Shown in pieces: positions 1-50,415 of a stretch of 50,415 nt of DNA (position 1 is its first letter; each line of letters starts with the position of its first letter). Below the pieces are notes generated by a model. The model saw only the letters and a program-made list of their open reading frames with translations. It had not been told where the DNA came from and did not search any database. This stretch comes from Flammeovirgaceae bacterium (GTDB lineage Bacteria > Bacteroidota > Bacteroidia > Cytophagales > Cyclobacteriaceae): contig JAHEZH010000022.1 of NCBI GenBank assembly GCA_023251155.1, forward strand, positions 1-50,415, read 5' to 3'. Made by a program: the position numbers and the translations under genes.

Positions 1-235
1 GTTGACGAAAAGATTCATGCCTGTGATGTGGTGCAAAAACATAAATTTATCGCAAGGAGCCAAATCTGCGGACAGGTTTTTTCGGCCATGTACCGGCTTG
101 CCGATTTTTCCAGTTCCACGCATCTGCAAACTCGATCCGGAGGGAGAAAGCAGCGAATGAGTTAATTGAGCCGGGGCCGAAAGTTTGCTTTCAGGCTTAC
201 TTACTTTGTGTTACTTTTGCTCACCCATTTTTATT
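1..235. other. Left edge, no confident gene
   Basis: The plus strand is open from base 1 to a TAA at 163-165 (54 codons, entering from outside the window), but the translation resembles no family I know and may be chance. From about 180 to 235 the DNA is T-rich and probably holds the promoter of the tRNA gene that follows. Confidence 0.3.
184..219 (+). promoter_or_regulatory. Possible tRNA-Arg promoter
   Basis: TACTTTTG at 212-219 fits the Bacteroidota -7 consensus TAnnTTTG and ends 16 bases before the tRNA. A TTTG at 184-187 could be the -33 element, but the gap of 24 bases is longer than the usual 19-21. This is a weak call based on motif matching only. Confidence 0.3.
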
Positions 236-310
236 GGCTCTGTATTTCAATGGATAGAATTTCAGATTCCGATTCTGAAGATGCAGGTTCGATTCCTGCC
301 AGGGTCACCA
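236..310 (+). tRNA. tRNA-Arg (anticodon CCG)
   Basis: A full cloverleaf folds by hand over 75 bases. The 7-bp acceptor stem pairs 236-242 with 300-306 (two G-T wobbles). The D loop carries the conserved A and GG. The 5-bp anticodon stem encloses a 7-base loop with T before CCG at about 269-271. The T stem is gcagg/cctgc around TTCGATT. The discriminator A is followed by an encoded CCA at 308-310. CCG reads the arginine codon CGG. tRNA 3' ends are common attachment sites for integrating elements; no second copy of this 3' end was noticed in the window. Confidence 0.93.
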
Positions 311-365
311 AAGGCCTTTTATAGCAAATAAACCATCACGGAAAGCTGTAAAAGGCCCTTTTTTA
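311..365 (+). terminator. Hairpin terminator after tRNA-Arg
   Basis: Directly after the CCA, 313-325 pairs with 345-357 in a 13-bp stem with one G-T pair and a 19-base loop. It is followed by C and a run of six T. This is the form of an intrinsic terminator for the tRNA transcript. The arms are A/T-rich in the middle, so it could also work in the other direction for the fucosidase gene. Confidence 0.65.
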
Positions 366-586
366 TCCCTAAAGAGTTTTAGGAAAATCCCGAAACAGGC
401 TCTTCACGTCTTGCTTCAATACAATTACTCTATTCCTTCACAAAAAAATATCGGTTATTCAATGAAGATTATACGTTCCCCGGTTCGGAAAATTTAGAAT
501 CAAAGCATTACCACATCAACAGTGATCATTAACGCAATAAAACTGTTCTTCCTACTGGAAAGAAATGATTCCCCTCGGTGTGTGTG

Positions 587-2680
587 TTAGTGCGTAATGA
601 TGTCCACCTCCGCGTAGCCCACTACATTATCGTTCAAGGTATTGCCCAATGCCTGCAACTTGACGTATCGGCCTTTCACCGTTGAGAACGTCTTCGATTG
701 CCACAGTGGATTATTTTTAATATTGGCAAACTCGCCTTTATCCGCCAGGTTCCATTGCTGACCATCCTGCGAAACGAAAAAATGGTACCGGGTAATGATT
801 CCTGTGGCCCACCAGTTCTGTTCCGGCAGGTACCTGAATCCGCTGATCTGTTCTTCTTTACCTAAGTCGATGACCAGATCTACCGGCATTTTACTGTTCT
901 TGTCCTGGTACCACTGTGTGCTGACATTTCCGTCCAGCACCTGATAGACATTCGTATCCTGTATTCCGGCAATTGTCCAATGCCTGCGGGCGATGTCAAA
1001 TTTCTCTTCCGACACCGCGCTGCTGTTTTTTGTGACGGGATCATACGCGATGGATTTCACCACCACTTTTCCGTCTCCTGTTTTAATTGGTCCGGTATAC
1101 CGATTCGATTTTAGTGTGGGAGTGGCTCCGTCCAATGTATAATACAGCTGTGATTCAACGTCAGCGGCTACTATACGAACGTCTCCGGATTGCTCACGAG
1201 CGATGGAAGGAGGAGCAAGAATCTGAGGTGCATTGTACAATCCGATGTTCGAAATGAGGGGAACACTTTTTGAGTCGGTGATGGTCAGACGAAGCCGGGT
1301 GGCGTGCACGGTAGAAAAACGAAGTATGCGTTTATATCCGATGGTTGTACCTTTCGTTATCTCTTTCCATTCTCCTTTCACGAATGCTTCGACCGTAAAT
1401 GACTTTACTCGCTGCCCCAATGGAATGTATTCCTGAATCAGGAAGCGGTTGAACGAAACGGGCTTCGAAAAATTCATGGTTAACGAAGCCGTCGTTACAT
1501 GATCATCGGTTGTCCAATAGGTATTGTTATCTTCATCCACTGCTTTATCGGCCGCAAATCGCTGATCGCTGCCGCGAACCTGAGTTGCTTCTGCCTTAGC
1601 TCCCTTCAACAGATTGACGGCAAATACGTTTTTGATTGCCTGTGCCATTTCCATCACTGCTTTTTCATCCTTCTCATGAATTAACCCGTTGGGCATGATG
1701 GGGAAATTGAGAAGAAGCGTACCATTGCGACCGATCGAATGATAGTAGGTATCCATCAACTGCGGCAGTGTTTTCACTTTACTGTCTTCTTTCGGATGGT
1801 AAAACCATTCCGGTCGGATCGAAGTATTCACTTCACCCGGCACCCAGGTATTACCATTTTCCAATCCGTGACGAAGCATGTCTTCGGGTACATCCCCCGT
1901 TGCGTTGAGCAGGCTCCAGTTGGTTTCGCCCACATATCCGGCTTCGGTTCCCACCCAGCGAAGGTCGGCCCGATCTCCTCCATCATTCCAGATCACGATG
2001 TTGGGTTGCAGGGTGCGTACCAGCTTGTAGGTATTTTTCCAATCGTAATACGTGTCACGATCGATCTTGCGTGTTTCATTTGCACCCCCATAATAACCAG
2101 AACCTCCATTTGCACCATCAAACCACACCTCGAATACATCTCCGTAGTTGGTCAACAGTTCGGTGAGCTGGTTACGGAAGTAGGTGATGTATTCAGGCTT
2201 TCCATAGTCGGCATGATTTCTATCCCAGGGTGACAGATATACACCCAGCCGGAGTCCGTATTCTTTGCATGCATCGGCCATCTCGCGCATGATGTCGCCC
2301 TTACCTCCTTTCCAGGGAGAATTCTTTACCGAGTACTCGGTATATTTTGAAGGCCACAGGCAGAACCCGCTATGATGTTTGGCGGTAATGATGATTCCTT
2401 TCATTCCGGCCTGCTTACATATACGTGCCCATTGACGACAATCCAATTCTTTCGGATTGAAAATGTGAGGATCTTCGTTGCCCAATCCCCAGGCCATGTC
2501 GGTGTAGGTATTCACCGAAAGATGGACGAAGGCATAGTATTCCATTTGCTGCCATCGGAGCTGGTTCTCACCTGGAGTTGGGCCGTAAGGTAAAGGAGCC
2601 GGAGTCATTACCTGGCTCACCGCAGCTAGAGGAAAACACGATAAAAGGATAAGTAAGAAGAACTCATTTTTGACACCCAT
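587..2680 (-). CDS. Secreted GH29 alpha-L-fucosidase with carbohydrate-binding C-terminus
   Basis: Hydrolyses terminal alpha-L-fucose from glycans, probably in the periplasm or outside the cell. The protein has 697 aa: a signal peptide at 1-22 (hydrophobic stretch ending AVSQ), a GH29 barrel at about 30-355 with KHHSGF at 101-106 and the nucleophile in EVWFDG (D188), then two F5/8-type (discoidin-like) regions at about 355-480 and 575-695. Between them is a chitobiase-type C-terminal segment marked by LYYTLDGATPT. The length is usual for this multidomain Bacteroidota subtype. It stands alone on the minus strand, 8.5 kb from the main xylan block, so it may belong to another transcript. Activity on alpha-1,3/1,4-linked fucose is possible but not readable from sequence. 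The start is supported by the signal peptide. Confidence 0.93.
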   Translation of the reverse strand: MGVKNEFFLLILLSCFPLAAVSQVMTPAPLPYGPTPGENQLRWQQMEYYAFVHLSVNTYTDMAWGLGNEDPHIFNPKELDCRQWARICKQAGMKGIIITAKHHSGFCLWPSKYTEYSVKNSPWKGGKGDIMREMADACKEYGLRLGVYLSPWDRNHADYGKPEYITYFRNQLTELLTNYGDVFEVWFDGANGGSGYYGGANETRKIDRDTYYDWKNTYKLVRTLQPNIVIWNDGGDRADLRWVGTEAGYVGETNWSLLNATGDVPEDMLRHGLENGNTWVPGEVNTSIRPEWFYHPKEDSKVKTLPQLMDTYYHSIGRNGTLLLNFPIMPNGLIHEKDEKAVMEMAQAIKNVFAVNLLKGAKAEATQVRGSDQRFAADKAVDEDNNTYWTTDDHVTTASLTMNFSKPVSFNRFLIQEYIPLGQRVKSFTVEAFVKGEWKEITKGTTIGYKRILRFSTVHATRLRLTITDSKSVPLISNIGLYNAPQILAPPSIAREQSGDVRIVAADVESQLYYTLDGATPTLKSNRYTGPIKTGDGKVVVKSIAYDPVTKNSSAVSEEKFDIARRHWTIAGIQDTNVYQVLDGNVSTQWYQDKNSKMPVDLVIDLGKEEQISGFRYLPEQNWWATGIITRYHFFVSQDGQQWNLADKGEFANIKNNPLWQSKTFSTVKGRYVKLQALGNTLNDNVVGYAEVDIITH

Positions 2681-2862
2681 ATATACAACAGATCAGGTTA
2701 TACCATCTACCGATTTTCAGTACCCCGGCAATTTAGTATTACTATCGGAATAAACTCCTAAGGATCGGTGAGTTCCTTAACAAGCAGGCAGTTGTCTTGT
2801 CTCCACGGGTTGATGCCAAAGAGCGTAGCACTCATGAACAGCATTCCACTTATGAAAGCGTG

Positions 2863-4017
2863 TTATTTTTTATCCATGCAGATCTTGTATATCTCGTCTG
2901 CAAAAGAAGATAACCCATTAAACACTTTTTCACCGAGCTTGTTTGCAAGTAAAACAATACCAAGATCGGATTCGGGATACATGGATACGTAACAAGCAAA
3001 TCCCGGTGTACCACCATCGGAGAATATTCTGGAATTTCCCAACTCGGGGGCATAGTGATACCAATTTAAGGATACGCTGTATTTTGTAGGATCTATTTTA
3101 TCTGGCGGGTTGAATCCGATCACTTTGTTTGTTCCCGCATCCACAAGAATGGTTTTACGGAGTGCCAGCTTGGTCTGAGCATCCGGGCTACGAAGCAAAT
3201 AAAACATGTACTTAGTAAAATCGGCAGCCGATGACCTGATTCCCCCCGTACCACTGTGAAACGAATTGGTGAACCACGGCATTGCTTTGCCCTTATCATT
3301 ATATCCCGTCAACAAATTGCGGTCGGACATTTCGGTTCCAAAAGAGGTATCGTTCATTTTTAGCGGATCGAGGATGAACTCCCTTACACTTTTTTCGATG
3401 GGAGACGCATAGATCTTCTCTATGATGTAACGAAGTAGCTGCGCTGCGGTATTTGAATGGTGCGGATGATAGCCGGGAATCGTATCCAGCGTAACGGTTT
3501 TTAAGGCCTGGATCAAGTCTTTTTTAGTGAACGTACTCATCCTCTGTTCGGCCTGAAAAGCACTGGAATCCTCTGTTGCGGAAGCGGGTAGCAAATTATC
3601 GGGAAGTCCAGAGGTGTAATTAGCCAGGTGCAAGAGCGTGATGGGGTGCCCTTTGTATTCAAGGTTCGGGTAACTGTCGTCAAGGTATTTCCGGATATCA
3701 TCGTCCAAACTGATTTTTTCCTCGATGACTGCTTGGGCAAGTAAGAGGCTGACAAATGTTTTGGTGACAGAGCCAATCTGATAAACGGATTGCGAGGTGG
3801 GCGCTACGTTGAAATCAGGATTAATCGTTCCGAAATTAAAATAATAAGATTGTCCTCTGGAAATGATCCCCACCGAGAGACCAACGGCTTCACTTTCTTT
3901 GATGAGTCTGGCTCCCCGCTTTTTTAGTTTTGATTCCTTTACACGAGACAAGGGTTGAGCACATGCATGACCAACCAGGATCAGCAATAATAAAGCGAAA
4001 GCAGCTGTTTTTCTCAT
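2863..4017 (-). CDS. Secreted serine hydrolase of the beta-lactamase class C / DD-peptidase fold
   Basis: The 384-aa protein has a signal peptide (residues 1-20, ending ACAQ). The nucleophile motif is SVTK (S83, K86), and HSGTGG at about 253-258 fits the third (K/H)xG motif. The second motif, usually YxN, reads HSN here (in HPHHSNTAAQ), so the general-base tyrosine appears replaced by histidine. Family members act as esterases, D-aminopeptidases, DD-peptidases or beta-lactamases, and the substrate cannot be told from sequence. It lies about 180 bases upstream (in gene order) of the GH29 gene with no obvious link. Resistance to beta-lactams should not be inferred. Confidence 0.85.
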   Translation of the reverse strand: MRKTAAFALLLLILVGHACAQPLSRVKESKLKKRGARLIKESEAVGLSVGIISRGQSYYFNFGTINPDFNVAPTSQSVYQIGSVTKTFVSLLLAQAVIEEKISLDDDIRKYLDDSYPNLEYKGHPITLLHLANYTSGLPDNLLPASATEDSSAFQAEQRMSTFTKKDLIQALKTVTLDTIPGYHPHHSNTAAQLLRYIIEKIYASPIEKSVREFILDPLKMNDTSFGTEMSDRNLLTGYNDKGKAMPWFTNSFHSGTGGIRSSAADFTKYMFYLLRSPDAQTKLALRKTILVDAGTNKVIGFNPPDKIDPTKYSVSLNWYHYAPELGNSRIFSDGGTPGFACYVSMYPESDLGIVLLANKLGEKVFNGLSSFADEIYKICMDKK

Positions 4018-4330
4018 CGATGAGGAAACTCACTATTTCGCGAAAGGTTACACGGCAAGCCCATTGGCAACGGCAATGGCAGTTCATCCCTGCTTCGGCT
4101 TGCTCTCGCTTAATGGCCATCCAAGCTTTTCGTCACTAATCCATTACCAGCTACTACGTCTCTGATCATTTTCACATCGACTCTAGCCGTTGCTCAAACG
4201 GATGCCTCATTATTGACATCCGGATCTTAAAAAAATCACCGAGAGATGTGTGGAGCATTCAACAAAAAGGAAAAGTGCCGTTTTTTTTGTAAGGCCTGTG
4301 CTCCTGCAAAAACACGCTACGTATAAACGA
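4018..4330. other. Intergenic region between serine hydrolase and TPR gene
   Basis: No gene of convincing length is seen in these 313 bases. A small perfect inverted repeat CCATTG/CAATGG near 4060-4080 sits inside a weaker GGCAAGCC/GGCTTGC pairing, giving a possible leader hairpin in front of the serine hydrolase. No Bacteroidota-type promoter was recognised. Confidence 0.4.
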
Positions 4331-4657
4331 CTATTTCTTCCTGTGTACGGGTTCCTGCTCTTTCACATTGCGCTTCATTAGGAGGTGTATTGAATCCAGC
4401 TGTTGATGGCTGTCGGCATCGGTGGAATCAATGGCTATTGCCTTCTCAAATTCAATGGCGGCTTCCGTCATTTTATGTTGCTCATTGAAAAGATGCGCCA
4501 GGTAATAATGTGCATCGAAGTTGTGGGGATCCATGGCGATCGCTTTCTCATACGCTTGTTGTGTTTCACGCTTTCTGCCTGCATCGTACATTATTGTACC
4601 CAGGCTTACATACGTAAACGGATTATTGGGATTCAACTCAATTGCTTCACGAATCAT
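4331..4657 (-). CDS. TPR protein, C-terminal part after an apparent frameshift
   Basis: These 108 residues hold about three tetratricopeptide repeats (markers AIELNPNN, AIAMDPHN, AIAIDSTD) and no signal peptide. The first residues, MIREAIELNPNN, are the second helix of a repeat whose first helix is in the upstream frame. The piece is therefore most likely the tail of the gene at 4647-5120, not an independent protein. The ATG used here lies inside the A7 run region, 11 bases before the upstream stop. TPR domains mediate protein contacts and give no specific function. If the shift is real in the genome this half could still be made by translational coupling. Confidence 0.6.
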   Translation of the reverse strand: MIREAIELNPNNPFTYVSLGTIMYDAGRKRETQQAYEKAIAMDPHNFDAHYYLAHLFNEQHKMTEAAIEFEKAIAIDSTDADSHQQLDSIHLLMKRNVKEQEPVHRKK

Positions 4658-5120
4658 TTTTTTCAGCTTCTGCCGGTCGTTTCAGGTGAGATACATAAAG
4701 ACTATAGGTGGTGATTATTTCAGCACGTTCCATTTTATCTTTTTCCTGATCAAGCATGTGGAGAAGATACTGGAAATCAATTTCCGTCAATGAATCCGGA
4801 GGCTGTACGCCATAAGCAAGATCAACATAAATCTGGTTCACTTTAGCACGCATTCGTTTAATCTCTATGTCCAGTCTTTTCTCTTCTGATAATTCGAACG
4901 CCCTGGTGTACGCTTGCTGCGCCATGACGTAATTCTCCTCTTTCGAAAAATCATTTCCCAGTTCCACATAGCGTTCTATTATCTGCCGCGACTGATACCT
5001 GTCCCACTGGTCTTGTATGGAAGGAATGAAGTAGGTAATGCCAATCAACACAGCGCTCCCCGAACTGACCAGGATCGGCCATATCCTTTTTCGCATCACG
5101 TGCTTTGCTCTGGATTTCAT
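4647..5120 (-). CDS. Membrane-anchored TPR protein, N-terminal part, frameshifted
   Basis: The 157-aa reading frame has one transmembrane segment at about 13-32 (a WPILVSSGSA-type stretch) followed by helical TPR-like repeats (MAQQAYTRAFEL). It ends in SHLKRPAEAEKNDS. Removing one A from the run of seven A (plus-strand T run at 4657-4663) changes the ending to AEAEKMIREAIELNP, a textbook TPR helix, and joins it to the next frame for a protein of about 260 aa. The gene starts 6 bases after the ABC exporter stop and is likely co-transcribed with it, perhaps as a scaffold partner. Sequencing error, pseudogene or polymerase slippage on A7 are all possible. Confidence 0.7.
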   Translation of the reverse strand: MKSRAKHVMRKRIWPILVSSGSAVLIGITYFIPSIQDQWDRYQSRQIIERYVELGNDFSKEENYVMAQQAYTRAFELSEEKRLDIEIKRMRAKVNQIYVDLAYGVQPPDSLTEIDFQYLLHMLDQEKDKMERAEIITTYSLYVSHLKRPAEAEKNDS

Positions 5121-5126
5121 CGCGTT

Positions 5127-7055
5127 CTAATTATCGTCCTCGTCCTCTTCACTGGAAGAAGGGCTACTCGCTTCCGGCTCTTTCGTTGCTTCGTCTGCTG
5201 CGTTGGCAAAACGACAAAACCATCCGCCATTCTTTATCAACGAATCGGGCGAACCCTGCTCCAGAATTTCTCCGGAAGACAAGACGATGACGTGATCCGC
5301 ATCTTTCACCATCGAATACCGATGGGCGATAAGGATGACTGTATTTTCCTTCCTGATTTCTTCCACTGTTTTTTTTATTTCTGCTTCCGTTGCAAAGTCG
5401 AGATTGGCAGTGGCCTCATCCATAATTAATATTTTAGGACGCGATGCCAGTACACGGGCAATCTGAATGCGTTGCCGTTCACCTACCGACAATCCCATAC
5501 CACTCTCTCCTACCATCGTGTTCAATCCTTCGGGCAACCGGCGTATGGTATTTTCCATGCCGGCCGCTATGGCCGCAGCCATCACTTCGTTGTCGGTTGC
5601 TGCCGGTACTTTGTAGCGGATATTGTCCGCCAGTGTGCCACGGAAGATAGCACCATCAGCCGCCACCATCCCGATCTGCCTTCGCACCGCAGAAGGACTT
5701 TGAAGAGCCAGGTTTTCACCATCGATTAATATTTCACCCTGGATGGGTTCATACAGTTTCATCAGCAGATCCACGGTGGTTGTCTTTCCGGCTCCGGAGC
5801 CTCCTACGATGGCAGTGATCTTCCCTGGCTCAATGGTAAAGCTTACCCCCTTTAGAATTTCGCGATCAGGTCCATAGTGAAACCGGACTTGATTAAATTC
5901 GATTTTACCTTTCTTCACCTCCAGGTTGGCACCTTGTTTTTCCTCTGCTCCACTATCCAGCAAACGAAACGCACGTGAGATGGAAGCAATGTTTTGCTGA
6001 AGATTAACCCATAGCGTTGTCAATGAATCGATGGGAGAATACAGCCGATCAAGGTAAGCGACAAACATGACTACGTCACCGGGAGTAAGTTTATGCTCCA
6101 AGGTAAGGTATCCACCATATCCCAATACCAATGCAGACGATACCTGCGTGAGCGTGTTCTCCCAAAAAATATAACTGTTGCCTAGTTGGGTGCGCTTGAT
6201 GTATTCCACATACGCTTCACCGGAAACGCGCTTCAGGGTATCCGCTTCGCGCTGCTCGGCACCGGAAAGTTTCACCGTCTTGATGCCGGTCAGCGCATCC
6301 TGCATGCGGGCGTAGACATCCTCCCAGCGGTCGTAGTAGGTGGACAGTCCTTTCTCCAGCTTATTCGCCGACCGGATGGCTATCCACAGGTAAACCGGAA
6401 TGACTGCTATCGCCAATAATGTTAATGTCACGTTCTGCAAAAACATGATTACCAGAATTCCTACCAGGCTTATCAATTCAGGTAAAATCTTTTGCGAGAA
6501 GCCCGTAACTACGGCAGAAACTTCTTCGGATTGATTCACCTGCTTGGAGATAGCGGCACTGGACCGCTTGCTGAAAAAACCCAATGGCAAACGCAATACA
6601 TGTATAAAGGTACTGTACAGAAATCCCTGTTCCACTTTACTGGAAAGCCGCACATTCAGGTTCTCTCCTACGAGGGCAAGCGCATAGCCCATACCATTAA
6701 CCAGAAAAATCAACCCTACTGCCCACAACAGTGTGTTCATTGCCTGACCGGGAGTTCGCTCGGCCACTGTTCCTTTGCTATGTGGCTGCTTCGGTGGTTG
6801 CGGCACTAGTATTTTTTCGATTTCATGGGTGATGGGGTCAGGCGCATCCTCCATCTCCTCCTGCGTGTCTACCCGCGCCTGACGAACAAACAAACCGGCC
6901 ACATCATTGATTGCTTCCCGGTAGATGAGTGGCTCGATCAGGTTGGCCCCGGTGCTGAGAAGTCCGATTAAGACAATAACGATGAATCGTTTTTTATGCG
7001 GGAGTACGATGTCCAGCAAATGGCGCCAGACATTCTTTGCGGCAGGTTTCTCCAT
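5127..7055 (-). CDS. ABC-type exporter, fused membrane and ATPase domains
   Basis: A half-transporter of 642 aa that would act as a dimer to export a lipid, peptide or drug-like substrate. The membrane domain spans about 20-365 and the nucleotide-binding domain 385-615. The ATPase motifs are Walker A GGSGAGKT at 418-425, signature LSVGE at 522-526, Walker B ILIMDE at 542-547 and the switch histidine in IAHR (H578). Two odd parts are a hydrophilic acidic-then-proline-rich insert of about 50 residues (55-105) between the first two membrane helices, and a Ser/Glu/Asp tail (625-642). The TPR gene follows 6 bases downstream. The substrate is not predictable. Confidence 0.93.
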   Translation of the reverse strand: MEKPAAKNVWRHLLDIVLPHKKRFIVIVLIGLLSTGANLIEPLIYREAINDVAGLFVRQARVDTQEEMEDAPDPITHEIEKILVPQPPKQPHSKGTVAERTPGQAMNTLLWAVGLIFLVNGMGYALALVGENLNVRLSSKVEQGFLYSTFIHVLRLPLGFFSKRSSAAISKQVNQSEEVSAVVTGFSQKILPELISLVGILVIMFLQNVTLTLLAIAVIPVYLWIAIRSANKLEKGLSTYYDRWEDVYARMQDALTGIKTVKLSGAEQREADTLKRVSGEAYVEYIKRTQLGNSYIFWENTLTQVSSALVLGYGGYLTLEHKLTPGDVVMFVAYLDRLYSPIDSLTTLWVNLQQNIASISRAFRLLDSGAEEKQGANLEVKKGKIEFNQVRFHYGPDREILKGVSFTIEPGKITAIVGGSGAGKTTTVDLLMKLYEPIQGEILIDGENLALQSPSAVRRQIGMVAADGAIFRGTLADNIRYKVPAATDNEVMAAAIAAGMENTIRRLPEGLNTMVGESGMGLSVGERQRIQIARVLASRPKILIMDEATANLDFATEAEIKKTVEEIRKENTVILIAHRYSMVKDADHVIVLSSGEILEQGSPDSLIKNGGWFCRFANAADEATKEPEASSPSSSEEDEDDN

Positions 7056-7368
7056 AAAGTAAGCAGTACAATTTGAACCCGTTATTATTCGCGGTAACAG
7101 CGGCTCTTATTCAGATGTTCATCTTTCAAAAGGTCACTTAAAATTCTCAGTGAATTATTTCTGATGATCTGCGAATTGATTATAATCATTTGGAAAAGCA
7201 GAATTGCAAAACAATAAATCATCTGTCTCTATTGGAGAAGTCCAGGCTGGTAGTAGTCTCATCTGCTTCCTCAGCAATCGATCAGTGAGATTTGGATGAG
7301 ATAAAGGCAGATTTGCATGACTTTCTGCCTGAGCGGAGCACGATCTTTGTCAAAAAAAGAGGAATGTC
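7056..7368. other. Divergent promoter region, ABC exporter / reductase
   Basis: These 313 bases separate the minus-strand exporter from the plus-strand reductase and must carry promoters both ways. GATCTTTG at 7342-7349 is one mismatch from the -7 consensus TAnnTTTG, but a correctly spaced -33 element is not seen. AGAGG at 7358-7362 is a plausible ribosome-binding site for the reductase ATG at 7369. No gene is seen. Confidence 0.4.
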
Positions 7369-8229
7369 ATGATCTTAATTACGGGAGCAACCGGAAATCT
7401 GGGAAGTAAAATTATTGAAACCATGTTGGTACGTATTCCCGCGGACCGGATAGCGGCATTGGTACGTGATGAACACAAAGCGGCCCACCTCAAGGAAAAA
7501 GGAGTGAATATCCGCTTAGGTGACTACGATGACCCGGAGGCACTGGATAAGGCGATGATTGGTGTCGAAAAAGTATTGCTGGTTTCAGGCGGAAGGGCCG
7601 TGAATGGGTTGGAGCAACATCAGAACGTAGTGGATGCGGCAAAAAAAGCGGGCGTTAAATGCATCGCATACACGAGTCGCTGCCTTACGGATAGAACTAC
7701 GGTAGCCAACGACTTAATGAAAAGGCATTTTGACACCGAAGACTACATTATGGCAAGCGGCCTGAACTATATACTGTTCCGCAACATCCTGTACATGGAC
7801 ACGCTGACCATTTTCTTAGGCAAGAATGTGTTAGCGACGGGCATTTATCTTCCCGCCGGGGAGGGCGAGGTTTCCTATGTACTGCGCAGTGACCAGGCAG
7901 AAGCGATTGGTCATGTACTAGCAAGTGATGATTGCAACAGCAGGGTATACCAGTTCACCAACAGTCAAACGTATTCGTTTTATGATGTGGCAAAAGCGTT
8001 GAGTCAATTGTCGGGCAAGGAAATTTTTTATACCCCGGTTGATCCGGGCACTTTCCAGAATAAAGCAAAGGAACTAGGGATGGCCGATTTTGCGGTCGGC
8101 ATGGCCATTGCCTTCATGACGGATATTAAAAACGGACAGGAAGCAACGGTAAGTGATGACCTGGAAAAAATACTGGAACGCAAGCCGGCCACTTTGACCG
8201 AAGGATTAAAGTTATTGTTTAACTTATAG
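7369..8229 (+). CDS. NmrA/QorB-type NAD(P)-dependent reductase
   Basis: A 286-aa atypical short-chain dehydrogenase fold with the dinucleotide motif GATGNLG at residues 6-12, right after the first beta strand. The layout (GVEKVLLVSG, then HQNVVDAAKKAGV, then a variable C-terminal substrate part) is that of the NAD(P)H:quinone oxidoreductase 2 (QorB/YtfG) and NmrA-like group. It has no signal peptide, so it is cytosolic. It probably reduces quinones or reactive carbonyls, or acts as a redox-sensing protein. The AraC regulator starts 6 bases after its stop, so the two form an operon and the regulator may control this gene. Confidence 0.87.
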   Translation: MILITGATGNLGSKIIETMLVRIPADRIAALVRDEHKAAHLKEKGVNIRLGDYDDPEALDKAMIGVEKVLLVSGGRAVNGLEQHQNVVDAAKKAGVKCIAYTSRCLTDRTTVANDLMKRHFDTEDYIMASGLNYILFRNILYMDTLTIFLGKNVLATGIYLPAGEGEVSYVLRSDQAEAIGHVLASDDCNSRVYQFTNSQTYSFYDVAKALSQLSGKEIFYTPVDPGTFQNKAKELGMADFAVGMAIAFMTDIKNGQEATVSDDLEKILERKPATLTEGLKLLFNL

Positions 8230-8235
8230 CTTACG

Positions 8236-9150
8236 ATGTCCACACCTATTCATATCAAAACCATTACCGATTATCATCGGCTCGTCGGTCTTCCCAAGCC
8301 AGCGCATCCGCTGGTGAGTGTAATCCGTTTTGAAGATATACGATATGACCCCAACCAGGTACACAACGCGATCATCAATGGCTTTTATAGTATTGCTTTA
8401 AAAAAAACCTTTCGTGCCAAACTCCGGTATGGTCAGCAGAAAGTAGATTTTGATGAGGGTGTCATGTTGTTTGTGGCACCAAAGCAATTGATTTCCGTTG
8501 AACATCCCGTTGATACCGAAATGAAGCACGAAGGATGGCTGCTCTTGCTGGACGCTGATTTGTTAGGCAAGTCTGCACTGGCTTCAAAAATCAGGCAGTA
8601 TGAATACTTCAGTTACCATGTTAACGAAGCCTTGCATCTGTCGGATAAAGAAGAAGCAACGATGGTAACGATCATGAAAAACATAAAAGAAGAATACCAG
8701 ACCCCTGCAGATCATTTTAGTCAGGAGGTGATCATCGCCCAACTGGAATTACTGCTGACGTATGCAGAGCGGTTTTATCAACGTCAGTTTATTTCACGTA
8801 AGGTGACGAGCCATCATGTCGTAAGTGAATTGGAAACTTTATTGCGCAGCTACTTTGAAAGCAGCCGACTGGAAGCGGAAGGAATTCCCTCCGTTACCTA
8901 CCTTGCTGATGCGTTACACCTTTCTCCCAATTACCTGAGCCGGCTACTCAAAACACTGACGGGGCAGAGCACGAAGCAATTTATTATGGACAAGGTTATC
9001 GAACTGGCGAAGGAGAAGTTATCAACTACCGGGTTAACAATGAATGAGATTGCTTATACATTAGGGTTTGATTATCCGCAGTCGTTCAGCAAACTTTTCA
9101 AAAGCAAAACCAAGATGTCGCCTATGGAATTCCGGCAGTCGTTTAATTAA
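8236..9150 (+). CDS. AraC-family transcriptional regulator
   Basis: A 304-aa one-component regulator: an N-terminal cupin-like sensing part (about 20-165) and a C-terminal double helix-turn-helix at about 205-303. The second helix-turn-helix shows the family signature MNEIAYTLGF.YPQSFSKLFK and the usual ending MSPMEFRQSF. Bacteroidota relatives commonly sit next to oxidoreductase genes and answer to small molecules or redox stress. It is coupled to the reductase gene by a 6-base gap. It is unlikely to be the xylan regulator, since it faces away from that block and an HTCS is present there. Confidence 0.92.
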   Translation: MSTPIHIKTITDYHRLVGLPKPAHPLVSVIRFEDIRYDPNQVHNAIINGFYSIALKKTFRAKLRYGQQKVDFDEGVMLFVAPKQLISVEHPVDTEMKHEGWLLLLDADLLGKSALASKIRQYEYFSYHVNEALHLSDKEEATMVTIMKNIKEEYQTPADHFSQEVIIAQLELLLTYAERFYQRQFISRKVTSHHVVSELETLLRSYFESSRLEAEGIPSVTYLADALHLSPNYLSRLLKTLTGQSTKQFIMDKVIELAKEKLSTTGLTMNEIAYTLGFDYPQSFSKLFKSKTKMSPMEFRQSFN

Positions 9151-9240
9151 CTAATGACCTACCCCATCTAATCACCTGATTGACATAGTAGCTGAAACTT
9201 CACCGGGTGGTCCTATCACATTCCGAATTCACTCCGTAAT

Positions 9241-9555
9241 TTACGGATGGGCTGTGTCTACGGAAGTATCTAAAATACCTCCGTCTGCCAGCAACAGAAT
9301 TTGCCGTGCAATACTGGTCAACTCATTTTCCAGGCCATTCATGCGGGTCATTGAAGCCCGGAGTGCAGGGATATGCATTTTTTTGATGAACACCCTTTGG
9401 CTTCTCATGCCTGAACTGTACATGGGAATCTGCATAAAATGAAACTCATTGAGGATATCCATGAAGAATCCCTGCAGGGATAAAAGATCAGAAGATTTTG
9501 CAGATACGACGAAGGAAAATTCCTTTTCTTCATTTCTCCAATTGGTGATGATCAT
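9241..9555 (-). CDS. Unrecognised 104-aa protein
   Basis: Not recognised. It is a soluble-looking protein with no signal peptide or membrane helix, mixed charge, and an amphipathic helical second half. The opening (ITNWRNEEKEFSF) is a normal cytosolic N-terminus and codon use looks like the neighbours, so I think it is real. It lies convergent to the AraC gene with 90 bases between; a short palindrome TCCGTAA/TTACGGA (9233-9247) covers its stop codon. No function is proposed. Confidence 0.6.
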   Translation of the reverse strand: MIITNWRNEEKEFSFVVSAKSSDLLSLQGFFMDILNEFHFMQIPMYSSGMRSQRVFIKKMHIPALRASMTRMNGLENELTSIARQILLLADGGILDTSVDTAHP

Positions 9556-9783
9556 ATTCTAAAAAGACATTTATCCCATTTATGGACTGTTGGTAAACAT
9601 CAGGACTCCCTATTATTTTTTTCCAATGCAAACTATCAGTGGACAGATGTCTGTTTAAACACAAAAAAACTGAGGCGCCTTTTTGCGATTGGAAAACTTC
9701 TTTTCATGACAGGATCATTCATTTTCTATTGAGGCCACTTCCATTATCCAGGATGACGCATCCCTTTCTGTTTTGGAATGCCG

Positions 9784-10230
9784 TCAGGGATTAAGAACAA
9801 AATCGGATCGCTTTGGATAGTATTTCATCTGTTTCCAATTCATTGCGAAAATCTTTTCCATCACTTCTACCAGTTCGGAATAGGTGTGTGGTTTATAGAC
9901 ATACATATTGGTTCCCTTCCGGAAGCAAAATTCAATGGTTTCAAAATCCCTCAGACCTGAATATACAATAATTGGCAGGTTGTCAAATTTTTTATTTTGC
10001 CTTATTTCCAAAAGGCAGTCTTTGCCATTTTTCAACGGCATAATCATGTCGAGCAAAAGCACATCAGGGAGTTCCTTATTAAGCATCTTCATCAGGACAT
10101 CCCCGTTTTCAGCTCTGGTTAACAACACCTCAAGAGAAAGATCGCGTATCGCTTCCGCAACTATCTGGAAATCATCGCTATCGTCTTCCGCCATCACTAC
10201 ACGCTTTACTTTTTCCTCCATTGCCGCCAT
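9784..10230 (-). CDS. Single-domain response regulator
   Basis: A 148-aa receiver domain with no output domain. The acidic pocket is EDDSDD at 15-20, the phospho-acceptor is D61 in LLLDMIMP, the switch serine is S91 in VYSG, and the conserved lysine is K113 in VYKP. The DDSDDF start is typical of the Rcp1-like receivers common in Bacteroidota, which shuttle phosphate or bind partner kinases. No histidine kinase is next to it. An alternative start at residue 4 (ATG, MEEKVKR) is equally likely. The upstream DNA (10255-10300) is very A/T-rich. Confidence 0.9.
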   Translation of the reverse strand: MAAMEEKVKRVVMAEDDSDDFQIVAEAIRDLSLEVLLTRAENGDVLMKMLNKELPDVLLLDMIMPLKNGKDCLLEIRQNKKFDNLPIIVYSGLRDFETIEFCFRKGTNMYVYKPHTYSELVEVMEKIFAMNWKQMKYYPKRSDFVLNP

Positions 10231-10527
10231 AGTCCAAAATCAAAAAATCACTGTTTCAAAAAAAATGCTGTATAGTTTTAAAAAATTTTAAATTTAATAT
10301 CGCTATACGCGAGTGCCGGAATCACTATCTCCTTGTATCGAAAGTAAACAGCAGACGGCCTCGCGATGTCCAGTTATTCACGATTTCCTCCTTTATCCGA
10401 TGGTATTCGCTCCGCCTTGAGCAGTACGATTACCTCACCTACCATTTAGTACAACACCATTCTTCTATCAGTATCGCAACCCTCTTTTCTCATTTCATCT
10501 CCATCCAAAATGAAACATGATGATGAG
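10231..10527. other. Intergenic, A/T-rich upstream region of response regulator
   Basis: No gene is seen. The 12-mer TTTAAATTTAAT at 10287-10298 is repeated exactly at 10803-10814 in front of the XRE gene. With such A/T-rich DNA this may be chance, but both copies lie just upstream of a start codon on the same strand. Confidence 0.35.
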
Positions 10528-10797
10528 CTAACGTTCATGCACACGCTTGACTTTATTTTCTTTCTCAGCCAATTGACTAAAAAAATCCATGATACTCATC
10601 TTATGTATTTTCAGAATTTTATACAGGCTGGCCAGAGTAGGATTTGTTTTTCCATTCTCAATTCGCCAGTACTGAATAGACGGCAGCTTAAATGCCATAG
10701 TAAAATCCTTGATGGTTTGGTACCCTTTCATTTTTCGTAATTCTTCCAGCTTATTACCAATAAGCACATACACTTGTTGGAGTGATTTAAGTTTCAT
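10528..10797 (-). CDS. Small XRE-family helix-turn-helix repressor
   Basis: 89 aa, essentially one Cro/CI-type helix-turn-helix. Helices 2 and 3 are marked by QTIKDFTMAF and PSIQYWRIENGK, followed by NPTLASLYKILKIHKMSIMDFF, a pattern of the XRE family. The C-terminus is short, basic and charged. It has no fused sensor or toxin domain and no partner gene beside it that would make a toxin-antitoxin pair. An 18-bp perfect palindrome starts 16 bases upstream of its ATG and is a likely operator for self-control. Confidence 0.87.
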   Translation of the reverse strand: MKLKSLQQVYVLIGNKLEELRKMKGYQTIKDFTMAFKLPSIQYWRIENGKTNPTLASLYKILKIHKMSIMDFFSQLAEKENKVKRVHER

Positions 10798-10812
10798 AAA
10801 GCTTTAAATTTA

Positions 10813-10830
10813 ATTATCATATATGATAAT
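10813..10830. promoter_or_regulatory. 18-bp perfect palindrome, likely XRE operator
   Basis: ATTATCATATATGATAAT reads the same on both strands, with no mismatch and no central gap. It lies 16 bases upstream of the XRE start codon, where a dimeric helix-turn-helix protein would block its own transcription. The size fits two 9-bp half sites. No second copy was noticed elsewhere in the window. Confidence 0.6.
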
Positions 10831-11247
10831 CGCATACTATTTTAATGATATGATGGGATGAAAAATCCTATTCCATGAGCATTGCTGTGTATAAAAATCC
10901 ACACACAGAAATAAATCCTCCTTCCTAACTATGATAAGTGGGGCCGGTGCCCTTCTAACAGGTCTTATCGGAAGATTATCGTCCTACATAGGCAACCGTT
11001 GTGCTATGGAGGATGCGGAATGATCCGGCTTGATCGTGCGATTGATCTTACGTTGTAGCCGACACTATTTAACTCATGTATTTTTTAATGATACATCTTT
11101 ACCTCCATCGGAATTTAAAAACGGTTGCCCGCTGTGGGGAAATGACAGGATTATTAAAATAGCATCGTCACACTAATGCGTTTCGTCTTCGCATTGAATG
11201 GAGTAGATGACCTAACTTATCTTTTTTCTGATTTAAAACACTACCCA
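10831..11247. other. Intergenic region at the end of the long minus-strand block
   Basis: These 417 bases hold no convincing gene. A weak hairpin AATGCG (11175-11180) / CGCATT (11190-11195) lies 53 bases beyond the UxuA stop, with an A/T-rich stretch after it on the minus strand. It may help end the last transcript of the xylan block, but it is not a strong terminator. Confidence 0.35.
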
Positions 11248-12429
11248 TCAGGTGATGAGTGAGCGGGCGATACCCAGTTCCAGTCCGCGCAATTCCGCCA
11301 GACCTCGTAACCTTCCGATGGCTGAATACCCCGGGTATGTGTTCTTCTTCAAGTCATCCAGCATCTGGTGGCCATGGTCCGGCCGCATAGGGATGGCCAC
11401 TCCTCTGCGCTCCATTAACAGCACAATTTCCTTTACCACTTCATACATGTCGGTATCTCCATCCAGGTGATCTGCTTCGTAAAAGTTTCCTTCGGCATCC
11501 CGCCGGGTATTACGCAGGTGAAGAAAATGAATGTGTTCTCCGAGTCGCTGAATCATTCCGGCCAGATCATTATCGGACCGTACTCCATATGAACCGGTAC
11601 AGAAACAAAGACCATTCGAAGAAGAAGGCGCTGCCTCCACTAATTGAAGTGCATCTTCTTCCGTGCTCACTATTCGTGGCAGTCCGAGAATAGAATAAGG
11701 AGGATCGTCAGGATGAATGGCCATTTGTATGCCCACCTCTTCGGCCACAGGAATAATCTGCTGAAGAAAATAGTACAGGTGCTGTTTCAATTTCTCCCGG
11801 TCAATTCCTTCATACTGTTTTAAGGCTTTCAGGATTTGTTCCTCGGTGAAACGTTCTTCACTTCCCGGTAATCCCAGTAGTGTATTACGATAGAGGGTTT
11901 CCTTTTCGTGCTCATTCATTCCATTGAATCGCTGCTTTGCCTTAGCTATTTCCTGATCGGTATAATCCTTTTCAGCACCTGGCCTTTTTAACAGGAATAA
12001 ATCAAAGGCGATGAAAGCCGCCTTTTCAAAATAGAGCGCTTTACTTCCATCCGGCATTTCGTAAGCAATGTCGGTACGCATCCAATCCACTATCGGCATG
12101 AAGTTGTACGTCACTACTTCCAGCCCGCACTGTGCCACATGGCGGAGACTTTGTTTATAGTTTTCAATGAACTGTCTATAATTACCGCTTTGCTTTTTGA
12201 TGTCCTCATGCACCGGCAGACTTTCAATTACCGTCCACGTAAGTCCGGCCGCTTCGATCAATGCTTTGCGTTTGTTAATTTCCTCTACGGTCCATACTTC
12301 ACCTACGGCAATATGGTGCAATGCACTGACTACACCTGTACATCCGGCCTGGCGGATATCCGCTAAACTTACCGGGTCTTGAGGACCATACCAGCGCATG
12401 GTCTGCTGCATGAGTACGAATGAATTCAT
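11248..12429 (-). CDS. uxuA: D-mannonate dehydratase
   Basis: Converts D-mannonate to 2-keto-3-deoxy-D-gluconate in the glucuronate (hexuronate) pathway (EC 4.2.1.8). The 393-aa length and the family landmarks fit: the N-terminal MRWYGP, the [13 protein letters not shown] stretch near 104-116, the [16 protein letters not shown] segment, FCTGSYG with the metal-ligand cysteine, HLRNTRRD and MRPDHGHQ. It is cytosolic and needs a divalent metal in known members. It is the last gene of the minus-strand block, 24 bases after the SASA esterase gene. Its presence fits use of glucuronate released by the GH67 enzyme, but the upstream isomerase UxaC is not in the window. Confidence 0.95.
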
Positions 12430-12453
12430 GTTTTGAAATTAGAGTGGTGTAAT

Positions 12454-14406
12454 TTAGTGATCGGTACGAAAAGGCGAAGCAGGAAGTCCTTCCTGATTAT
12501 AAAAATTAACATCTTGCGGATTGTCGGCCCACGCATAGCGTACATACTGTGGCGAAGTGACCTGATCACTCTGCACGATGATGGTTTCATTTTCAATGGT
12601 TGCTTTTGCCCATACAAATTTCTTATCGGCCCCGGCAATAGCAAAATGACGAAGCGGTTCTCCATCAGAAGAAATAATTCCTCCACCCACATTAGAAAAT
12701 TGAATACGGATTTTATCGCCTTCCACTTGATACGATTGATAGACAGGACCCGAATACACAATTGAATGCTCTTTATATGCCACTTGCTGTGCTGCTAAAG
12801 CCAGTCGTTCACCTACCGGTTGTTTACTATCAGGATGAATGTCATTCCATTCTCCCAGGTCAATCGTTACTGCCATCGCGGTATGCGGTACGCTGAGTGT
12901 TTTCAATTGGGCTTCGCGTAACAAGGCCCACGAGCTTTCTTCCGGTGAATAACTGACCTCCATAAAATTGGGAAGCTGAGCATACACGAAAGGAAGCTCG
13001 TTTTGTTTCCATTGCGTTCTCCAATCCACAATCAGCGCAGGCAAAAGGCGGTTGTATTCGGTCGCTTTTCCTGCATTACTTTCACCCTGATACCAGACAA
13101 TACCTTTGATGGGATAATTTGTCAGCGGAGCGATCATTGCATTAAATAATGCGGAGGGCTGATTCTGGGCATTAATGCTTACCACCGGTGCGCGCTGAGG
13201 GTACACCTCTCCCACTTTGTATTGCCATTCTCCTTTCAGATCAATGATGTGCTCTCCTGCCGAAAGATAATAAGGTTTATCCGGAACAAACCCTCCTTTG
13301 CCAGCGGTGTTGATCACACGTACCACAATGGTATTTTTTCCGGCCTTTATCAATCCACCCGGAACGACATACCTGCGCTGTGGATACTGATAGGTGGTGT
13401 TACCTACCTTTACCCCATTGATATACACCTCATCGGCATCCACGATTCTTCCCAGGGCAAGTTTTGCAGGTGCTCCAGCCATCGAAGAGGGAACGTCAAT
13501 CTCTCTCCTATACCACACTACTCCGTCCAGGTTTCTAATCCCCTGATCTTCCCAATAGCCTGGAAGGTTGATCGTGTGCCAGTGTGTGGGAAGATAAGAA
13601 GGATCAAACCAGGTCTTTGCTTCGGTCAGGCCTTTATCTTCTGTTTTCCTGTTGCTCCACAATTGATTGGCAACAAATGCTGCACGATTGATCCGATTTA
13701 CCAACGCGGTGTCTTTATTCTTTTGAAGGGTTGCTATCAGGCCGGGAAAAGCCTGAAGTCCCGCTTCACTAGTCCATGCTTCAATGGGCGTGCCTCCTAC
13801 ACTGGCGTTGATAATACCGATGGGCACATGGTATTGATTATAGAGTTTTAAAGCAAAGAAATAAGCAACCACTGAAAACTTTTTGATATCGGCTGCAGTA
13901 GCCGCAATCCATTTTCCTCCAGTACCATCATCAGCCGGTCCATTTAAATTTGTTGCTGTGGGCAGGGTGTAATTCCTGATCCACGGAGTATTCGCCTGCA
14001 GGATTTCCGTTGCATATCTTTCCTGATGCACCTGTAGGGTGTGCACCATATTGGATTGTCCTGCGCAAAGCCAGACGTCTCCGGCTAAAATATGGTTCAG
14101 TGTGATTTTATTACTGGCTGATACCTCCATGGTATACGGTCCACCTGCTTTCACCGGTTGAATGATCACCTGCCATTTACCATCGGGTGGTGTAACGGTG
14201 CTGTATTTTTCTCCATTGAACCGAATGCTCACTTTTTCAGCTGGTGTTGCCCAACCCCAGACTTTGAGTCGGGTATCCCGTTGCACGACCATGCTATCCC
14301 TTACCAATCGGGGAAGCCGCACTTGGGCCGACAGTTCCGTGAGCGTGCCGATACCGAGAACGAATACTAGAAGAATAAAAAAATAGTTTCTGATCATAAC
14401 ACCCAT
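12454..14406 (-). CDS. Secreted SASA-family carbohydrate acetylesterase
   Basis: Annotated by family as sialate O-acetylesterase; in a xylan locus it more probably removes acetyl groups from xylan chains or side sugars. It has 650 aa and a signal peptide (about 1-27, ending LSAQ). An SGNH-type hydrolase is split by an inserted galactose-binding-like jelly roll (about 265-395). Catalytic landmarks are the nucleophile in AGQSN (S118), the block GIVWYQGESN (435-444) and the acid/base pair DIH (D522, H524). An alternative start is residue 4. The next gene (uxuA) follows 24 bases on. Nothing suggests sialic acid use here, since no sialidase or Nan genes are seen. Confidence 0.88.
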   Translation of the reverse strand: MGVMIRNYFFILLVFVLGIGTLTELSAQVRLPRLVRDSMVVQRDTRLKVWGWATPAEKVSIRFNGEKYSTVTPPDGKWQVIIQPVKAGGPYTMEVSASNKITLNHILAGDVWLCAGQSNMVHTLQVHQERYATEILQANTPWIRNYTLPTATNLNGPADDGTGGKWIAATAADIKKFSVVAYFFALKLYNQYHVPIGIINASVGGTPIEAWTSEAGLQAFPGLIATLQKNKDTALVNRINRAAFVANQLWSNRKTEDKGLTEAKTWFDPSYLPTHWHTINLPGYWEDQGIRNLDGVVWYRREIDVPSSMAGAPAKLALGRIVDADEVYINGVKVGNTTYQYPQRRYVVPGGLIKAGKNTIVVRVINTAGKGGFVPDKPYYLSAGEHIIDLKGEWQYKVGEVYPQRAPVVSINAQNQPSALFNAMIAPLTNYPIKGIVWYQGESNAGKATEYNRLLPALIVDWRTQWKQNELPFVYAQLPNFMEVSYSPEESSWALLREAQLKTLSVPHTAMAVTIDLGEWNDIHPDSKQPVGERLALAAQQVAYKEHSIVYSGPVYQSYQVEGDKIRIQFSNVGGGIISSDGEPLRHFAIAGADKKFVWAKATIENETIIVQSDQVTSPQYVRYAWADNPQDVNFYNQEGLPASPFRTDH

Positions 14407-14442
14407 GCCGAGAATCGTTTTTCTTTTTGAATTACAGACACA

Positions 14443-16494
14443 TTAAAATCGCACCACTTCCTGGTACACTTTTTTAGGTTTCAGCTGCTGATCGAAGAGC
14501 AAGGGATAATCTTTGCGGCGGGGCACCGGAAAATTGTCCAGCCAGCTGCTTCGGTCACTGATGTTCCAGAATGTAATACCGGTGATGTGCTGTTTGTATT
14601 TTCGAAATAACTCGAAACACATCTTATACTCATCCAGTTGCTGTTGCTCTCTCTCAGGGGTAAAGTCGGTGTTGAAATCCTGCGCTGTCTTCGTACGTGC
14701 ATTGTGTTCCTTCTTGTACACGGAGATGTCCAGCTCGGTAATCTGTATGGCAAGGCCGGAGGAGACGAAGTCTGCAAGTGTATTTTCCAACTGTTCGCGC
14801 GAGGGTTCGTTCAGGGCCCAGTGTCCTTGCAGCCCCACGCCATGTATGGGCACTCCTGCTTCCTTCAGCCGGGTCACCATCTGAAGAATCTTCTTTCGTT
14901 TCACCGGATCAATTTCATTGTAATCATTATAAAAGAGAAGTGCATCAGGATCCGCTTCGTGCGCATATTGAAATGCACGGAGGATAAATTCGTCCCCCGC
15001 TATCTTATACCAGGGAGAGGCACGGTATACTTCTCCTGGCTTATCCGAGATCGCTTCATTGACCACATCCCAGGCATATACTTTACCTTTATATCGGGAC
15101 ACCACGGTGGTGATGTGATCTTTTAATCGTTGCAATAAAACGGCTTTTGAAACCGTGTCTCCTTTCGCATCGGTAAACATCCATTGGGGTGTCTGATTGT
15201 GCCAGCAGAGGGTGTGACCCCGTACTTTCATTTGATTGGCCTGAGCAAATGCAACAATCGAATCGGCATCCTTCCAGTAGTATTCATTTTCTTTCGGATG
15301 TATCGGCCCCATTTTCATCGCATTCTCGGGAGTGAGGCTATTGAATTCGCGTTTGATTAAAGAAGCTTCATCGGTTTTAAGAGACCGTGGCGATACGGCT
15401 ACCCCTATCGGAAAGTAGTTGGCGTAATTCGTTTTGAGTCCCTTGTCAACAGCGGTTGTTTGATAAGCCGATACCGTCTCTATCGTGCCATCTGTATTGT
15501 ACTTCAGTTCGGTCATCTTCACATTTCTTAAATGGGTCTTGCCGGAGAGCTGAACGTCATGATAGAACAGGTACCACTTGCCTTTTATTTCGATGATCGA
15601 ATGATGATTGGTCCAGCCCTGTACCGGTTTTAGCACAACGCCCTTATCGGTGAAGGGCCCATAGGGCGAAGTACCGATGGCATAACGGATGGTGTGCGTA
15701 TCGCCTGTGGAATAGGAAAAATAGTATTTCCCCTGGTATTTGTGCATCCACGATCCTTCGAAAAAACGTTGCTCATTTTGCGCTTCCGTGAACGGATTAC
15801 CGCGTTCATCCAGCAGTTGTATTTCTTTCACCGGCTCGGCAAAGTGTTTCATGTCCTTTGACAGTTTAACGACACGCGGAAGAATGGCGGGTTCTGCCGC
15901 TTTGCGCAAGGCACCTTTTGCATCGTACTGATTTTTGTTCCACCGCTGTAACTGCCCACCCCATATACCACCGAAATACATATAGTAAGATCCATCGTCA
16001 TCTTTAAAAACAGCGGGATCAATACTATAGCTGCCTGCGATGGGCTTTTTCTCGGCACGAAACGGCCCCTCGGGTTTCTGGCTGGTGGCCACACCTATAC
16101 GAAAGATACCCTGCTTGTCCTTTGCCGGAAAATAGAGATAATAGGTATCGTTGGCATAGGCGGCATCGGGTGCCCACATCTGTCTTCCGGCCCACGCCAC
16201 ATTTTTAATGTCCAGTACCACGCCATGATCAGTCACCTTTCCTGCCGGAGAGTCCATAGAGAGCACATGATAATCCTTCATATCAAAATGTCCTCCTTCA
16301 TCATCCTGGGCAGTATGGCTTTCGATATCGTGCGAGGGATAAATGTAAATTCGTCCATCAAACAGGTGAGCGGAAGGATCTGCAGTGTAGATATGCGTTA
16401 CCAGCGGCTGATCTTTTGAAGCCTGTGCAAAACCTGCCAGCGAAATCAGCAGGAAGACCAACAGTGAGAATGGGTTCTTTAAAACAGTATTCAT
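14443..16494 (-). CDS. Secreted bifunctional GH43-GH10 xylan hydrolase
   Basis: A 683-aa fusion of two glycosidases. After a signal peptide (1-25, ending GFAQ), a GH43 five-bladed propeller (about 30-345) shows all three acids: D39 in TADPSAH, D159 in YSIDPA and E246 in FFEGSW. A GH10 barrel follows (about 352-682) with acid/base E480 in WDVVNEA and nucleophile E587 in ITELDIS, plus the GH10 marks GHTLCWHNQ and LLFYNDYN. GH10 cuts the xylan backbone, and GH43 removes xylose or arabinose. Both active sites look intact. The linker is only a few residues, so the two domains should be packed together. It is co-directional with its neighbours, 36 bases before the SASA gene. Confidence 0.94.
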   Translation of the reverse strand: MNTVLKNPFSLLVFLLISLAGFAQASKDQPLVTHIYTADPSAHLFDGRIYIYPSHDIESHTAQDDEGGHFDMKDYHVLSMDSPAGKVTDHGVVLDIKNVAWAGRQMWAPDAAYANDTYYLYFPAKDKQGIFRIGVATSQKPEGPFRAEKKPIAGSYSIDPAVFKDDDGSYYMYFGGIWGGQLQRWNKNQYDAKGALRKAAEPAILPRVVKLSKDMKHFAEPVKEIQLLDERGNPFTEAQNEQRFFEGSWMHKYQGKYYFSYSTGDTHTIRYAIGTSPYGPFTDKGVVLKPVQGWTNHHSIIEIKGKWYLFYHDVQLSGKTHLRNVKMTELKYNTDGTIETVSAYQTTAVDKGLKTNYANYFPIGVAVSPRSLKTDEASLIKREFNSLTPENAMKMGPIHPKENEYYWKDADSIVAFAQANQMKVRGHTLCWHNQTPQWMFTDAKGDTVSKAVLLQRLKDHITTVVSRYKGKVYAWDVVNEAISDKPGEVYRASPWYKIAGDEFILRAFQYAHEADPDALLFYNDYNEIDPVKRKKILQMVTRLKEAGVPIHGVGLQGHWALNEPSREQLENTLADFVSSGLAIQITELDISVYKKEHNARTKTAQDFNTDFTPEREQQQLDEYKMCFELFRKYKQHITGITFWNISDRSSWLDNFPVPRRKDYPLLFDQQLKPKKVYQEVVRF

Positions 16495-16526
16495 TACCGG
16501 TTTATGTTTATCGTGACTGTGCTTTT

Positions 16527-17267
16527 CTAAAATCCAATGGAATTACCTCCGTCTACGGGAAGAATCACGCCCGTCATGAAAGCCGCTTCTTCCGTGGTGA
16601 GAAAGTAGGCGGCATTGGCCACATCTTCCGGCTTACCCAATTTACCCATGGGTGTGCGTGAGAGTACTTTTTGTTTGCGCTCCGGGTCATTGTCTAACGC
16701 GGCCGAAGACATGGGGGTAGCAATGAAGCCTGGCGCTATGCAATTCACACGGATACCGGATGGCGACAGGTCTACGGCCATGGCGCGGGTCATTCCTTCA
16801 ATGCCTGCTTTTGAAGCACTGTAGGCAATGACTTTTGGAATACCATAATGGGCCGTCATGGAGCTGATGTTAATAATACTTCCTGCACCCTGGACAATCA
16901 TTCTTTTCGCTACTTCTCTGGTGAGTGAAAAAACACTGGTCAGGTTGGTGAGAATGATTCGTTGAAATTCTTCATCGGTCACTTCTGTCAATGGCTTCTT
17001 CAGATTGATACCTGCGTTATTGACCAGTATGTCTATTTGCCCTTGTTCGTGATGTACCTGATCAACAAGGTCAGGAAGGGTAGACAATAAACTTACATCT
17101 CCTGCAAGAGCCGTACAGTTACTGCCCAGCAGGGCTGCCACGTCTTGCAGTTTTTCCTTGTTCCTGCCAATGATGTAGGTGCGTATATTTTGTTGAGTGA
17201 ACTTCCTGGCCGTAGCAAGGCCTAACCCGGAAGAGCCTCCGGTTATGATTGCAACTTTTTGTTTCAT
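16527..17267 (-). CDS. Short-chain dehydrogenase, likely sugar-acid or sugar oxidoreductase
   Basis: Classical SDR of 246 aa from the ATG at 17265-17267 (MKQKVAI). A longer frame reaching 17363 adds 32 residues that are not SDR-like. It has the cofactor motif TGGSSGLG (9-16), NNAG, and the catalytic S136, Y149 and K153. Overall it looks like FabG or gluconate 5-dehydrogenase. In this setting two roles fit: fructuronate to mannonate reduction, feeding UxuA two genes downstream, or oxidation of a pentose as the first step of the non-phosphorylative route. Fatty-acid synthesis is unlikely given the neighbours. The start choice rests on family alignment. Confidence 0.88.
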   Translation of the reverse strand: MKQKVAIITGGSSGLGLATARKFTQQNIRTYIIGRNKEKLQDVAALLGSNCTALAGDVSLLSTLPDLVDQVHHEQGQIDILVNNAGINLKKPLTEVTDEEFQRIILTNLTSVFSLTREVAKRMIVQGAGSIINISSMTAHYGIPKVIAYSASKAGIEGMTRAMAVDLSPSGIRVNCIAPGFIATPMSSAALDNDPERKQKVLSRTPMGKLGKPEDVANAAYFLTTEEAAFMTGVILPVDGGNSIGF

Positions 17268-17408
17268 TTTCGATGGTCTTTTAAAATCATGGAGTAGTCG
17301 TCTTTTGGATAGGGCATGTTCGCTGCCTGTGCTGAATAGCTGCAGCGTGTGAGCAGGTGTCACTCTGTACAGTACTCATGTATCTGATCGTATCGTCTTC
17401 CCTTGTTA

Positions 17409-19409
17409 TCATTTGGTTTTTATCCGGATCACAGTGAGTGACATCGGGGGCGTTGTATAGTCAAAGGAATGACTCACTTTAAATGATGTGTGAACGGGAG
17501 TGATCTCATCGGGCTTATCCAATGTATTTTCCGCATCTGCAGGAGCCGCAAGCACCACTTGTTCTGCTATCGGGTTCATTTTCTTAAACGGGGCAAGATT
17601 TACCTTCATCACGCTGGATGTGCTTCCTGCATTGACCAGCTTTAAAATCACCTCTCCTGTTTGGCTATTCTGAACGCAGGAGGCGGCAAGTGTGGAGTCC
17701 CCCGGATGTAGGGTGATCACCTGATCGAAGTACACCTCTCCCCGGTTGAGGGAGAACATTTTCTGCACATGGTAATTGGGCGTAAGACAAATTCGGGTGT
17801 TATCGAAAAAGATCATATCGGTCGTCCATTGGGTGTGCTCTTTTTTCGCAAACAAGGGAGCATAGGAAGCCATGCTTACCACATCCCCATTGCGTTCGAG
17901 CCCGATCATGTAGGCGGCTTCTGAAATGGCATTCTTCATTTTGTTTCCCCATGACGCGTACTCACCCAGATACACTTTTGATTTGCCACGATCATAGGTG
18001 TCATAGCGATGGAGATTCTTCAGCATCCAGTCCGGCTCCTTGTAATAGTGTTCATCGATTACAGGTACACGATGTTGGTCGGCATACTTCCATCCTTTGG
18101 TAAAGTCATCCCCATCCGGAAATGGCCCGGAGGTGCCAATCACGGTAATCTCGGGATGCTTTGCTTTCACGGCATCGAAGATCAACTGGAAACGCTCTTC
18201 AAATTCAGGCGTGATTTTATCTTCGTTTCCAATACCGATGTATTGCAGATGAAAGGGAGAGGGATGTCCCGCAGCAGCGCGTTTTGCTCCCCACACCGTA
18301 GTAACAGCACCATTAGCCCATTCGATAAGATCGAGTACTTCCTGAATGTATTCAGTCATATCCTCCAATGGAAGTGCGCGTTGCCCGGTACCTCCGATGC
18401 GCCAGGTTCCCCCGGAGTTTTGACAACTTACGGCTGCGGGAAGTACAGGCAAGGGCTTTGCTCCAATGTCTTCACAGAACTGAAAATATTCGTAGTACCC
18501 CAGCCCGAGCGTTTGCTGATACCCCCAGAGATTTCTTTGCTCCACACGTTGCTCGATGGGGCCGATTGTATTTTTCCAGCGATACCTATTCCCCAATCCA
18601 TCGCCATGCACCAGGCACCCACCCGGGAAGCGAATAAAGGCAGGCTTCATATCGGCCAGTGCCTGTGCTAAATCAGGCCGAAGTCCATTGGGTCTGTTTT
18701 TAAAAGTACGCTCCGGGAAAAGCGAGATCATATCCAACGCAAGTGTACCCTGAGTGGTAGCCATCACCACCAGCGAAACTGTGTCATGACTTGCTGACGC
18801 GATCAGGCTGGCGGTGTATTTCTTCCAATCACGGGATGATGTCCGTACACTGCCTTCCGTCAGAATTTTTCCTTTAGGTGTTTGCAAGCTGACAGATAAG
18901 GCGATGGGTTCAGCCGTAAGCTGCCGTGCAAACAGGGAGAAGTGATAGGTATTGCCTTCACGGATGGTTATGCCATCGAAGCCAGTATTTTTTATTCCTA
19001 CTCCGGAAGGCCCCGTATGTTTTTCTTCGCTGCCAACATGCTCCACCTCCAGCACCACATAGTGCGGATTGTTGGGATGCACCGGTGATGTGGTTTCAAC
19101 GCGGATGGATCCATAGGAATATCCCGGTGTAATGTATTGCCATGAAGTCAGCGGAGTCCATTCTCTTTTGGAGGACGGGCTGTATTCAAAGGATCTGTTC
19201 TGAACCAATTCAGCATACAATCCGCCATCGGCGGCGTAGTTGATGTCTTCGAAAAAAAGTCCGAACAGGTCAGGGCTGATTTTCTTGAATGGAACAGAAG
19301 ATTCTTTCTTCTGAGCCGGGGTCGAGGTAATTGTCAGGATGCACATCGCCACGATTGAACTGATTTTGAATATCCTGTCCCTGATCTCCTTTTTACTTGG
19401 TATTGTCAT
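17409..19409 (-). CDS. Secreted GH51 alpha-L-arabinofuranosidase
   Basis: Removes alpha-linked arabinofuranose from arabinoxylan or arabinan side chains. It has 666 aa: a signal peptide (about 12-33, ending TPAQ), an N-terminal beta-rich part with a carbohydrate-binding-like insert (about 95-235), a catalytic barrel (about 245-520) and a C-terminal jelly roll. The acid/base is E396 in GIGNED and the nucleophile is E483 in YLGEYAS. The start FFEDINYAADGGLYAELVQN is the family signature. It is longer than intracellular GH51 enzymes and is exported, as is usual in Bacteroidota xylan and arabinan loci. Confidence 0.95.
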   Translation of the reverse strand: MTIPSKKEIRDRIFKISSIVAMCILTITSTPAQKKESSVPFKKISPDLFGLFFEDINYAADGGLYAELVQNRSFEYSPSSKREWTPLTSWQYITPGYSYGSIRVETTSPVHPNNPHYVVLEVEHVGSEEKHTGPSGVGIKNTGFDGITIREGNTYHFSLFARQLTAEPIALSVSLQTPKGKILTEGSVRTSSRDWKKYTASLIASASHDTVSLVVMATTQGTLALDMISLFPERTFKNRPNGLRPDLAQALADMKPAFIRFPGGCLVHGDGLGNRYRWKNTIGPIEQRVEQRNLWGYQQTLGLGYYEYFQFCEDIGAKPLPVLPAAVSCQNSGGTWRIGGTGQRALPLEDMTEYIQEVLDLIEWANGAVTTVWGAKRAAAGHPSPFHLQYIGIGNEDKITPEFEERFQLIFDAVKAKHPEITVIGTSGPFPDGDDFTKGWKYADQHRVPVIDEHYYKEPDWMLKNLHRYDTYDRGKSKVYLGEYASWGNKMKNAISEAAYMIGLERNGDVVSMASYAPLFAKKEHTQWTTDMIFFDNTRICLTPNYHVQKMFSLNRGEVYFDQVITLHPGDSTLAASCVQNSQTGEVILKLVNAGSTSSVMKVNLAPFKKMNPIAEQVVLAAPADAENTLDKPDEITPVHTSFKVSHSFDYTTPPMSLTVIRIKTK

Positions 19410-19475
19410 TCTGTTTGGTCTGTCTTCATTATTTTTTCATCCATCCATCAGCACGGTCCACTACTCCCGGAAGCT

Positions 19476-21908
19476 TTACTCTTTCTTTAGCAACCGCAGG
19501 TAATAGACCGCCCCGGCAGTGTTTTGTGGCAATGCCTGAAATTTTACCCTGACACTTTTCTTACCCTGAATCAGGGCATCAGGGATAGTGTACACCACGT
19601 CCATGAATCGGGATTGATTCCACCGGCCCGTATTATTTTCGATGGCCAGTCGTTCATTGTCTATATAGATTTCAAACTCCCGGTTCCCCCATTCCGCTCC
19701 CCAGTAACGCACCATCAGACTTAGCCCTACTTCCTGTGCTGTAGCCAGCTGGTAACTGAAATAGCCTCCGCTGGACGCGTCTCTCCAGAATTCATTGTGC
19801 ATGGCACCCGACCGCGACTGATCACTTTCCATAGCATGATCGACTTCCGGCTGCTGTTCACCGGGGGCCACAAAATCAATTGTTCTTTTTTGAATCGCTA
19901 ACTTTTCCTTTTCCAGTGCTCCCAATGAATCCAGGTAAGATTGATACTGATGACGCGTTAACGCCATCCAGTACATCATGTACCGGGAATCATGAATCTG
20001 ATAAAACGGTTCCAGCACCATACCGGTAGATTGGATTGTATTTAATCGCGGTGTAGTAAACGTTAACGGCTTTCCTGGCACCGGTTCCAGTTTATCCATT
20101 AATCCCGACAGATCGTCTTCAATAATGATCGGTGCTTTATCAAGAGGAAGTCGCTCTCCACCGGCAATGTGCCCCCACCGGCTGTCATCTGCTGCCAGTC
20201 CTTTCATGTCTTCAGTGCCGGTCTTTGCGCCAAGTAAAATCGGACCGTGAAGCAGCGCTACGTAGTTAGGTACGTTGGGTAAACGTTCGATGCGGTGATG
20301 CATGGGCAACTGAATTTCCATGACATCGCCTTTTTTCCATTTCCGGTTGATCGCAACATACGAGGATGGCTTAACGGTATAGGACACACTTTTTCCATTT
20401 ACCTTAATTTTCAGTGCTCCTTCCTTCACCCAGAAAGGATAGCGGATCATCCACGTAAAATGTGATGCTCCTTCCGTTATTTTCAGTAAGGCTTTTTCTT
20501 CATAGGGAAAACGGGTTTCCTGACGGATGCTGATTCCTCGCTCCTTCCAGTGCAATTCTGAGGCAATGAACAGATTCAGGTACAACGAATCGCTTTGATG
20601 GGTATAAATGAACTGATTGTATTTGCCGTGGTTCTCCAGGCCGCTACCCACACAACACCACATCGCTTCATTGGGAGTGGAGTACACGCGATAGTGGCGC
20701 GGACGAGCCGGAGTAAAATAAACGTAGCCACCGCTAACCGGATGCTGTGTTGATAAGATGTGGTTATACATGGTGCGCTCATAGTAGTCGGCATAGTGGG
20801 CCGATGGATGTACGCGGAACAAATCCTCCGTCAGCTTGAGCATGTTGTACGAGTTGCAGGTCTCCGGGCCTTCCACATCATTCACAAAGTCGCTACACGA
20901 AGCCACCGATGGAAAAAATTCCCTGCGGCTGTTTCCCCCGAAAGCGAGCGAGCGTTTTTGAGTTACTGTCTGCCAGAAGAAGCTTCCCGCATCTGCATAC
21001 GTTTTATCATGAGCCAGTTCGGCGATGCGCTGAAATCCAATGGCTTTCGGCACCTGGGTATTGGCATGTTTGTTATCCAGGTTATCCATACCCGATGACA
21101 ACGGGTCAAGAAATGCCTTGTGTGAAAATCGTTTTGCGGCATCAAGGTATTTTGGTTCTCGTGTAAGTTGGTAGGCATCTGCAAAAATCTCATTCATTCC
21201 CCCATGTTCGATATCCAGCATGGATTGCATTTGTGTTTCCGTCAGGGAAGAGGTAATGGCGATTCCCCAATCGCAAAAACTTAAAAACATCTTCCTGGCA
21301 TCTTCATTACCTGCATATATCCATGCATCACGAAGTCCGGCATACATCTTATGCAAATTGTACCACGGCACCCAGGCTGCGCGGTAGGCTTTAAAGTCAC
21401 CTGTCTTTAAGGTGGACCAGATCTCTTCGCTATGAGGAACACCACCCGCATAACCTTTTCCCCACTGCGCATGTATCGTTGTATGCGCCTGCTGACATTC
21501 TTTAAGAACACGAAGCATATCGAGCATCCTTTTTTTGCACTCTGCATTATTGGTAGCTGCATAATTCATTGCCAATGCCGACAGGTAATGTCCACCCACA
21601 TGCCCATCGAGTCCGTCCCAGTTAGGATAACTCAACCCAGCTGGTGTCAATCCCGCTTCTTTCTGATAGGGAGCCAGCAAGCGGTTGACATCGTATTGCA
21701 GAATTACATCAAGGTTAAGATCACGGGCATGCCTGAAAGGTCCCTCCAGCAGCGTTACTTCGCCAAGCGAAAATGTGTTTTGATATATTGCACTTTGCGC
21801 TACGATCCTGTTGCCGGATAGTACACTACTTATGGTAATGATTATCAGAAGGACTGCGCTGCGCATTGCTCCGCTCATTTTGTATATCGTCATCCTACGT
21901 GCTTTCAT
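19476..21908 (-). CDS. Secreted GH127/GH146-type beta-L-arabinofuranosidase (DUF1680)
   Basis: Family enzymes cleave beta-L-arabinofuranosides using a zinc-held cysteine as nucleophile. It has 810 aa, with a membrane-type leader at about 13-38 (start could also be residue 6 or 11). The alpha/alpha barrel has the family marks SYPNWDGLDGHVGGHYLSA (95-113) and HKMYAGL. The metal-cysteine site is ETC (C351) together with CC (C418, C419) in WCCVGSGLENH. A beta-rich C-terminus follows (about 660-810). In xylan loci such enzymes act on arabinose-containing side chains. Subfamily choice between GH127 and GH146 is not possible by eye. It is separated from the GH67 gene by 264 bases containing a hairpin. 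Confidence 0.92.
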   Translation of the reverse strand: MKARRMTIYKMSGAMRSAVLLIIITISSVLSGNRIVAQSAIYQNTFSLGEVTLLEGPFRHARDLNLDVILQYDVNRLLAPYQKEAGLTPAGLSYPNWDGLDGHVGGHYLSALAMNYAATNNAECKKRMLDMLRVLKECQQAHTTIHAQWGKGYAGGVPHSEEIWSTLKTGDFKAYRAAWVPWYNLHKMYAGLRDAWIYAGNEDARKMFLSFCDWGIAITSSLTETQMQSMLDIEHGGMNEIFADAYQLTREPKYLDAAKRFSHKAFLDPLSSGMDNLDNKHANTQVPKAIGFQRIAELAHDKTYADAGSFFWQTVTQKRSLAFGGNSRREFFPSVASCSDFVNDVEGPETCNSYNMLKLTEDLFRVHPSAHYADYYERTMYNHILSTQHPVSGGYVYFTPARPRHYRVYSTPNEAMWCCVGSGLENHGKYNQFIYTHQSDSLYLNLFIASELHWKERGISIRQETRFPYEEKALLKITEGASHFTWMIRYPFWVKEGALKIKVNGKSVSYTVKPSSYVAINRKWKKGDVMEIQLPMHHRIERLPNVPNYVALLHGPILLGAKTGTEDMKGLAADDSRWGHIAGGERLPLDKAPIIIEDDLSGLMDKLEPVPGKPLTFTTPRLNTIQSTGMVLEPFYQIHDSRYMMYWMALTRHQYQSYLDSLGALEKEKLAIQKRTIDFVAPGEQQPEVDHAMESDQSRSGAMHNEFWRDASSGGYFSYQLATAQEVGLSLMVRYWGAEWGNREFEIYIDNERLAIENNTGRWNQSRFMDVVYTIPDALIQGKKSVRVKFQALPQNTAGAVYYLRLLKKE

Positions 21909-22085
21909 GCCGTGATCAATATATTCTTTTTAATTGTCATTTCTACAATTAATATATATGCTACCTGTTCACGCTACTTACCGGTACTTAAAATCCAATA
22001 ATCCACCCGTTGTGACGGTCAGGCAGGCGTTTTCGTCCATTTTCAAATACGCTGCTTTTATCTCCTCCCCGGCCGATGGATCCTG

Positions 22086-22111
22086 CAAGTGCTGGCGATT
22101 TTCAGCACTTG
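22086..22111. repeat. Intercistronic hairpin between GH67 and GH127 genes
   Basis: CAAGTGCTG (22086-22094) and CAGCACTTG (22103-22111) are perfect 9-base inverted arms around an 8-base loop. An outer pair, GTTGTGAC (22009-22016) and GTCACAAC (about 22119-22126), could enclose it. No T run follows on the minus strand, so mRNA processing or stability control is more likely than termination. Confidence 0.5.
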
Positions 22112-22172
22112 TCAGCGGGTCACAACTTGTGTTTACCGCGAGCGTCCTGTTGAACAACGGATGTCGCTCTCC

Positions 22173-24227
22173 TTATCTTCTTTTTTTCATATCGTTTCGA
22201 ATGATGTCCTGCAAATTCTCCATGGGTTGTTCGATGTCAGAGGGAAAGGGCATACGACTATATCCCTGAAAATACTGAAGGCACGCATCCCTCCACAGTT
22301 GTGCATTGCGCGTTTGCAATTGCAGTTTGTTTTGTACCGCCATGAATGTAGCCGTATCCACGTACCGTTGTACCTGGTTCCACGTCTTCTGAAAATCCTT
22401 TACCTGCTGCACACCATGGTCATAGCGATAGCATAACTCACCCCAAAGTGTTCGTCCGCTTCGCATGGAATAGGTCCACGGCACATGGTGAAACCAGAGC
22501 AGGTACATCTCAGGACAAGTGGAGAGGTTACTCCATTGTGAAGCAAGTGGTGCATGATATTGACTTACCGCATTTGTTCCATTTGTTGTACGGTCAAACC
22601 CAAGTCCTGCCGTGTCGGCCTGATGATAGTATGGCGGAGTCCAGTCGGAGCGCACATTCTTTGGGGCCCACCATGGGCCGGGTCCGTAATGTTCATCGGC
22701 AGCAAAGAGATGGTGCAATCCCACCGGCATCATGTAATTGACAGCGGCCTCATTGCTTTCCAGCATCATGGCTTTTACCGGTGCCAGGAAGTTAAGGTTC
22801 CATTCTGTACTGGCGATTGTTTCCCGGATAGTATCCTGGTAGAATGTCAATGTGATCCATTCGTGCACAATCTGTTCACTGGTGAGCGAGTTATTCCATG
22901 CCAGCCGGCCAAAGGCATACCAGTTGGCTTGTGCAAAAGGATGACCGCACCAGTTGGTATCCAGACCAATATTGGATACACCTGCGATGGCCGTATTTTT
23001 CTGCTGATTGATACTGCCATCCGTGACCCGTGCTACCGTACTGCCCTTGCCTCCCTGATAAGTGTCGCTTTTCAGAATTTCCTCCCACATTGGTGAAAGG
23101 AATACGAGATGAACGGATTGCCCCAGGTACTCTTGTGTAATCTGAAACTCGGGCATCACGGCTGTTTTTTTCATGGCACCGAATACCGGATTGAAAGGCT
23201 CGCGCGGTTGGAAATCAATCGGGCCATTTTTCACCTGGATGATTACGTTGTTGCGAAACTTTCCATCCAGAGGTACAAATTCGGAATAGGCTTGCCGGGC
23301 CCTGTCTTTTTCTGACGGGTTATATACAAATGCGCGCCACATGACAATACCCCGGTGAGGTTGCAGTGCATCGGCCAGCAGGTTGGCTCCATCAGCATGA
23401 GAGCGTCCGTAATCCTGCGGACCAGGTTGGCCTTCGCTGTTTGCCTTGACCACAAAGCCGCCAAAGTCTGGAATCAATTGGTAGATCTCCTCCGCCTTTT
23501 TTTTCCACCAGGCCCTGACCGCCGGATCCAAAGGATCGGATGTTGGCAACCCGCCGAGTAAAGCGGGTGACGAAAATTTTACGGAGAGGTAGGTCTTGAT
23601 TCCATAGGGACGCAATACATCGGCAATGGCTTTTACTCTCGTCAGGTAATCGGCAGACAGCATGAGCGGAGAAGCATTGACGTTATTAAGTACAGCACCA
23701 TTGATGCCAATGGATGCATTTGCCACGGCGTACTCCTTCCAGCGTTTCATATCTTCGCTGGTTACGGTGAACGGATCTTCTTTTCTCCAGAAGATAGACA
23801 AGCCCGCATAGCCCCGTTCGATTGTACCATCCAGGTTATCCCAATGGTTCAGTATCCGCAGCTGATAGGAAGGATTACTGACTTCATCATCAAACAAACG
23901 GCCAGTCTGTTGCCTTCGCAACAGTTCGAACACACCGTATAAAATGCCCAGCTCGGTGTTGGCCTCCACTCCATTCGGGTGAAGACGGAAACCATCACCC
24001 TGAATCCATTTATCTTTTTTTATAGCGAGTGTAATGGTCGCATTTTCCTTTCCAGACCAGCGCTGTAGCAGTTCTGCTTGCGCTATATCCAGGACAGGGG
24101 AATGCCTGTCGCAACTGATTTTTACAGGAATTGTTTTTCCTGTGCGCAGCCAAAGCTGATGCCCATCGGTAGCAAAGAGGCCCTGGACACAAAAAAGAAA
24201 TCCCAGCAGGCAACTTATTTTCTTCAT
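22173..24227 (-). CDS. aguA: Secreted GH67 alpha-glucuronidase
   Basis: Removes (4-O-methyl)glucuronic acid from the non-reducing end of xylo-oligosaccharides. It has 684 aa, a signal peptide (1-19, ending LFAT) and the full GH67 layout: an N-terminal beta domain (about 24-140), a barrel (141-460) and a helical C-terminus. The proposed acid E265 (KANSEGQPGP), D338 (NGPIDFQPREPF) and E366 (QITQEYLG) are spaced 73 and 28 residues apart, the same as E292, D365 and E393 that I recall for the Cellvibrio japonicus enzyme. GH67 acts on oligomers rather than polymer, so it should work after the GH10 xylanase, in the periplasm. Confidence 0.96.
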   Translation of the reverse strand: MKKISCLLGFLFCVQGLFATDGHQLWLRTGKTIPVKISCDRHSPVLDIAQAELLQRWSGKENATITLAIKKDKWIQGDGFRLHPNGVEANTELGILYGVFELLRRQQTGRLFDDEVSNPSYQLRILNHWDNLDGTIERGYAGLSIFWRKEDPFTVTSEDMKRWKEYAVANASIGINGAVLNNVNASPLMLSADYLTRVKAIADVLRPYGIKTYLSVKFSSPALLGGLPTSDPLDPAVRAWWKKKAEEIYQLIPDFGGFVVKANSEGQPGPQDYGRSHADGANLLADALQPHRGIVMWRAFVYNPSEKDRARQAYSEFVPLDGKFRNNVIIQVKNGPIDFQPREPFNPVFGAMKKTAVMPEFQITQEYLGQSVHLVFLSPMWEEILKSDTYQGGKGSTVARVTDGSINQQKNTAIAGVSNIGLDTNWCGHPFAQANWYAFGRLAWNNSLTSEQIVHEWITLTFYQDTIRETIASTEWNLNFLAPVKAMMLESNEAAVNYMMPVGLHHLFAADEHYGPGPWWAPKNVRSDWTPPYYHQADTAGLGFDRTTNGTNAVSQYHAPLASQWSNLSTCPEMYLLWFHHVPWTYSMRSGRTLWGELCYRYDHGVQQVKDFQKTWNQVQRYVDTATFMAVQNKLQLQTRNAQLWRDACLQYFQGYSRMPFPSDIEQPMENLQDIIRNDMKKRR

Positions 24228-24348
24228 ACGATTTTATTTTGTTCCTCCATTTTCATTTTTCCACATACACTTCGCGTTGTTATTTCTTTCTGCACACCAA
24301 ACGAATACCTTTCATAGTACCGATCGTGAAGCAAAACGCTCCGATTAC

Positions 24349-25362
24349 TCAAAGTTCAATCATGGCTTTAATTACACCGGTAGCGGGTTTCAGCCAGCTT
24401 TCAAATTGCACGGCCGCGTCGTCAAATCGAACGCGGTGGGTAATAAAGGGAAGCGGATCGATACGTTTATTTTTCATCGCAGAAATCACATGATCAAAAT
24501 CCTCACGGGTAGCGTTGCGACTGCTCATCAACGTTCCTTCGCGTTTGTGAAATTCAGGGTGGCTGAAGTAGAGTTCACCCCGTTGCAGACCAATCAGCAC
24601 ATAACGTGAACCATGAGCCATAAAGCGAAAGCCACTGTGAATGGCAGGCAAGTTTCCGGTGGCATCAATGACCACGGTAGCCATATCTCCGCCGGTGATC
24701 GTGCGAACCAGTTCATCGCTATCTTCACGGGAAGCATTAATCGTATAACTGACCTGCAGTGTGTCCTTACAGAATGTTAACCGCTGATCATTGACATCCA
24801 GTACAATCACTTTCGCCCCGGCGAGCTGAGCAAACAAGATCGTTGCTAAACCGATTGGCCCCGCGCCCATCACCAGAACAAATTCATCGGGCTTTATTTC
24901 AGCGCGCCTTACCCCATGAGCACCGATAGCCAGTGGCTCCACCAGTGCCAGTTGCTCCCAGCTGAGCCCATGCCCGTGCAACAGCGAAGACGAGGGAACG
25001 GAAACGTACTCCGCCATACCGCCATCCACATGCACACCACACACCTGCACACTGACACAGCAGTTGAATTTACCTCTGCGACAGGCAATACAATGACCAC
25101 AACTAAAATAAGGGATGAACGTCACCGGCTCTCCCACCGTAAAACCAGCCGCATTGTCACAGGCAATCAGTTCTCCTGACAATTCATGACCCAGTACACG
25201 CGGGTAACTGAGGAAAGGCTGAGTGCCTTCAAAGGCATGCAAATCAGTACCACAAATACCGATGCGTTTTATTTTTATGATCGCATGATCCTTTGCCGGC
25301 TCTGGCCTTTCCCGGACACGGTATTCCATTTTCCCTGGTTCGCTGCACACTAATGTTTTCAT
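24349..25362 (-). CDS. Zinc-dependent medium-chain alcohol dehydrogenase (polyol/sugar-acid type)
   Basis: 337 aa from the ATG at 25360-25362. A longer frame to 25485 would overlap the GH43 gene and adds 41 residues outside the family. AAGGAG sits directly before this ATG. Catalytic zinc ligands are C37, H59 and E60; the structural zinc cysteines are C88, C91, C94 and C102. The nucleotide fold is at GAGPIGLATI, followed by VIVLDVND, whose acidic residue suggests NAD preference. It resembles threonine/idonate/galactonate dehydrogenases. In this locus it may oxidise or reduce a uronate or aldonate (for example fructuronate/mannonate) or a pentitol. It starts 22 bases after the GH43 stop. Confidence 0.87.
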   Translation of the reverse strand: MKTLVCSEPGKMEYRVRERPEPAKDHAIIKIKRIGICGTDLHAFEGTQPFLSYPRVLGHELSGELIACDNAAGFTVGEPVTFIPYFSCGHCIACRRGKFNCCVSVQVCGVHVDGGMAEYVSVPSSSLLHGHGLSWEQLALVEPLAIGAHGVRRAEIKPDEFVLVMGAGPIGLATILFAQLAGAKVIVLDVNDQRLTFCKDTLQVSYTINASREDSDELVRTITGGDMATVVIDATGNLPAIHSGFRFMAHGSRYVLIGLQRGELYFSHPEFHKREGTLMSSRNATREDFDHVISAMKNKRIDPLPFITHRVRFDDAAVQFESWLKPATGVIKAMIEL

Positions 25363-25384
25363 CTCCTTGCTCTTGGTTATTGAA

Positions 25385-26989
25385 TTAATGATGGGGTTCC
25401 TGCACGATGAGGTGATCTTCAATATGAAAGAAATCAAAGTCAACGTACCCACCGGTTTTCTTCGTGGCAAAGTTGAACAATCCAAACCGATAGCCCATGA
25501 AGTGAGGAAGCGTGTAGCTCATTTTCAGATGGGTGTTAACAGGCGTCCATGATTTTCCATCCAGGCTGTAATAAAAAGTGGCAATGTCTTTAAGGTCCGT
25601 AAAGTCGCACGCTACTTTAAAGTACACCGTAGATTGTGTGAGCGGCACTTGCAGCAGTTCTTCGGCTGTCCCTGATTCCGCACTGACCATCACAATTGAT
25701 TTTGCCGTGGCATTCACTTTCACACCGATCAGGCCATACTTCTTTTGCAACAAGGCAAGGCCTGCCATGTCCCCTTCTTTCATTTGCGATACATCCAGTG
25801 CTACGGAGCCTGTGCATTGCGGGCCTATGGTTCGTTGGGTGAGTGTATTTTGTGCGAAGAGAAAAGACGAATCCAACCTGCCTGTTTCCAGGCGAAGGAA
25901 ACCAGGCCTTTGGGTTACCGACCAGAGGGTATTGTCCGGATTATGATTCCATTGCCAGACCAGTGGCAGGGCGGGATCTTTTTTGCTGCGCGTGAATTCA
26001 TCGGATGCTACCACACCCGGCATAAGGCCGTTACTGGCCGGAAGCGGAAGTACATCGGGTACTTTCCCATTGTTGCCCAATACGGGCCATTCGTCCTTCC
26101 ATGTGACAGGAACCAGGTAAGGTATGCGACCTACAGAACCGTAATCGCGAAACAGGTAGGCAAACCAGCTGCCCTGCGGAGTGTCGATCAATCCACCCTG
26201 CGCGATACCACGATCCTGCAAGGCAACTCTTCCTTCATAGGGACCTGTTATCTTATCGGCCCTATGGATAACCACCGTACGCATTCCTCCTTTAGGCCAG
26301 GTAATGTTGAAAAGGTAATACTTGCCATTCACCTTAAAGAACTGAGAACCTTCTGCGGGAAGTCCCTCACTTTCACCTGCCGGAGAGCTGGCATTGGCGA
26401 TGATGACTTGTTCCATCGTTCCCGGTTTAATCGCGGAAACCTTTTCATCCAGCTCGATGAGTTTGATTTTACCGGCACCGTACACCATGTAAACGCGGCC
26501 ATCGTCATCGAAGAAGAGGGAGTGATCGTGGTAGGCCGGCTTGAAAGCAGCCCTCTTCCATGGGCCACGCTCAATGTCTCTCGTGGTGAAGATGTAGGTC
26601 TGGCCTGTAGTCTGGGCAAAAGTGGTAACATAGTAGATACCCTTGTGGTGACGTATACTGCTCGCCCATGAGCCTCTTCCGTAGGTACTCTTCCCCCGGC
26701 CGAGATTTAATTCGTCACTGCTGGCCAGCGTATCATAGGCGTAATTCACCAGCTTCCAGTTTACCAGGTCGGTTGACTTCATGATGGGTACACCCGGGGA
26801 CATATGCATGGTGGTGCTGCTCATGTAATAGGTATGGCCTACACGCACGACGGACAGGTCAGGAACATCTGCAAAAATGATCGGGTTGTGTGCCTGCTTT
26901 ACTTGCGCACGGGCAGACGTACCGAGTAGTATCACGATTAACACTACTATCTTCTTTCGAAGGTGCTTAAATAACGTATCTCCGGTCAT
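25385..26989 (-). CDS. Secreted GH43 xylosidase/arabinofuranosidase with C-terminal beta-sandwich
   Basis: The 534-aa protein has a signal peptide (about 12-29, ending ARAQ). The GH43 propeller (about 34-330) carries the putative base D44 in ADVPDLSV, modulator D155 in YHDHSLFF and acid E213 in LPAEGSQFF. A DUF1349/laminin-like beta-sandwich (about 335-530) follows, as in many Bacteroidota GH43 enzymes from xylan loci, where it shapes the active site. The likely products are xylose or arabinofuranose from arabinoxylo-oligosaccharides. Its sister GH43 lies 32 bases upstream. The two share order and ending but are clearly divergent paralogues. Confidence 0.92.
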   Translation of the reverse strand: MTGDTLFKHLRKKIVVLIVILLGTSARAQVKQAHNPIIFADVPDLSVVRVGHTYYMSSTTMHMSPGVPIMKSTDLVNWKLVNYAYDTLASSDELNLGRGKSTYGRGSWASSIRHHKGIYYVTTFAQTTGQTYIFTTRDIERGPWKRAAFKPAYHDHSLFFDDDGRVYMVYGAGKIKLIELDEKVSAIKPGTMEQVIIANASSPAGESEGLPAEGSQFFKVNGKYYLFNITWPKGGMRTVVIHRADKITGPYEGRVALQDRGIAQGGLIDTPQGSWFAYLFRDYGSVGRIPYLVPVTWKDEWPVLGNNGKVPDVLPLPASNGLMPGVVASDEFTRSKKDPALPLVWQWNHNPDNTLWSVTQRPGFLRLETGRLDSSFLFAQNTLTQRTIGPQCTGSVALDVSQMKEGDMAGLALLQKKYGLIGVKVNATAKSIVMVSAESGTAEELLQVPLTQSTVYFKVACDFTDLKDIATFYYSLDGKSWTPVNTHLKMSYTLPHFMGYRFGLFNFATKKTGGYVDFDFFHIEDHLIVQEPHH

Positions 26990-27021
26990 GATCCTTTTTG
27001 TGTCGTTTTTTCCGAAGATAG

Positions 27022-28698
27022 TTAATGTTCAAATACCGGATCATCGCCCCGGTAACGAAGTTGTTTGAAGGAAGCCTCGCTGGAGGTGGCTTCTCCTGAC
27101 GAAGTAGCATAAAGCCCAAACACACATCCGATAAATCCTCCCGCCACCTGGGTACTTAAAAAAGTGGCATCCACGCTATCTTTGAGTACTGACCACTTCC
27201 TGCCATTCGATGAATACTGGAAATGGCATTGTGCTCCCTGTACATCGATGCGTACATGGAGCGTGCCGGATGTCTTTTCCAACGGTTGCTGTATAAGCAG
27301 CTCCATGTTCTTTCCCTCTTCCTTGCTTTTAAAGAGTTGTACCACCGGTCTGCCCTCCGCTACTGATTTACATACATAGTAAAAGTGTTTTTCGTCCTGA
27401 AAGATCACCAGGCCTGCTTTTTCATGGTCTGATCGTGCTTCAAAGTCCAGGGACGTTTCTGCGGTAGCATTCATGTGCTGCTGCCGTTTAGCGATGAATG
27501 CCGGATGGCCGAGTTCCATGCACGTTTCCGGTTTGAGTTTCAGCGTCAGTCCTTTGGATGAAGTGCGGAACCAGGTACTGTCTATCGTACGCAGGAATAA
27601 AAGTGCAGGATCAAGACCTTTTTCAAACGTCAGTGTGTATTCAAAATTTCCGCTCTGTGGCAAGGCGTTTCTTTGCTTGACTTCTTTATAGTTTACCGGG
27701 TACGTGTACCGGATTTCTTTGCTGTTGGGATTGATCACGGGCCACTCGTCCTTCCACTCTACCGGAGCAATAAATGTTTCGCGTCCGGTGTTGTAATAAT
27801 TCTCAGCATAAGGTCTCACGGCAAGGAAGATGGCATAGTGTTTTCCATCCGGACCTTCTACCAATTGGGCATGGCCTGCCGAGGTGATCGGATTCCTGCG
27901 ATCGGCAGGAAGATCTCGCTGTGTAAGAATGGGATTTTGTTCGTAGGGGATATAAGGTCCCCATACGGTTTTGCTGCGAAGTACTACTTCAGAATGGTTA
28001 ACGGATGTTCCTCCTTCGGCAGCATACAGGTAATACCAATCTTTGACCTTCATGATGTGCGGCCCTTCAATCCATACGGGCTTCGTGGTGATATCCACCC
28101 CTCCGTTAACCAATGTTTTTTCATCGCCCACTACTTTTAGTCCTAGCGGATCAAACTCGTACATGCGGATGGTGCGGTGTCCCGAATACAGCGGTTTATT
28201 GTCAGGGGCATCACTGTTGTACAGGATGTATGCCCGGGTGTCATCAAAGAACAACGATGGATCAATACCTCTTACTTCGGGCAGCCAGACCGGATCGCTC
28301 CAGGGGCCGGCAGGATCTTTGGCGGTCACCACAAAGTTACCTCCTTTGTCTATGAGGGTACAGGTTACGTAATACGTGCCCTGATGATAACTGATGGCCG
28401 GAGCGAATAATCCCCTGGTCATCCGGTGTCCCATGAAATTCATCTGTGAAGGTCGGCTGATCACATTGCCAATTTGTTTCCAGTTTTTCAAATCTTTCGA
28501 ATGAAAAACAGGAATACCCGGAAAATACGCGAAGGTGGAATTGATCAGGTAATAGTCGGTGCCAACTTTGACACTGCTGGGATCGGGGTAGAAGCCGGTA
28601 AGAATAGGATTCATCAATGTTGTTGACTGCGCATACGCAGGTGGTTGCAGCAGTAAACGGATGACTACCCAAGCAATAAAAAGAGATCGATGGATCAT
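27022..28698 (-). CDS. Secreted GH43 beta-xylosidase-like enzyme with C-terminal beta-sandwich
   Basis: 558 aa from the ATG at 28696-28698 (MIHRSLF), which gives a clean signal peptide ending AYAQ. The frame is open to 28782, but that stretch contains an intercistronic hairpin and is not protein-like. In the longer numbering the catalytic acids are D67 (FYPDPS), D174 (VRGIDPS) and E239 (VWIEGPH). FYPDPS followed by an INSTF.YFPG.P segment is typical of the GH43 beta-xylosidase/arabinofuranosidase group with an XynB-like C-terminal sandwich (about 370-580). It is the first gene after SusD and is probably in the same operon. Confidence 0.93.
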   Translation of the reverse strand: MIHRSLFIAWVVIRLLLQPPAYAQSTTLMNPILTGFYPDPSSVKVGTDYYLINSTFAYFPGIPVFHSKDLKNWKQIGNVISRPSQMNFMGHRMTRGLFAPAISYHQGTYYVTCTLIDKGGNFVVTAKDPAGPWSDPVWLPEVRGIDPSLFFDDTRAYILYNSDAPDNKPLYSGHRTIRMYEFDPLGLKVVGDEKTLVNGGVDITTKPVWIEGPHIMKVKDWYYLYAAEGGTSVNHSEVVLRSKTVWGPYIPYEQNPILTQRDLPADRRNPITSAGHAQLVEGPDGKHYAIFLAVRPYAENYYNTGRETFIAPVEWKDEWPVINPNSKEIRYTYPVNYKEVKQRNALPQSGNFEYTLTFEKGLDPALLFLRTIDSTWFRTSSKGLTLKLKPETCMELGHPAFIAKRQQHMNATAETSLDFEARSDHEKAGLVIFQDEKHFYYVCKSVAEGRPVVQLFKSKEEGKNMELLIQQPLEKTSGTLHVRIDVQGAQCHFQYSSNGRKWSVLKDSVDATFLSTQVAGGFIGCVFGLYATSSGEATSSEASFKQLRYRGDDPVFEH

Positions 28699-28752
28699 TT
28701 TCTGATTTTCATTTATATGAAGCGGATTGGCCCGATGAGCAGGTAGTAAAGA

Positions 28753-28780
28753 GGGGTTGTCCATTTTACCGGACAACCCC
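28753..28780 (-). terminator. Strong hairpin between susD and the GH43 gene
   Basis: GGGGTTGTCC (28753-28762) pairs perfectly with GGACAACCCC (28771-28780) around an 8-base loop. It lies 48 bases after the SusD stop and 55 bases before the GH43 start. On the minus strand it is followed by TCTTTACTACC, a poor T run. It probably acts as a partial terminator or an mRNA-end protector that makes SusC/SusD more abundant than the enzymes downstream. Confidence 0.65.
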
Positions 28781-28827
28781 ATTCATCTCAACCTAACCGT
28801 TTCTTATGGATTTAATTTCAGGACGAT

Positions 28828-30651
28828 TTAATAACCCGGATTCTGAGGATACTTTCTGTCCGGCTGTGTTGGATCAATACTGGCATCGATCTGCGCCTGA
28901 GGTATTGGCCTCAGCACATGAAAGGCTTGTGGTGCAGGAACAGTAGCTCCGGTTGTTGCCGGTGTATTGTTATACAGATTCACGCGCGCAATCAATCTTC
29001 CGGTTCGCACCAGATCCATCCATCGCATTTGTTCACCGGCCAGTTCACGGGTACGCTCATCCAGGATATAGTCAATTCCACCGGATGACAAGTCATTGGC
29101 TGTAGTGGCGGTCATGGCCGCTACTGCTCCTGCATTGGTGGCGGCTCTTGCTCTGACCACGTTGATCAATTGCACTGCCGACATGGCCCCGGTGGCACCC
29201 TTGAAGGCCGCTTCTGCGGCAATCAGGTACGTTTCAGCAAAACGATAAGCAATAAATGGCCTTACCGAGGTGATGGCTACATCATTGTTAGGCCGTGCAC
29301 CTGTAAAGAGGTATTTCTTCAATGTAGGAAAATACCTGTTCTGCAAATTGTATCCGTTGTAGTCCGGATAGTTAGCTCCACTTGCTCCATAGTATGTGCC
29401 AGGCGAGGTGGCCTCCGTAGGCAGGAACACCAGGTACCTTCTTGAGTTCTTGGTAGGTGCTACGGCTGCTGCGCGGTGAGCCGGTACTATCCATACGGCA
29501 GTATCGCCCAGTGCCAGACTCTTGGGATTGCGCGTGGTGACGGAGTTCACATACCATACGGTTTTAAAACTTTTGTCAAAACGGGAATCATTGATCTTGT
29601 CGGCAAATGCGGTGTTCAACATCCATGGGGTAGGTTTGAATCTGACGAATGGCCTGCCGTTGGCCACATCCCGAACAAGGCCGGTAAGGTTATCGTCATA
29701 GCGCATGCCGTACAGAAAGTTGCTCGTGTTTTGATAGCCAGGGCCGCCAAATCCTGTATAGTTATTGTAAGTAGTGTTGTCATTCCAGTTGACCATAAAA
29801 AGGGTCTCGCTGTTGTATTCGTTTCCTTCCGCATGAACACTGGCGTAGTCCGGCAGAAGGTTTACACCATACGTTGCTTTGTTGTTGATGAGCTGCATGG
29901 CCGCATCATAGGATTTCTGAAAATCACCGGTCTCTGCTGCCGAGGACCAGCCACGGGTCAGGTATACTTTTGCCAGCAGGTGCAAGGCACTTGCTTTCCA
30001 TGCGCGTCCGGCATTGGCCGCTGTAGGGCGGGTATCGGGCAGGTCATCTCCATTGGCACCATCCGTGATGGCGACCAGGTCATCCACGATGGCCTTGTAC
30101 GATTCGGCCAAAGTAGCACGACTGGCGAAGTTGTCAATACTCTGATTGAACTTAAGCGGACCCGATCCAAGATCCAGTGTTACGGCTCCGAACTGTGCAA
30201 CCAGCAGGTAGTACCATGCCGCCCGGATGAACTTTGCTTCGGCAATCAACGCACTGCGCTGGGCATCGGTAAGACCGGATGCGGTAGCTCCCAGGTCAAT
30301 AATTCCATTGCAGGTATTGATAGCAGGATACGCCCGTGACCAGATACTTCCGGTAGAACCATCACCGGCATTGAGTGCATTGTTATACACACTAAACGGA
30401 GGATTGGTTACCTGCTGTCCATGAGTGAATTCATCGGTACCATATACGGTAATGTTTTTTCCACCCTCGCTTCCATAAAAATTCCGGAAGGTCGCATAAG
30501 CGGCCGTGATCCCTGAGTTCAATCCCTGAGCGGTTTTGAAATAATCAGGTGTCAGTGAACGGGGTTGTTCTTCGAGCACATCGTTGCAACTGCTGATGGT
30601 GAAGAGTGCAATCACCAGCAAGACTATATTTTTATTCACTATTATTTTCAT
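28828..30651 (-). CDS. SusD/RagB-family glycan-binding outer-membrane lipoprotein
   Basis: Surface lipoprotein of 607 aa that caps the SusC channel and captures oligosaccharides. The lipobox ends at C22 (FTISSC), followed by NDVLEEQP, the usual start of mature SusD proteins. The SusD N-terminal helical part is marked by FRNFYGSEGG, YPAINTCNGIID and ALIAEAKFIRAAWYYLLVAQFG. The C-terminal RagB part is marked by AETYLIAAEAAFKG and LDERTRELAGEQMRWMDL. Its start is 5 bases from the SusC stop, so the two are one operon. Ligand inference (arabinoglucuronoxylan fragments) comes from the neighbours only. Confidence 0.96.
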   Translation of the reverse strand: MKIIVNKNIVLLVIALFTISSCNDVLEEQPRSLTPDYFKTAQGLNSGITAAYATFRNFYGSEGGKNITVYGTDEFTHGQQVTNPPFSVYNNALNAGDGSTGSIWSRAYPAINTCNGIIDLGATASGLTDAQRSALIAEAKFIRAAWYYLLVAQFGAVTLDLGSGPLKFNQSIDNFASRATLAESYKAIVDDLVAITDGANGDDLPDTRPTAANAGRAWKASALHLLAKVYLTRGWSSAAETGDFQKSYDAAMQLINNKATYGVNLLPDYASVHAEGNEYNSETLFMVNWNDNTTYNNYTGFGGPGYQNTSNFLYGMRYDDNLTGLVRDVANGRPFVRFKPTPWMLNTAFADKINDSRFDKSFKTVWYVNSVTTRNPKSLALGDTAVWIVPAHRAAAVAPTKNSRRYLVFLPTEATSPGTYYGASGANYPDYNGYNLQNRYFPTLKKYLFTGARPNNDVAITSVRPFIAYRFAETYLIAAEAAFKGATGAMSAVQLINVVRARAATNAGAVAAMTATTANDLSSGGIDYILDERTRELAGEQMRWMDLVRTGRLIARVNLYNNTPATTGATVPAPQAFHVLRPIPQAQIDASIDPTQPDRKYPQNPGY

Positions 30652-30656
30652 GACAA

Positions 30657-33600
30657 TTAGTATTTTATGTTAACACCGAAAATAAATGATTTGGTAGGAG
30701 GCGTATTGATACCTACCGACGGGCGGTTGCCAAATCCCGGAGTGGAGGTTCCTCCAAAGCCAGTGGGTTCAGGATCTAATCCTCCCTCTTTCACATAATC
30801 GCTGAAAAATGCCTTGAATGGATTCTGTGCCTGCAGGTAAAGATTCACTGAAGAGAGTCCTATCTTCTTTAAGGCAGAAGCAGGTATGGTGTAGCCCAGC
30901 TGCATACTTCGCACTTTCATGAACGTAGCATCGAAGTACCCCATGGTGGATCCATAATCCGGTGTCTGTGAAGCAAGCCCTGGCTTAGGATATTTGTCCG
31001 TTGGATTGGAAGGAGTCCAGTAGTCTACTTTAGGACCACTGGTTCGGCTCTCCAGTGAATTGATCGGATTGGATGCATTTCCCTGGTAGAAGTTGCTCAC
31101 CAGCATACCTCCTACTTTCCAGAACAGCACAAAGTTGAAATCAAATCCTTTGTAGGCAATCCGGTTCGTCAAACCACCAGTCCAGTCTGGCTGAAGTGAC
31201 CCCAGGATGACCCGATCATCTGCGTTGATCACCCCGTTGCCGGCATCCGGTTTACCATCACCATCGGTATCTACCGTAAGCTGATCTTTGATTTTTATTT
31301 CCCCGGTAGTAAATCCGGGAAGGCCTGTTTCTCCGGTTTGAACAATTCCGATTTTCTCATAGTCGTAGATAACATCAATGGGCTGACCGACAAACCATGC
31401 TCTGGATACATCGGAAGCCACCCCTCCATTCAGGAAAGTGATCTCACTTCGGTTGACGGTGAAATTGAAATCGGTCGTCCAGGTAAAACCGGAAGCGCTT
31501 TCAATGTTTACAGTAGAAAGCGATAGTTCAATTCCTTTGTTCGCGGTGGATCCCACGTTCTTGGTTACACTGCCTACACCGGAACTTTGTGGTAAGGAAA
31601 CCGACTGCAGTACATCTTTTGTTTTTTGCTGATAGAACTCTAAGGAACCCATGATGCGGTTGTTGAGTATACCGAAATCAAGACCAATGTTATTGGTGGT
31701 GGTGAATTCCCAGGTCAGTTGTGGGTTCGGAGATGAAGTGACCAGGTACCCGAATGCCCCATTCGATCCGTAGTTGTACGGTTCTGCCGTACGTCCATCC
31801 AGTCCACCCAATGTTCCTAAGGAAGCGTATGGATTCACCGCCTGATTGGAAGTTGTTCCAATTCCATAGCGGAGCTTCAGGTTAGAGATCACCGACAGGG
31901 ATTTCATGAACGATTCATTATGCAGGTTCCATGCGACCGCAGCTGCCGGATAGTAAAACCATTTGTTGCCCTTAGCCAACCTTGAAGAGCCGTCCGCACG
32001 GGCCGTCAGCGTGGCCGTAAAGCGATCCTGGAATGCATAGTTTACTCTTCCCATGTAGGAGAGCAATCCCCATTTATTGTAGTAGTTGTTGTTCAGTGGT
32101 ACGGAAGAAGTTCCCAGGCCAAGATTGTAATAGTACATGTAATCGGCAGGCAGCGAAGTGGCGGTAGCCGCACTGCGAAACTCTTCGGATTCCTGAACAC
32201 TGTATAATCCCGTGAACAACAGTTTATGTTTCTCGGCAAAGGTTTTTTCATACGTCAGCACATTTTCTATCGTGTAGCTCCAGCTGTTGGTATTCTGAAC
32301 GTCTGCACCATTGGCTCCGCCACTGCGAAACGGGGTATTCGATCCGGAGTAGTTGCCATAGTTGTCCTGGAAAAGGTCAAGACCAACGTTGACTCTATAC
32401 AAAAGACCTTCCAGGATCTTCACCTCGGCAAATAAGCTGTTGAACGTGCGCAGTCTTCTGCGCTGCTCTTTCCAGGTGTTCTGGTCTTTCACCAGAAGAG
32501 GATTGATCCGCTCCGGGCTGGGGCTTCCCAGGGCCGGATAGGTATTGATGGAACCGTCCGCATTGTAAGCATTGTATAACGGGCTGAGGGTAAGCAGTGA
32601 AAACATGGTGCTGATACTTTCACCATCCGTGATGTTGAATTGATTTTTTGTACTGAGACCAAGCTTGACTCTGTCGCCAATCTTTTGATCAATCACACCC
32701 TGTACGGAATAGCGGCTGAATGCCTGCCCCGGAATGACCGTGGTCTGATTGAAATAGCCTGCCGATACGTTGACTTTTGTTTCGGCTGTTCCGCCCATGG
32801 CACCGATCAGGTGATTGGTGATGTAGCCACTCTTGTACATCTCATCCTGCCAGTCTACCTGATTTCCGGCAGCGAGGTTAGCGGCTTCGTCCACGGTAGG
32901 CAAGTACAAATTGCCAGCGTCTTTACGCATCTGGTCGTATTCCACGCCATTCATTACTTTATACTTTCCTACCGCTGAGGATACGCCATAGTAGCCGTCA
33001 TAATACACCTGTGTCTTTCCTTCCTTGCCTCGCTTGGTAGTGACCAGAATGACACCATTGGAACCTCTTGATCCATAAATGGCCGTTGCCGAGGCATCTT
33101 TCAGTACATCCAGGGAAGCAATATCACCAGGGTTGATATCATTGATTGTACCGGTGAAAGGGATACCATCGAGCACAATCAACGGATCGTTTGAACCGGT
33201 CAGTGAGCGGCTTCCCCGAATACGGATCTGTGTGCTGCCACCGGGGCGGGGAGATAAGTTGGTTACATCTACACCGGCCAACCTACCCTGCAGCGCCTGC
33301 GAAAGGTTAGCTACCGGAACATCGCGAATGGCTTCCGTAGACAGACTGGCAATAGCACCGGTAACATCACTTTTCTTCTGAACACCATAACCTACCACCA
33401 CAATTTCAGACAATGACTGAAGGCTGGTGGTCAGATTGACATTAATGACGGACTGCCCGTTGACGGGAAGCTCTTTTGATTCGTAGCCTATAAAGGAAAA
33501 TACCAGAATGGCATTGTCACCGGATACTTCCAGGGAATAGTTTCCATCCGCATCACTCGTAGTACCGGTTACGGTACCTTTTACTAAAATGTTTGCTCCG

Positions 33601-33752
33601 GGCAGACCGGTACCATTTTCATCTGCTACCAGTCCTTTTATACGGGTTTGGGCGTTGGCCGCCAGTGTTCCGAAGATCAGTAGAAGGGTGAAAGCGATTT
33701 GGAAGTGCGGATACCTCCTGAGGGGATGAAGTAGTAGAAGTTCTCTTTTCAT
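30657..33752 (-). CDS. SusC/RagA-family TonB-dependent oligosaccharide transporter
   Basis: Outer-membrane importer powered by TonB/ExbBD. The preferred start is the ATG at 33750-33752 (MKRELLL), giving 1031 aa and a signal peptide ending AANAQ. The frame is open to 33821, but the added 23 residues would precede the signal. Domains in order: carboxypeptidase-regulatory-like domain (IKGLVADENGTGLPGANILVKGT), TonB-box region (EIVVVGYGVQKKSDVTGAI), plug (RIRGSRSL..LIVLDGIPF, DVLKDASATAIYGSRGSNGVI) and a 22-strand barrel ending in the family pattern FIFGVNIKY. This first gene of the susCD operon is preceded by a 369-base gap that should hold its HTCS-controlled promoter. Confidence 0.96.
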   Translation of the reverse strand: MKRELLLLHPLRRYPHFQIAFTLLLIFGTLAANAQTRIKGLVADENGTGLPGANILVKGTVTGTTSDADGNYSLEVSGDNAILVFSFIGYESKELPVNGQSVINVNLTTSLQSLSEIVVVGYGVQKKSDVTGAIASLSTEAIRDVPVANLSQALQGRLAGVDVTNLSPRPGGSTQIRIRGSRSLTGSNDPLIVLDGIPFTGTINDINPGDIASLDVLKDASATAIYGSRGSNGVILVTTKRGKEGKTQVYYDGYYGVSSAVGKYKVMNGVEYDQMRKDAGNLYLPTVDEAANLAAGNQVDWQDEMYKSGYITNHLIGAMGGTAETKVNVSAGYFNQTTVIPGQAFSRYSVQGVIDQKIGDRVKLGLSTKNQFNITDGESISTMFSLLTLSPLYNAYNADGSINTYPALGSPSPERINPLLVKDQNTWKEQRRRLRTFNSLFAEVKILEGLLYRVNVGLDLFQDNYGNYSGSNTPFRSGGANGADVQNTNSWSYTIENVLTYEKTFAEKHKLLFTGLYSVQESEEFRSAATATSLPADYMYYYNLGLGTSSVPLNNNYYNKWGLLSYMGRVNYAFQDRFTATLTARADGSSRLAKGNKWFYYPAAAVAWNLHNESFMKSLSVISNLKLRYGIGTTSNQAVNPYASLGTLGGLDGRTAEPYNYGSNGAFGYLVTSSPNPQLTWEFTTTNNIGLDFGILNNRIMGSLEFYQQKTKDVLQSVSLPQSSGVGSVTKNVGSTANKGIELSLSTVNIESASGFTWTTDFNFTVNRSEITFLNGGVASDVSRAWFVGQPIDVIYDYEKIGIVQTGETGLPGFTTGEIKIKDQLTVDTDGDGKPDAGNGVINADDRVILGSLQPDWTGGLTNRIAYKGFDFNFVLFWKVGGMLVSNFYQGNASNPINSLESRTSGPKVDYWTPSNPTDKYPKPGLASQTPDYGSTMGYFDATFMKVRSMQLGYTIPASALKKIGLSSVNLYLQAQNPFKAFFSDYVKEGGLDPEPTGFGGTSTPGFGNRPSVGINTPPTKSFIFGVNIKY

Positions 33753-34121
33753 AGATTTTTGTTTTGTGAATGAATGAACCCTTGACCAAGAAGGATTGGA
33801 AAACAGTGGCCTGGCGACCATGACCGGAACTCAGTCGCCTTGCTTGCTGAACCATCCCACTATCGTAGCTGGCCGCTCATTCCGGTAAGAGGAAACAAGT
33901 AGCGCAAACGATTCCATAAATGTCCTGTCAGCAGGGGAAATCCTCCATTCAAAAAATGAACATTCTCTATCACTTTTAAAACAATCGATTTTTTGCGCCA
34001 ATTTGAAGGTTTTATGACCTATTCAGGAGCTTCTTGTATGGAGATCATTGGCCGGATAGCAGAAATGCACTCTCCTTTTCGGAAGGATTGAACATCTCGC
34101 GGATACGGTATCCGAAAAGGC
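33753..34121. other. Promoter region of susC
   Basis: This 369-base gap lies upstream of susC and downstream of the HTCS gene, so it should contain the inducible promoter and HTCS binding site. I searched the minus strand for TAnnTTTG with a spaced TTTG and found no good match, and no clear direct repeat. No gene is seen. It is one of the two longest gene-free gaps on this side of the window. Confidence 0.5.
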
Positions 34122-37100
34122 TCAGGATTTCGGAGCCAGGTATTCGGAAGGAGCTTTGCCGTATTGGTCTTTGAAGCACTTGGTGAAATACGAAGCAGAG
34201 TTGAATCCGGTCTGGAACGCAATTTCAGAAAGGGTGTATTGGTGTGTTTCCATTAATTTCAGTGCCTGCTTGATGCGCACCATGCGAATGAAATCCACAA
34301 CGGACTTTCCGGTGAGTGCCTTCAGTTTACGGTACACCTGCATGCGGCTTAAATGGAACAGGTCGGCAATGGAATCCACCCCCAGCTGCGGATTCTGGAT
34401 ATGATCGATGACATAATCAATCGCTTTTTGCAGAAAAGCCTGGTCAATCTCATTGCTGGCTACTTTGCCGGGCAGCAGGTAAACTTCCTGGCTAAAGCGG
34501 GAGTACAGCTTTTTACGTGAATCTACGATCTGATTGACGTGGGCAATCAGGTAGCGCACACTGAAGGGCTTGGTAATGTACACATCGGCACCGGCGGCGA
34601 TTCCTTCAATCTGATCTTCTACGGTAGCTTTGGCGGTGAGCAGAATGACCGGGATATGACTTGTCTTGATATTGGATTTGATTTCCTGACACAACTCCAT
34701 ACCGGTTTTACCTGGCATTAAAATGTCGCTTACAATGAGATCAGGACTTCTTTCAATAGCTATCTCCAATCCTTCCCTGCCATCCGTGGCTTCGATCACG
34801 TGGAATTGCTGGCTGAGTTCAAGTGCAATGTATTTTCTCAATTCCTCATTGTCTTCTACGATAAGGATTTGCGGCAGGTCTGACTCGGAGTGAATGGTGC
34901 CCTCCGCATCGACCGAAGCCTCACAAGCAGGCACTGGCCGGGGTATTTCCGTGGTGGTGATGTAACCGGGAGGCTCGCAGATGTCCTCATCGGCATAGCT
35001 CTCCCGGTCGATAGGCAAACGGATAATGAATTTCGTTTCCTGTTCCGGGGTGCTTTCTACGGTAATGCTTCCATGGTGCAATTCAAGAAGGCCTTTGGTG
35101 AGTGCCAGGCCGATGCCGGTGCCGGTGTTGGCAATTTTATCGGAAGATTTTGCCTGGTAAAACTTATCGAAGATAAAAGGTAGCTCTTCTGCCGAAATTC
35201 CGATCCCGTTGTCAACAATGATGATTTCAAGGTGACGCTCCCTGGAACGGCCCTGGAAAGCGAAAGGGTATTTCGATTGAATGACCACATTGATCTGTCC
35301 GTTGTCCAGCGTGAACTTGAACGCATTGGATAGCACATTGACAATTATCTTTTCCAGTTTATCCGGGTCGTACCATCCGTCCAGCGAACTGACCATGGAG
35401 TGCACTCCAAAATGGATATTCCTTTTCTGTGCCAGGCTGGTGAAGGCCGATGTGATTTCTTTAACAAAGCGCACCAGCTCACCCTGCTGTATACGCAATT
35501 TCAGTTTTGTGCTTTCGAGTTTGTTAAAGTCCATCAGTTCATTAACCAGCCGCATGAGTTTATCTGAACTGGTGCGTATGGTATCCAGTCGCTCCTTTAC
35601 TGCCGGGGGCAATCCCTGCATGGATATCAAACTTTCTACGGGCATAGCCATGAGGCTTAAGGGTGTCCTGAACTCATGCGATATGTTAGTAAAAAACTGG
35701 GTCTTGGATTCGCTTAACTCGTGCTCGCGCTCGTGGGCCAGCCGCTCGAACTCCAGTTGACTTTTGATTTTAATTCGCTCCAGGCGAATCCGGATTAAAA
35801 AGAAAATGATCGCTGCCGATACCGCGATATACACGAGCAGCGCCCACCAGGTTTTCCATAGGGCCGGGTGGATAACAATCTCCAGGCGCGCAGGTTGCTC
35901 GCTCCAGACACCATCGCTGTTGGATGCCTTTACAAAAAACACATAGTGCCCGGGATCAAGATTGGTATAGGTGGCGCTGTGACCTTCACCGATGCAATTC
36001 CAGTCGGTATCAAAACCTTCCAGTTTATAACAGTAGTTATTTCGGGAAGACTGCCCGTAATTCAGTGCTGCAAAATCGAGAACGAACGAATGCTGACTGT
36101 TACGTAATTCGATTTTGGTGGTAAGGCTGATGTGTTTTTGCAGGGGCGAATCATCGGTACCAATGGGTACGGATTGATTATTCAATTTCAGATCCGTTAA
36201 AAAAATAACCGGTTTTACTGGATTGCTTTTGATACTGTCCGGGTAAAATGAAACCAGTCCATCGTAACTGCCCACGTAGAATTTGCCATCTTTTGCCAGA
36301 AGGAGCGCATTGGGATTGAATTCATTGGAGGGCAGGCCATCCTCCTGGGTGTAGTTCTGGAATGAGTGCGTAGCGGGATGATACTTTGACAATCCCCTGC
36401 TGCTGCTGAACCATATATTCCCATTTTTATCGGCCACTATTGCTTTCACGGAGTTACTCAGAAATCCATCCTGTTTTCTCATGATCTTAAATGTGCTGCT
36501 TTCTGCAGGAAGTATACTCACCCCATTGTCACCTGAGCCAAACCATAAATTCTTCTTGCTGTCTTTGTAGATGGTCTGAATTTCATTGCTGCCAATCCCT
36601 GACTGGTTCTCTTTGGTATACCAGGTATAGGTGTAGGAATTCTCCTCCGTGCTTTTCAGTTTATAGAGTCCGAACAAGGAAGCCACCCACAGTGTGTTTG
36701 TTTCATCGGTCAGGATAGACGTAATGTAAGCGGTATTGGGAATGTGATTGGGTTGGTTTTCTTCATTAAGGCAAACAAACTTATCCTGTGCGGGGTCCAG
36801 GTAGAAAAGCCCGCTGCCTACACTGCCCACCCATAGTTTTTGATTCTTATCCCGATAAAAACAGAACACTTTGTTGTCACCAAATCCGTTTGACTCCATC
36901 CTGTAATTTTTCAGTTCGGATGTCCGAAGGTTCAGCCGGTAGATCCCTTTGCCCCATGTTCCTATCCATAAATTTTCATTGCTATCATAGAGCAGCGCAT
37001 ACAGGTGATTGGTTTCTAATTTTTTGTTGAGGGCCTGATCGAACTGTATCTCACGGGTTCGTGCATCAAGTTTAGCGAGTCCTCCACCACCAAGGGCCAT

Positions 37101-38273
37101 CCATATATTGCCGCTTTTATCTTCTGCCAGTGCCTTCACATTATTCCCCAACCAACTTTTCTCAGTCATCCGATTCCCCTGATGGGTCTGAAATTTTTTA
37201 GCATTGTTATCAATGAGATAAGCCCCTTTATCATGGGTACCGATCCATGTTATTCCGGTATTATCCACATAGATATTGCGCACTGAATTGGTGGGGAATT
37301 GATTGGGATTACTTTCGGCTGCTCCGTAATGAACAATCTCCTGAGAGGATGCCTTCAGGTAATATAAACCTGAATTCTCCCCTCCTGCCCATAAGTTGCC
37401 GGAGGCATCGAAGCACAGGGTTAGGATATTTTCAGCCCCCTCCCCGCGAAGTGCCTGTTTTAATTGTATTCGTTTAACCTGGTAGCGGTTGTTCTGAGGA
37501 GTGAGCCGGATGATTTCTTTATCAGCTGTACCCAGCCAGATGTTTCCTGACGGGTCGCTGATCACTTGTGTGATTTCCTTTGAGGTGATGCTTTGATCCA
37601 TTTCCGGCAACGGCAGGGTATGTAGTGCAGGAGTATCAAACAATTTGAGCCCCCCTTTTGTACCTACCCACATACGGTCTTTTATGAGTAGCAAGGTGGT
37701 GATATAATTACCCGTGAGCACCTGGTTCTCCTGGCCGATATCCGCATTATGAATGAAGGTGAAAGTCTGGGGATCGTAGATGTTCAGACCGTTTCCATGG
37801 GTACCTATCCATATTTTCCCCTGGGGATCAAAGGCCAGTGAAGTGATGTATTTATTGACCAGGTGATTGCGGTTACCTTTCAACAGATCCACATCCAGGA
37901 AATTATCTTTCTCCCTGTTATAGATGACTAATCCTTGTGCCGTGCCTATCCATAGTTGCTGATGTGCATCTTCGATGATCGCATTGATCCGGTTGTTCGG
38001 AAGGCTGGTGCTGTCACCTGCGGTGTGTTCATACCTGTAAAGCGTGGTTCCATCATAGCGCATCAACCCATTGCTCAGACCGAACCACATGTAGCCTTTA
38101 CTGTCTTTATATATACACCGAACGAATGCGCTGGAGAGTTGATCGGGTGCCACGGGAACAAAGGTAGGTGGTTGCGATTGGGCAATGAAGAGCGTACTGA
38201 ACACTAACGCCAGTGTGCAGGTTATTCTGCGGAGCAGGCAAATAAAAAAAGGGGTGTAGCTCATCTTCTCCAT
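34122..38273 (-). CDS. Hybrid two-component system regulator (HTCS)
   Basis: One-protein two-component system of 1383 aa that senses a glycan fragment in the periplasm and activates the locus. Signal/anchor at about 15-33, then 14 two-component-propeller repeats (W-I/V/F-G-T/S...GL motifs from MWFGLSNGL near 62 to FYVGSYDGL near 665), which fits two seven-bladed propellers. A Y_Y_Y domain follows at about 735-800 and a transmembrane helix at 805-828. The kinase has phospho-acceptor H866 (NISHEFRTP), N-box at about 985 and G-box DNGIGIS/GTGIGLAL. The receiver has D1183 (VSDILMP) and K1235. A C-terminal AraC double helix-turn-helix (about 1285-1380) ends the protein. All catalytic residues are present. 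It lies directly upstream of susC on the same strand. Confidence 0.97.
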   Translation of the reverse strand: MEKMSYTPFFICLLRRITCTLALVFSTLFIAQSQPPTFVPVAPDQLSSAFVRCIYKDSKGYMWFGLSNGLMRYDGTTLYRYEHTAGDSTSLPNNRINAIIEDAHQQLWIGTAQGLVIYNREKDNFLDVDLLKGNRNHLVNKYITSLAFDPQGKIWIGTHGNGLNIYDPQTFTFIHNADIGQENQVLTGNYITTLLLIKDRMWVGTKGGLKLFDTPALHTLPLPEMDQSITSKEITQVISDPSGNIWLGTADKEIIRLTPQNNRYQVKRIQLKQALRGEGAENILTLCFDASGNLWAGGENSGLYYLKASSQEIVHYGAAESNPNQFPTNSVRNIYVDNTGITWIGTHDKGAYLIDNNAKKFQTHQGNRMTEKSWLGNNVKALAEDKSGNIWMALGGGGLAKLDARTREIQFDQALNKKLETNHLYALLYDSNENLWIGTWGKGIYRLNLRTSELKNYRMESNGFGDNKVFCFYRDKNQKLWVGSVGSGLFYLDPAQDKFVCLNEENQPNHIPNTAYITSILTDETNTLWVASLFGLYKLKSTEENSYTYTWYTKENQSGIGSNEIQTIYKDSKKNLWFGSGDNGVSILPAESSTFKIMRKQDGFLSNSVKAIVADKNGNIWFSSSRGLSKYHPATHSFQNYTQEDGLPSNEFNPNALLLAKDGKFYVGSYDGLVSFYPDSIKSNPVKPVIFLTDLKLNNQSVPIGTDDSPLQKHISLTTKIELRNSQHSFVLDFAALNYGQSSRNNYCYKLEGFDTDWNCIGEGHSATYTNLDPGHYVFFVKASNSDGVWSEQPARLEIVIHPALWKTWWALLVYIAVSAAIIFFLIRIRLERIKIKSQLEFERLAHEREHELSESKTQFFTNISHEFRTPLSLMAMPVESLISMQGLPPAVKERLDTIRTSSDKLMRLVNELMDFNKLESTKLKLRIQQGELVRFVKEITSAFTSLAQKRNIHFGVHSMVSSLDGWYDPDKLEKIIVNVLSNAFKFTLDNGQINVVIQSKYPFAFQGRSRERHLEIIIVDNGIGISAEELPFIFDKFYQAKSSDKIANTGTGIGLALTKGLLELHHGSITVESTPEQETKFIIRLPIDRESYADEDICEPPGYITTTEIPRPVPACEASVDAEGTIHSESDLPQILIVEDNEELRKYIALELSQQFHVIEATDGREGLEIAIERSPDLIVSDILMPGKTGMELCQEIKSNIKTSHIPVILLTAKATVEDQIEGIAAGADVYITKPFSVRYLIAHVNQIVDSRKKLYSRFSQEVYLLPGKVASNEIDQAFLQKAIDYVIDHIQNPQLGVDSIADLFHLSRMQVYRKLKALTGKSVVDFIRMVRIKQALKLMETHQYTLSEIAFQTGFNSASYFTKCFKDQYGKAPSEYLAPKS

Positions 38274-38400
38274 ACAAGAAACATCAACAGCGATTGGAAG
38301 TTACACATTTTACACTGGTAATCTTGCCTGACCATCGACTCACAAACGACAAACCCTTTTTCATTTTTTTTGATTGATGAGTTAGACGTTAACGGATCAC

Positions 38401-40857
38401 TCAATAATTAACCAGCGAGTAAACCTCTCCTCGTTGAGTGGGCACATCGTACAGCCAGGTGATGGCAGGCTTGGCCGCAAGCAGGGATGCACTATCCGCA
38501 ATGACGGGTGCTGGCAACCGGTCGATAGCGAAAAATGAATTTGAGTTGACACCTGTTGCCAAAACCAGACCGGCGCCATCGTTTAGCTTAAGCGGATGAG
38601 GTGAACGTAACCTGAGGTTGCCACCGAGGTTTGATTTGATGACCAGCTTTTCCAGCTTTCCATTTTTCCATTTCATCTCAACAATCTCGAAGCCGCCTTT
38701 TGCACGCAACCCGCTGATGCTTCCTTCCGGCCACACATCGGGCAAAGCAGGGAGCAGATGAATTTCATCGTACGCACTCTGCATCAACATCTCGGTAATG
38801 CCCGATGTACAACCAAAGTTACCATCGATTTGAAAGGGAGGATGCGCATCAAAAAGATTGTTGTAGGTGCCACCTCCTCCTTCTATGGTACCAACTGGCG
38901 TGAGCTGGTCCTGGATCAATTTATACGCATGATTACCATCCAGCAACCGTGCCCACCAGTTTACTTTCCACCCCATGCTCCACCCCGTTGACACATCACC
39001 CCGATGCATTAGGGTCGTCTTTGCTGCACGGTATAAATCGGGAGTGCGATAGGCAGAAATCTGATTGGAGGGATATAATCCATACAAATGAGAAACGTGC
39101 CGGTGCTTATCGCCGGGGTCATCAATATCTTCGAGCCACTCCTGCAACTGGCCATGCTGCCCGATGTGCATGGGCGGCAGCCGAAGCCGCATGTTTTTTA
39201 AGGTATCAATGAATGCGGCATCACGTTTCAGTATTTCCGCAGCTCGGATGGTGTTGCTGAATACATCAAAGACAATCTGATTACTCATGGTAGTCCCTAC
39301 ATCGAGCGATGAACCCTGATGCGCAGCAGGTGCATTTTCCGGTGACATATCCGGATTAACCACCAGCCAATGGTACTTCGGATGTTCGACCAGAAAGTCA
39401 ACAAAGAAAAGGGCGGCTCCTTTTAATACCGGATAAACGGAGGCGAGGTATTGCTCATCTCCATTGTATAAGTAATGCTCCCACAGGTGCTGACTCGTCC
39501 AGCCACCCCCCATTGGCCATGCTCCCCAGAAGGCCGCATCCACTGCACCTGTCGCACGCCAGATGTCGGTGTTATGATGGGCCATCCAGCCCCGTGCTCC
39601 ATACATCACGCGTGCTGTCTCTTGCCCGGTCTCCGACAACTCCTTTACCATCTGAAGAAAAGGATCGTGCAGCTCAGCGAGGTTTGTTTTTTCTGCTGGC
39701 CAGTAGTTCATCTCTGCATTAATATTAATGGTGTACTTACTGTCCCAGGGAGGATTCATTTTATTGTTCCAAAGTCCCTGCAGTGTGATGGGCTGACCAC
39801 CGGGTTGCGAAGAAGCGATGAGCAGATAGCGGCCGTACTGAAAATACAGGGCAGCAAGATGCGGATCACGCGATGTGCGGAAGTTTTTCAACCGTACATC
39901 AATAGGTTGTTGCACTGCATCGGTCACTCCGAGATCAAGCTTCACGCGATTAAAATACTTCTGGTAAGCATCAACATGATCGTTCACCATCTGATCAATT
40001 GATTTCGATGCAATTTTATTGAGCTCACTTTCTGCACGCTGATTTTCATCTCCCTCCAGATGGCGGTAATCGGTAAAGTTGGTGGCAATGGAAATACAAA
40101 TCGTCGCTGCGTTAGCGTGTTGAACGATTAACGTTGAATCATTGGCTAATTGCTTTCCGCCTTCCAGCTTGATGCGTGCTATTCCTTTGAACCGTACTTT
40201 TCCTTCTACGGTTTCGTGATCGGATGTCGTAGCAGTCAACGTCAGGTCATTGACAGAAGTTGTTTTGATACTTGCTTTCAGATGTGGCGAGGTAAACGAT
40301 GCCTGGAAAGAAATGCTCCCTGATTTACTCGCTGTCAATCGTATCACAATAACACGATCAGGAAGGGAAGCAAACACTTCGCGTGTGTAAGTGATGCGGC
40401 CTACTTTGTAGGTCGTTTTAGCTACTGCTCTTTCAATGTCGAGTTCGCGGTAGTAATCCGTGTAGTTTTCATGATCATTAAAAGTAAGCAGAAGATTTCC
40501 CACCGGTTGAAATTTCTGACCGTGTGATTTTTGGGAGATGATCGTCTTATTGGCAAGTTGCTCTGCTTCCTTTTGTTTGCCATTATAAATGAGCTGCCTT
40601 ATTTGATCCAATGAAGCCAGTGCCTCCGGATTGTCATTGCGGTTGGGACTGCCACTCCACACGGTATGCTCGTTCAGTTGAATGATCTCCTGCGCAACAT
40701 TACCATAAATCATGGCGCCAAGTCTTCCGTTTCCAACGGGTAACGCATTCTCCCACGTGTCTCCGGATGGAAGGTTATACCATAGTTTTAGTGCCGGTTT
40801 CTTCTGAGCGAAAACAGGAATTGTGAAAATGAACAGCAGATAAAAGAGGCGCTTCAT
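38401..40857 (-). CDS. Secreted GH95 alpha-L-fucosidase or alpha-L-galactosidase
   Basis: Inverting glycosidase of 818 aa. Signal peptide 1-17 (ending VFAQ), N-terminal beta domain from [20 protein letters not shown], an (alpha/alpha)6 barrel from about 290, and a C-terminal beta domain. The catalytic asparagine pair is N378 and N380 in the [12 protein letters not shown] block; [10 protein letters not shown] and [13 protein letters not shown] are further family marks that include the acid. GH95 enzymes of the Bacteroides ovatus complex-xylan locus are known to remove alpha-L-galactose, so this role is as likely here as defucosylation. It follows the esterase trio by 70 bases and precedes the HTCS gene by 127. 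Confidence 0.93.
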
Positions 40858-40927
40858 AAGTTAATGATCATTCCATTGCCGACACATCGATGATTAATTC
40901 ATGCATAGCGTATATCGGTCGCTTTCG

Positions 40928-43933
<3,006 letters not shown>

Positions 43934-43940
43934 TCAGCGA

Positions 43941-45104
43941 TTAATTTTTAAACACGATTTGTACGGTTTCCGTCACGTAGGTTTTTACGTTCATCCACGT
44001 ATGACCACCATCCGTTAGTAAACTTTTATACTTCACGTTTTTTGATTTCAGGTACTCCATAAACGCTACGTTTCCCTGATATAGAAAATCGTCCGTGCCT
44101 ACACTTATCCAAAGCAGGCGCAACTGTTCATTGGTTTTCTTTGCATCCGCACCAATGTGTTTATAGTTTGATTCCATCTCAGCAGGTGAAAGCCCGGCAC
44201 TGAAAGAACAAATCCATGCAAAAGTATCCATGTTATTAAAGCCCGCGCGTAACGTTTGCCCGCCACCACGGGAAAAGCCGCCAATAGCACGGTTATTTCG
44301 ATCTGTCAGGGTCCGGTAATTTTTATCGATGTAAGGAATAACCTGATGGATCAGATCACCTTCAAAAAGTTGGGCACGCTTGATGGCATCCTCACCATCG
44401 CGCACCATCACATAGGCAGGTTTCGGTTTGCCCGTTTGTTCCGCAATGCGTGCAAGCGGATTTCCATAAGGCATCACCACAATCATCGGGTTAGCTTTTC
44501 CCTCTGCAATCAGGTTATCTAAAATCAAATTCACTCGGCCTACTTTAAAGAAAGTCTCTTCGGTATCGGTAGTTCCGCTGATCAGGTAAAAGACCGGATA
44601 TTTTAGTGAAGGGTTTTTCTCATACCCCGGTGGGGTGTACACCACCAGTGAGCCGGTCGTTTCCTGGATGGACGGATAATATTCATACGTGACCGTACCA
44701 TGCGGTACATTTTTCATCGCAAACACCAGGGGCTCTTCCCCCGGAACATCTACCATACTTGCCTTAAACCGTTCATTGGGAAAGTAAGCTACGTTGGCAG
44801 GATCCATCACGGTAATACCATCCACCTGAAAGCTGTACGGATAGCTATCCGGCTTCACCGGGCCGACCGTCACGCTCCAGAGGCCGGTTGAATCTTTCGT
44901 CATACTCACCGGTGCCTTTTCAAACTGAGCACTCAGCTTCACCTCTTTGGCACGTGGTGCCTGGTAACGAAACGTTATTTTTTTATCCTGATGTACTTCG
45001 GGCGACACCACCAACGGGCCTCTTGGTGGTTGTGCCTTAACGATTGAGAACGTCAGCAGCAGCAAACACAGGAAGAACCTTGTTATTATAGCTAGTCTTT
45101 TCAT
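43941..45104 (-). CDS. Secreted CE1-type esterase with altered oxyanion motif
   Basis: 387 aa from the ATG at 45102-45104 (MKRLAII). The frame is open to 45164 but would then overlap the permease gene and precede the signal peptide (ending VKAQ). It has the same sandwich plus CE1 plan as its neighbour. In the long frame the triad is S298 (GGFSRGGG), the aspartate in GTDD (358/359) and H388 (GGHTW). Two places differ from the sister enzymes: YLISGTTD replaces YLIHGGSD, so the usual HG of the oxyanion loop is lost, and an extra insert of about 20 residues (236-262) precedes the serine. It may have a changed substrate or weak activity. Confidence 0.9.
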   Translation of the reverse strand: MKRLAIITRFFLCLLLLTFSIVKAQPPRGPLVVSPEVHQDKKITFRYQAPRAKEVKLSAQFEKAPVSMTKDSTGLWSVTVGPVKPDSYPYSFQVDGITVMDPANVAYFPNERFKASMVDVPGEEPLVFAMKNVPHGTVTYEYYPSIQETTGSLVVYTPPGYEKNPSLKYPVFYLISGTTDTEETFFKVGRVNLILDNLIAEGKANPMIVVMPYGNPLARIAEQTGKPKPAYVMVRDGEDAIKRAQLFEGDLIHQVIPYIDKNYRTLTDRNNRAIGGFSRGGGQTLRAGFNNMDTFAWICSFSAGLSPAEMESNYKHIGADAKKTNEQLRLLWISVGTDDFLYQGNVAFMEYLKSKNVKYKSLLTDGGHTWMNVKTYVTETVQIVFKN

Positions 45105-45123
45105 ATTGTTTTTAATCGTTACA

Positions 45124-46440
45124 TTATACCAATGCGTTGATGATAAGCACACCAATGAGGCCAATCACGGAGACCAGGGTTTCCATTACCGTCCATGAAC
45201 GAAAGGTATCTTTCATGGAAAGGCCGAAATACTCCTTGAATAACCAGAAAGCGGTATCATTGACATGGGAGCAAAATAAACTACCCGCTCCAATGGACAA
45301 CACCAATAAATTAGGATCGACTGCAGTATGAGCAGTAAACGGATATAAAATTCCCGCAGCAGTAAGACCCGCAATAGTGGCAGAGCCTAATGCAAGTCGC
45401 AACCCTGCCGTCACGATCCATGCAAGCACTAAAGGGGGAAGTTGCCACCCACTGAGTACGGATGCCAGTTCCTGGCTCAGACCACTGTCAACCAGTATTT
45501 GTTTCAGCATGCCTGCACCACTGATAATAAGCAGAATCATGGCAATGTCTTTTACGGCTTCACCATACACCTTCATAACCTGCGATAGTCTTTTCTTCTG
45601 GTGCAGCCCCAATGAATAAGTAGCGATGGCGATCGTCAGTGCCATCGCTACATTCGGCTCGGATAAAAACTGCATTACATTATTAAAAGACGAATCGGGG
45701 GCAGCGTCAAGTTTAGTCAGAAGCATTGCAACGGCAATGATGATGACCGGAAGAAGAGAAGAAACAAGGCTATTGATGATGCCTGGCATTTGCTCATCAG
45801 GAAGCTCAACGGATTGACAGATCACGGGCACTGATGAGGAAAGGTTCTTTAACGTAGCAGAAAACAGCGGTCCTGCAATCACGATAGCGGGAATAGCGAT
45901 GATCATCCCATACACGAACGTGGTAACCATGTCGGCCTGGAACTGAGCTACCAGGGCAATGGGTGAAGGGTGCGGGGGCAAAAAACCGTGCATCACTGAC
46001 AAGGAGGCAAGCATCGGAAGTCCGATATAAACCAATGGAAGCTGGTAACGAAATGCGACAGAGAAAATGATCGGTACCAATAACACAAAGCCGACATTGT
46101 AGTAGAGCGGAATGCCAACAATAAATCCCGTCAGGCTCATGGCCCAGACAATGTAATTCCTGCCGAAGATCCGTTGCATCAGGCCGGCAATACGTTGGGC
46201 CGCACCGCTGTCGGCTACCAACTTCCCTAACATGGCACCCAATACAATCACAATAGCGATTGATCCCAGGGTATCACCGATTCCCTTACTTATCGATTTG
46301 GAAATGGCATGGAATGGAATGCCCAACAGCACACCCGCCACTACCGACACAAACAGAAAAGCAAGAAACGGATTCAGCTTTACCCAACTGATGAGTAACA
46401 CCAGGCCAATGATGCAGCCGATGAGAATGAAAAAACTCAT
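45124..46440 (-). CDS. GntP-family sugar-acid permease
   Basis: Inner-membrane H+ symporter of the gluconate permease family, 438 aa and about 12-14 hydrophobic helices. Family marks are IPLYYNVGFVLLVPIIF (about 152-168) and SVMHGFLPPHPSPIALV. Known members carry gluconate, idonate, fructuronate or other aldonates, not neutral sugars. The start could be the ATG at 46438-46440 or a GTG at 46444-46446 that abuts the TAA of the dehydratase gene; either way the two genes are translationally coupled. In this locus a pentonate (xylonate or arabinonate) or a uronate is the likely substrate. Confidence 0.92.
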   Translation of the reverse strand: MSFFILIGCIIGLVLLISWVKLNPFLAFLFVSVVAGVLLGIPFHAISKSISKGIGDTLGSIAIVIVLGAMLGKLVADSGAAQRIAGLMQRIFGRNYIVWAMSLTGFIVGIPLYYNVGFVLLVPIIFSVAFRYQLPLVYIGLPMLASLSVMHGFLPPHPSPIALVAQFQADMVTTFVYGMIIAIPAIVIAGPLFSATLKNLSSSVPVICQSVELPDEQMPGIINSLVSSLLPVIIIAVAMLLTKLDAAPDSSFNNVMQFLSEPNVAMALTIAIATYSLGLHQKKRLSQVMKVYGEAVKDIAMILLIISGAGMLKQILVDSGLSQELASVLSGWQLPPLVLAWIVTAGLRLALGSATIAGLTAAGILYPFTAHTAVDPNLLVLSIGAGSLFCSHVNDTAFWLFKEYFGLSMKDTFRSWTVMETLVSVIGLIGVLIINALV

Positions 46441-46446
46441 GCTCAC

Positions 46447-48159
46447 TTAATGCGAATCACGTGTCACTTTCGCTCCTGATTTACCGCGAAGAAAATCAAG
46501 GTCTGCCCCCAGATCGGCCTGCTGCACATGGCGCACATAGAGGTTGACATAACCACGGTCGGCAGCAGGTTCGGGTTTCTTCCAGACTTTCCTGCGCTGG
46601 TCCAACTCTTCATCCGAAACATGCAAATGAAGTTTCTTTGCCTGCACATCCAGTTCAATAAGGTCTCCGTTTTTTACCAGTGCCAGATTACCACCTATCG
46701 CCGATTCCGGTGACACATGCAGTACCACTGTTCCGTAAGCAGTACCACTCATGCGGCCGTCTGAAATGCGTACCATGTCGGTGATGCCTTTATCCAGAAG
46801 TTTTTTGGGTAACGTCATGTTGCCTACTTCCGGCATACCGGGATAGCCCACCGGGCCAACGGTCTTCAATACCATCACGCAGGTTTCATCAATGTCAAGA
46901 TCAGGATCATCCACACGGTTGTGATAATCTTCAATGTCTTCGAAGACTACTGCACGTCCTGTATGCTTCATGAGTGCCGGGGTGGCGGCAGAAGGTTTGA
47001 TCACGGCACCGTTGGTGGCCAGATTACCTTTCAGTACGGTGATGCCCGCTTCCGATTGGAATGGACGATCATATTCAGCAATTACTTCGGTATTGAAACA
47101 GGTATCGCGCCCGACAATATTTTCTCCGTGCGTTTTGCCATTGACTGTCAATGCATCCAGATGAAGCTCTGACTTAAGCTGACTGATGATCACCGGTAAA
47201 CCTCCGGCATAATAGAAATCTTCCATGAGAAATTTCCCCGAAGGCATCAGGTTGAGCAGCAAAGGAATTTTACTACCCAGTTGATCGAAGTCATCCAGTT
47301 TAAGATCTACTCCGATACGTCCTGCTATGGCCGTAAGGTGAATTAAAAAATTCGAAGAGCCACCTATGGCCGCGTTGATCTTAATCGAATTTTCAAACGC
47401 TTTACGGGTAAGTATCCGAGACATCCGCAAGTCTTCTTTCACCATCTCTACAATTCTTCGTCCTGATAACTGGGCCATGACTTTTTTACGGGAGTCAACA
47501 GCCGGAATAGCAGAAGCACCCGGTAGGGTCAGCCCCAAAGCCTCCACCATACACGCCATGGTCGATGCTGTACCCATCGTCATGCAATGTCCCTGGCTTC
47601 TCGACATGCAACTCTCGGCCTGAGCATATTCATCGTAGGTTATTTTACCTTTCTTTAATTCATCCGTCAGTTGCCATACGGCTGTACCCGAACCGATGTC
47701 ATGTCCTTTGTATTTTCCATTCAGCATGGGACCTCCGGGAACAACCAGCGTTGGCAAGTCAACACTTGCGGCACCCATGACGGTGGAGGGCGTTGTCTTG
47801 TCACAACCGGTCAGCAAAACGATACCATCAAGCGGATTACCGCGGATGGATTCTTCCGCATCCATGCTGGCGAGATTGCGGAATAACATGGCCGTGGGTT
47901 TAAGTAATGTTTCCCCCAATGACATGATCGGAAACTCCAGCGGGAAACCACCGGCTTCGTAAACACCCCGCTTCACCGACTCTGCCGTATCACGCAGGTG
48001 CGCATTGCAGGGGGTGAGTTCGGACCACGTATTGCAGATACCAATAACCGGTCGTCCATCAAAAAGATCTTCGGGTATGCCCTGGTTCTTCATCCAACTC
48101 CGGTAGATAAAGCCCATCTTATCTTTCTTGCCAAACCAATCAGAACTTCTGTATTTCAT
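46447..48159 (-). CDS. IlvD/Edd-family pentonate dehydratase
   Basis: Iron-sulfur dehydratase of 570 aa that should convert a C5 sugar acid to 2-keto-3-deoxypentonate in the cytosol. Possible cluster cysteines are C51 (TPCNAHL), C119 (TGCDKTTP) and C192 (SQGHCMTMG). Their spacing of 68 and 73 equals that of C59, C127 and C200, which I recall as the [2Fe-2S] ligands of Rhizobium L-arabinonate dehydratase. The SRSQGHCMTMGTAST block is typical of the sugar-acid branch rather than of branched-chain amino-acid IlvD. No ilv genes are nearby. Xylonate and arabinonate cannot be told apart here. Confidence 0.9.
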   Translation of the reverse strand: MKYRSSDWFGKKDKMGFIYRSWMKNQGIPEDLFDGRPVIGICNTWSELTPCNAHLRDTAESVKRGVYEAGGFPLEFPIMSLGETLLKPTAMLFRNLASMDAEESIRGNPLDGIVLLTGCDKTTPSTVMGAASVDLPTLVVPGGPMLNGKYKGHDIGSGTAVWQLTDELKKGKITYDEYAQAESCMSRSQGHCMTMGTASTMACMVEALGLTLPGASAIPAVDSRKKVMAQLSGRRIVEMVKEDLRMSRILTRKAFENSIKINAAIGGSSNFLIHLTAIAGRIGVDLKLDDFDQLGSKIPLLLNLMPSGKFLMEDFYYAGGLPVIISQLKSELHLDALTVNGKTHGENIVGRDTCFNTEVIAEYDRPFQSEAGITVLKGNLATNGAVIKPSAATPALMKHTGRAVVFEDIEDYHNRVDDPDLDIDETCVMVLKTVGPVGYPGMPEVGNMTLPKKLLDKGITDMVRISDGRMSGTAYGTVVLHVSPESAIGGNLALVKNGDLIELDVQAKKLHLHVSDEELDQRRKVWKKPEPAADRGYVNLYVRHVQQADLGADLDFLRGKSGAKVTRDSH

Positions 48160-48203
48160 GAGAGCACGTTATAAATTAAATGAATAGATCGTCGTTGAAT
48201 TTT

Positions 48204-49793
48204 TTAAATGCGGTCTTTCGTCCACTCCCCGTTGATCAGCCGCCATACGCCAAGTGGGTTTTCATTTTGTAATTCCGGAGGTAACCACGGTGAAGGCATG
48301 TCCTGATAGCACACCGGTCGTGTGAAACGATAAATCGCAGCTGTACCCACCGAAGTACTGCGACCATCCGTAGTGGCTGGATAAGGACCTCCATGTACCA
48401 TGGCATGACACACTTCCACTCCTGTAGGAAATGCATTGATAACAATACGCCCTGCTTTCTGCTCGAGAATAGCAAGTAACTCCGTATACGCTGCCAGATC
48501 GTGTTCGGTACCATGTACCGTGGCGGTGAGGTGCCCCTTCAGATTTCGTGCTGCTTCAAGCAACTCATTCTTCGTTTTCATTTCCACTACCACGCTGGCC
48601 GGGCCGAAAACTTCTTCGGACAATTCGGGATTGGAATAGAGCGTGTCGCCCTGCGTTTTAAATAAGGCCGGGCTTGCATAATGAGCACCTTCCCCTCGGG
48701 CGCCGATTGCCAGCAGTTCGACTTCTTGCCGGGAGGCATGCCGCGCAACGCTGGTTGTATATGATTTAAATATGTTTTCCGTAAGCATTGCCCCACCGGT
48801 CGTCTTTTCGAATTCGGTTTTGATCTGAGAAATAAATTCAGATGAGCCGTCACCCTGCTGATGGAATAGCAATCCGGGATTGGTACAAAACTGCCCCACT
48901 CCCAACGTCACGGATGCGGAATAGCCTTGTGAAATTCGGGCCGCGTTCAGCTTCATCGCTTCAGGCAATACAAACACCGGATTGGAGCTGCCCATCTCCG
49001 CATACACCGGGATAGGTTCTTCCCGTTGTGCCGCGATATCAAACAAGGCTTTACCTGCCTGGAAAGATCCGGTTAACCCAACAGCTTTCATATGTTTGTT
49101 CTTTACGAGTTGGGTGCCGATAACCGAACCATCACCATGTAACATCGAAAATACACCATCGGGCATGTAGGTAGATTGAGCGGCACGTTGAATGGCTTTG
49201 CCGACCAGCTCTCCGGTAGCAGGATGTGCAGAATGTACTTTCACAATTACCGGGCAACCGGCAGCCAATGCCGAGGCCGTATCGCCACCGGCCACGGAAA
49301 AGGCCAATGGAAAATTGCTCGCTCCAAAAACCACCACGGGCCCAACGCCTGTGTGAAGGGAACGAATATCCGGCTTAGGAACAGGGACACGTCCGGGTTC
49401 AGCTGTTTCAATACGGGCATCCCGCCATGAACCTTCACGCAATACCCGGGCAAAGAGCCGCAGCTGATTTATCGTACGGCCTCGTTCTCCTTCGATGCGC
49501 GCCTTCGGCAGTGCGGTCTCACGGCAACACACTTCGATCAAAGCATCACCCAGAAGAAAAATTTCCTGTGCAATGGCATCGAGGAACATGGCTTTATCAT
49601 TACCTGACTTTTTCCGGTACACCTGAAATGCGCTTGCTGCTTTTTCACAGGCAAGATCTGCCTCGCGTACAGTTGCTTTTACGAAACTATATTCAAGCGG
49701 AACACCCAGAGCGGGGTTATACGAATGAAAGCGATCGGTGCCTTCAGCCGTCAGGCTGAAACCGATGATCTGCTTTCCATCAATCTTTATCAT
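48204..49793 (-). CDS. 2-oxoglutarate semialdehyde dehydrogenase (NADP-type aldehyde dehydrogenase)
   Basis: 529-aa aldehyde dehydrogenase, cytosolic. The catalytic cysteine is C303 in VGQFCTNPG, the general base is E266 in AEMGSSNP, and the cofactor stretch is GPVVVFGASNFPLAFSVAGGD (151-171) with LTGSFQAGK. The N-terminus and the FGASNFPLAFS / QFCTNPG combination belong to the 2-oxoglutarate semialdehyde (2,5-dioxovalerate) dehydrogenase group, which is longer than ordinary ALDH. It would make 2-oxoglutarate, the last step of oxidative pentose or glucarate breakdown. It is 11 bases from the FAH gene and 44 from the dehydratase gene. Confidence 0.92.
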   Translation of the reverse strand: MIKIDGKQIIGFSLTAEGTDRFHSYNPALGVPLEYSFVKATVREADLACEKAASAFQVYRKKSGNDKAMFLDAIAQEIFLLGDALIEVCCRETALPKARIEGERGRTINQLRLFARVLREGSWRDARIETAEPGRVPVPKPDIRSLHTGVGPVVVFGASNFPLAFSVAGGDTASALAAGCPVIVKVHSAHPATGELVGKAIQRAAQSTYMPDGVFSMLHGDGSVIGTQLVKNKHMKAVGLTGSFQAGKALFDIAAQREEPIPVYAEMGSSNPVFVLPEAMKLNAARISQGYSASVTLGVGQFCTNPGLLFHQQGDGSSEFISQIKTEFEKTTGGAMLTENIFKSYTTSVARHASRQEVELLAIGARGEGAHYASPALFKTQGDTLYSNPELSEEVFGPASVVVEMKTKNELLEAARNLKGHLTATVHGTEHDLAAYTELLAILEQKAGRIVINAFPTGVEVCHAMVHGGPYPATTDGRSTSVGTAAIYRFTRPVCYQDMPSPWLPPELQNENPLGVWRLINGEWTKDRI

Positions 49794-49804
49794 ACGTTAA
49801 AAAT

Positions 49805-50415
49805 TTAGGCAACCGTATTTTCCAAAGTGCCAATGTGTTCGATGGTAATGGTGATGACATCGCCTGATTGCAGTGTAAACTGATCGGGCGGAACAATGCC
49901 TGTTCCTGTCATCAGGTACGTTCCGTGAGGGAATGTCACTTCACGAAAAAGATACTCCGCCAGTTCACTATGCTTTCTGCGCATCCGGTTAATGGAGATC
50001 GCATTGGAAAATGCCATGGTTCCCTTCCGTTTGATTGAAATAGTGATTACCGTATCCGGATGAATCGGTGCTTCCGGCACATACAGACACGGGCCGATCG
50101 CAGTTGCTCCATCATAGGATTTTGCCTGAGGCAGATACAAGGGATTCTCTCCTTCAATGTCGCGTGACGACATATCATTTCCGATCGTGTATCCTTCAAT
50201 CGAACCGGAAGAACAGATAAACAAGGTTAATTCCGGTTCAGGCACGTTCCATAAGGAGTCTCTTCGAATACGTACATTACTATCCGGACCCACTACACGA
50301 TAAGCAGGCGCTTTGAAGAACAGCTCCGGACGTGGGGCCTCATACACCCGTGCATAAAAATCTCCTCCTCCTGCATCTTTTGATTCTTCCATACGCGCTT
50401 CACGACTGCGCATGT
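49805..50415 (-). CDS. FAH-family 2-keto-3-deoxypentonate dehydratase, partial
   Basis: The gene runs off the right edge; 202 codons from an internal ATG are visible and perhaps 80-100 N-terminal residues are missing. The fumarylacetoacetase-type fold shows the metal-binding E-x-E in VPEPELTLF (E59, E61 of the visible part), then [18 protein letters not shown] with the third acid, [11 protein letters not shown], and the ending [17 protein letters not shown], all classic for this family. Next to a pentonate dehydratase and an oxoglutarate-semialdehyde dehydrogenase, the likely reaction is 2-keto-3-deoxypentonate to 2-oxoglutarate semialdehyde. A different FAH-fold hydrolase activity cannot be excluded. 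Confidence 0.88.

Follow-up and report, generated by a model that had tools for sequence, protein, structure and literature searches.

The window, the whole stretch of DNA analysed here, is contig JAHEZH010000022.1 (C184), complete at 50,415 bp. At one end of it lie four adjoining genes whose families suggest an oxidative pentose route. The ORF check of the window found all four on the minus strand, where the first-pass annotation had placed them:

49805..50413, minus strand, FAH-superfamily protein, probable 2-keto-3-deoxy-D-pentonate dehydratase, N-terminus missing (FAA_hydrolase 76 bits, cut-off 23.9)
48204..49793, minus strand, NADP-type aldehyde dehydrogenase (ALDH), probable 2-oxoglutarate-semialdehyde dehydrogenase (Aldedh 162 bits, cut-off 23)
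46447..48159, minus strand, IlvD/EDD sugar-acid dehydratase, probable pentonate dehydratase (NF004784 920 bits, cut-off 539)
45124..46446, minus strand, GntP-family sugar-acid:H+ symporter (TIGR00791 gntP 480 bits, cut-off 293; PF02447 471 bits)

The ORF coordinates bear out the tight packing described at first, with 11 bases between the FAH and ALDH genes, 44 between the ALDH and dehydratase genes, and either 0 (listed GTG start) or 6 (ATG two codons on) between the dehydratase and GntP genes. The 19 bases said to separate this block from the esterase operon of a xylan locus are also found when counted from the GntP stop to the esterase ATG at 45104, an in-frame codon of an ORF listed with a TTG start at 45164. 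We presume that the four genes are co-transcribed; a promoter and terminator scan performed no better than shuffled sequences (11 versus a mean of 11.2, and 7 versus a mean of 7.7). Because the window is the entire contig, the FAH ORF stops at the contig end without its N-terminus, of which about 76 residues are missing and had no match anywhere in the assembly. Judging by the gene order of Ohtaekwangia koreensis (L009), the DNA beyond this end would be expected to carry a GH3 gene, an AraC-type regulator and the FGGY kinase whose gene is truncated at the start of contig C45.

Beyond the GntP gene the following were found:

43941..45104, minus strand, esterase, presumably CE1-type, with a CBM48-like domain just under cut-off (PF00756 64 bits; NF041944 xylanase/feruloyl esterase 133 bits, cut-off 1200)
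42854..43930, minus strand, esterase of the same presumed type (PF00756 75 bits)
40928..42847, minus strand, two-domain esterase of the same presumed type (PF00756, two stretches, 174 bits)
38401..40857, minus strand, GH95 family glycosidase (PF22124 606 bits)
34122..38273, minus strand, hybrid two-component sensor/regulator, which we take to be an HTCS (Reg_prop, Y_Y_Y, HisKA, HATPase_c, Response_reg, HTH_18)
30657..33821, minus strand, SusC-like TonB-dependent receptor (Plug, CarbopepD_reg_2)
28828..30651, minus strand, SusD-like protein (PF07980, PF14322)
27022..28782, minus strand, GH43 with GH43_C2 domain (PF04616 302 bits, PF17851 153 bits)
25385..26989, minus strand, GH43 with GH43_C2 domain (PF04616 131 bits, PF17851 143 bits)
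24349..25485, minus strand, zinc alcohol dehydrogenase of RspB/sorbitol-dehydrogenase type (ADH_N, ADH_zinc_N; best PDB match 4ILK RspB 153 bits; NF007489 195 bits, cut-off 376)
22173..24227, minus strand, GH67 alpha-glucuronidase (PF07488 496 bits)
19476..21908, minus strand, GH127 family (PF07944 357 bits)
17409..19409, minus strand, GH51-type alpha-L-arabinofuranosidase (PF22848, PF06964)
16527..17363, minus strand, SDR oxidoreductase, probably UxuB-like (fructuronate reductase) (PF13561 216 bits)
14443..16494, minus strand, GH43-GH10 two-domain enzyme (xylanase) (PF00331 354 bits, PF04616 103 bits)
12454..14406, minus strand, SASA-type acetylesterase (PF03629 82 bits)
11248..12429, minus strand, UxuA mannonate dehydratase, glucuronate branch (TIGR00695 564 bits, cut-off 200)

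With a SusC/SusD pair, a sensor/regulator and xylan-active enzyme families, the window holds a xylan polysaccharide utilisation locus. It resembles other Bacteroidota xylan loci (SusCD, HTCS, GH10, GH43, GH67, esterases) and differs from them in adding what look like genes for the later steps of oxidative pentose breakdown. The zinc alcohol dehydrogenase may act either in the uronate branch or in pentose oxidation. We also considered the SDR oxidoreductase as a pentose dehydrogenase and set it aside: a 64% identical homologue lies directly before UxuA in one related locus (L068), and a 74% identical one is present in a second locus (L069), which makes a UxuB-like function likelier.

Probable enzymes from pentonate to 2-oxoglutarate

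The family matches support the initial proposal, in which the four genes correspond to the part of a Weimberg-type route leading from pentonate to 2-oxoglutarate. The FAH protein is closest to the Sulfolobus 2-keto-3-deoxy-D-pentonate dehydratase, and a full-length orthologue (L008) has 2Q18 as its best PDB match (186 bits; the next reaches 69). With the catalytic residues taken from excerpts of PMC9795676, an alignment showed the positions of Glu114, Glu143, Glu145, Asp164 and Lys182 conserved in all 43 FAH cluster members, that of the window among them; a strict active-site motif pattern, matched by only 26 of the 43, proved too narrow. The protein thus has the Glu/Lys dyad and the three acidic Mg ligands of a D-specific FAH-type dehydratase, and the step from 2-keto-3-deoxy-pentonate to 2-oxoglutarate semialdehyde appears to be represented by an FAH-type enzyme. 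Together, the Sulfolobus-type best match and the five residues indicate D-xylonate as the likely source of the substrate.

As a member of the IlvD/EDD sugar-acid family, the dehydratase would provide the preceding step of a Weimberg pathway. It carries the C-terminal His and the SGTA motif, and its best PDB matches are the sugar-acid dehydratase of P. ureilyticus (8EJ0, 892), an L-arabinonate enzyme (5J83, 780) and a D-xylonate enzyme (5OYN, 463). According to excerpts of PMC9314677, the P. ureilyticus enzyme shows 20 U/mg on D-xylonate, the only one of four D-pentonates tried on which it was active. The enolase-type dehydratase of neighbouring operons gave at best a 27% partial match here. 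For the ALDH the best PDB matches are 3V4C, an aldehyde dehydrogenase (NADP+), at 472 bits and 1EYY at 436 bits, and it scores 109 bits against NF052305, 2,5-dioxovalerate dehydrogenase (cut-off 750); from its gene context, its substrate is probably 2-oxoglutarate semialdehyde.

Candidate genes for xylose oxidation, isomerase genes and recurrence in relatives

Within the four-gene operon no pentose 1-dehydrogenase or lactonase was assigned. Candidates for both first steps, oxidation and lactone opening, exist on contigs other than C184 and look exported. One is a single-copy homologue of aldose-aldose oxidoreductase (AAOR) on C225, with a Tat-type RRQFL start, which scores 318 bits against the Caulobacter enzyme (5A02) and 243 against Zymomonas glucose-fructose oxidoreductase. 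A single-copy SMP-30 protein on C196 has a lipobox-like start and is 56% identical to an operon member in a relative; a PQQ-type sugar dehydrogenase on C59 is a further candidate for C1 oxidation. By simple patterns, a lipobox-like start occurs in 11 of 11 SMP-30 proteins of related loci and a Tat-like start in six of eight AAORs.

The first-pass annotation had also reported xylA and xylB as absent. This holds for the annotated genes of the window but not for the genome, where the search it had proposed found xylA above cut-off, as a long piece on C165, with a 26-residue piece scoring under the cut-off on C307; adjoining the latter is a xylB-like gene, itself below cut-off (318 bits, cut-off 380). 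As araA is present too (C276), the genome has further routes for xylose or arabinose besides the oxidative one, which refutes the idea that the oxidative route replaces isomerisation. Likewise, xylA is present in 21 of the 22 FAH-bearing genomes sampled.

The link between xylan genes and oxidative pentose genes recurs in some other Bacteroidota. Four close relatives (L004-L007) have an esterase gene between the dehydratase and GntP genes and two more behind, two of the homologous esterases being 73-79% identical. One locus (L069) forms a single same-strand run of GH115-GH3-GH88-SASA-AAOR-dehydratase-SMP30-FAH-GntP-GH10 with gaps of at most 119 bp. Another (L057) reads GH67-GH43-arabinofuranosidase-dehydratase-SMP30-FAH-GntP-GH10 and is divergent from, and back to back with, xylB-like and xylA genes. 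Oxidoreductase and lactonase share the run with xylan enzymes in L036 and L069, and in some other relatives the operon run takes in genes for xylanase, alpha-glucuronidase, GH3 and acetylesterase. Among the 42 FAH-positive loci, AAOR occurs in six and the lactonase in nine. With 13 query types, a xylan-type gene was found in 21 of these 42 loci, in 7 of 38 FAH-negative loci and in none of 16 control regions; with 10 stricter types the counts were 16/42 versus 5/38, and among loci of at least 15 kb 15/37 versus 4/25 (p = 0.05, kinship ignored).

In an evenly drawn class sample, the coupling is far from universal and shows little enrichment. A dehydratase gene lay within about 10 kb of FAH in only 6 of 22 neighbourhoods, three of the six being loci already in the named set, so FAH presence alone was rejected as an operon marker. 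At the thresholds used, a xylan-type gene was present in one of the six and in two of the 22 overall (controls 0/16). Among the papers available for searching, none was found to describe a xylan locus coupled to oxidative pentose genes.

Proposed route and its alternatives

We consider it fairly probable that the four genes form the lower half of a Weimberg-type D-xylonate route attached to a glucuronoarabinoxylan locus, beside XylA/XylB. Glycosidases and esterases of the locus would free xylose outside the cytoplasm, and part of the xylose flux would be oxidised at C1 in the periplasm by the Tat-type AAOR or the PQQ-type sugar dehydrogenase, the lipoprotein-like SMP-30 protein opening the lactone. 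GntP would bring in D-xylonate with protons; the IlvD/EDD enzyme would convert it to 2-keto-3-deoxy-D-xylonate, the FAH enzyme this to 2-oxoglutarate semialdehyde, and the ALDH the semialdehyde to 2-oxoglutarate. Such a branch would be auxiliary, running alongside XylA/XylB and not substituting for them. Points that tell against this reading are the low enrichment in the class sample, the AAOR and lactonase genes unlinked to the locus here and uncommon in FAH-positive loci, the L-arabinonate equivalog and the D-gluconate preference noted below for the dehydratase, the GntP genes in loci lacking FAH, and the different gene partner of FAH-ALDH on a Runella plasmid.

The operon might instead serve the L-arabinose side chains of arabinoxylan, with L-arabinonate dehydrated and carried to 2-oxoglutarate. 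Its nearest NCBIfam equivalog for the dehydratase is L-arabinonate dehydratase (NF009559, 855 bits, under the cut-off of 882), the R. leguminosarum L-arabinonate enzyme scores well above the Caulobacter D-xylonate enzyme (780 versus 463), and GH51-type, GH127 and GH43 genes lie within the locus. Against this, the next enzyme is of the FAH type, which according to excerpts of PMC9795676 acts on the D-form whereas L-form enzymes are DHDPS-type; moreover, a complete araBAD set adjoins the oxidative operon in L068 and the window's genome has araA. We judge this reading improbable. Somewhat less so, yet still rather unlikely in our view, is the uptake and burning of environmental sugar acids (D-xylonate, D-gluconate, others), the xylan adjacency then reflecting shared regulation with plant-matter breakdown and not oxidation of the cell's own xylose. 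It would suit the membership of GntP in the gluconate:H+ symporter family, an operon without a lactonase or clear pentose dehydrogenase, the preference of the best-matching characterised dehydratase for D-gluconate (excerpts of PMC9314677), and the finding that 10 of the 38 dehydratase loci lacking FAH carry GntP all the same (as far as the available sequence shows, some contigs being short). The single runs of L069 and L036 speak against it. So does the FAH and ALDH pair, which suits C5 acids.

Accidental adjacency, in which an independent four-gene operon happens to end at a xylan locus, would agree with the 21 of 42 FAH-positive loci and 20 of 22 class-sample neighbourhoods that have no xylan-type gene, and with a same-genus genome (G158) that has no FAH. 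The 19 bp to the esterase gene, the homologous esterases inside the operons of L004-L007 and the recurrence with GH10, GH67 and GH115 make it highly improbable.

The D-xylonate route would share with the Caulobacter Weimberg pathway an IlvD/EDD pentonate dehydratase, an ALDH step to 2-oxoglutarate and, in related loci, an SMP-30-type lactonase. It differs in that no SDR xylose dehydrogenase was assigned, the dehydratase is nearer other sub-branches, the importer is GntP, the genes are tied to a SusCD xylan locus and the candidate oxidation enzymes look exported. Unlike Caulobacter AAOR and Zymomonas glucose-fructose oxidoreductase, AAOR lies in pentonate operons of some Bacteroidota loci. For the Bacteroidota set we tentatively propose, with more doubt than for the window, a two-compartment Weimberg pathway in xylan loci: Tat-exported AAOR and a lipoprotein lactonase would carry out periplasmic oxidation of xylan-derived xylose with no need for free NAD(P), GntP would import xylonate, and cytoplasmic enzymes would pass it to the TCA cycle in parallel to XylA/XylB.

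Xylan-derived xylose in Bacteroidota is usually assumed to feed the pentose phosphate pathway. An oxidative branch within xylan loci, if real, would alter how these loci are interpreted, the yields of carbon and of redox equivalents, and cross-feeding through xylonate and xylitol, and would offer a natural enzyme source for xylose-to-2-oxoglutarate engineering. A two-compartment pathway would also give AAOR a testable physiological role, its function in Caulobacter being called unclear in excerpts of PMC4628093.

The archaeal oxidative pentose route likewise has an FAH-type 2-keto-3-deoxy-D-pentonate dehydratase with the same five catalytic positions; its pentonate dehydratases are typically of the enolase superfamily (excerpts of PMC9795676), in contrast to the IlvD/EDD enzyme here. 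The five best listed of 89 plasmid records include FAH homologues at 50-52%, and three of the five are haloarchaeal. On a Runella plasmid, the FAH-ALDH pair is accompanied by an altronate-dehydratase-family gene instead.

Oxidative genes in front of a xylan locus

The genome (6.44 Mb, 333 contigs, completeness 99.2%) holds the window as the whole of contig C184. Four oxidative genes, with gaps of 11, 44 and 0-6 bp between them, stand there in front of a xylan locus, and the ATG of the first esterase gene lies 19 bp from their GntP side, confirming the arrangement that the first-pass annotation had described. The FAH gene runs past the contig end and lacks about 76 residues. The genes were assigned by family and profile matches:

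49805-50413, minus strand: FAH-superfamily enzyme (FAH), probable 2-keto-3-deoxy-D-pentonate dehydratase
48204-49793, minus strand: ALDH
46447-48159, minus strand: IlvD/EDD sugar-acid dehydratase
45124-46446, minus strand: GntP permease
45164 down to 11248, minus strand: xylan locus, in this order:
minus strand, first: three esterases (PF00756), which we take to be CE1-type
minus strand, after the esterases: GH95, hybrid two-component regulator, SusC, SusD, two GH43
minus strand, next: zinc alcohol dehydrogenase, GH67, GH127, GH51-type enzyme, SDR
minus strand, last: GH43-GH10 enzyme, acetylesterase, UxuA

We read the gene set 45164-11248 as a putative glucuronoarabinoxylan utilisation locus, and the window most likely encodes a Weimberg-type lower pathway on this Bacteroidota xylan locus, auxiliary to XylA/XylB. 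A literature search with most subscription papers outside its scope returned no paper pairing 'polysaccharide utilization loci' with 'xylonate', 'polysaccharide utilization' with 'Weimberg', or 'Bacteroidota' with either 'xylonate' or 'Weimberg'. In PMC11775059, where XylA denotes the enzyme that ends the route, one of the homologues tried in yeast comes from Bacteroidetes. L-arabinonate loci are described in Halomonas, with none named for the two Bacteroidetes of that study in the available text (PMC5507952), and that of PMC11892949 does not mention xylonate.

At the other end of the window, an alpha-L-fucosidase family protein with F5/8 type C domains (587-2680) adjoins tRNA-Arg (236-310). 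The serine hydrolase at 2863-4017 belongs to the AmpH/class C beta-lactamase superfamily, scores under the cut-offs of the best 25 of 45 families and is probably not a resistance gene.

Enzymes and probable substrate of the proposed lower pathway

Within IlvD/EDD the dehydratase falls among the sugar-acid enzymes and matches the P. ureilyticus enzyme (PDB 8EJ0) with 892 bits, against 780 bits for an L-arabinonate enzyme (5J83) and 463 bits for the Caulobacter D-xylonate enzyme (5OYN). A C-terminal His and the motif SGTA, both tied to this subfamily in the available text of PMC11316719 and PMC9314677, occur in 83/83 and 82/83 cluster entries, which include the window gene twice (as window and as locus L003). 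According to the accessible part of PMC9314677, the P. ureilyticus dehydratase reaches 20 U/mg with D-xylonate and 48 U/mg with D-gluconate; D-xylonate is its sole substrate among D-ribonate, D-arabinonate, D-xylonate and D-lyxonate; L-arabinonate is outside those four. Among the dehydratase matches listed, the best seven from elsewhere (84-88%) come from Cyclobacteriaceae, Cytophagales and Flammeovirgaceae MAGs, Dawidia and Ohtaekwangia, and on this basis we place the host in Cytophagales. Two further IlvD-type genes in the genome lie among genes resembling branched-chain amino-acid synthesis (contig C294) and beside SDR-like and TetR-like genes (C112), with neighbours labelled by eye.

Seven related loci (L027, L028, L030-L033, L072) carry dehydratases 79-81% identical to that of the window, with neither FAH nor ALDH in the sampled DNA; GntP is present in all except L027, which meets a contig end. 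The substrate of these dehydratases may differ from that of the window enzyme.

In the structure comparison of FAH the second-best PDB match reached 69 bits. By alignment, the Mg ligands and catalytic dyad named in PMC9795676 are kept in 43/43 cluster members, the window's included; residue 164 is printed there as Glu, but is Asp in the structure chain and in 43/43 members. We favour D-xylonate as the substrate mainly because the available text of PMC9795676 assigns D-form intermediates to FAH-type enzymes and L-form ones to DHDPS-type enzymes. A second FAH gene of genome G242 (54% identical) is divergent from xylA, which suggests that this FAH type is linked to D-xylose.

In that G242 locus (L132, contig C32, 7986-11430) FAH is followed by a DHDPS-family-like gene (labelled by eye) that has no NCBIfam match at E <= 1e-30. 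The 38.8-kb Runella slithyformis plasmid pRUNSL05 (L160) carries AraC, FAH, ALDH and an altronate-dehydratase-family gene at 4786-15952, together with a PQQ-dependent sugar dehydrogenase; on this plasmid a predicted dehydratase of another type accompanies the FAH-ALDH pair.

The isomerase route and candidates for the first oxidative steps

The first-pass annotation had placed oxidative catabolism on a xylan locus and noted neither xylA nor xylB there; the attached putative lower pathway stands, whereas replacement of XylA/XylB does not. In the genome search xylA came out as two pieces on different contigs, separated by a contig break (C165, residues 66-435, 567 bits; C307, residues 1-26, 26 bits, under the cut-off). 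A xylB-like gene adjoins the piece on C307 (318 bits against a cut-off of 380), and C276 carries araA. These genes rule out replacement of the isomerase route by the oxidative ones. In our class sample, xylA (E <= 1e-60) occurred in 63/395 genomes and in 21/22 of those with FAH, the single exception being G383, which is 89% complete.

Neither pentose oxidation nor a lactonase could be assigned within the window's oxidative operon; the candidates for these steps are predicted to be exported. Related operons contain aldose-aldose oxidoreductases (AAOR, cluster 17; 282 bits between the L069 protein and 5A02) and SMP-30 lactonases (cluster 13; best PDB match of the L051 protein the exported gluconolactonase 3DR2, 121 bits). 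Simple patterns of our own, rather than a signal-peptide program, scored a Tat-like start in 6/8 AAORs (one of the other two is cut by a contig end) and a lipobox-like start in 11/11 SMP-30 proteins. The window's genome has one strong match to each, an AAOR on C225 (51% identity; 318 bits against 5A02; RRQFL in its start) and an SMP-30 protein on C196 (56% identity; LAFAC in its start). The 20-kb surroundings of these two genes, compared with window and related genes as the reference set, contained besides the genes themselves only SDR (33%) and response-regulator (29%) matches. The PQQ-type sugar dehydrogenase family has eight matches in this genome, and the best of them, truncated at the start of C59, scores 434 bits. 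A complete route with oxidation outside the cytoplasm can be assembled from these predicted genes, and those on C225, C59 and C196 may belong to this pathway. According to the available text of PMC4628093, Caulobacter AAOR needs no added cofactor to turn over D-xylose, and the enzyme's physiological role was called unclear.

The window SDR (16527-17363) is more likely a UxuB-type enzyme of the glucuronate branch, because a 64% identical homologue directly precedes UxuA in locus L068. The zinc alcohol dehydrogenase (24349-25485), between GH67 and GH43, has RspB as its nearest solved structure and could serve in uronate catabolism or as a cytoplasmic pentose dehydrogenase; it has only weak matches (25-27%) in the 80 related loci.

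In L009 a gene run near the dehydratase operon (the run at 18280-21715) encodes a protein of the RraA family whose start is signal-like, a galactonate-dehydratase-like member of the enolase superfamily and an SBF transporter; it is also present in L010, L018, L020, L025, L029 and L081 and possibly makes up an exported second sugar-acid route. Tat-like starts occur in 10/16 members of the enolase-type cluster, and the enolase-type protein has no good match in the window's genome. An FGGY kinase cut at its contig start (L099, C45:3-1346; gluconokinase model 393 bits, cut-off 649) may, going by Ohtaekwangia gene order, be located past the window's right-hand end.

Recurrence of the xylan link

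The strongest cases are single gene runs. Locus L069 holds GH115, GH3, GH88, acetylesterase, AAOR, dehydratase, SMP-30, FAH, GntP and GH10 on one strand with gaps <=119 bp; ALDH is absent from it. L057 has GH67, GH43, arabinofuranosidase, dehydratase, lactonase, FAH, GntP and GH10; this run diverges from a xylB-like gene (305 bits, under the cut-off of 380) and from xylA, which is truncated by the contig end. The order in L004-L007 is FAH, ALDH, dehydratase, esterase, GntP, esterase, esterase, and in L068 it is ALDH, dehydratase, FAH, GntP, oxidoreductase, regulator-like gene, GH67, SDR and UxuA, the oxidative run being divergent from araBAD and an arabinofuranosidase-like gene.

Among the best 80 of at least 573 dehydratase loci confirmed in genome contigs, 42 had FAH within the sampled DNA (ALDH in 26/42, GntP in 30/42, both in 17/42). 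SMP-30 occurred in 9/42 FAH-positive versus 2/38 FAH-negative loci, and AAOR in 6/42 versus 2/38. At least one of 13 xylan query types (GH3, GH10, three GH43, GH51, GH67, GH127, UxuA, SASA, three esterases) was present in 21/42 versus 7/38 loci (p = 0.005), or 19/37 versus 5/25 among loci of at least 15 kb (p = 0.017); a stricter set leaving out the types that lack xylan specificity (GH3, GH127 and UxuA) gave 16/42 versus 5/38 (p = 0.02) and 15/37 versus 4/25 (p = 0.05), all four p-values ignoring relatedness (L004-L007, for example, are near copies). Control regions from FAH-positive class-sample genomes had xylan query types in 0/16.

The coupling is recurrent and far from universal. In the evenly drawn sample of 395 genomes, FAH (E <= 1e-40) occurred in 22. 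The 22 neighbourhoods analysed exclude the window's own, count G242 twice and include one on a 3.6-kb contig; six held the dehydratase (three of these already in the named locus set), and a xylan-type gene was found in 1/6 of those with the dehydratase and in 2/22 overall. GH10 was present in 16/22 FAH-positive genomes, but just three (G000, G014, G351) had it on the FAH contig at a distance of up to 40 kb.
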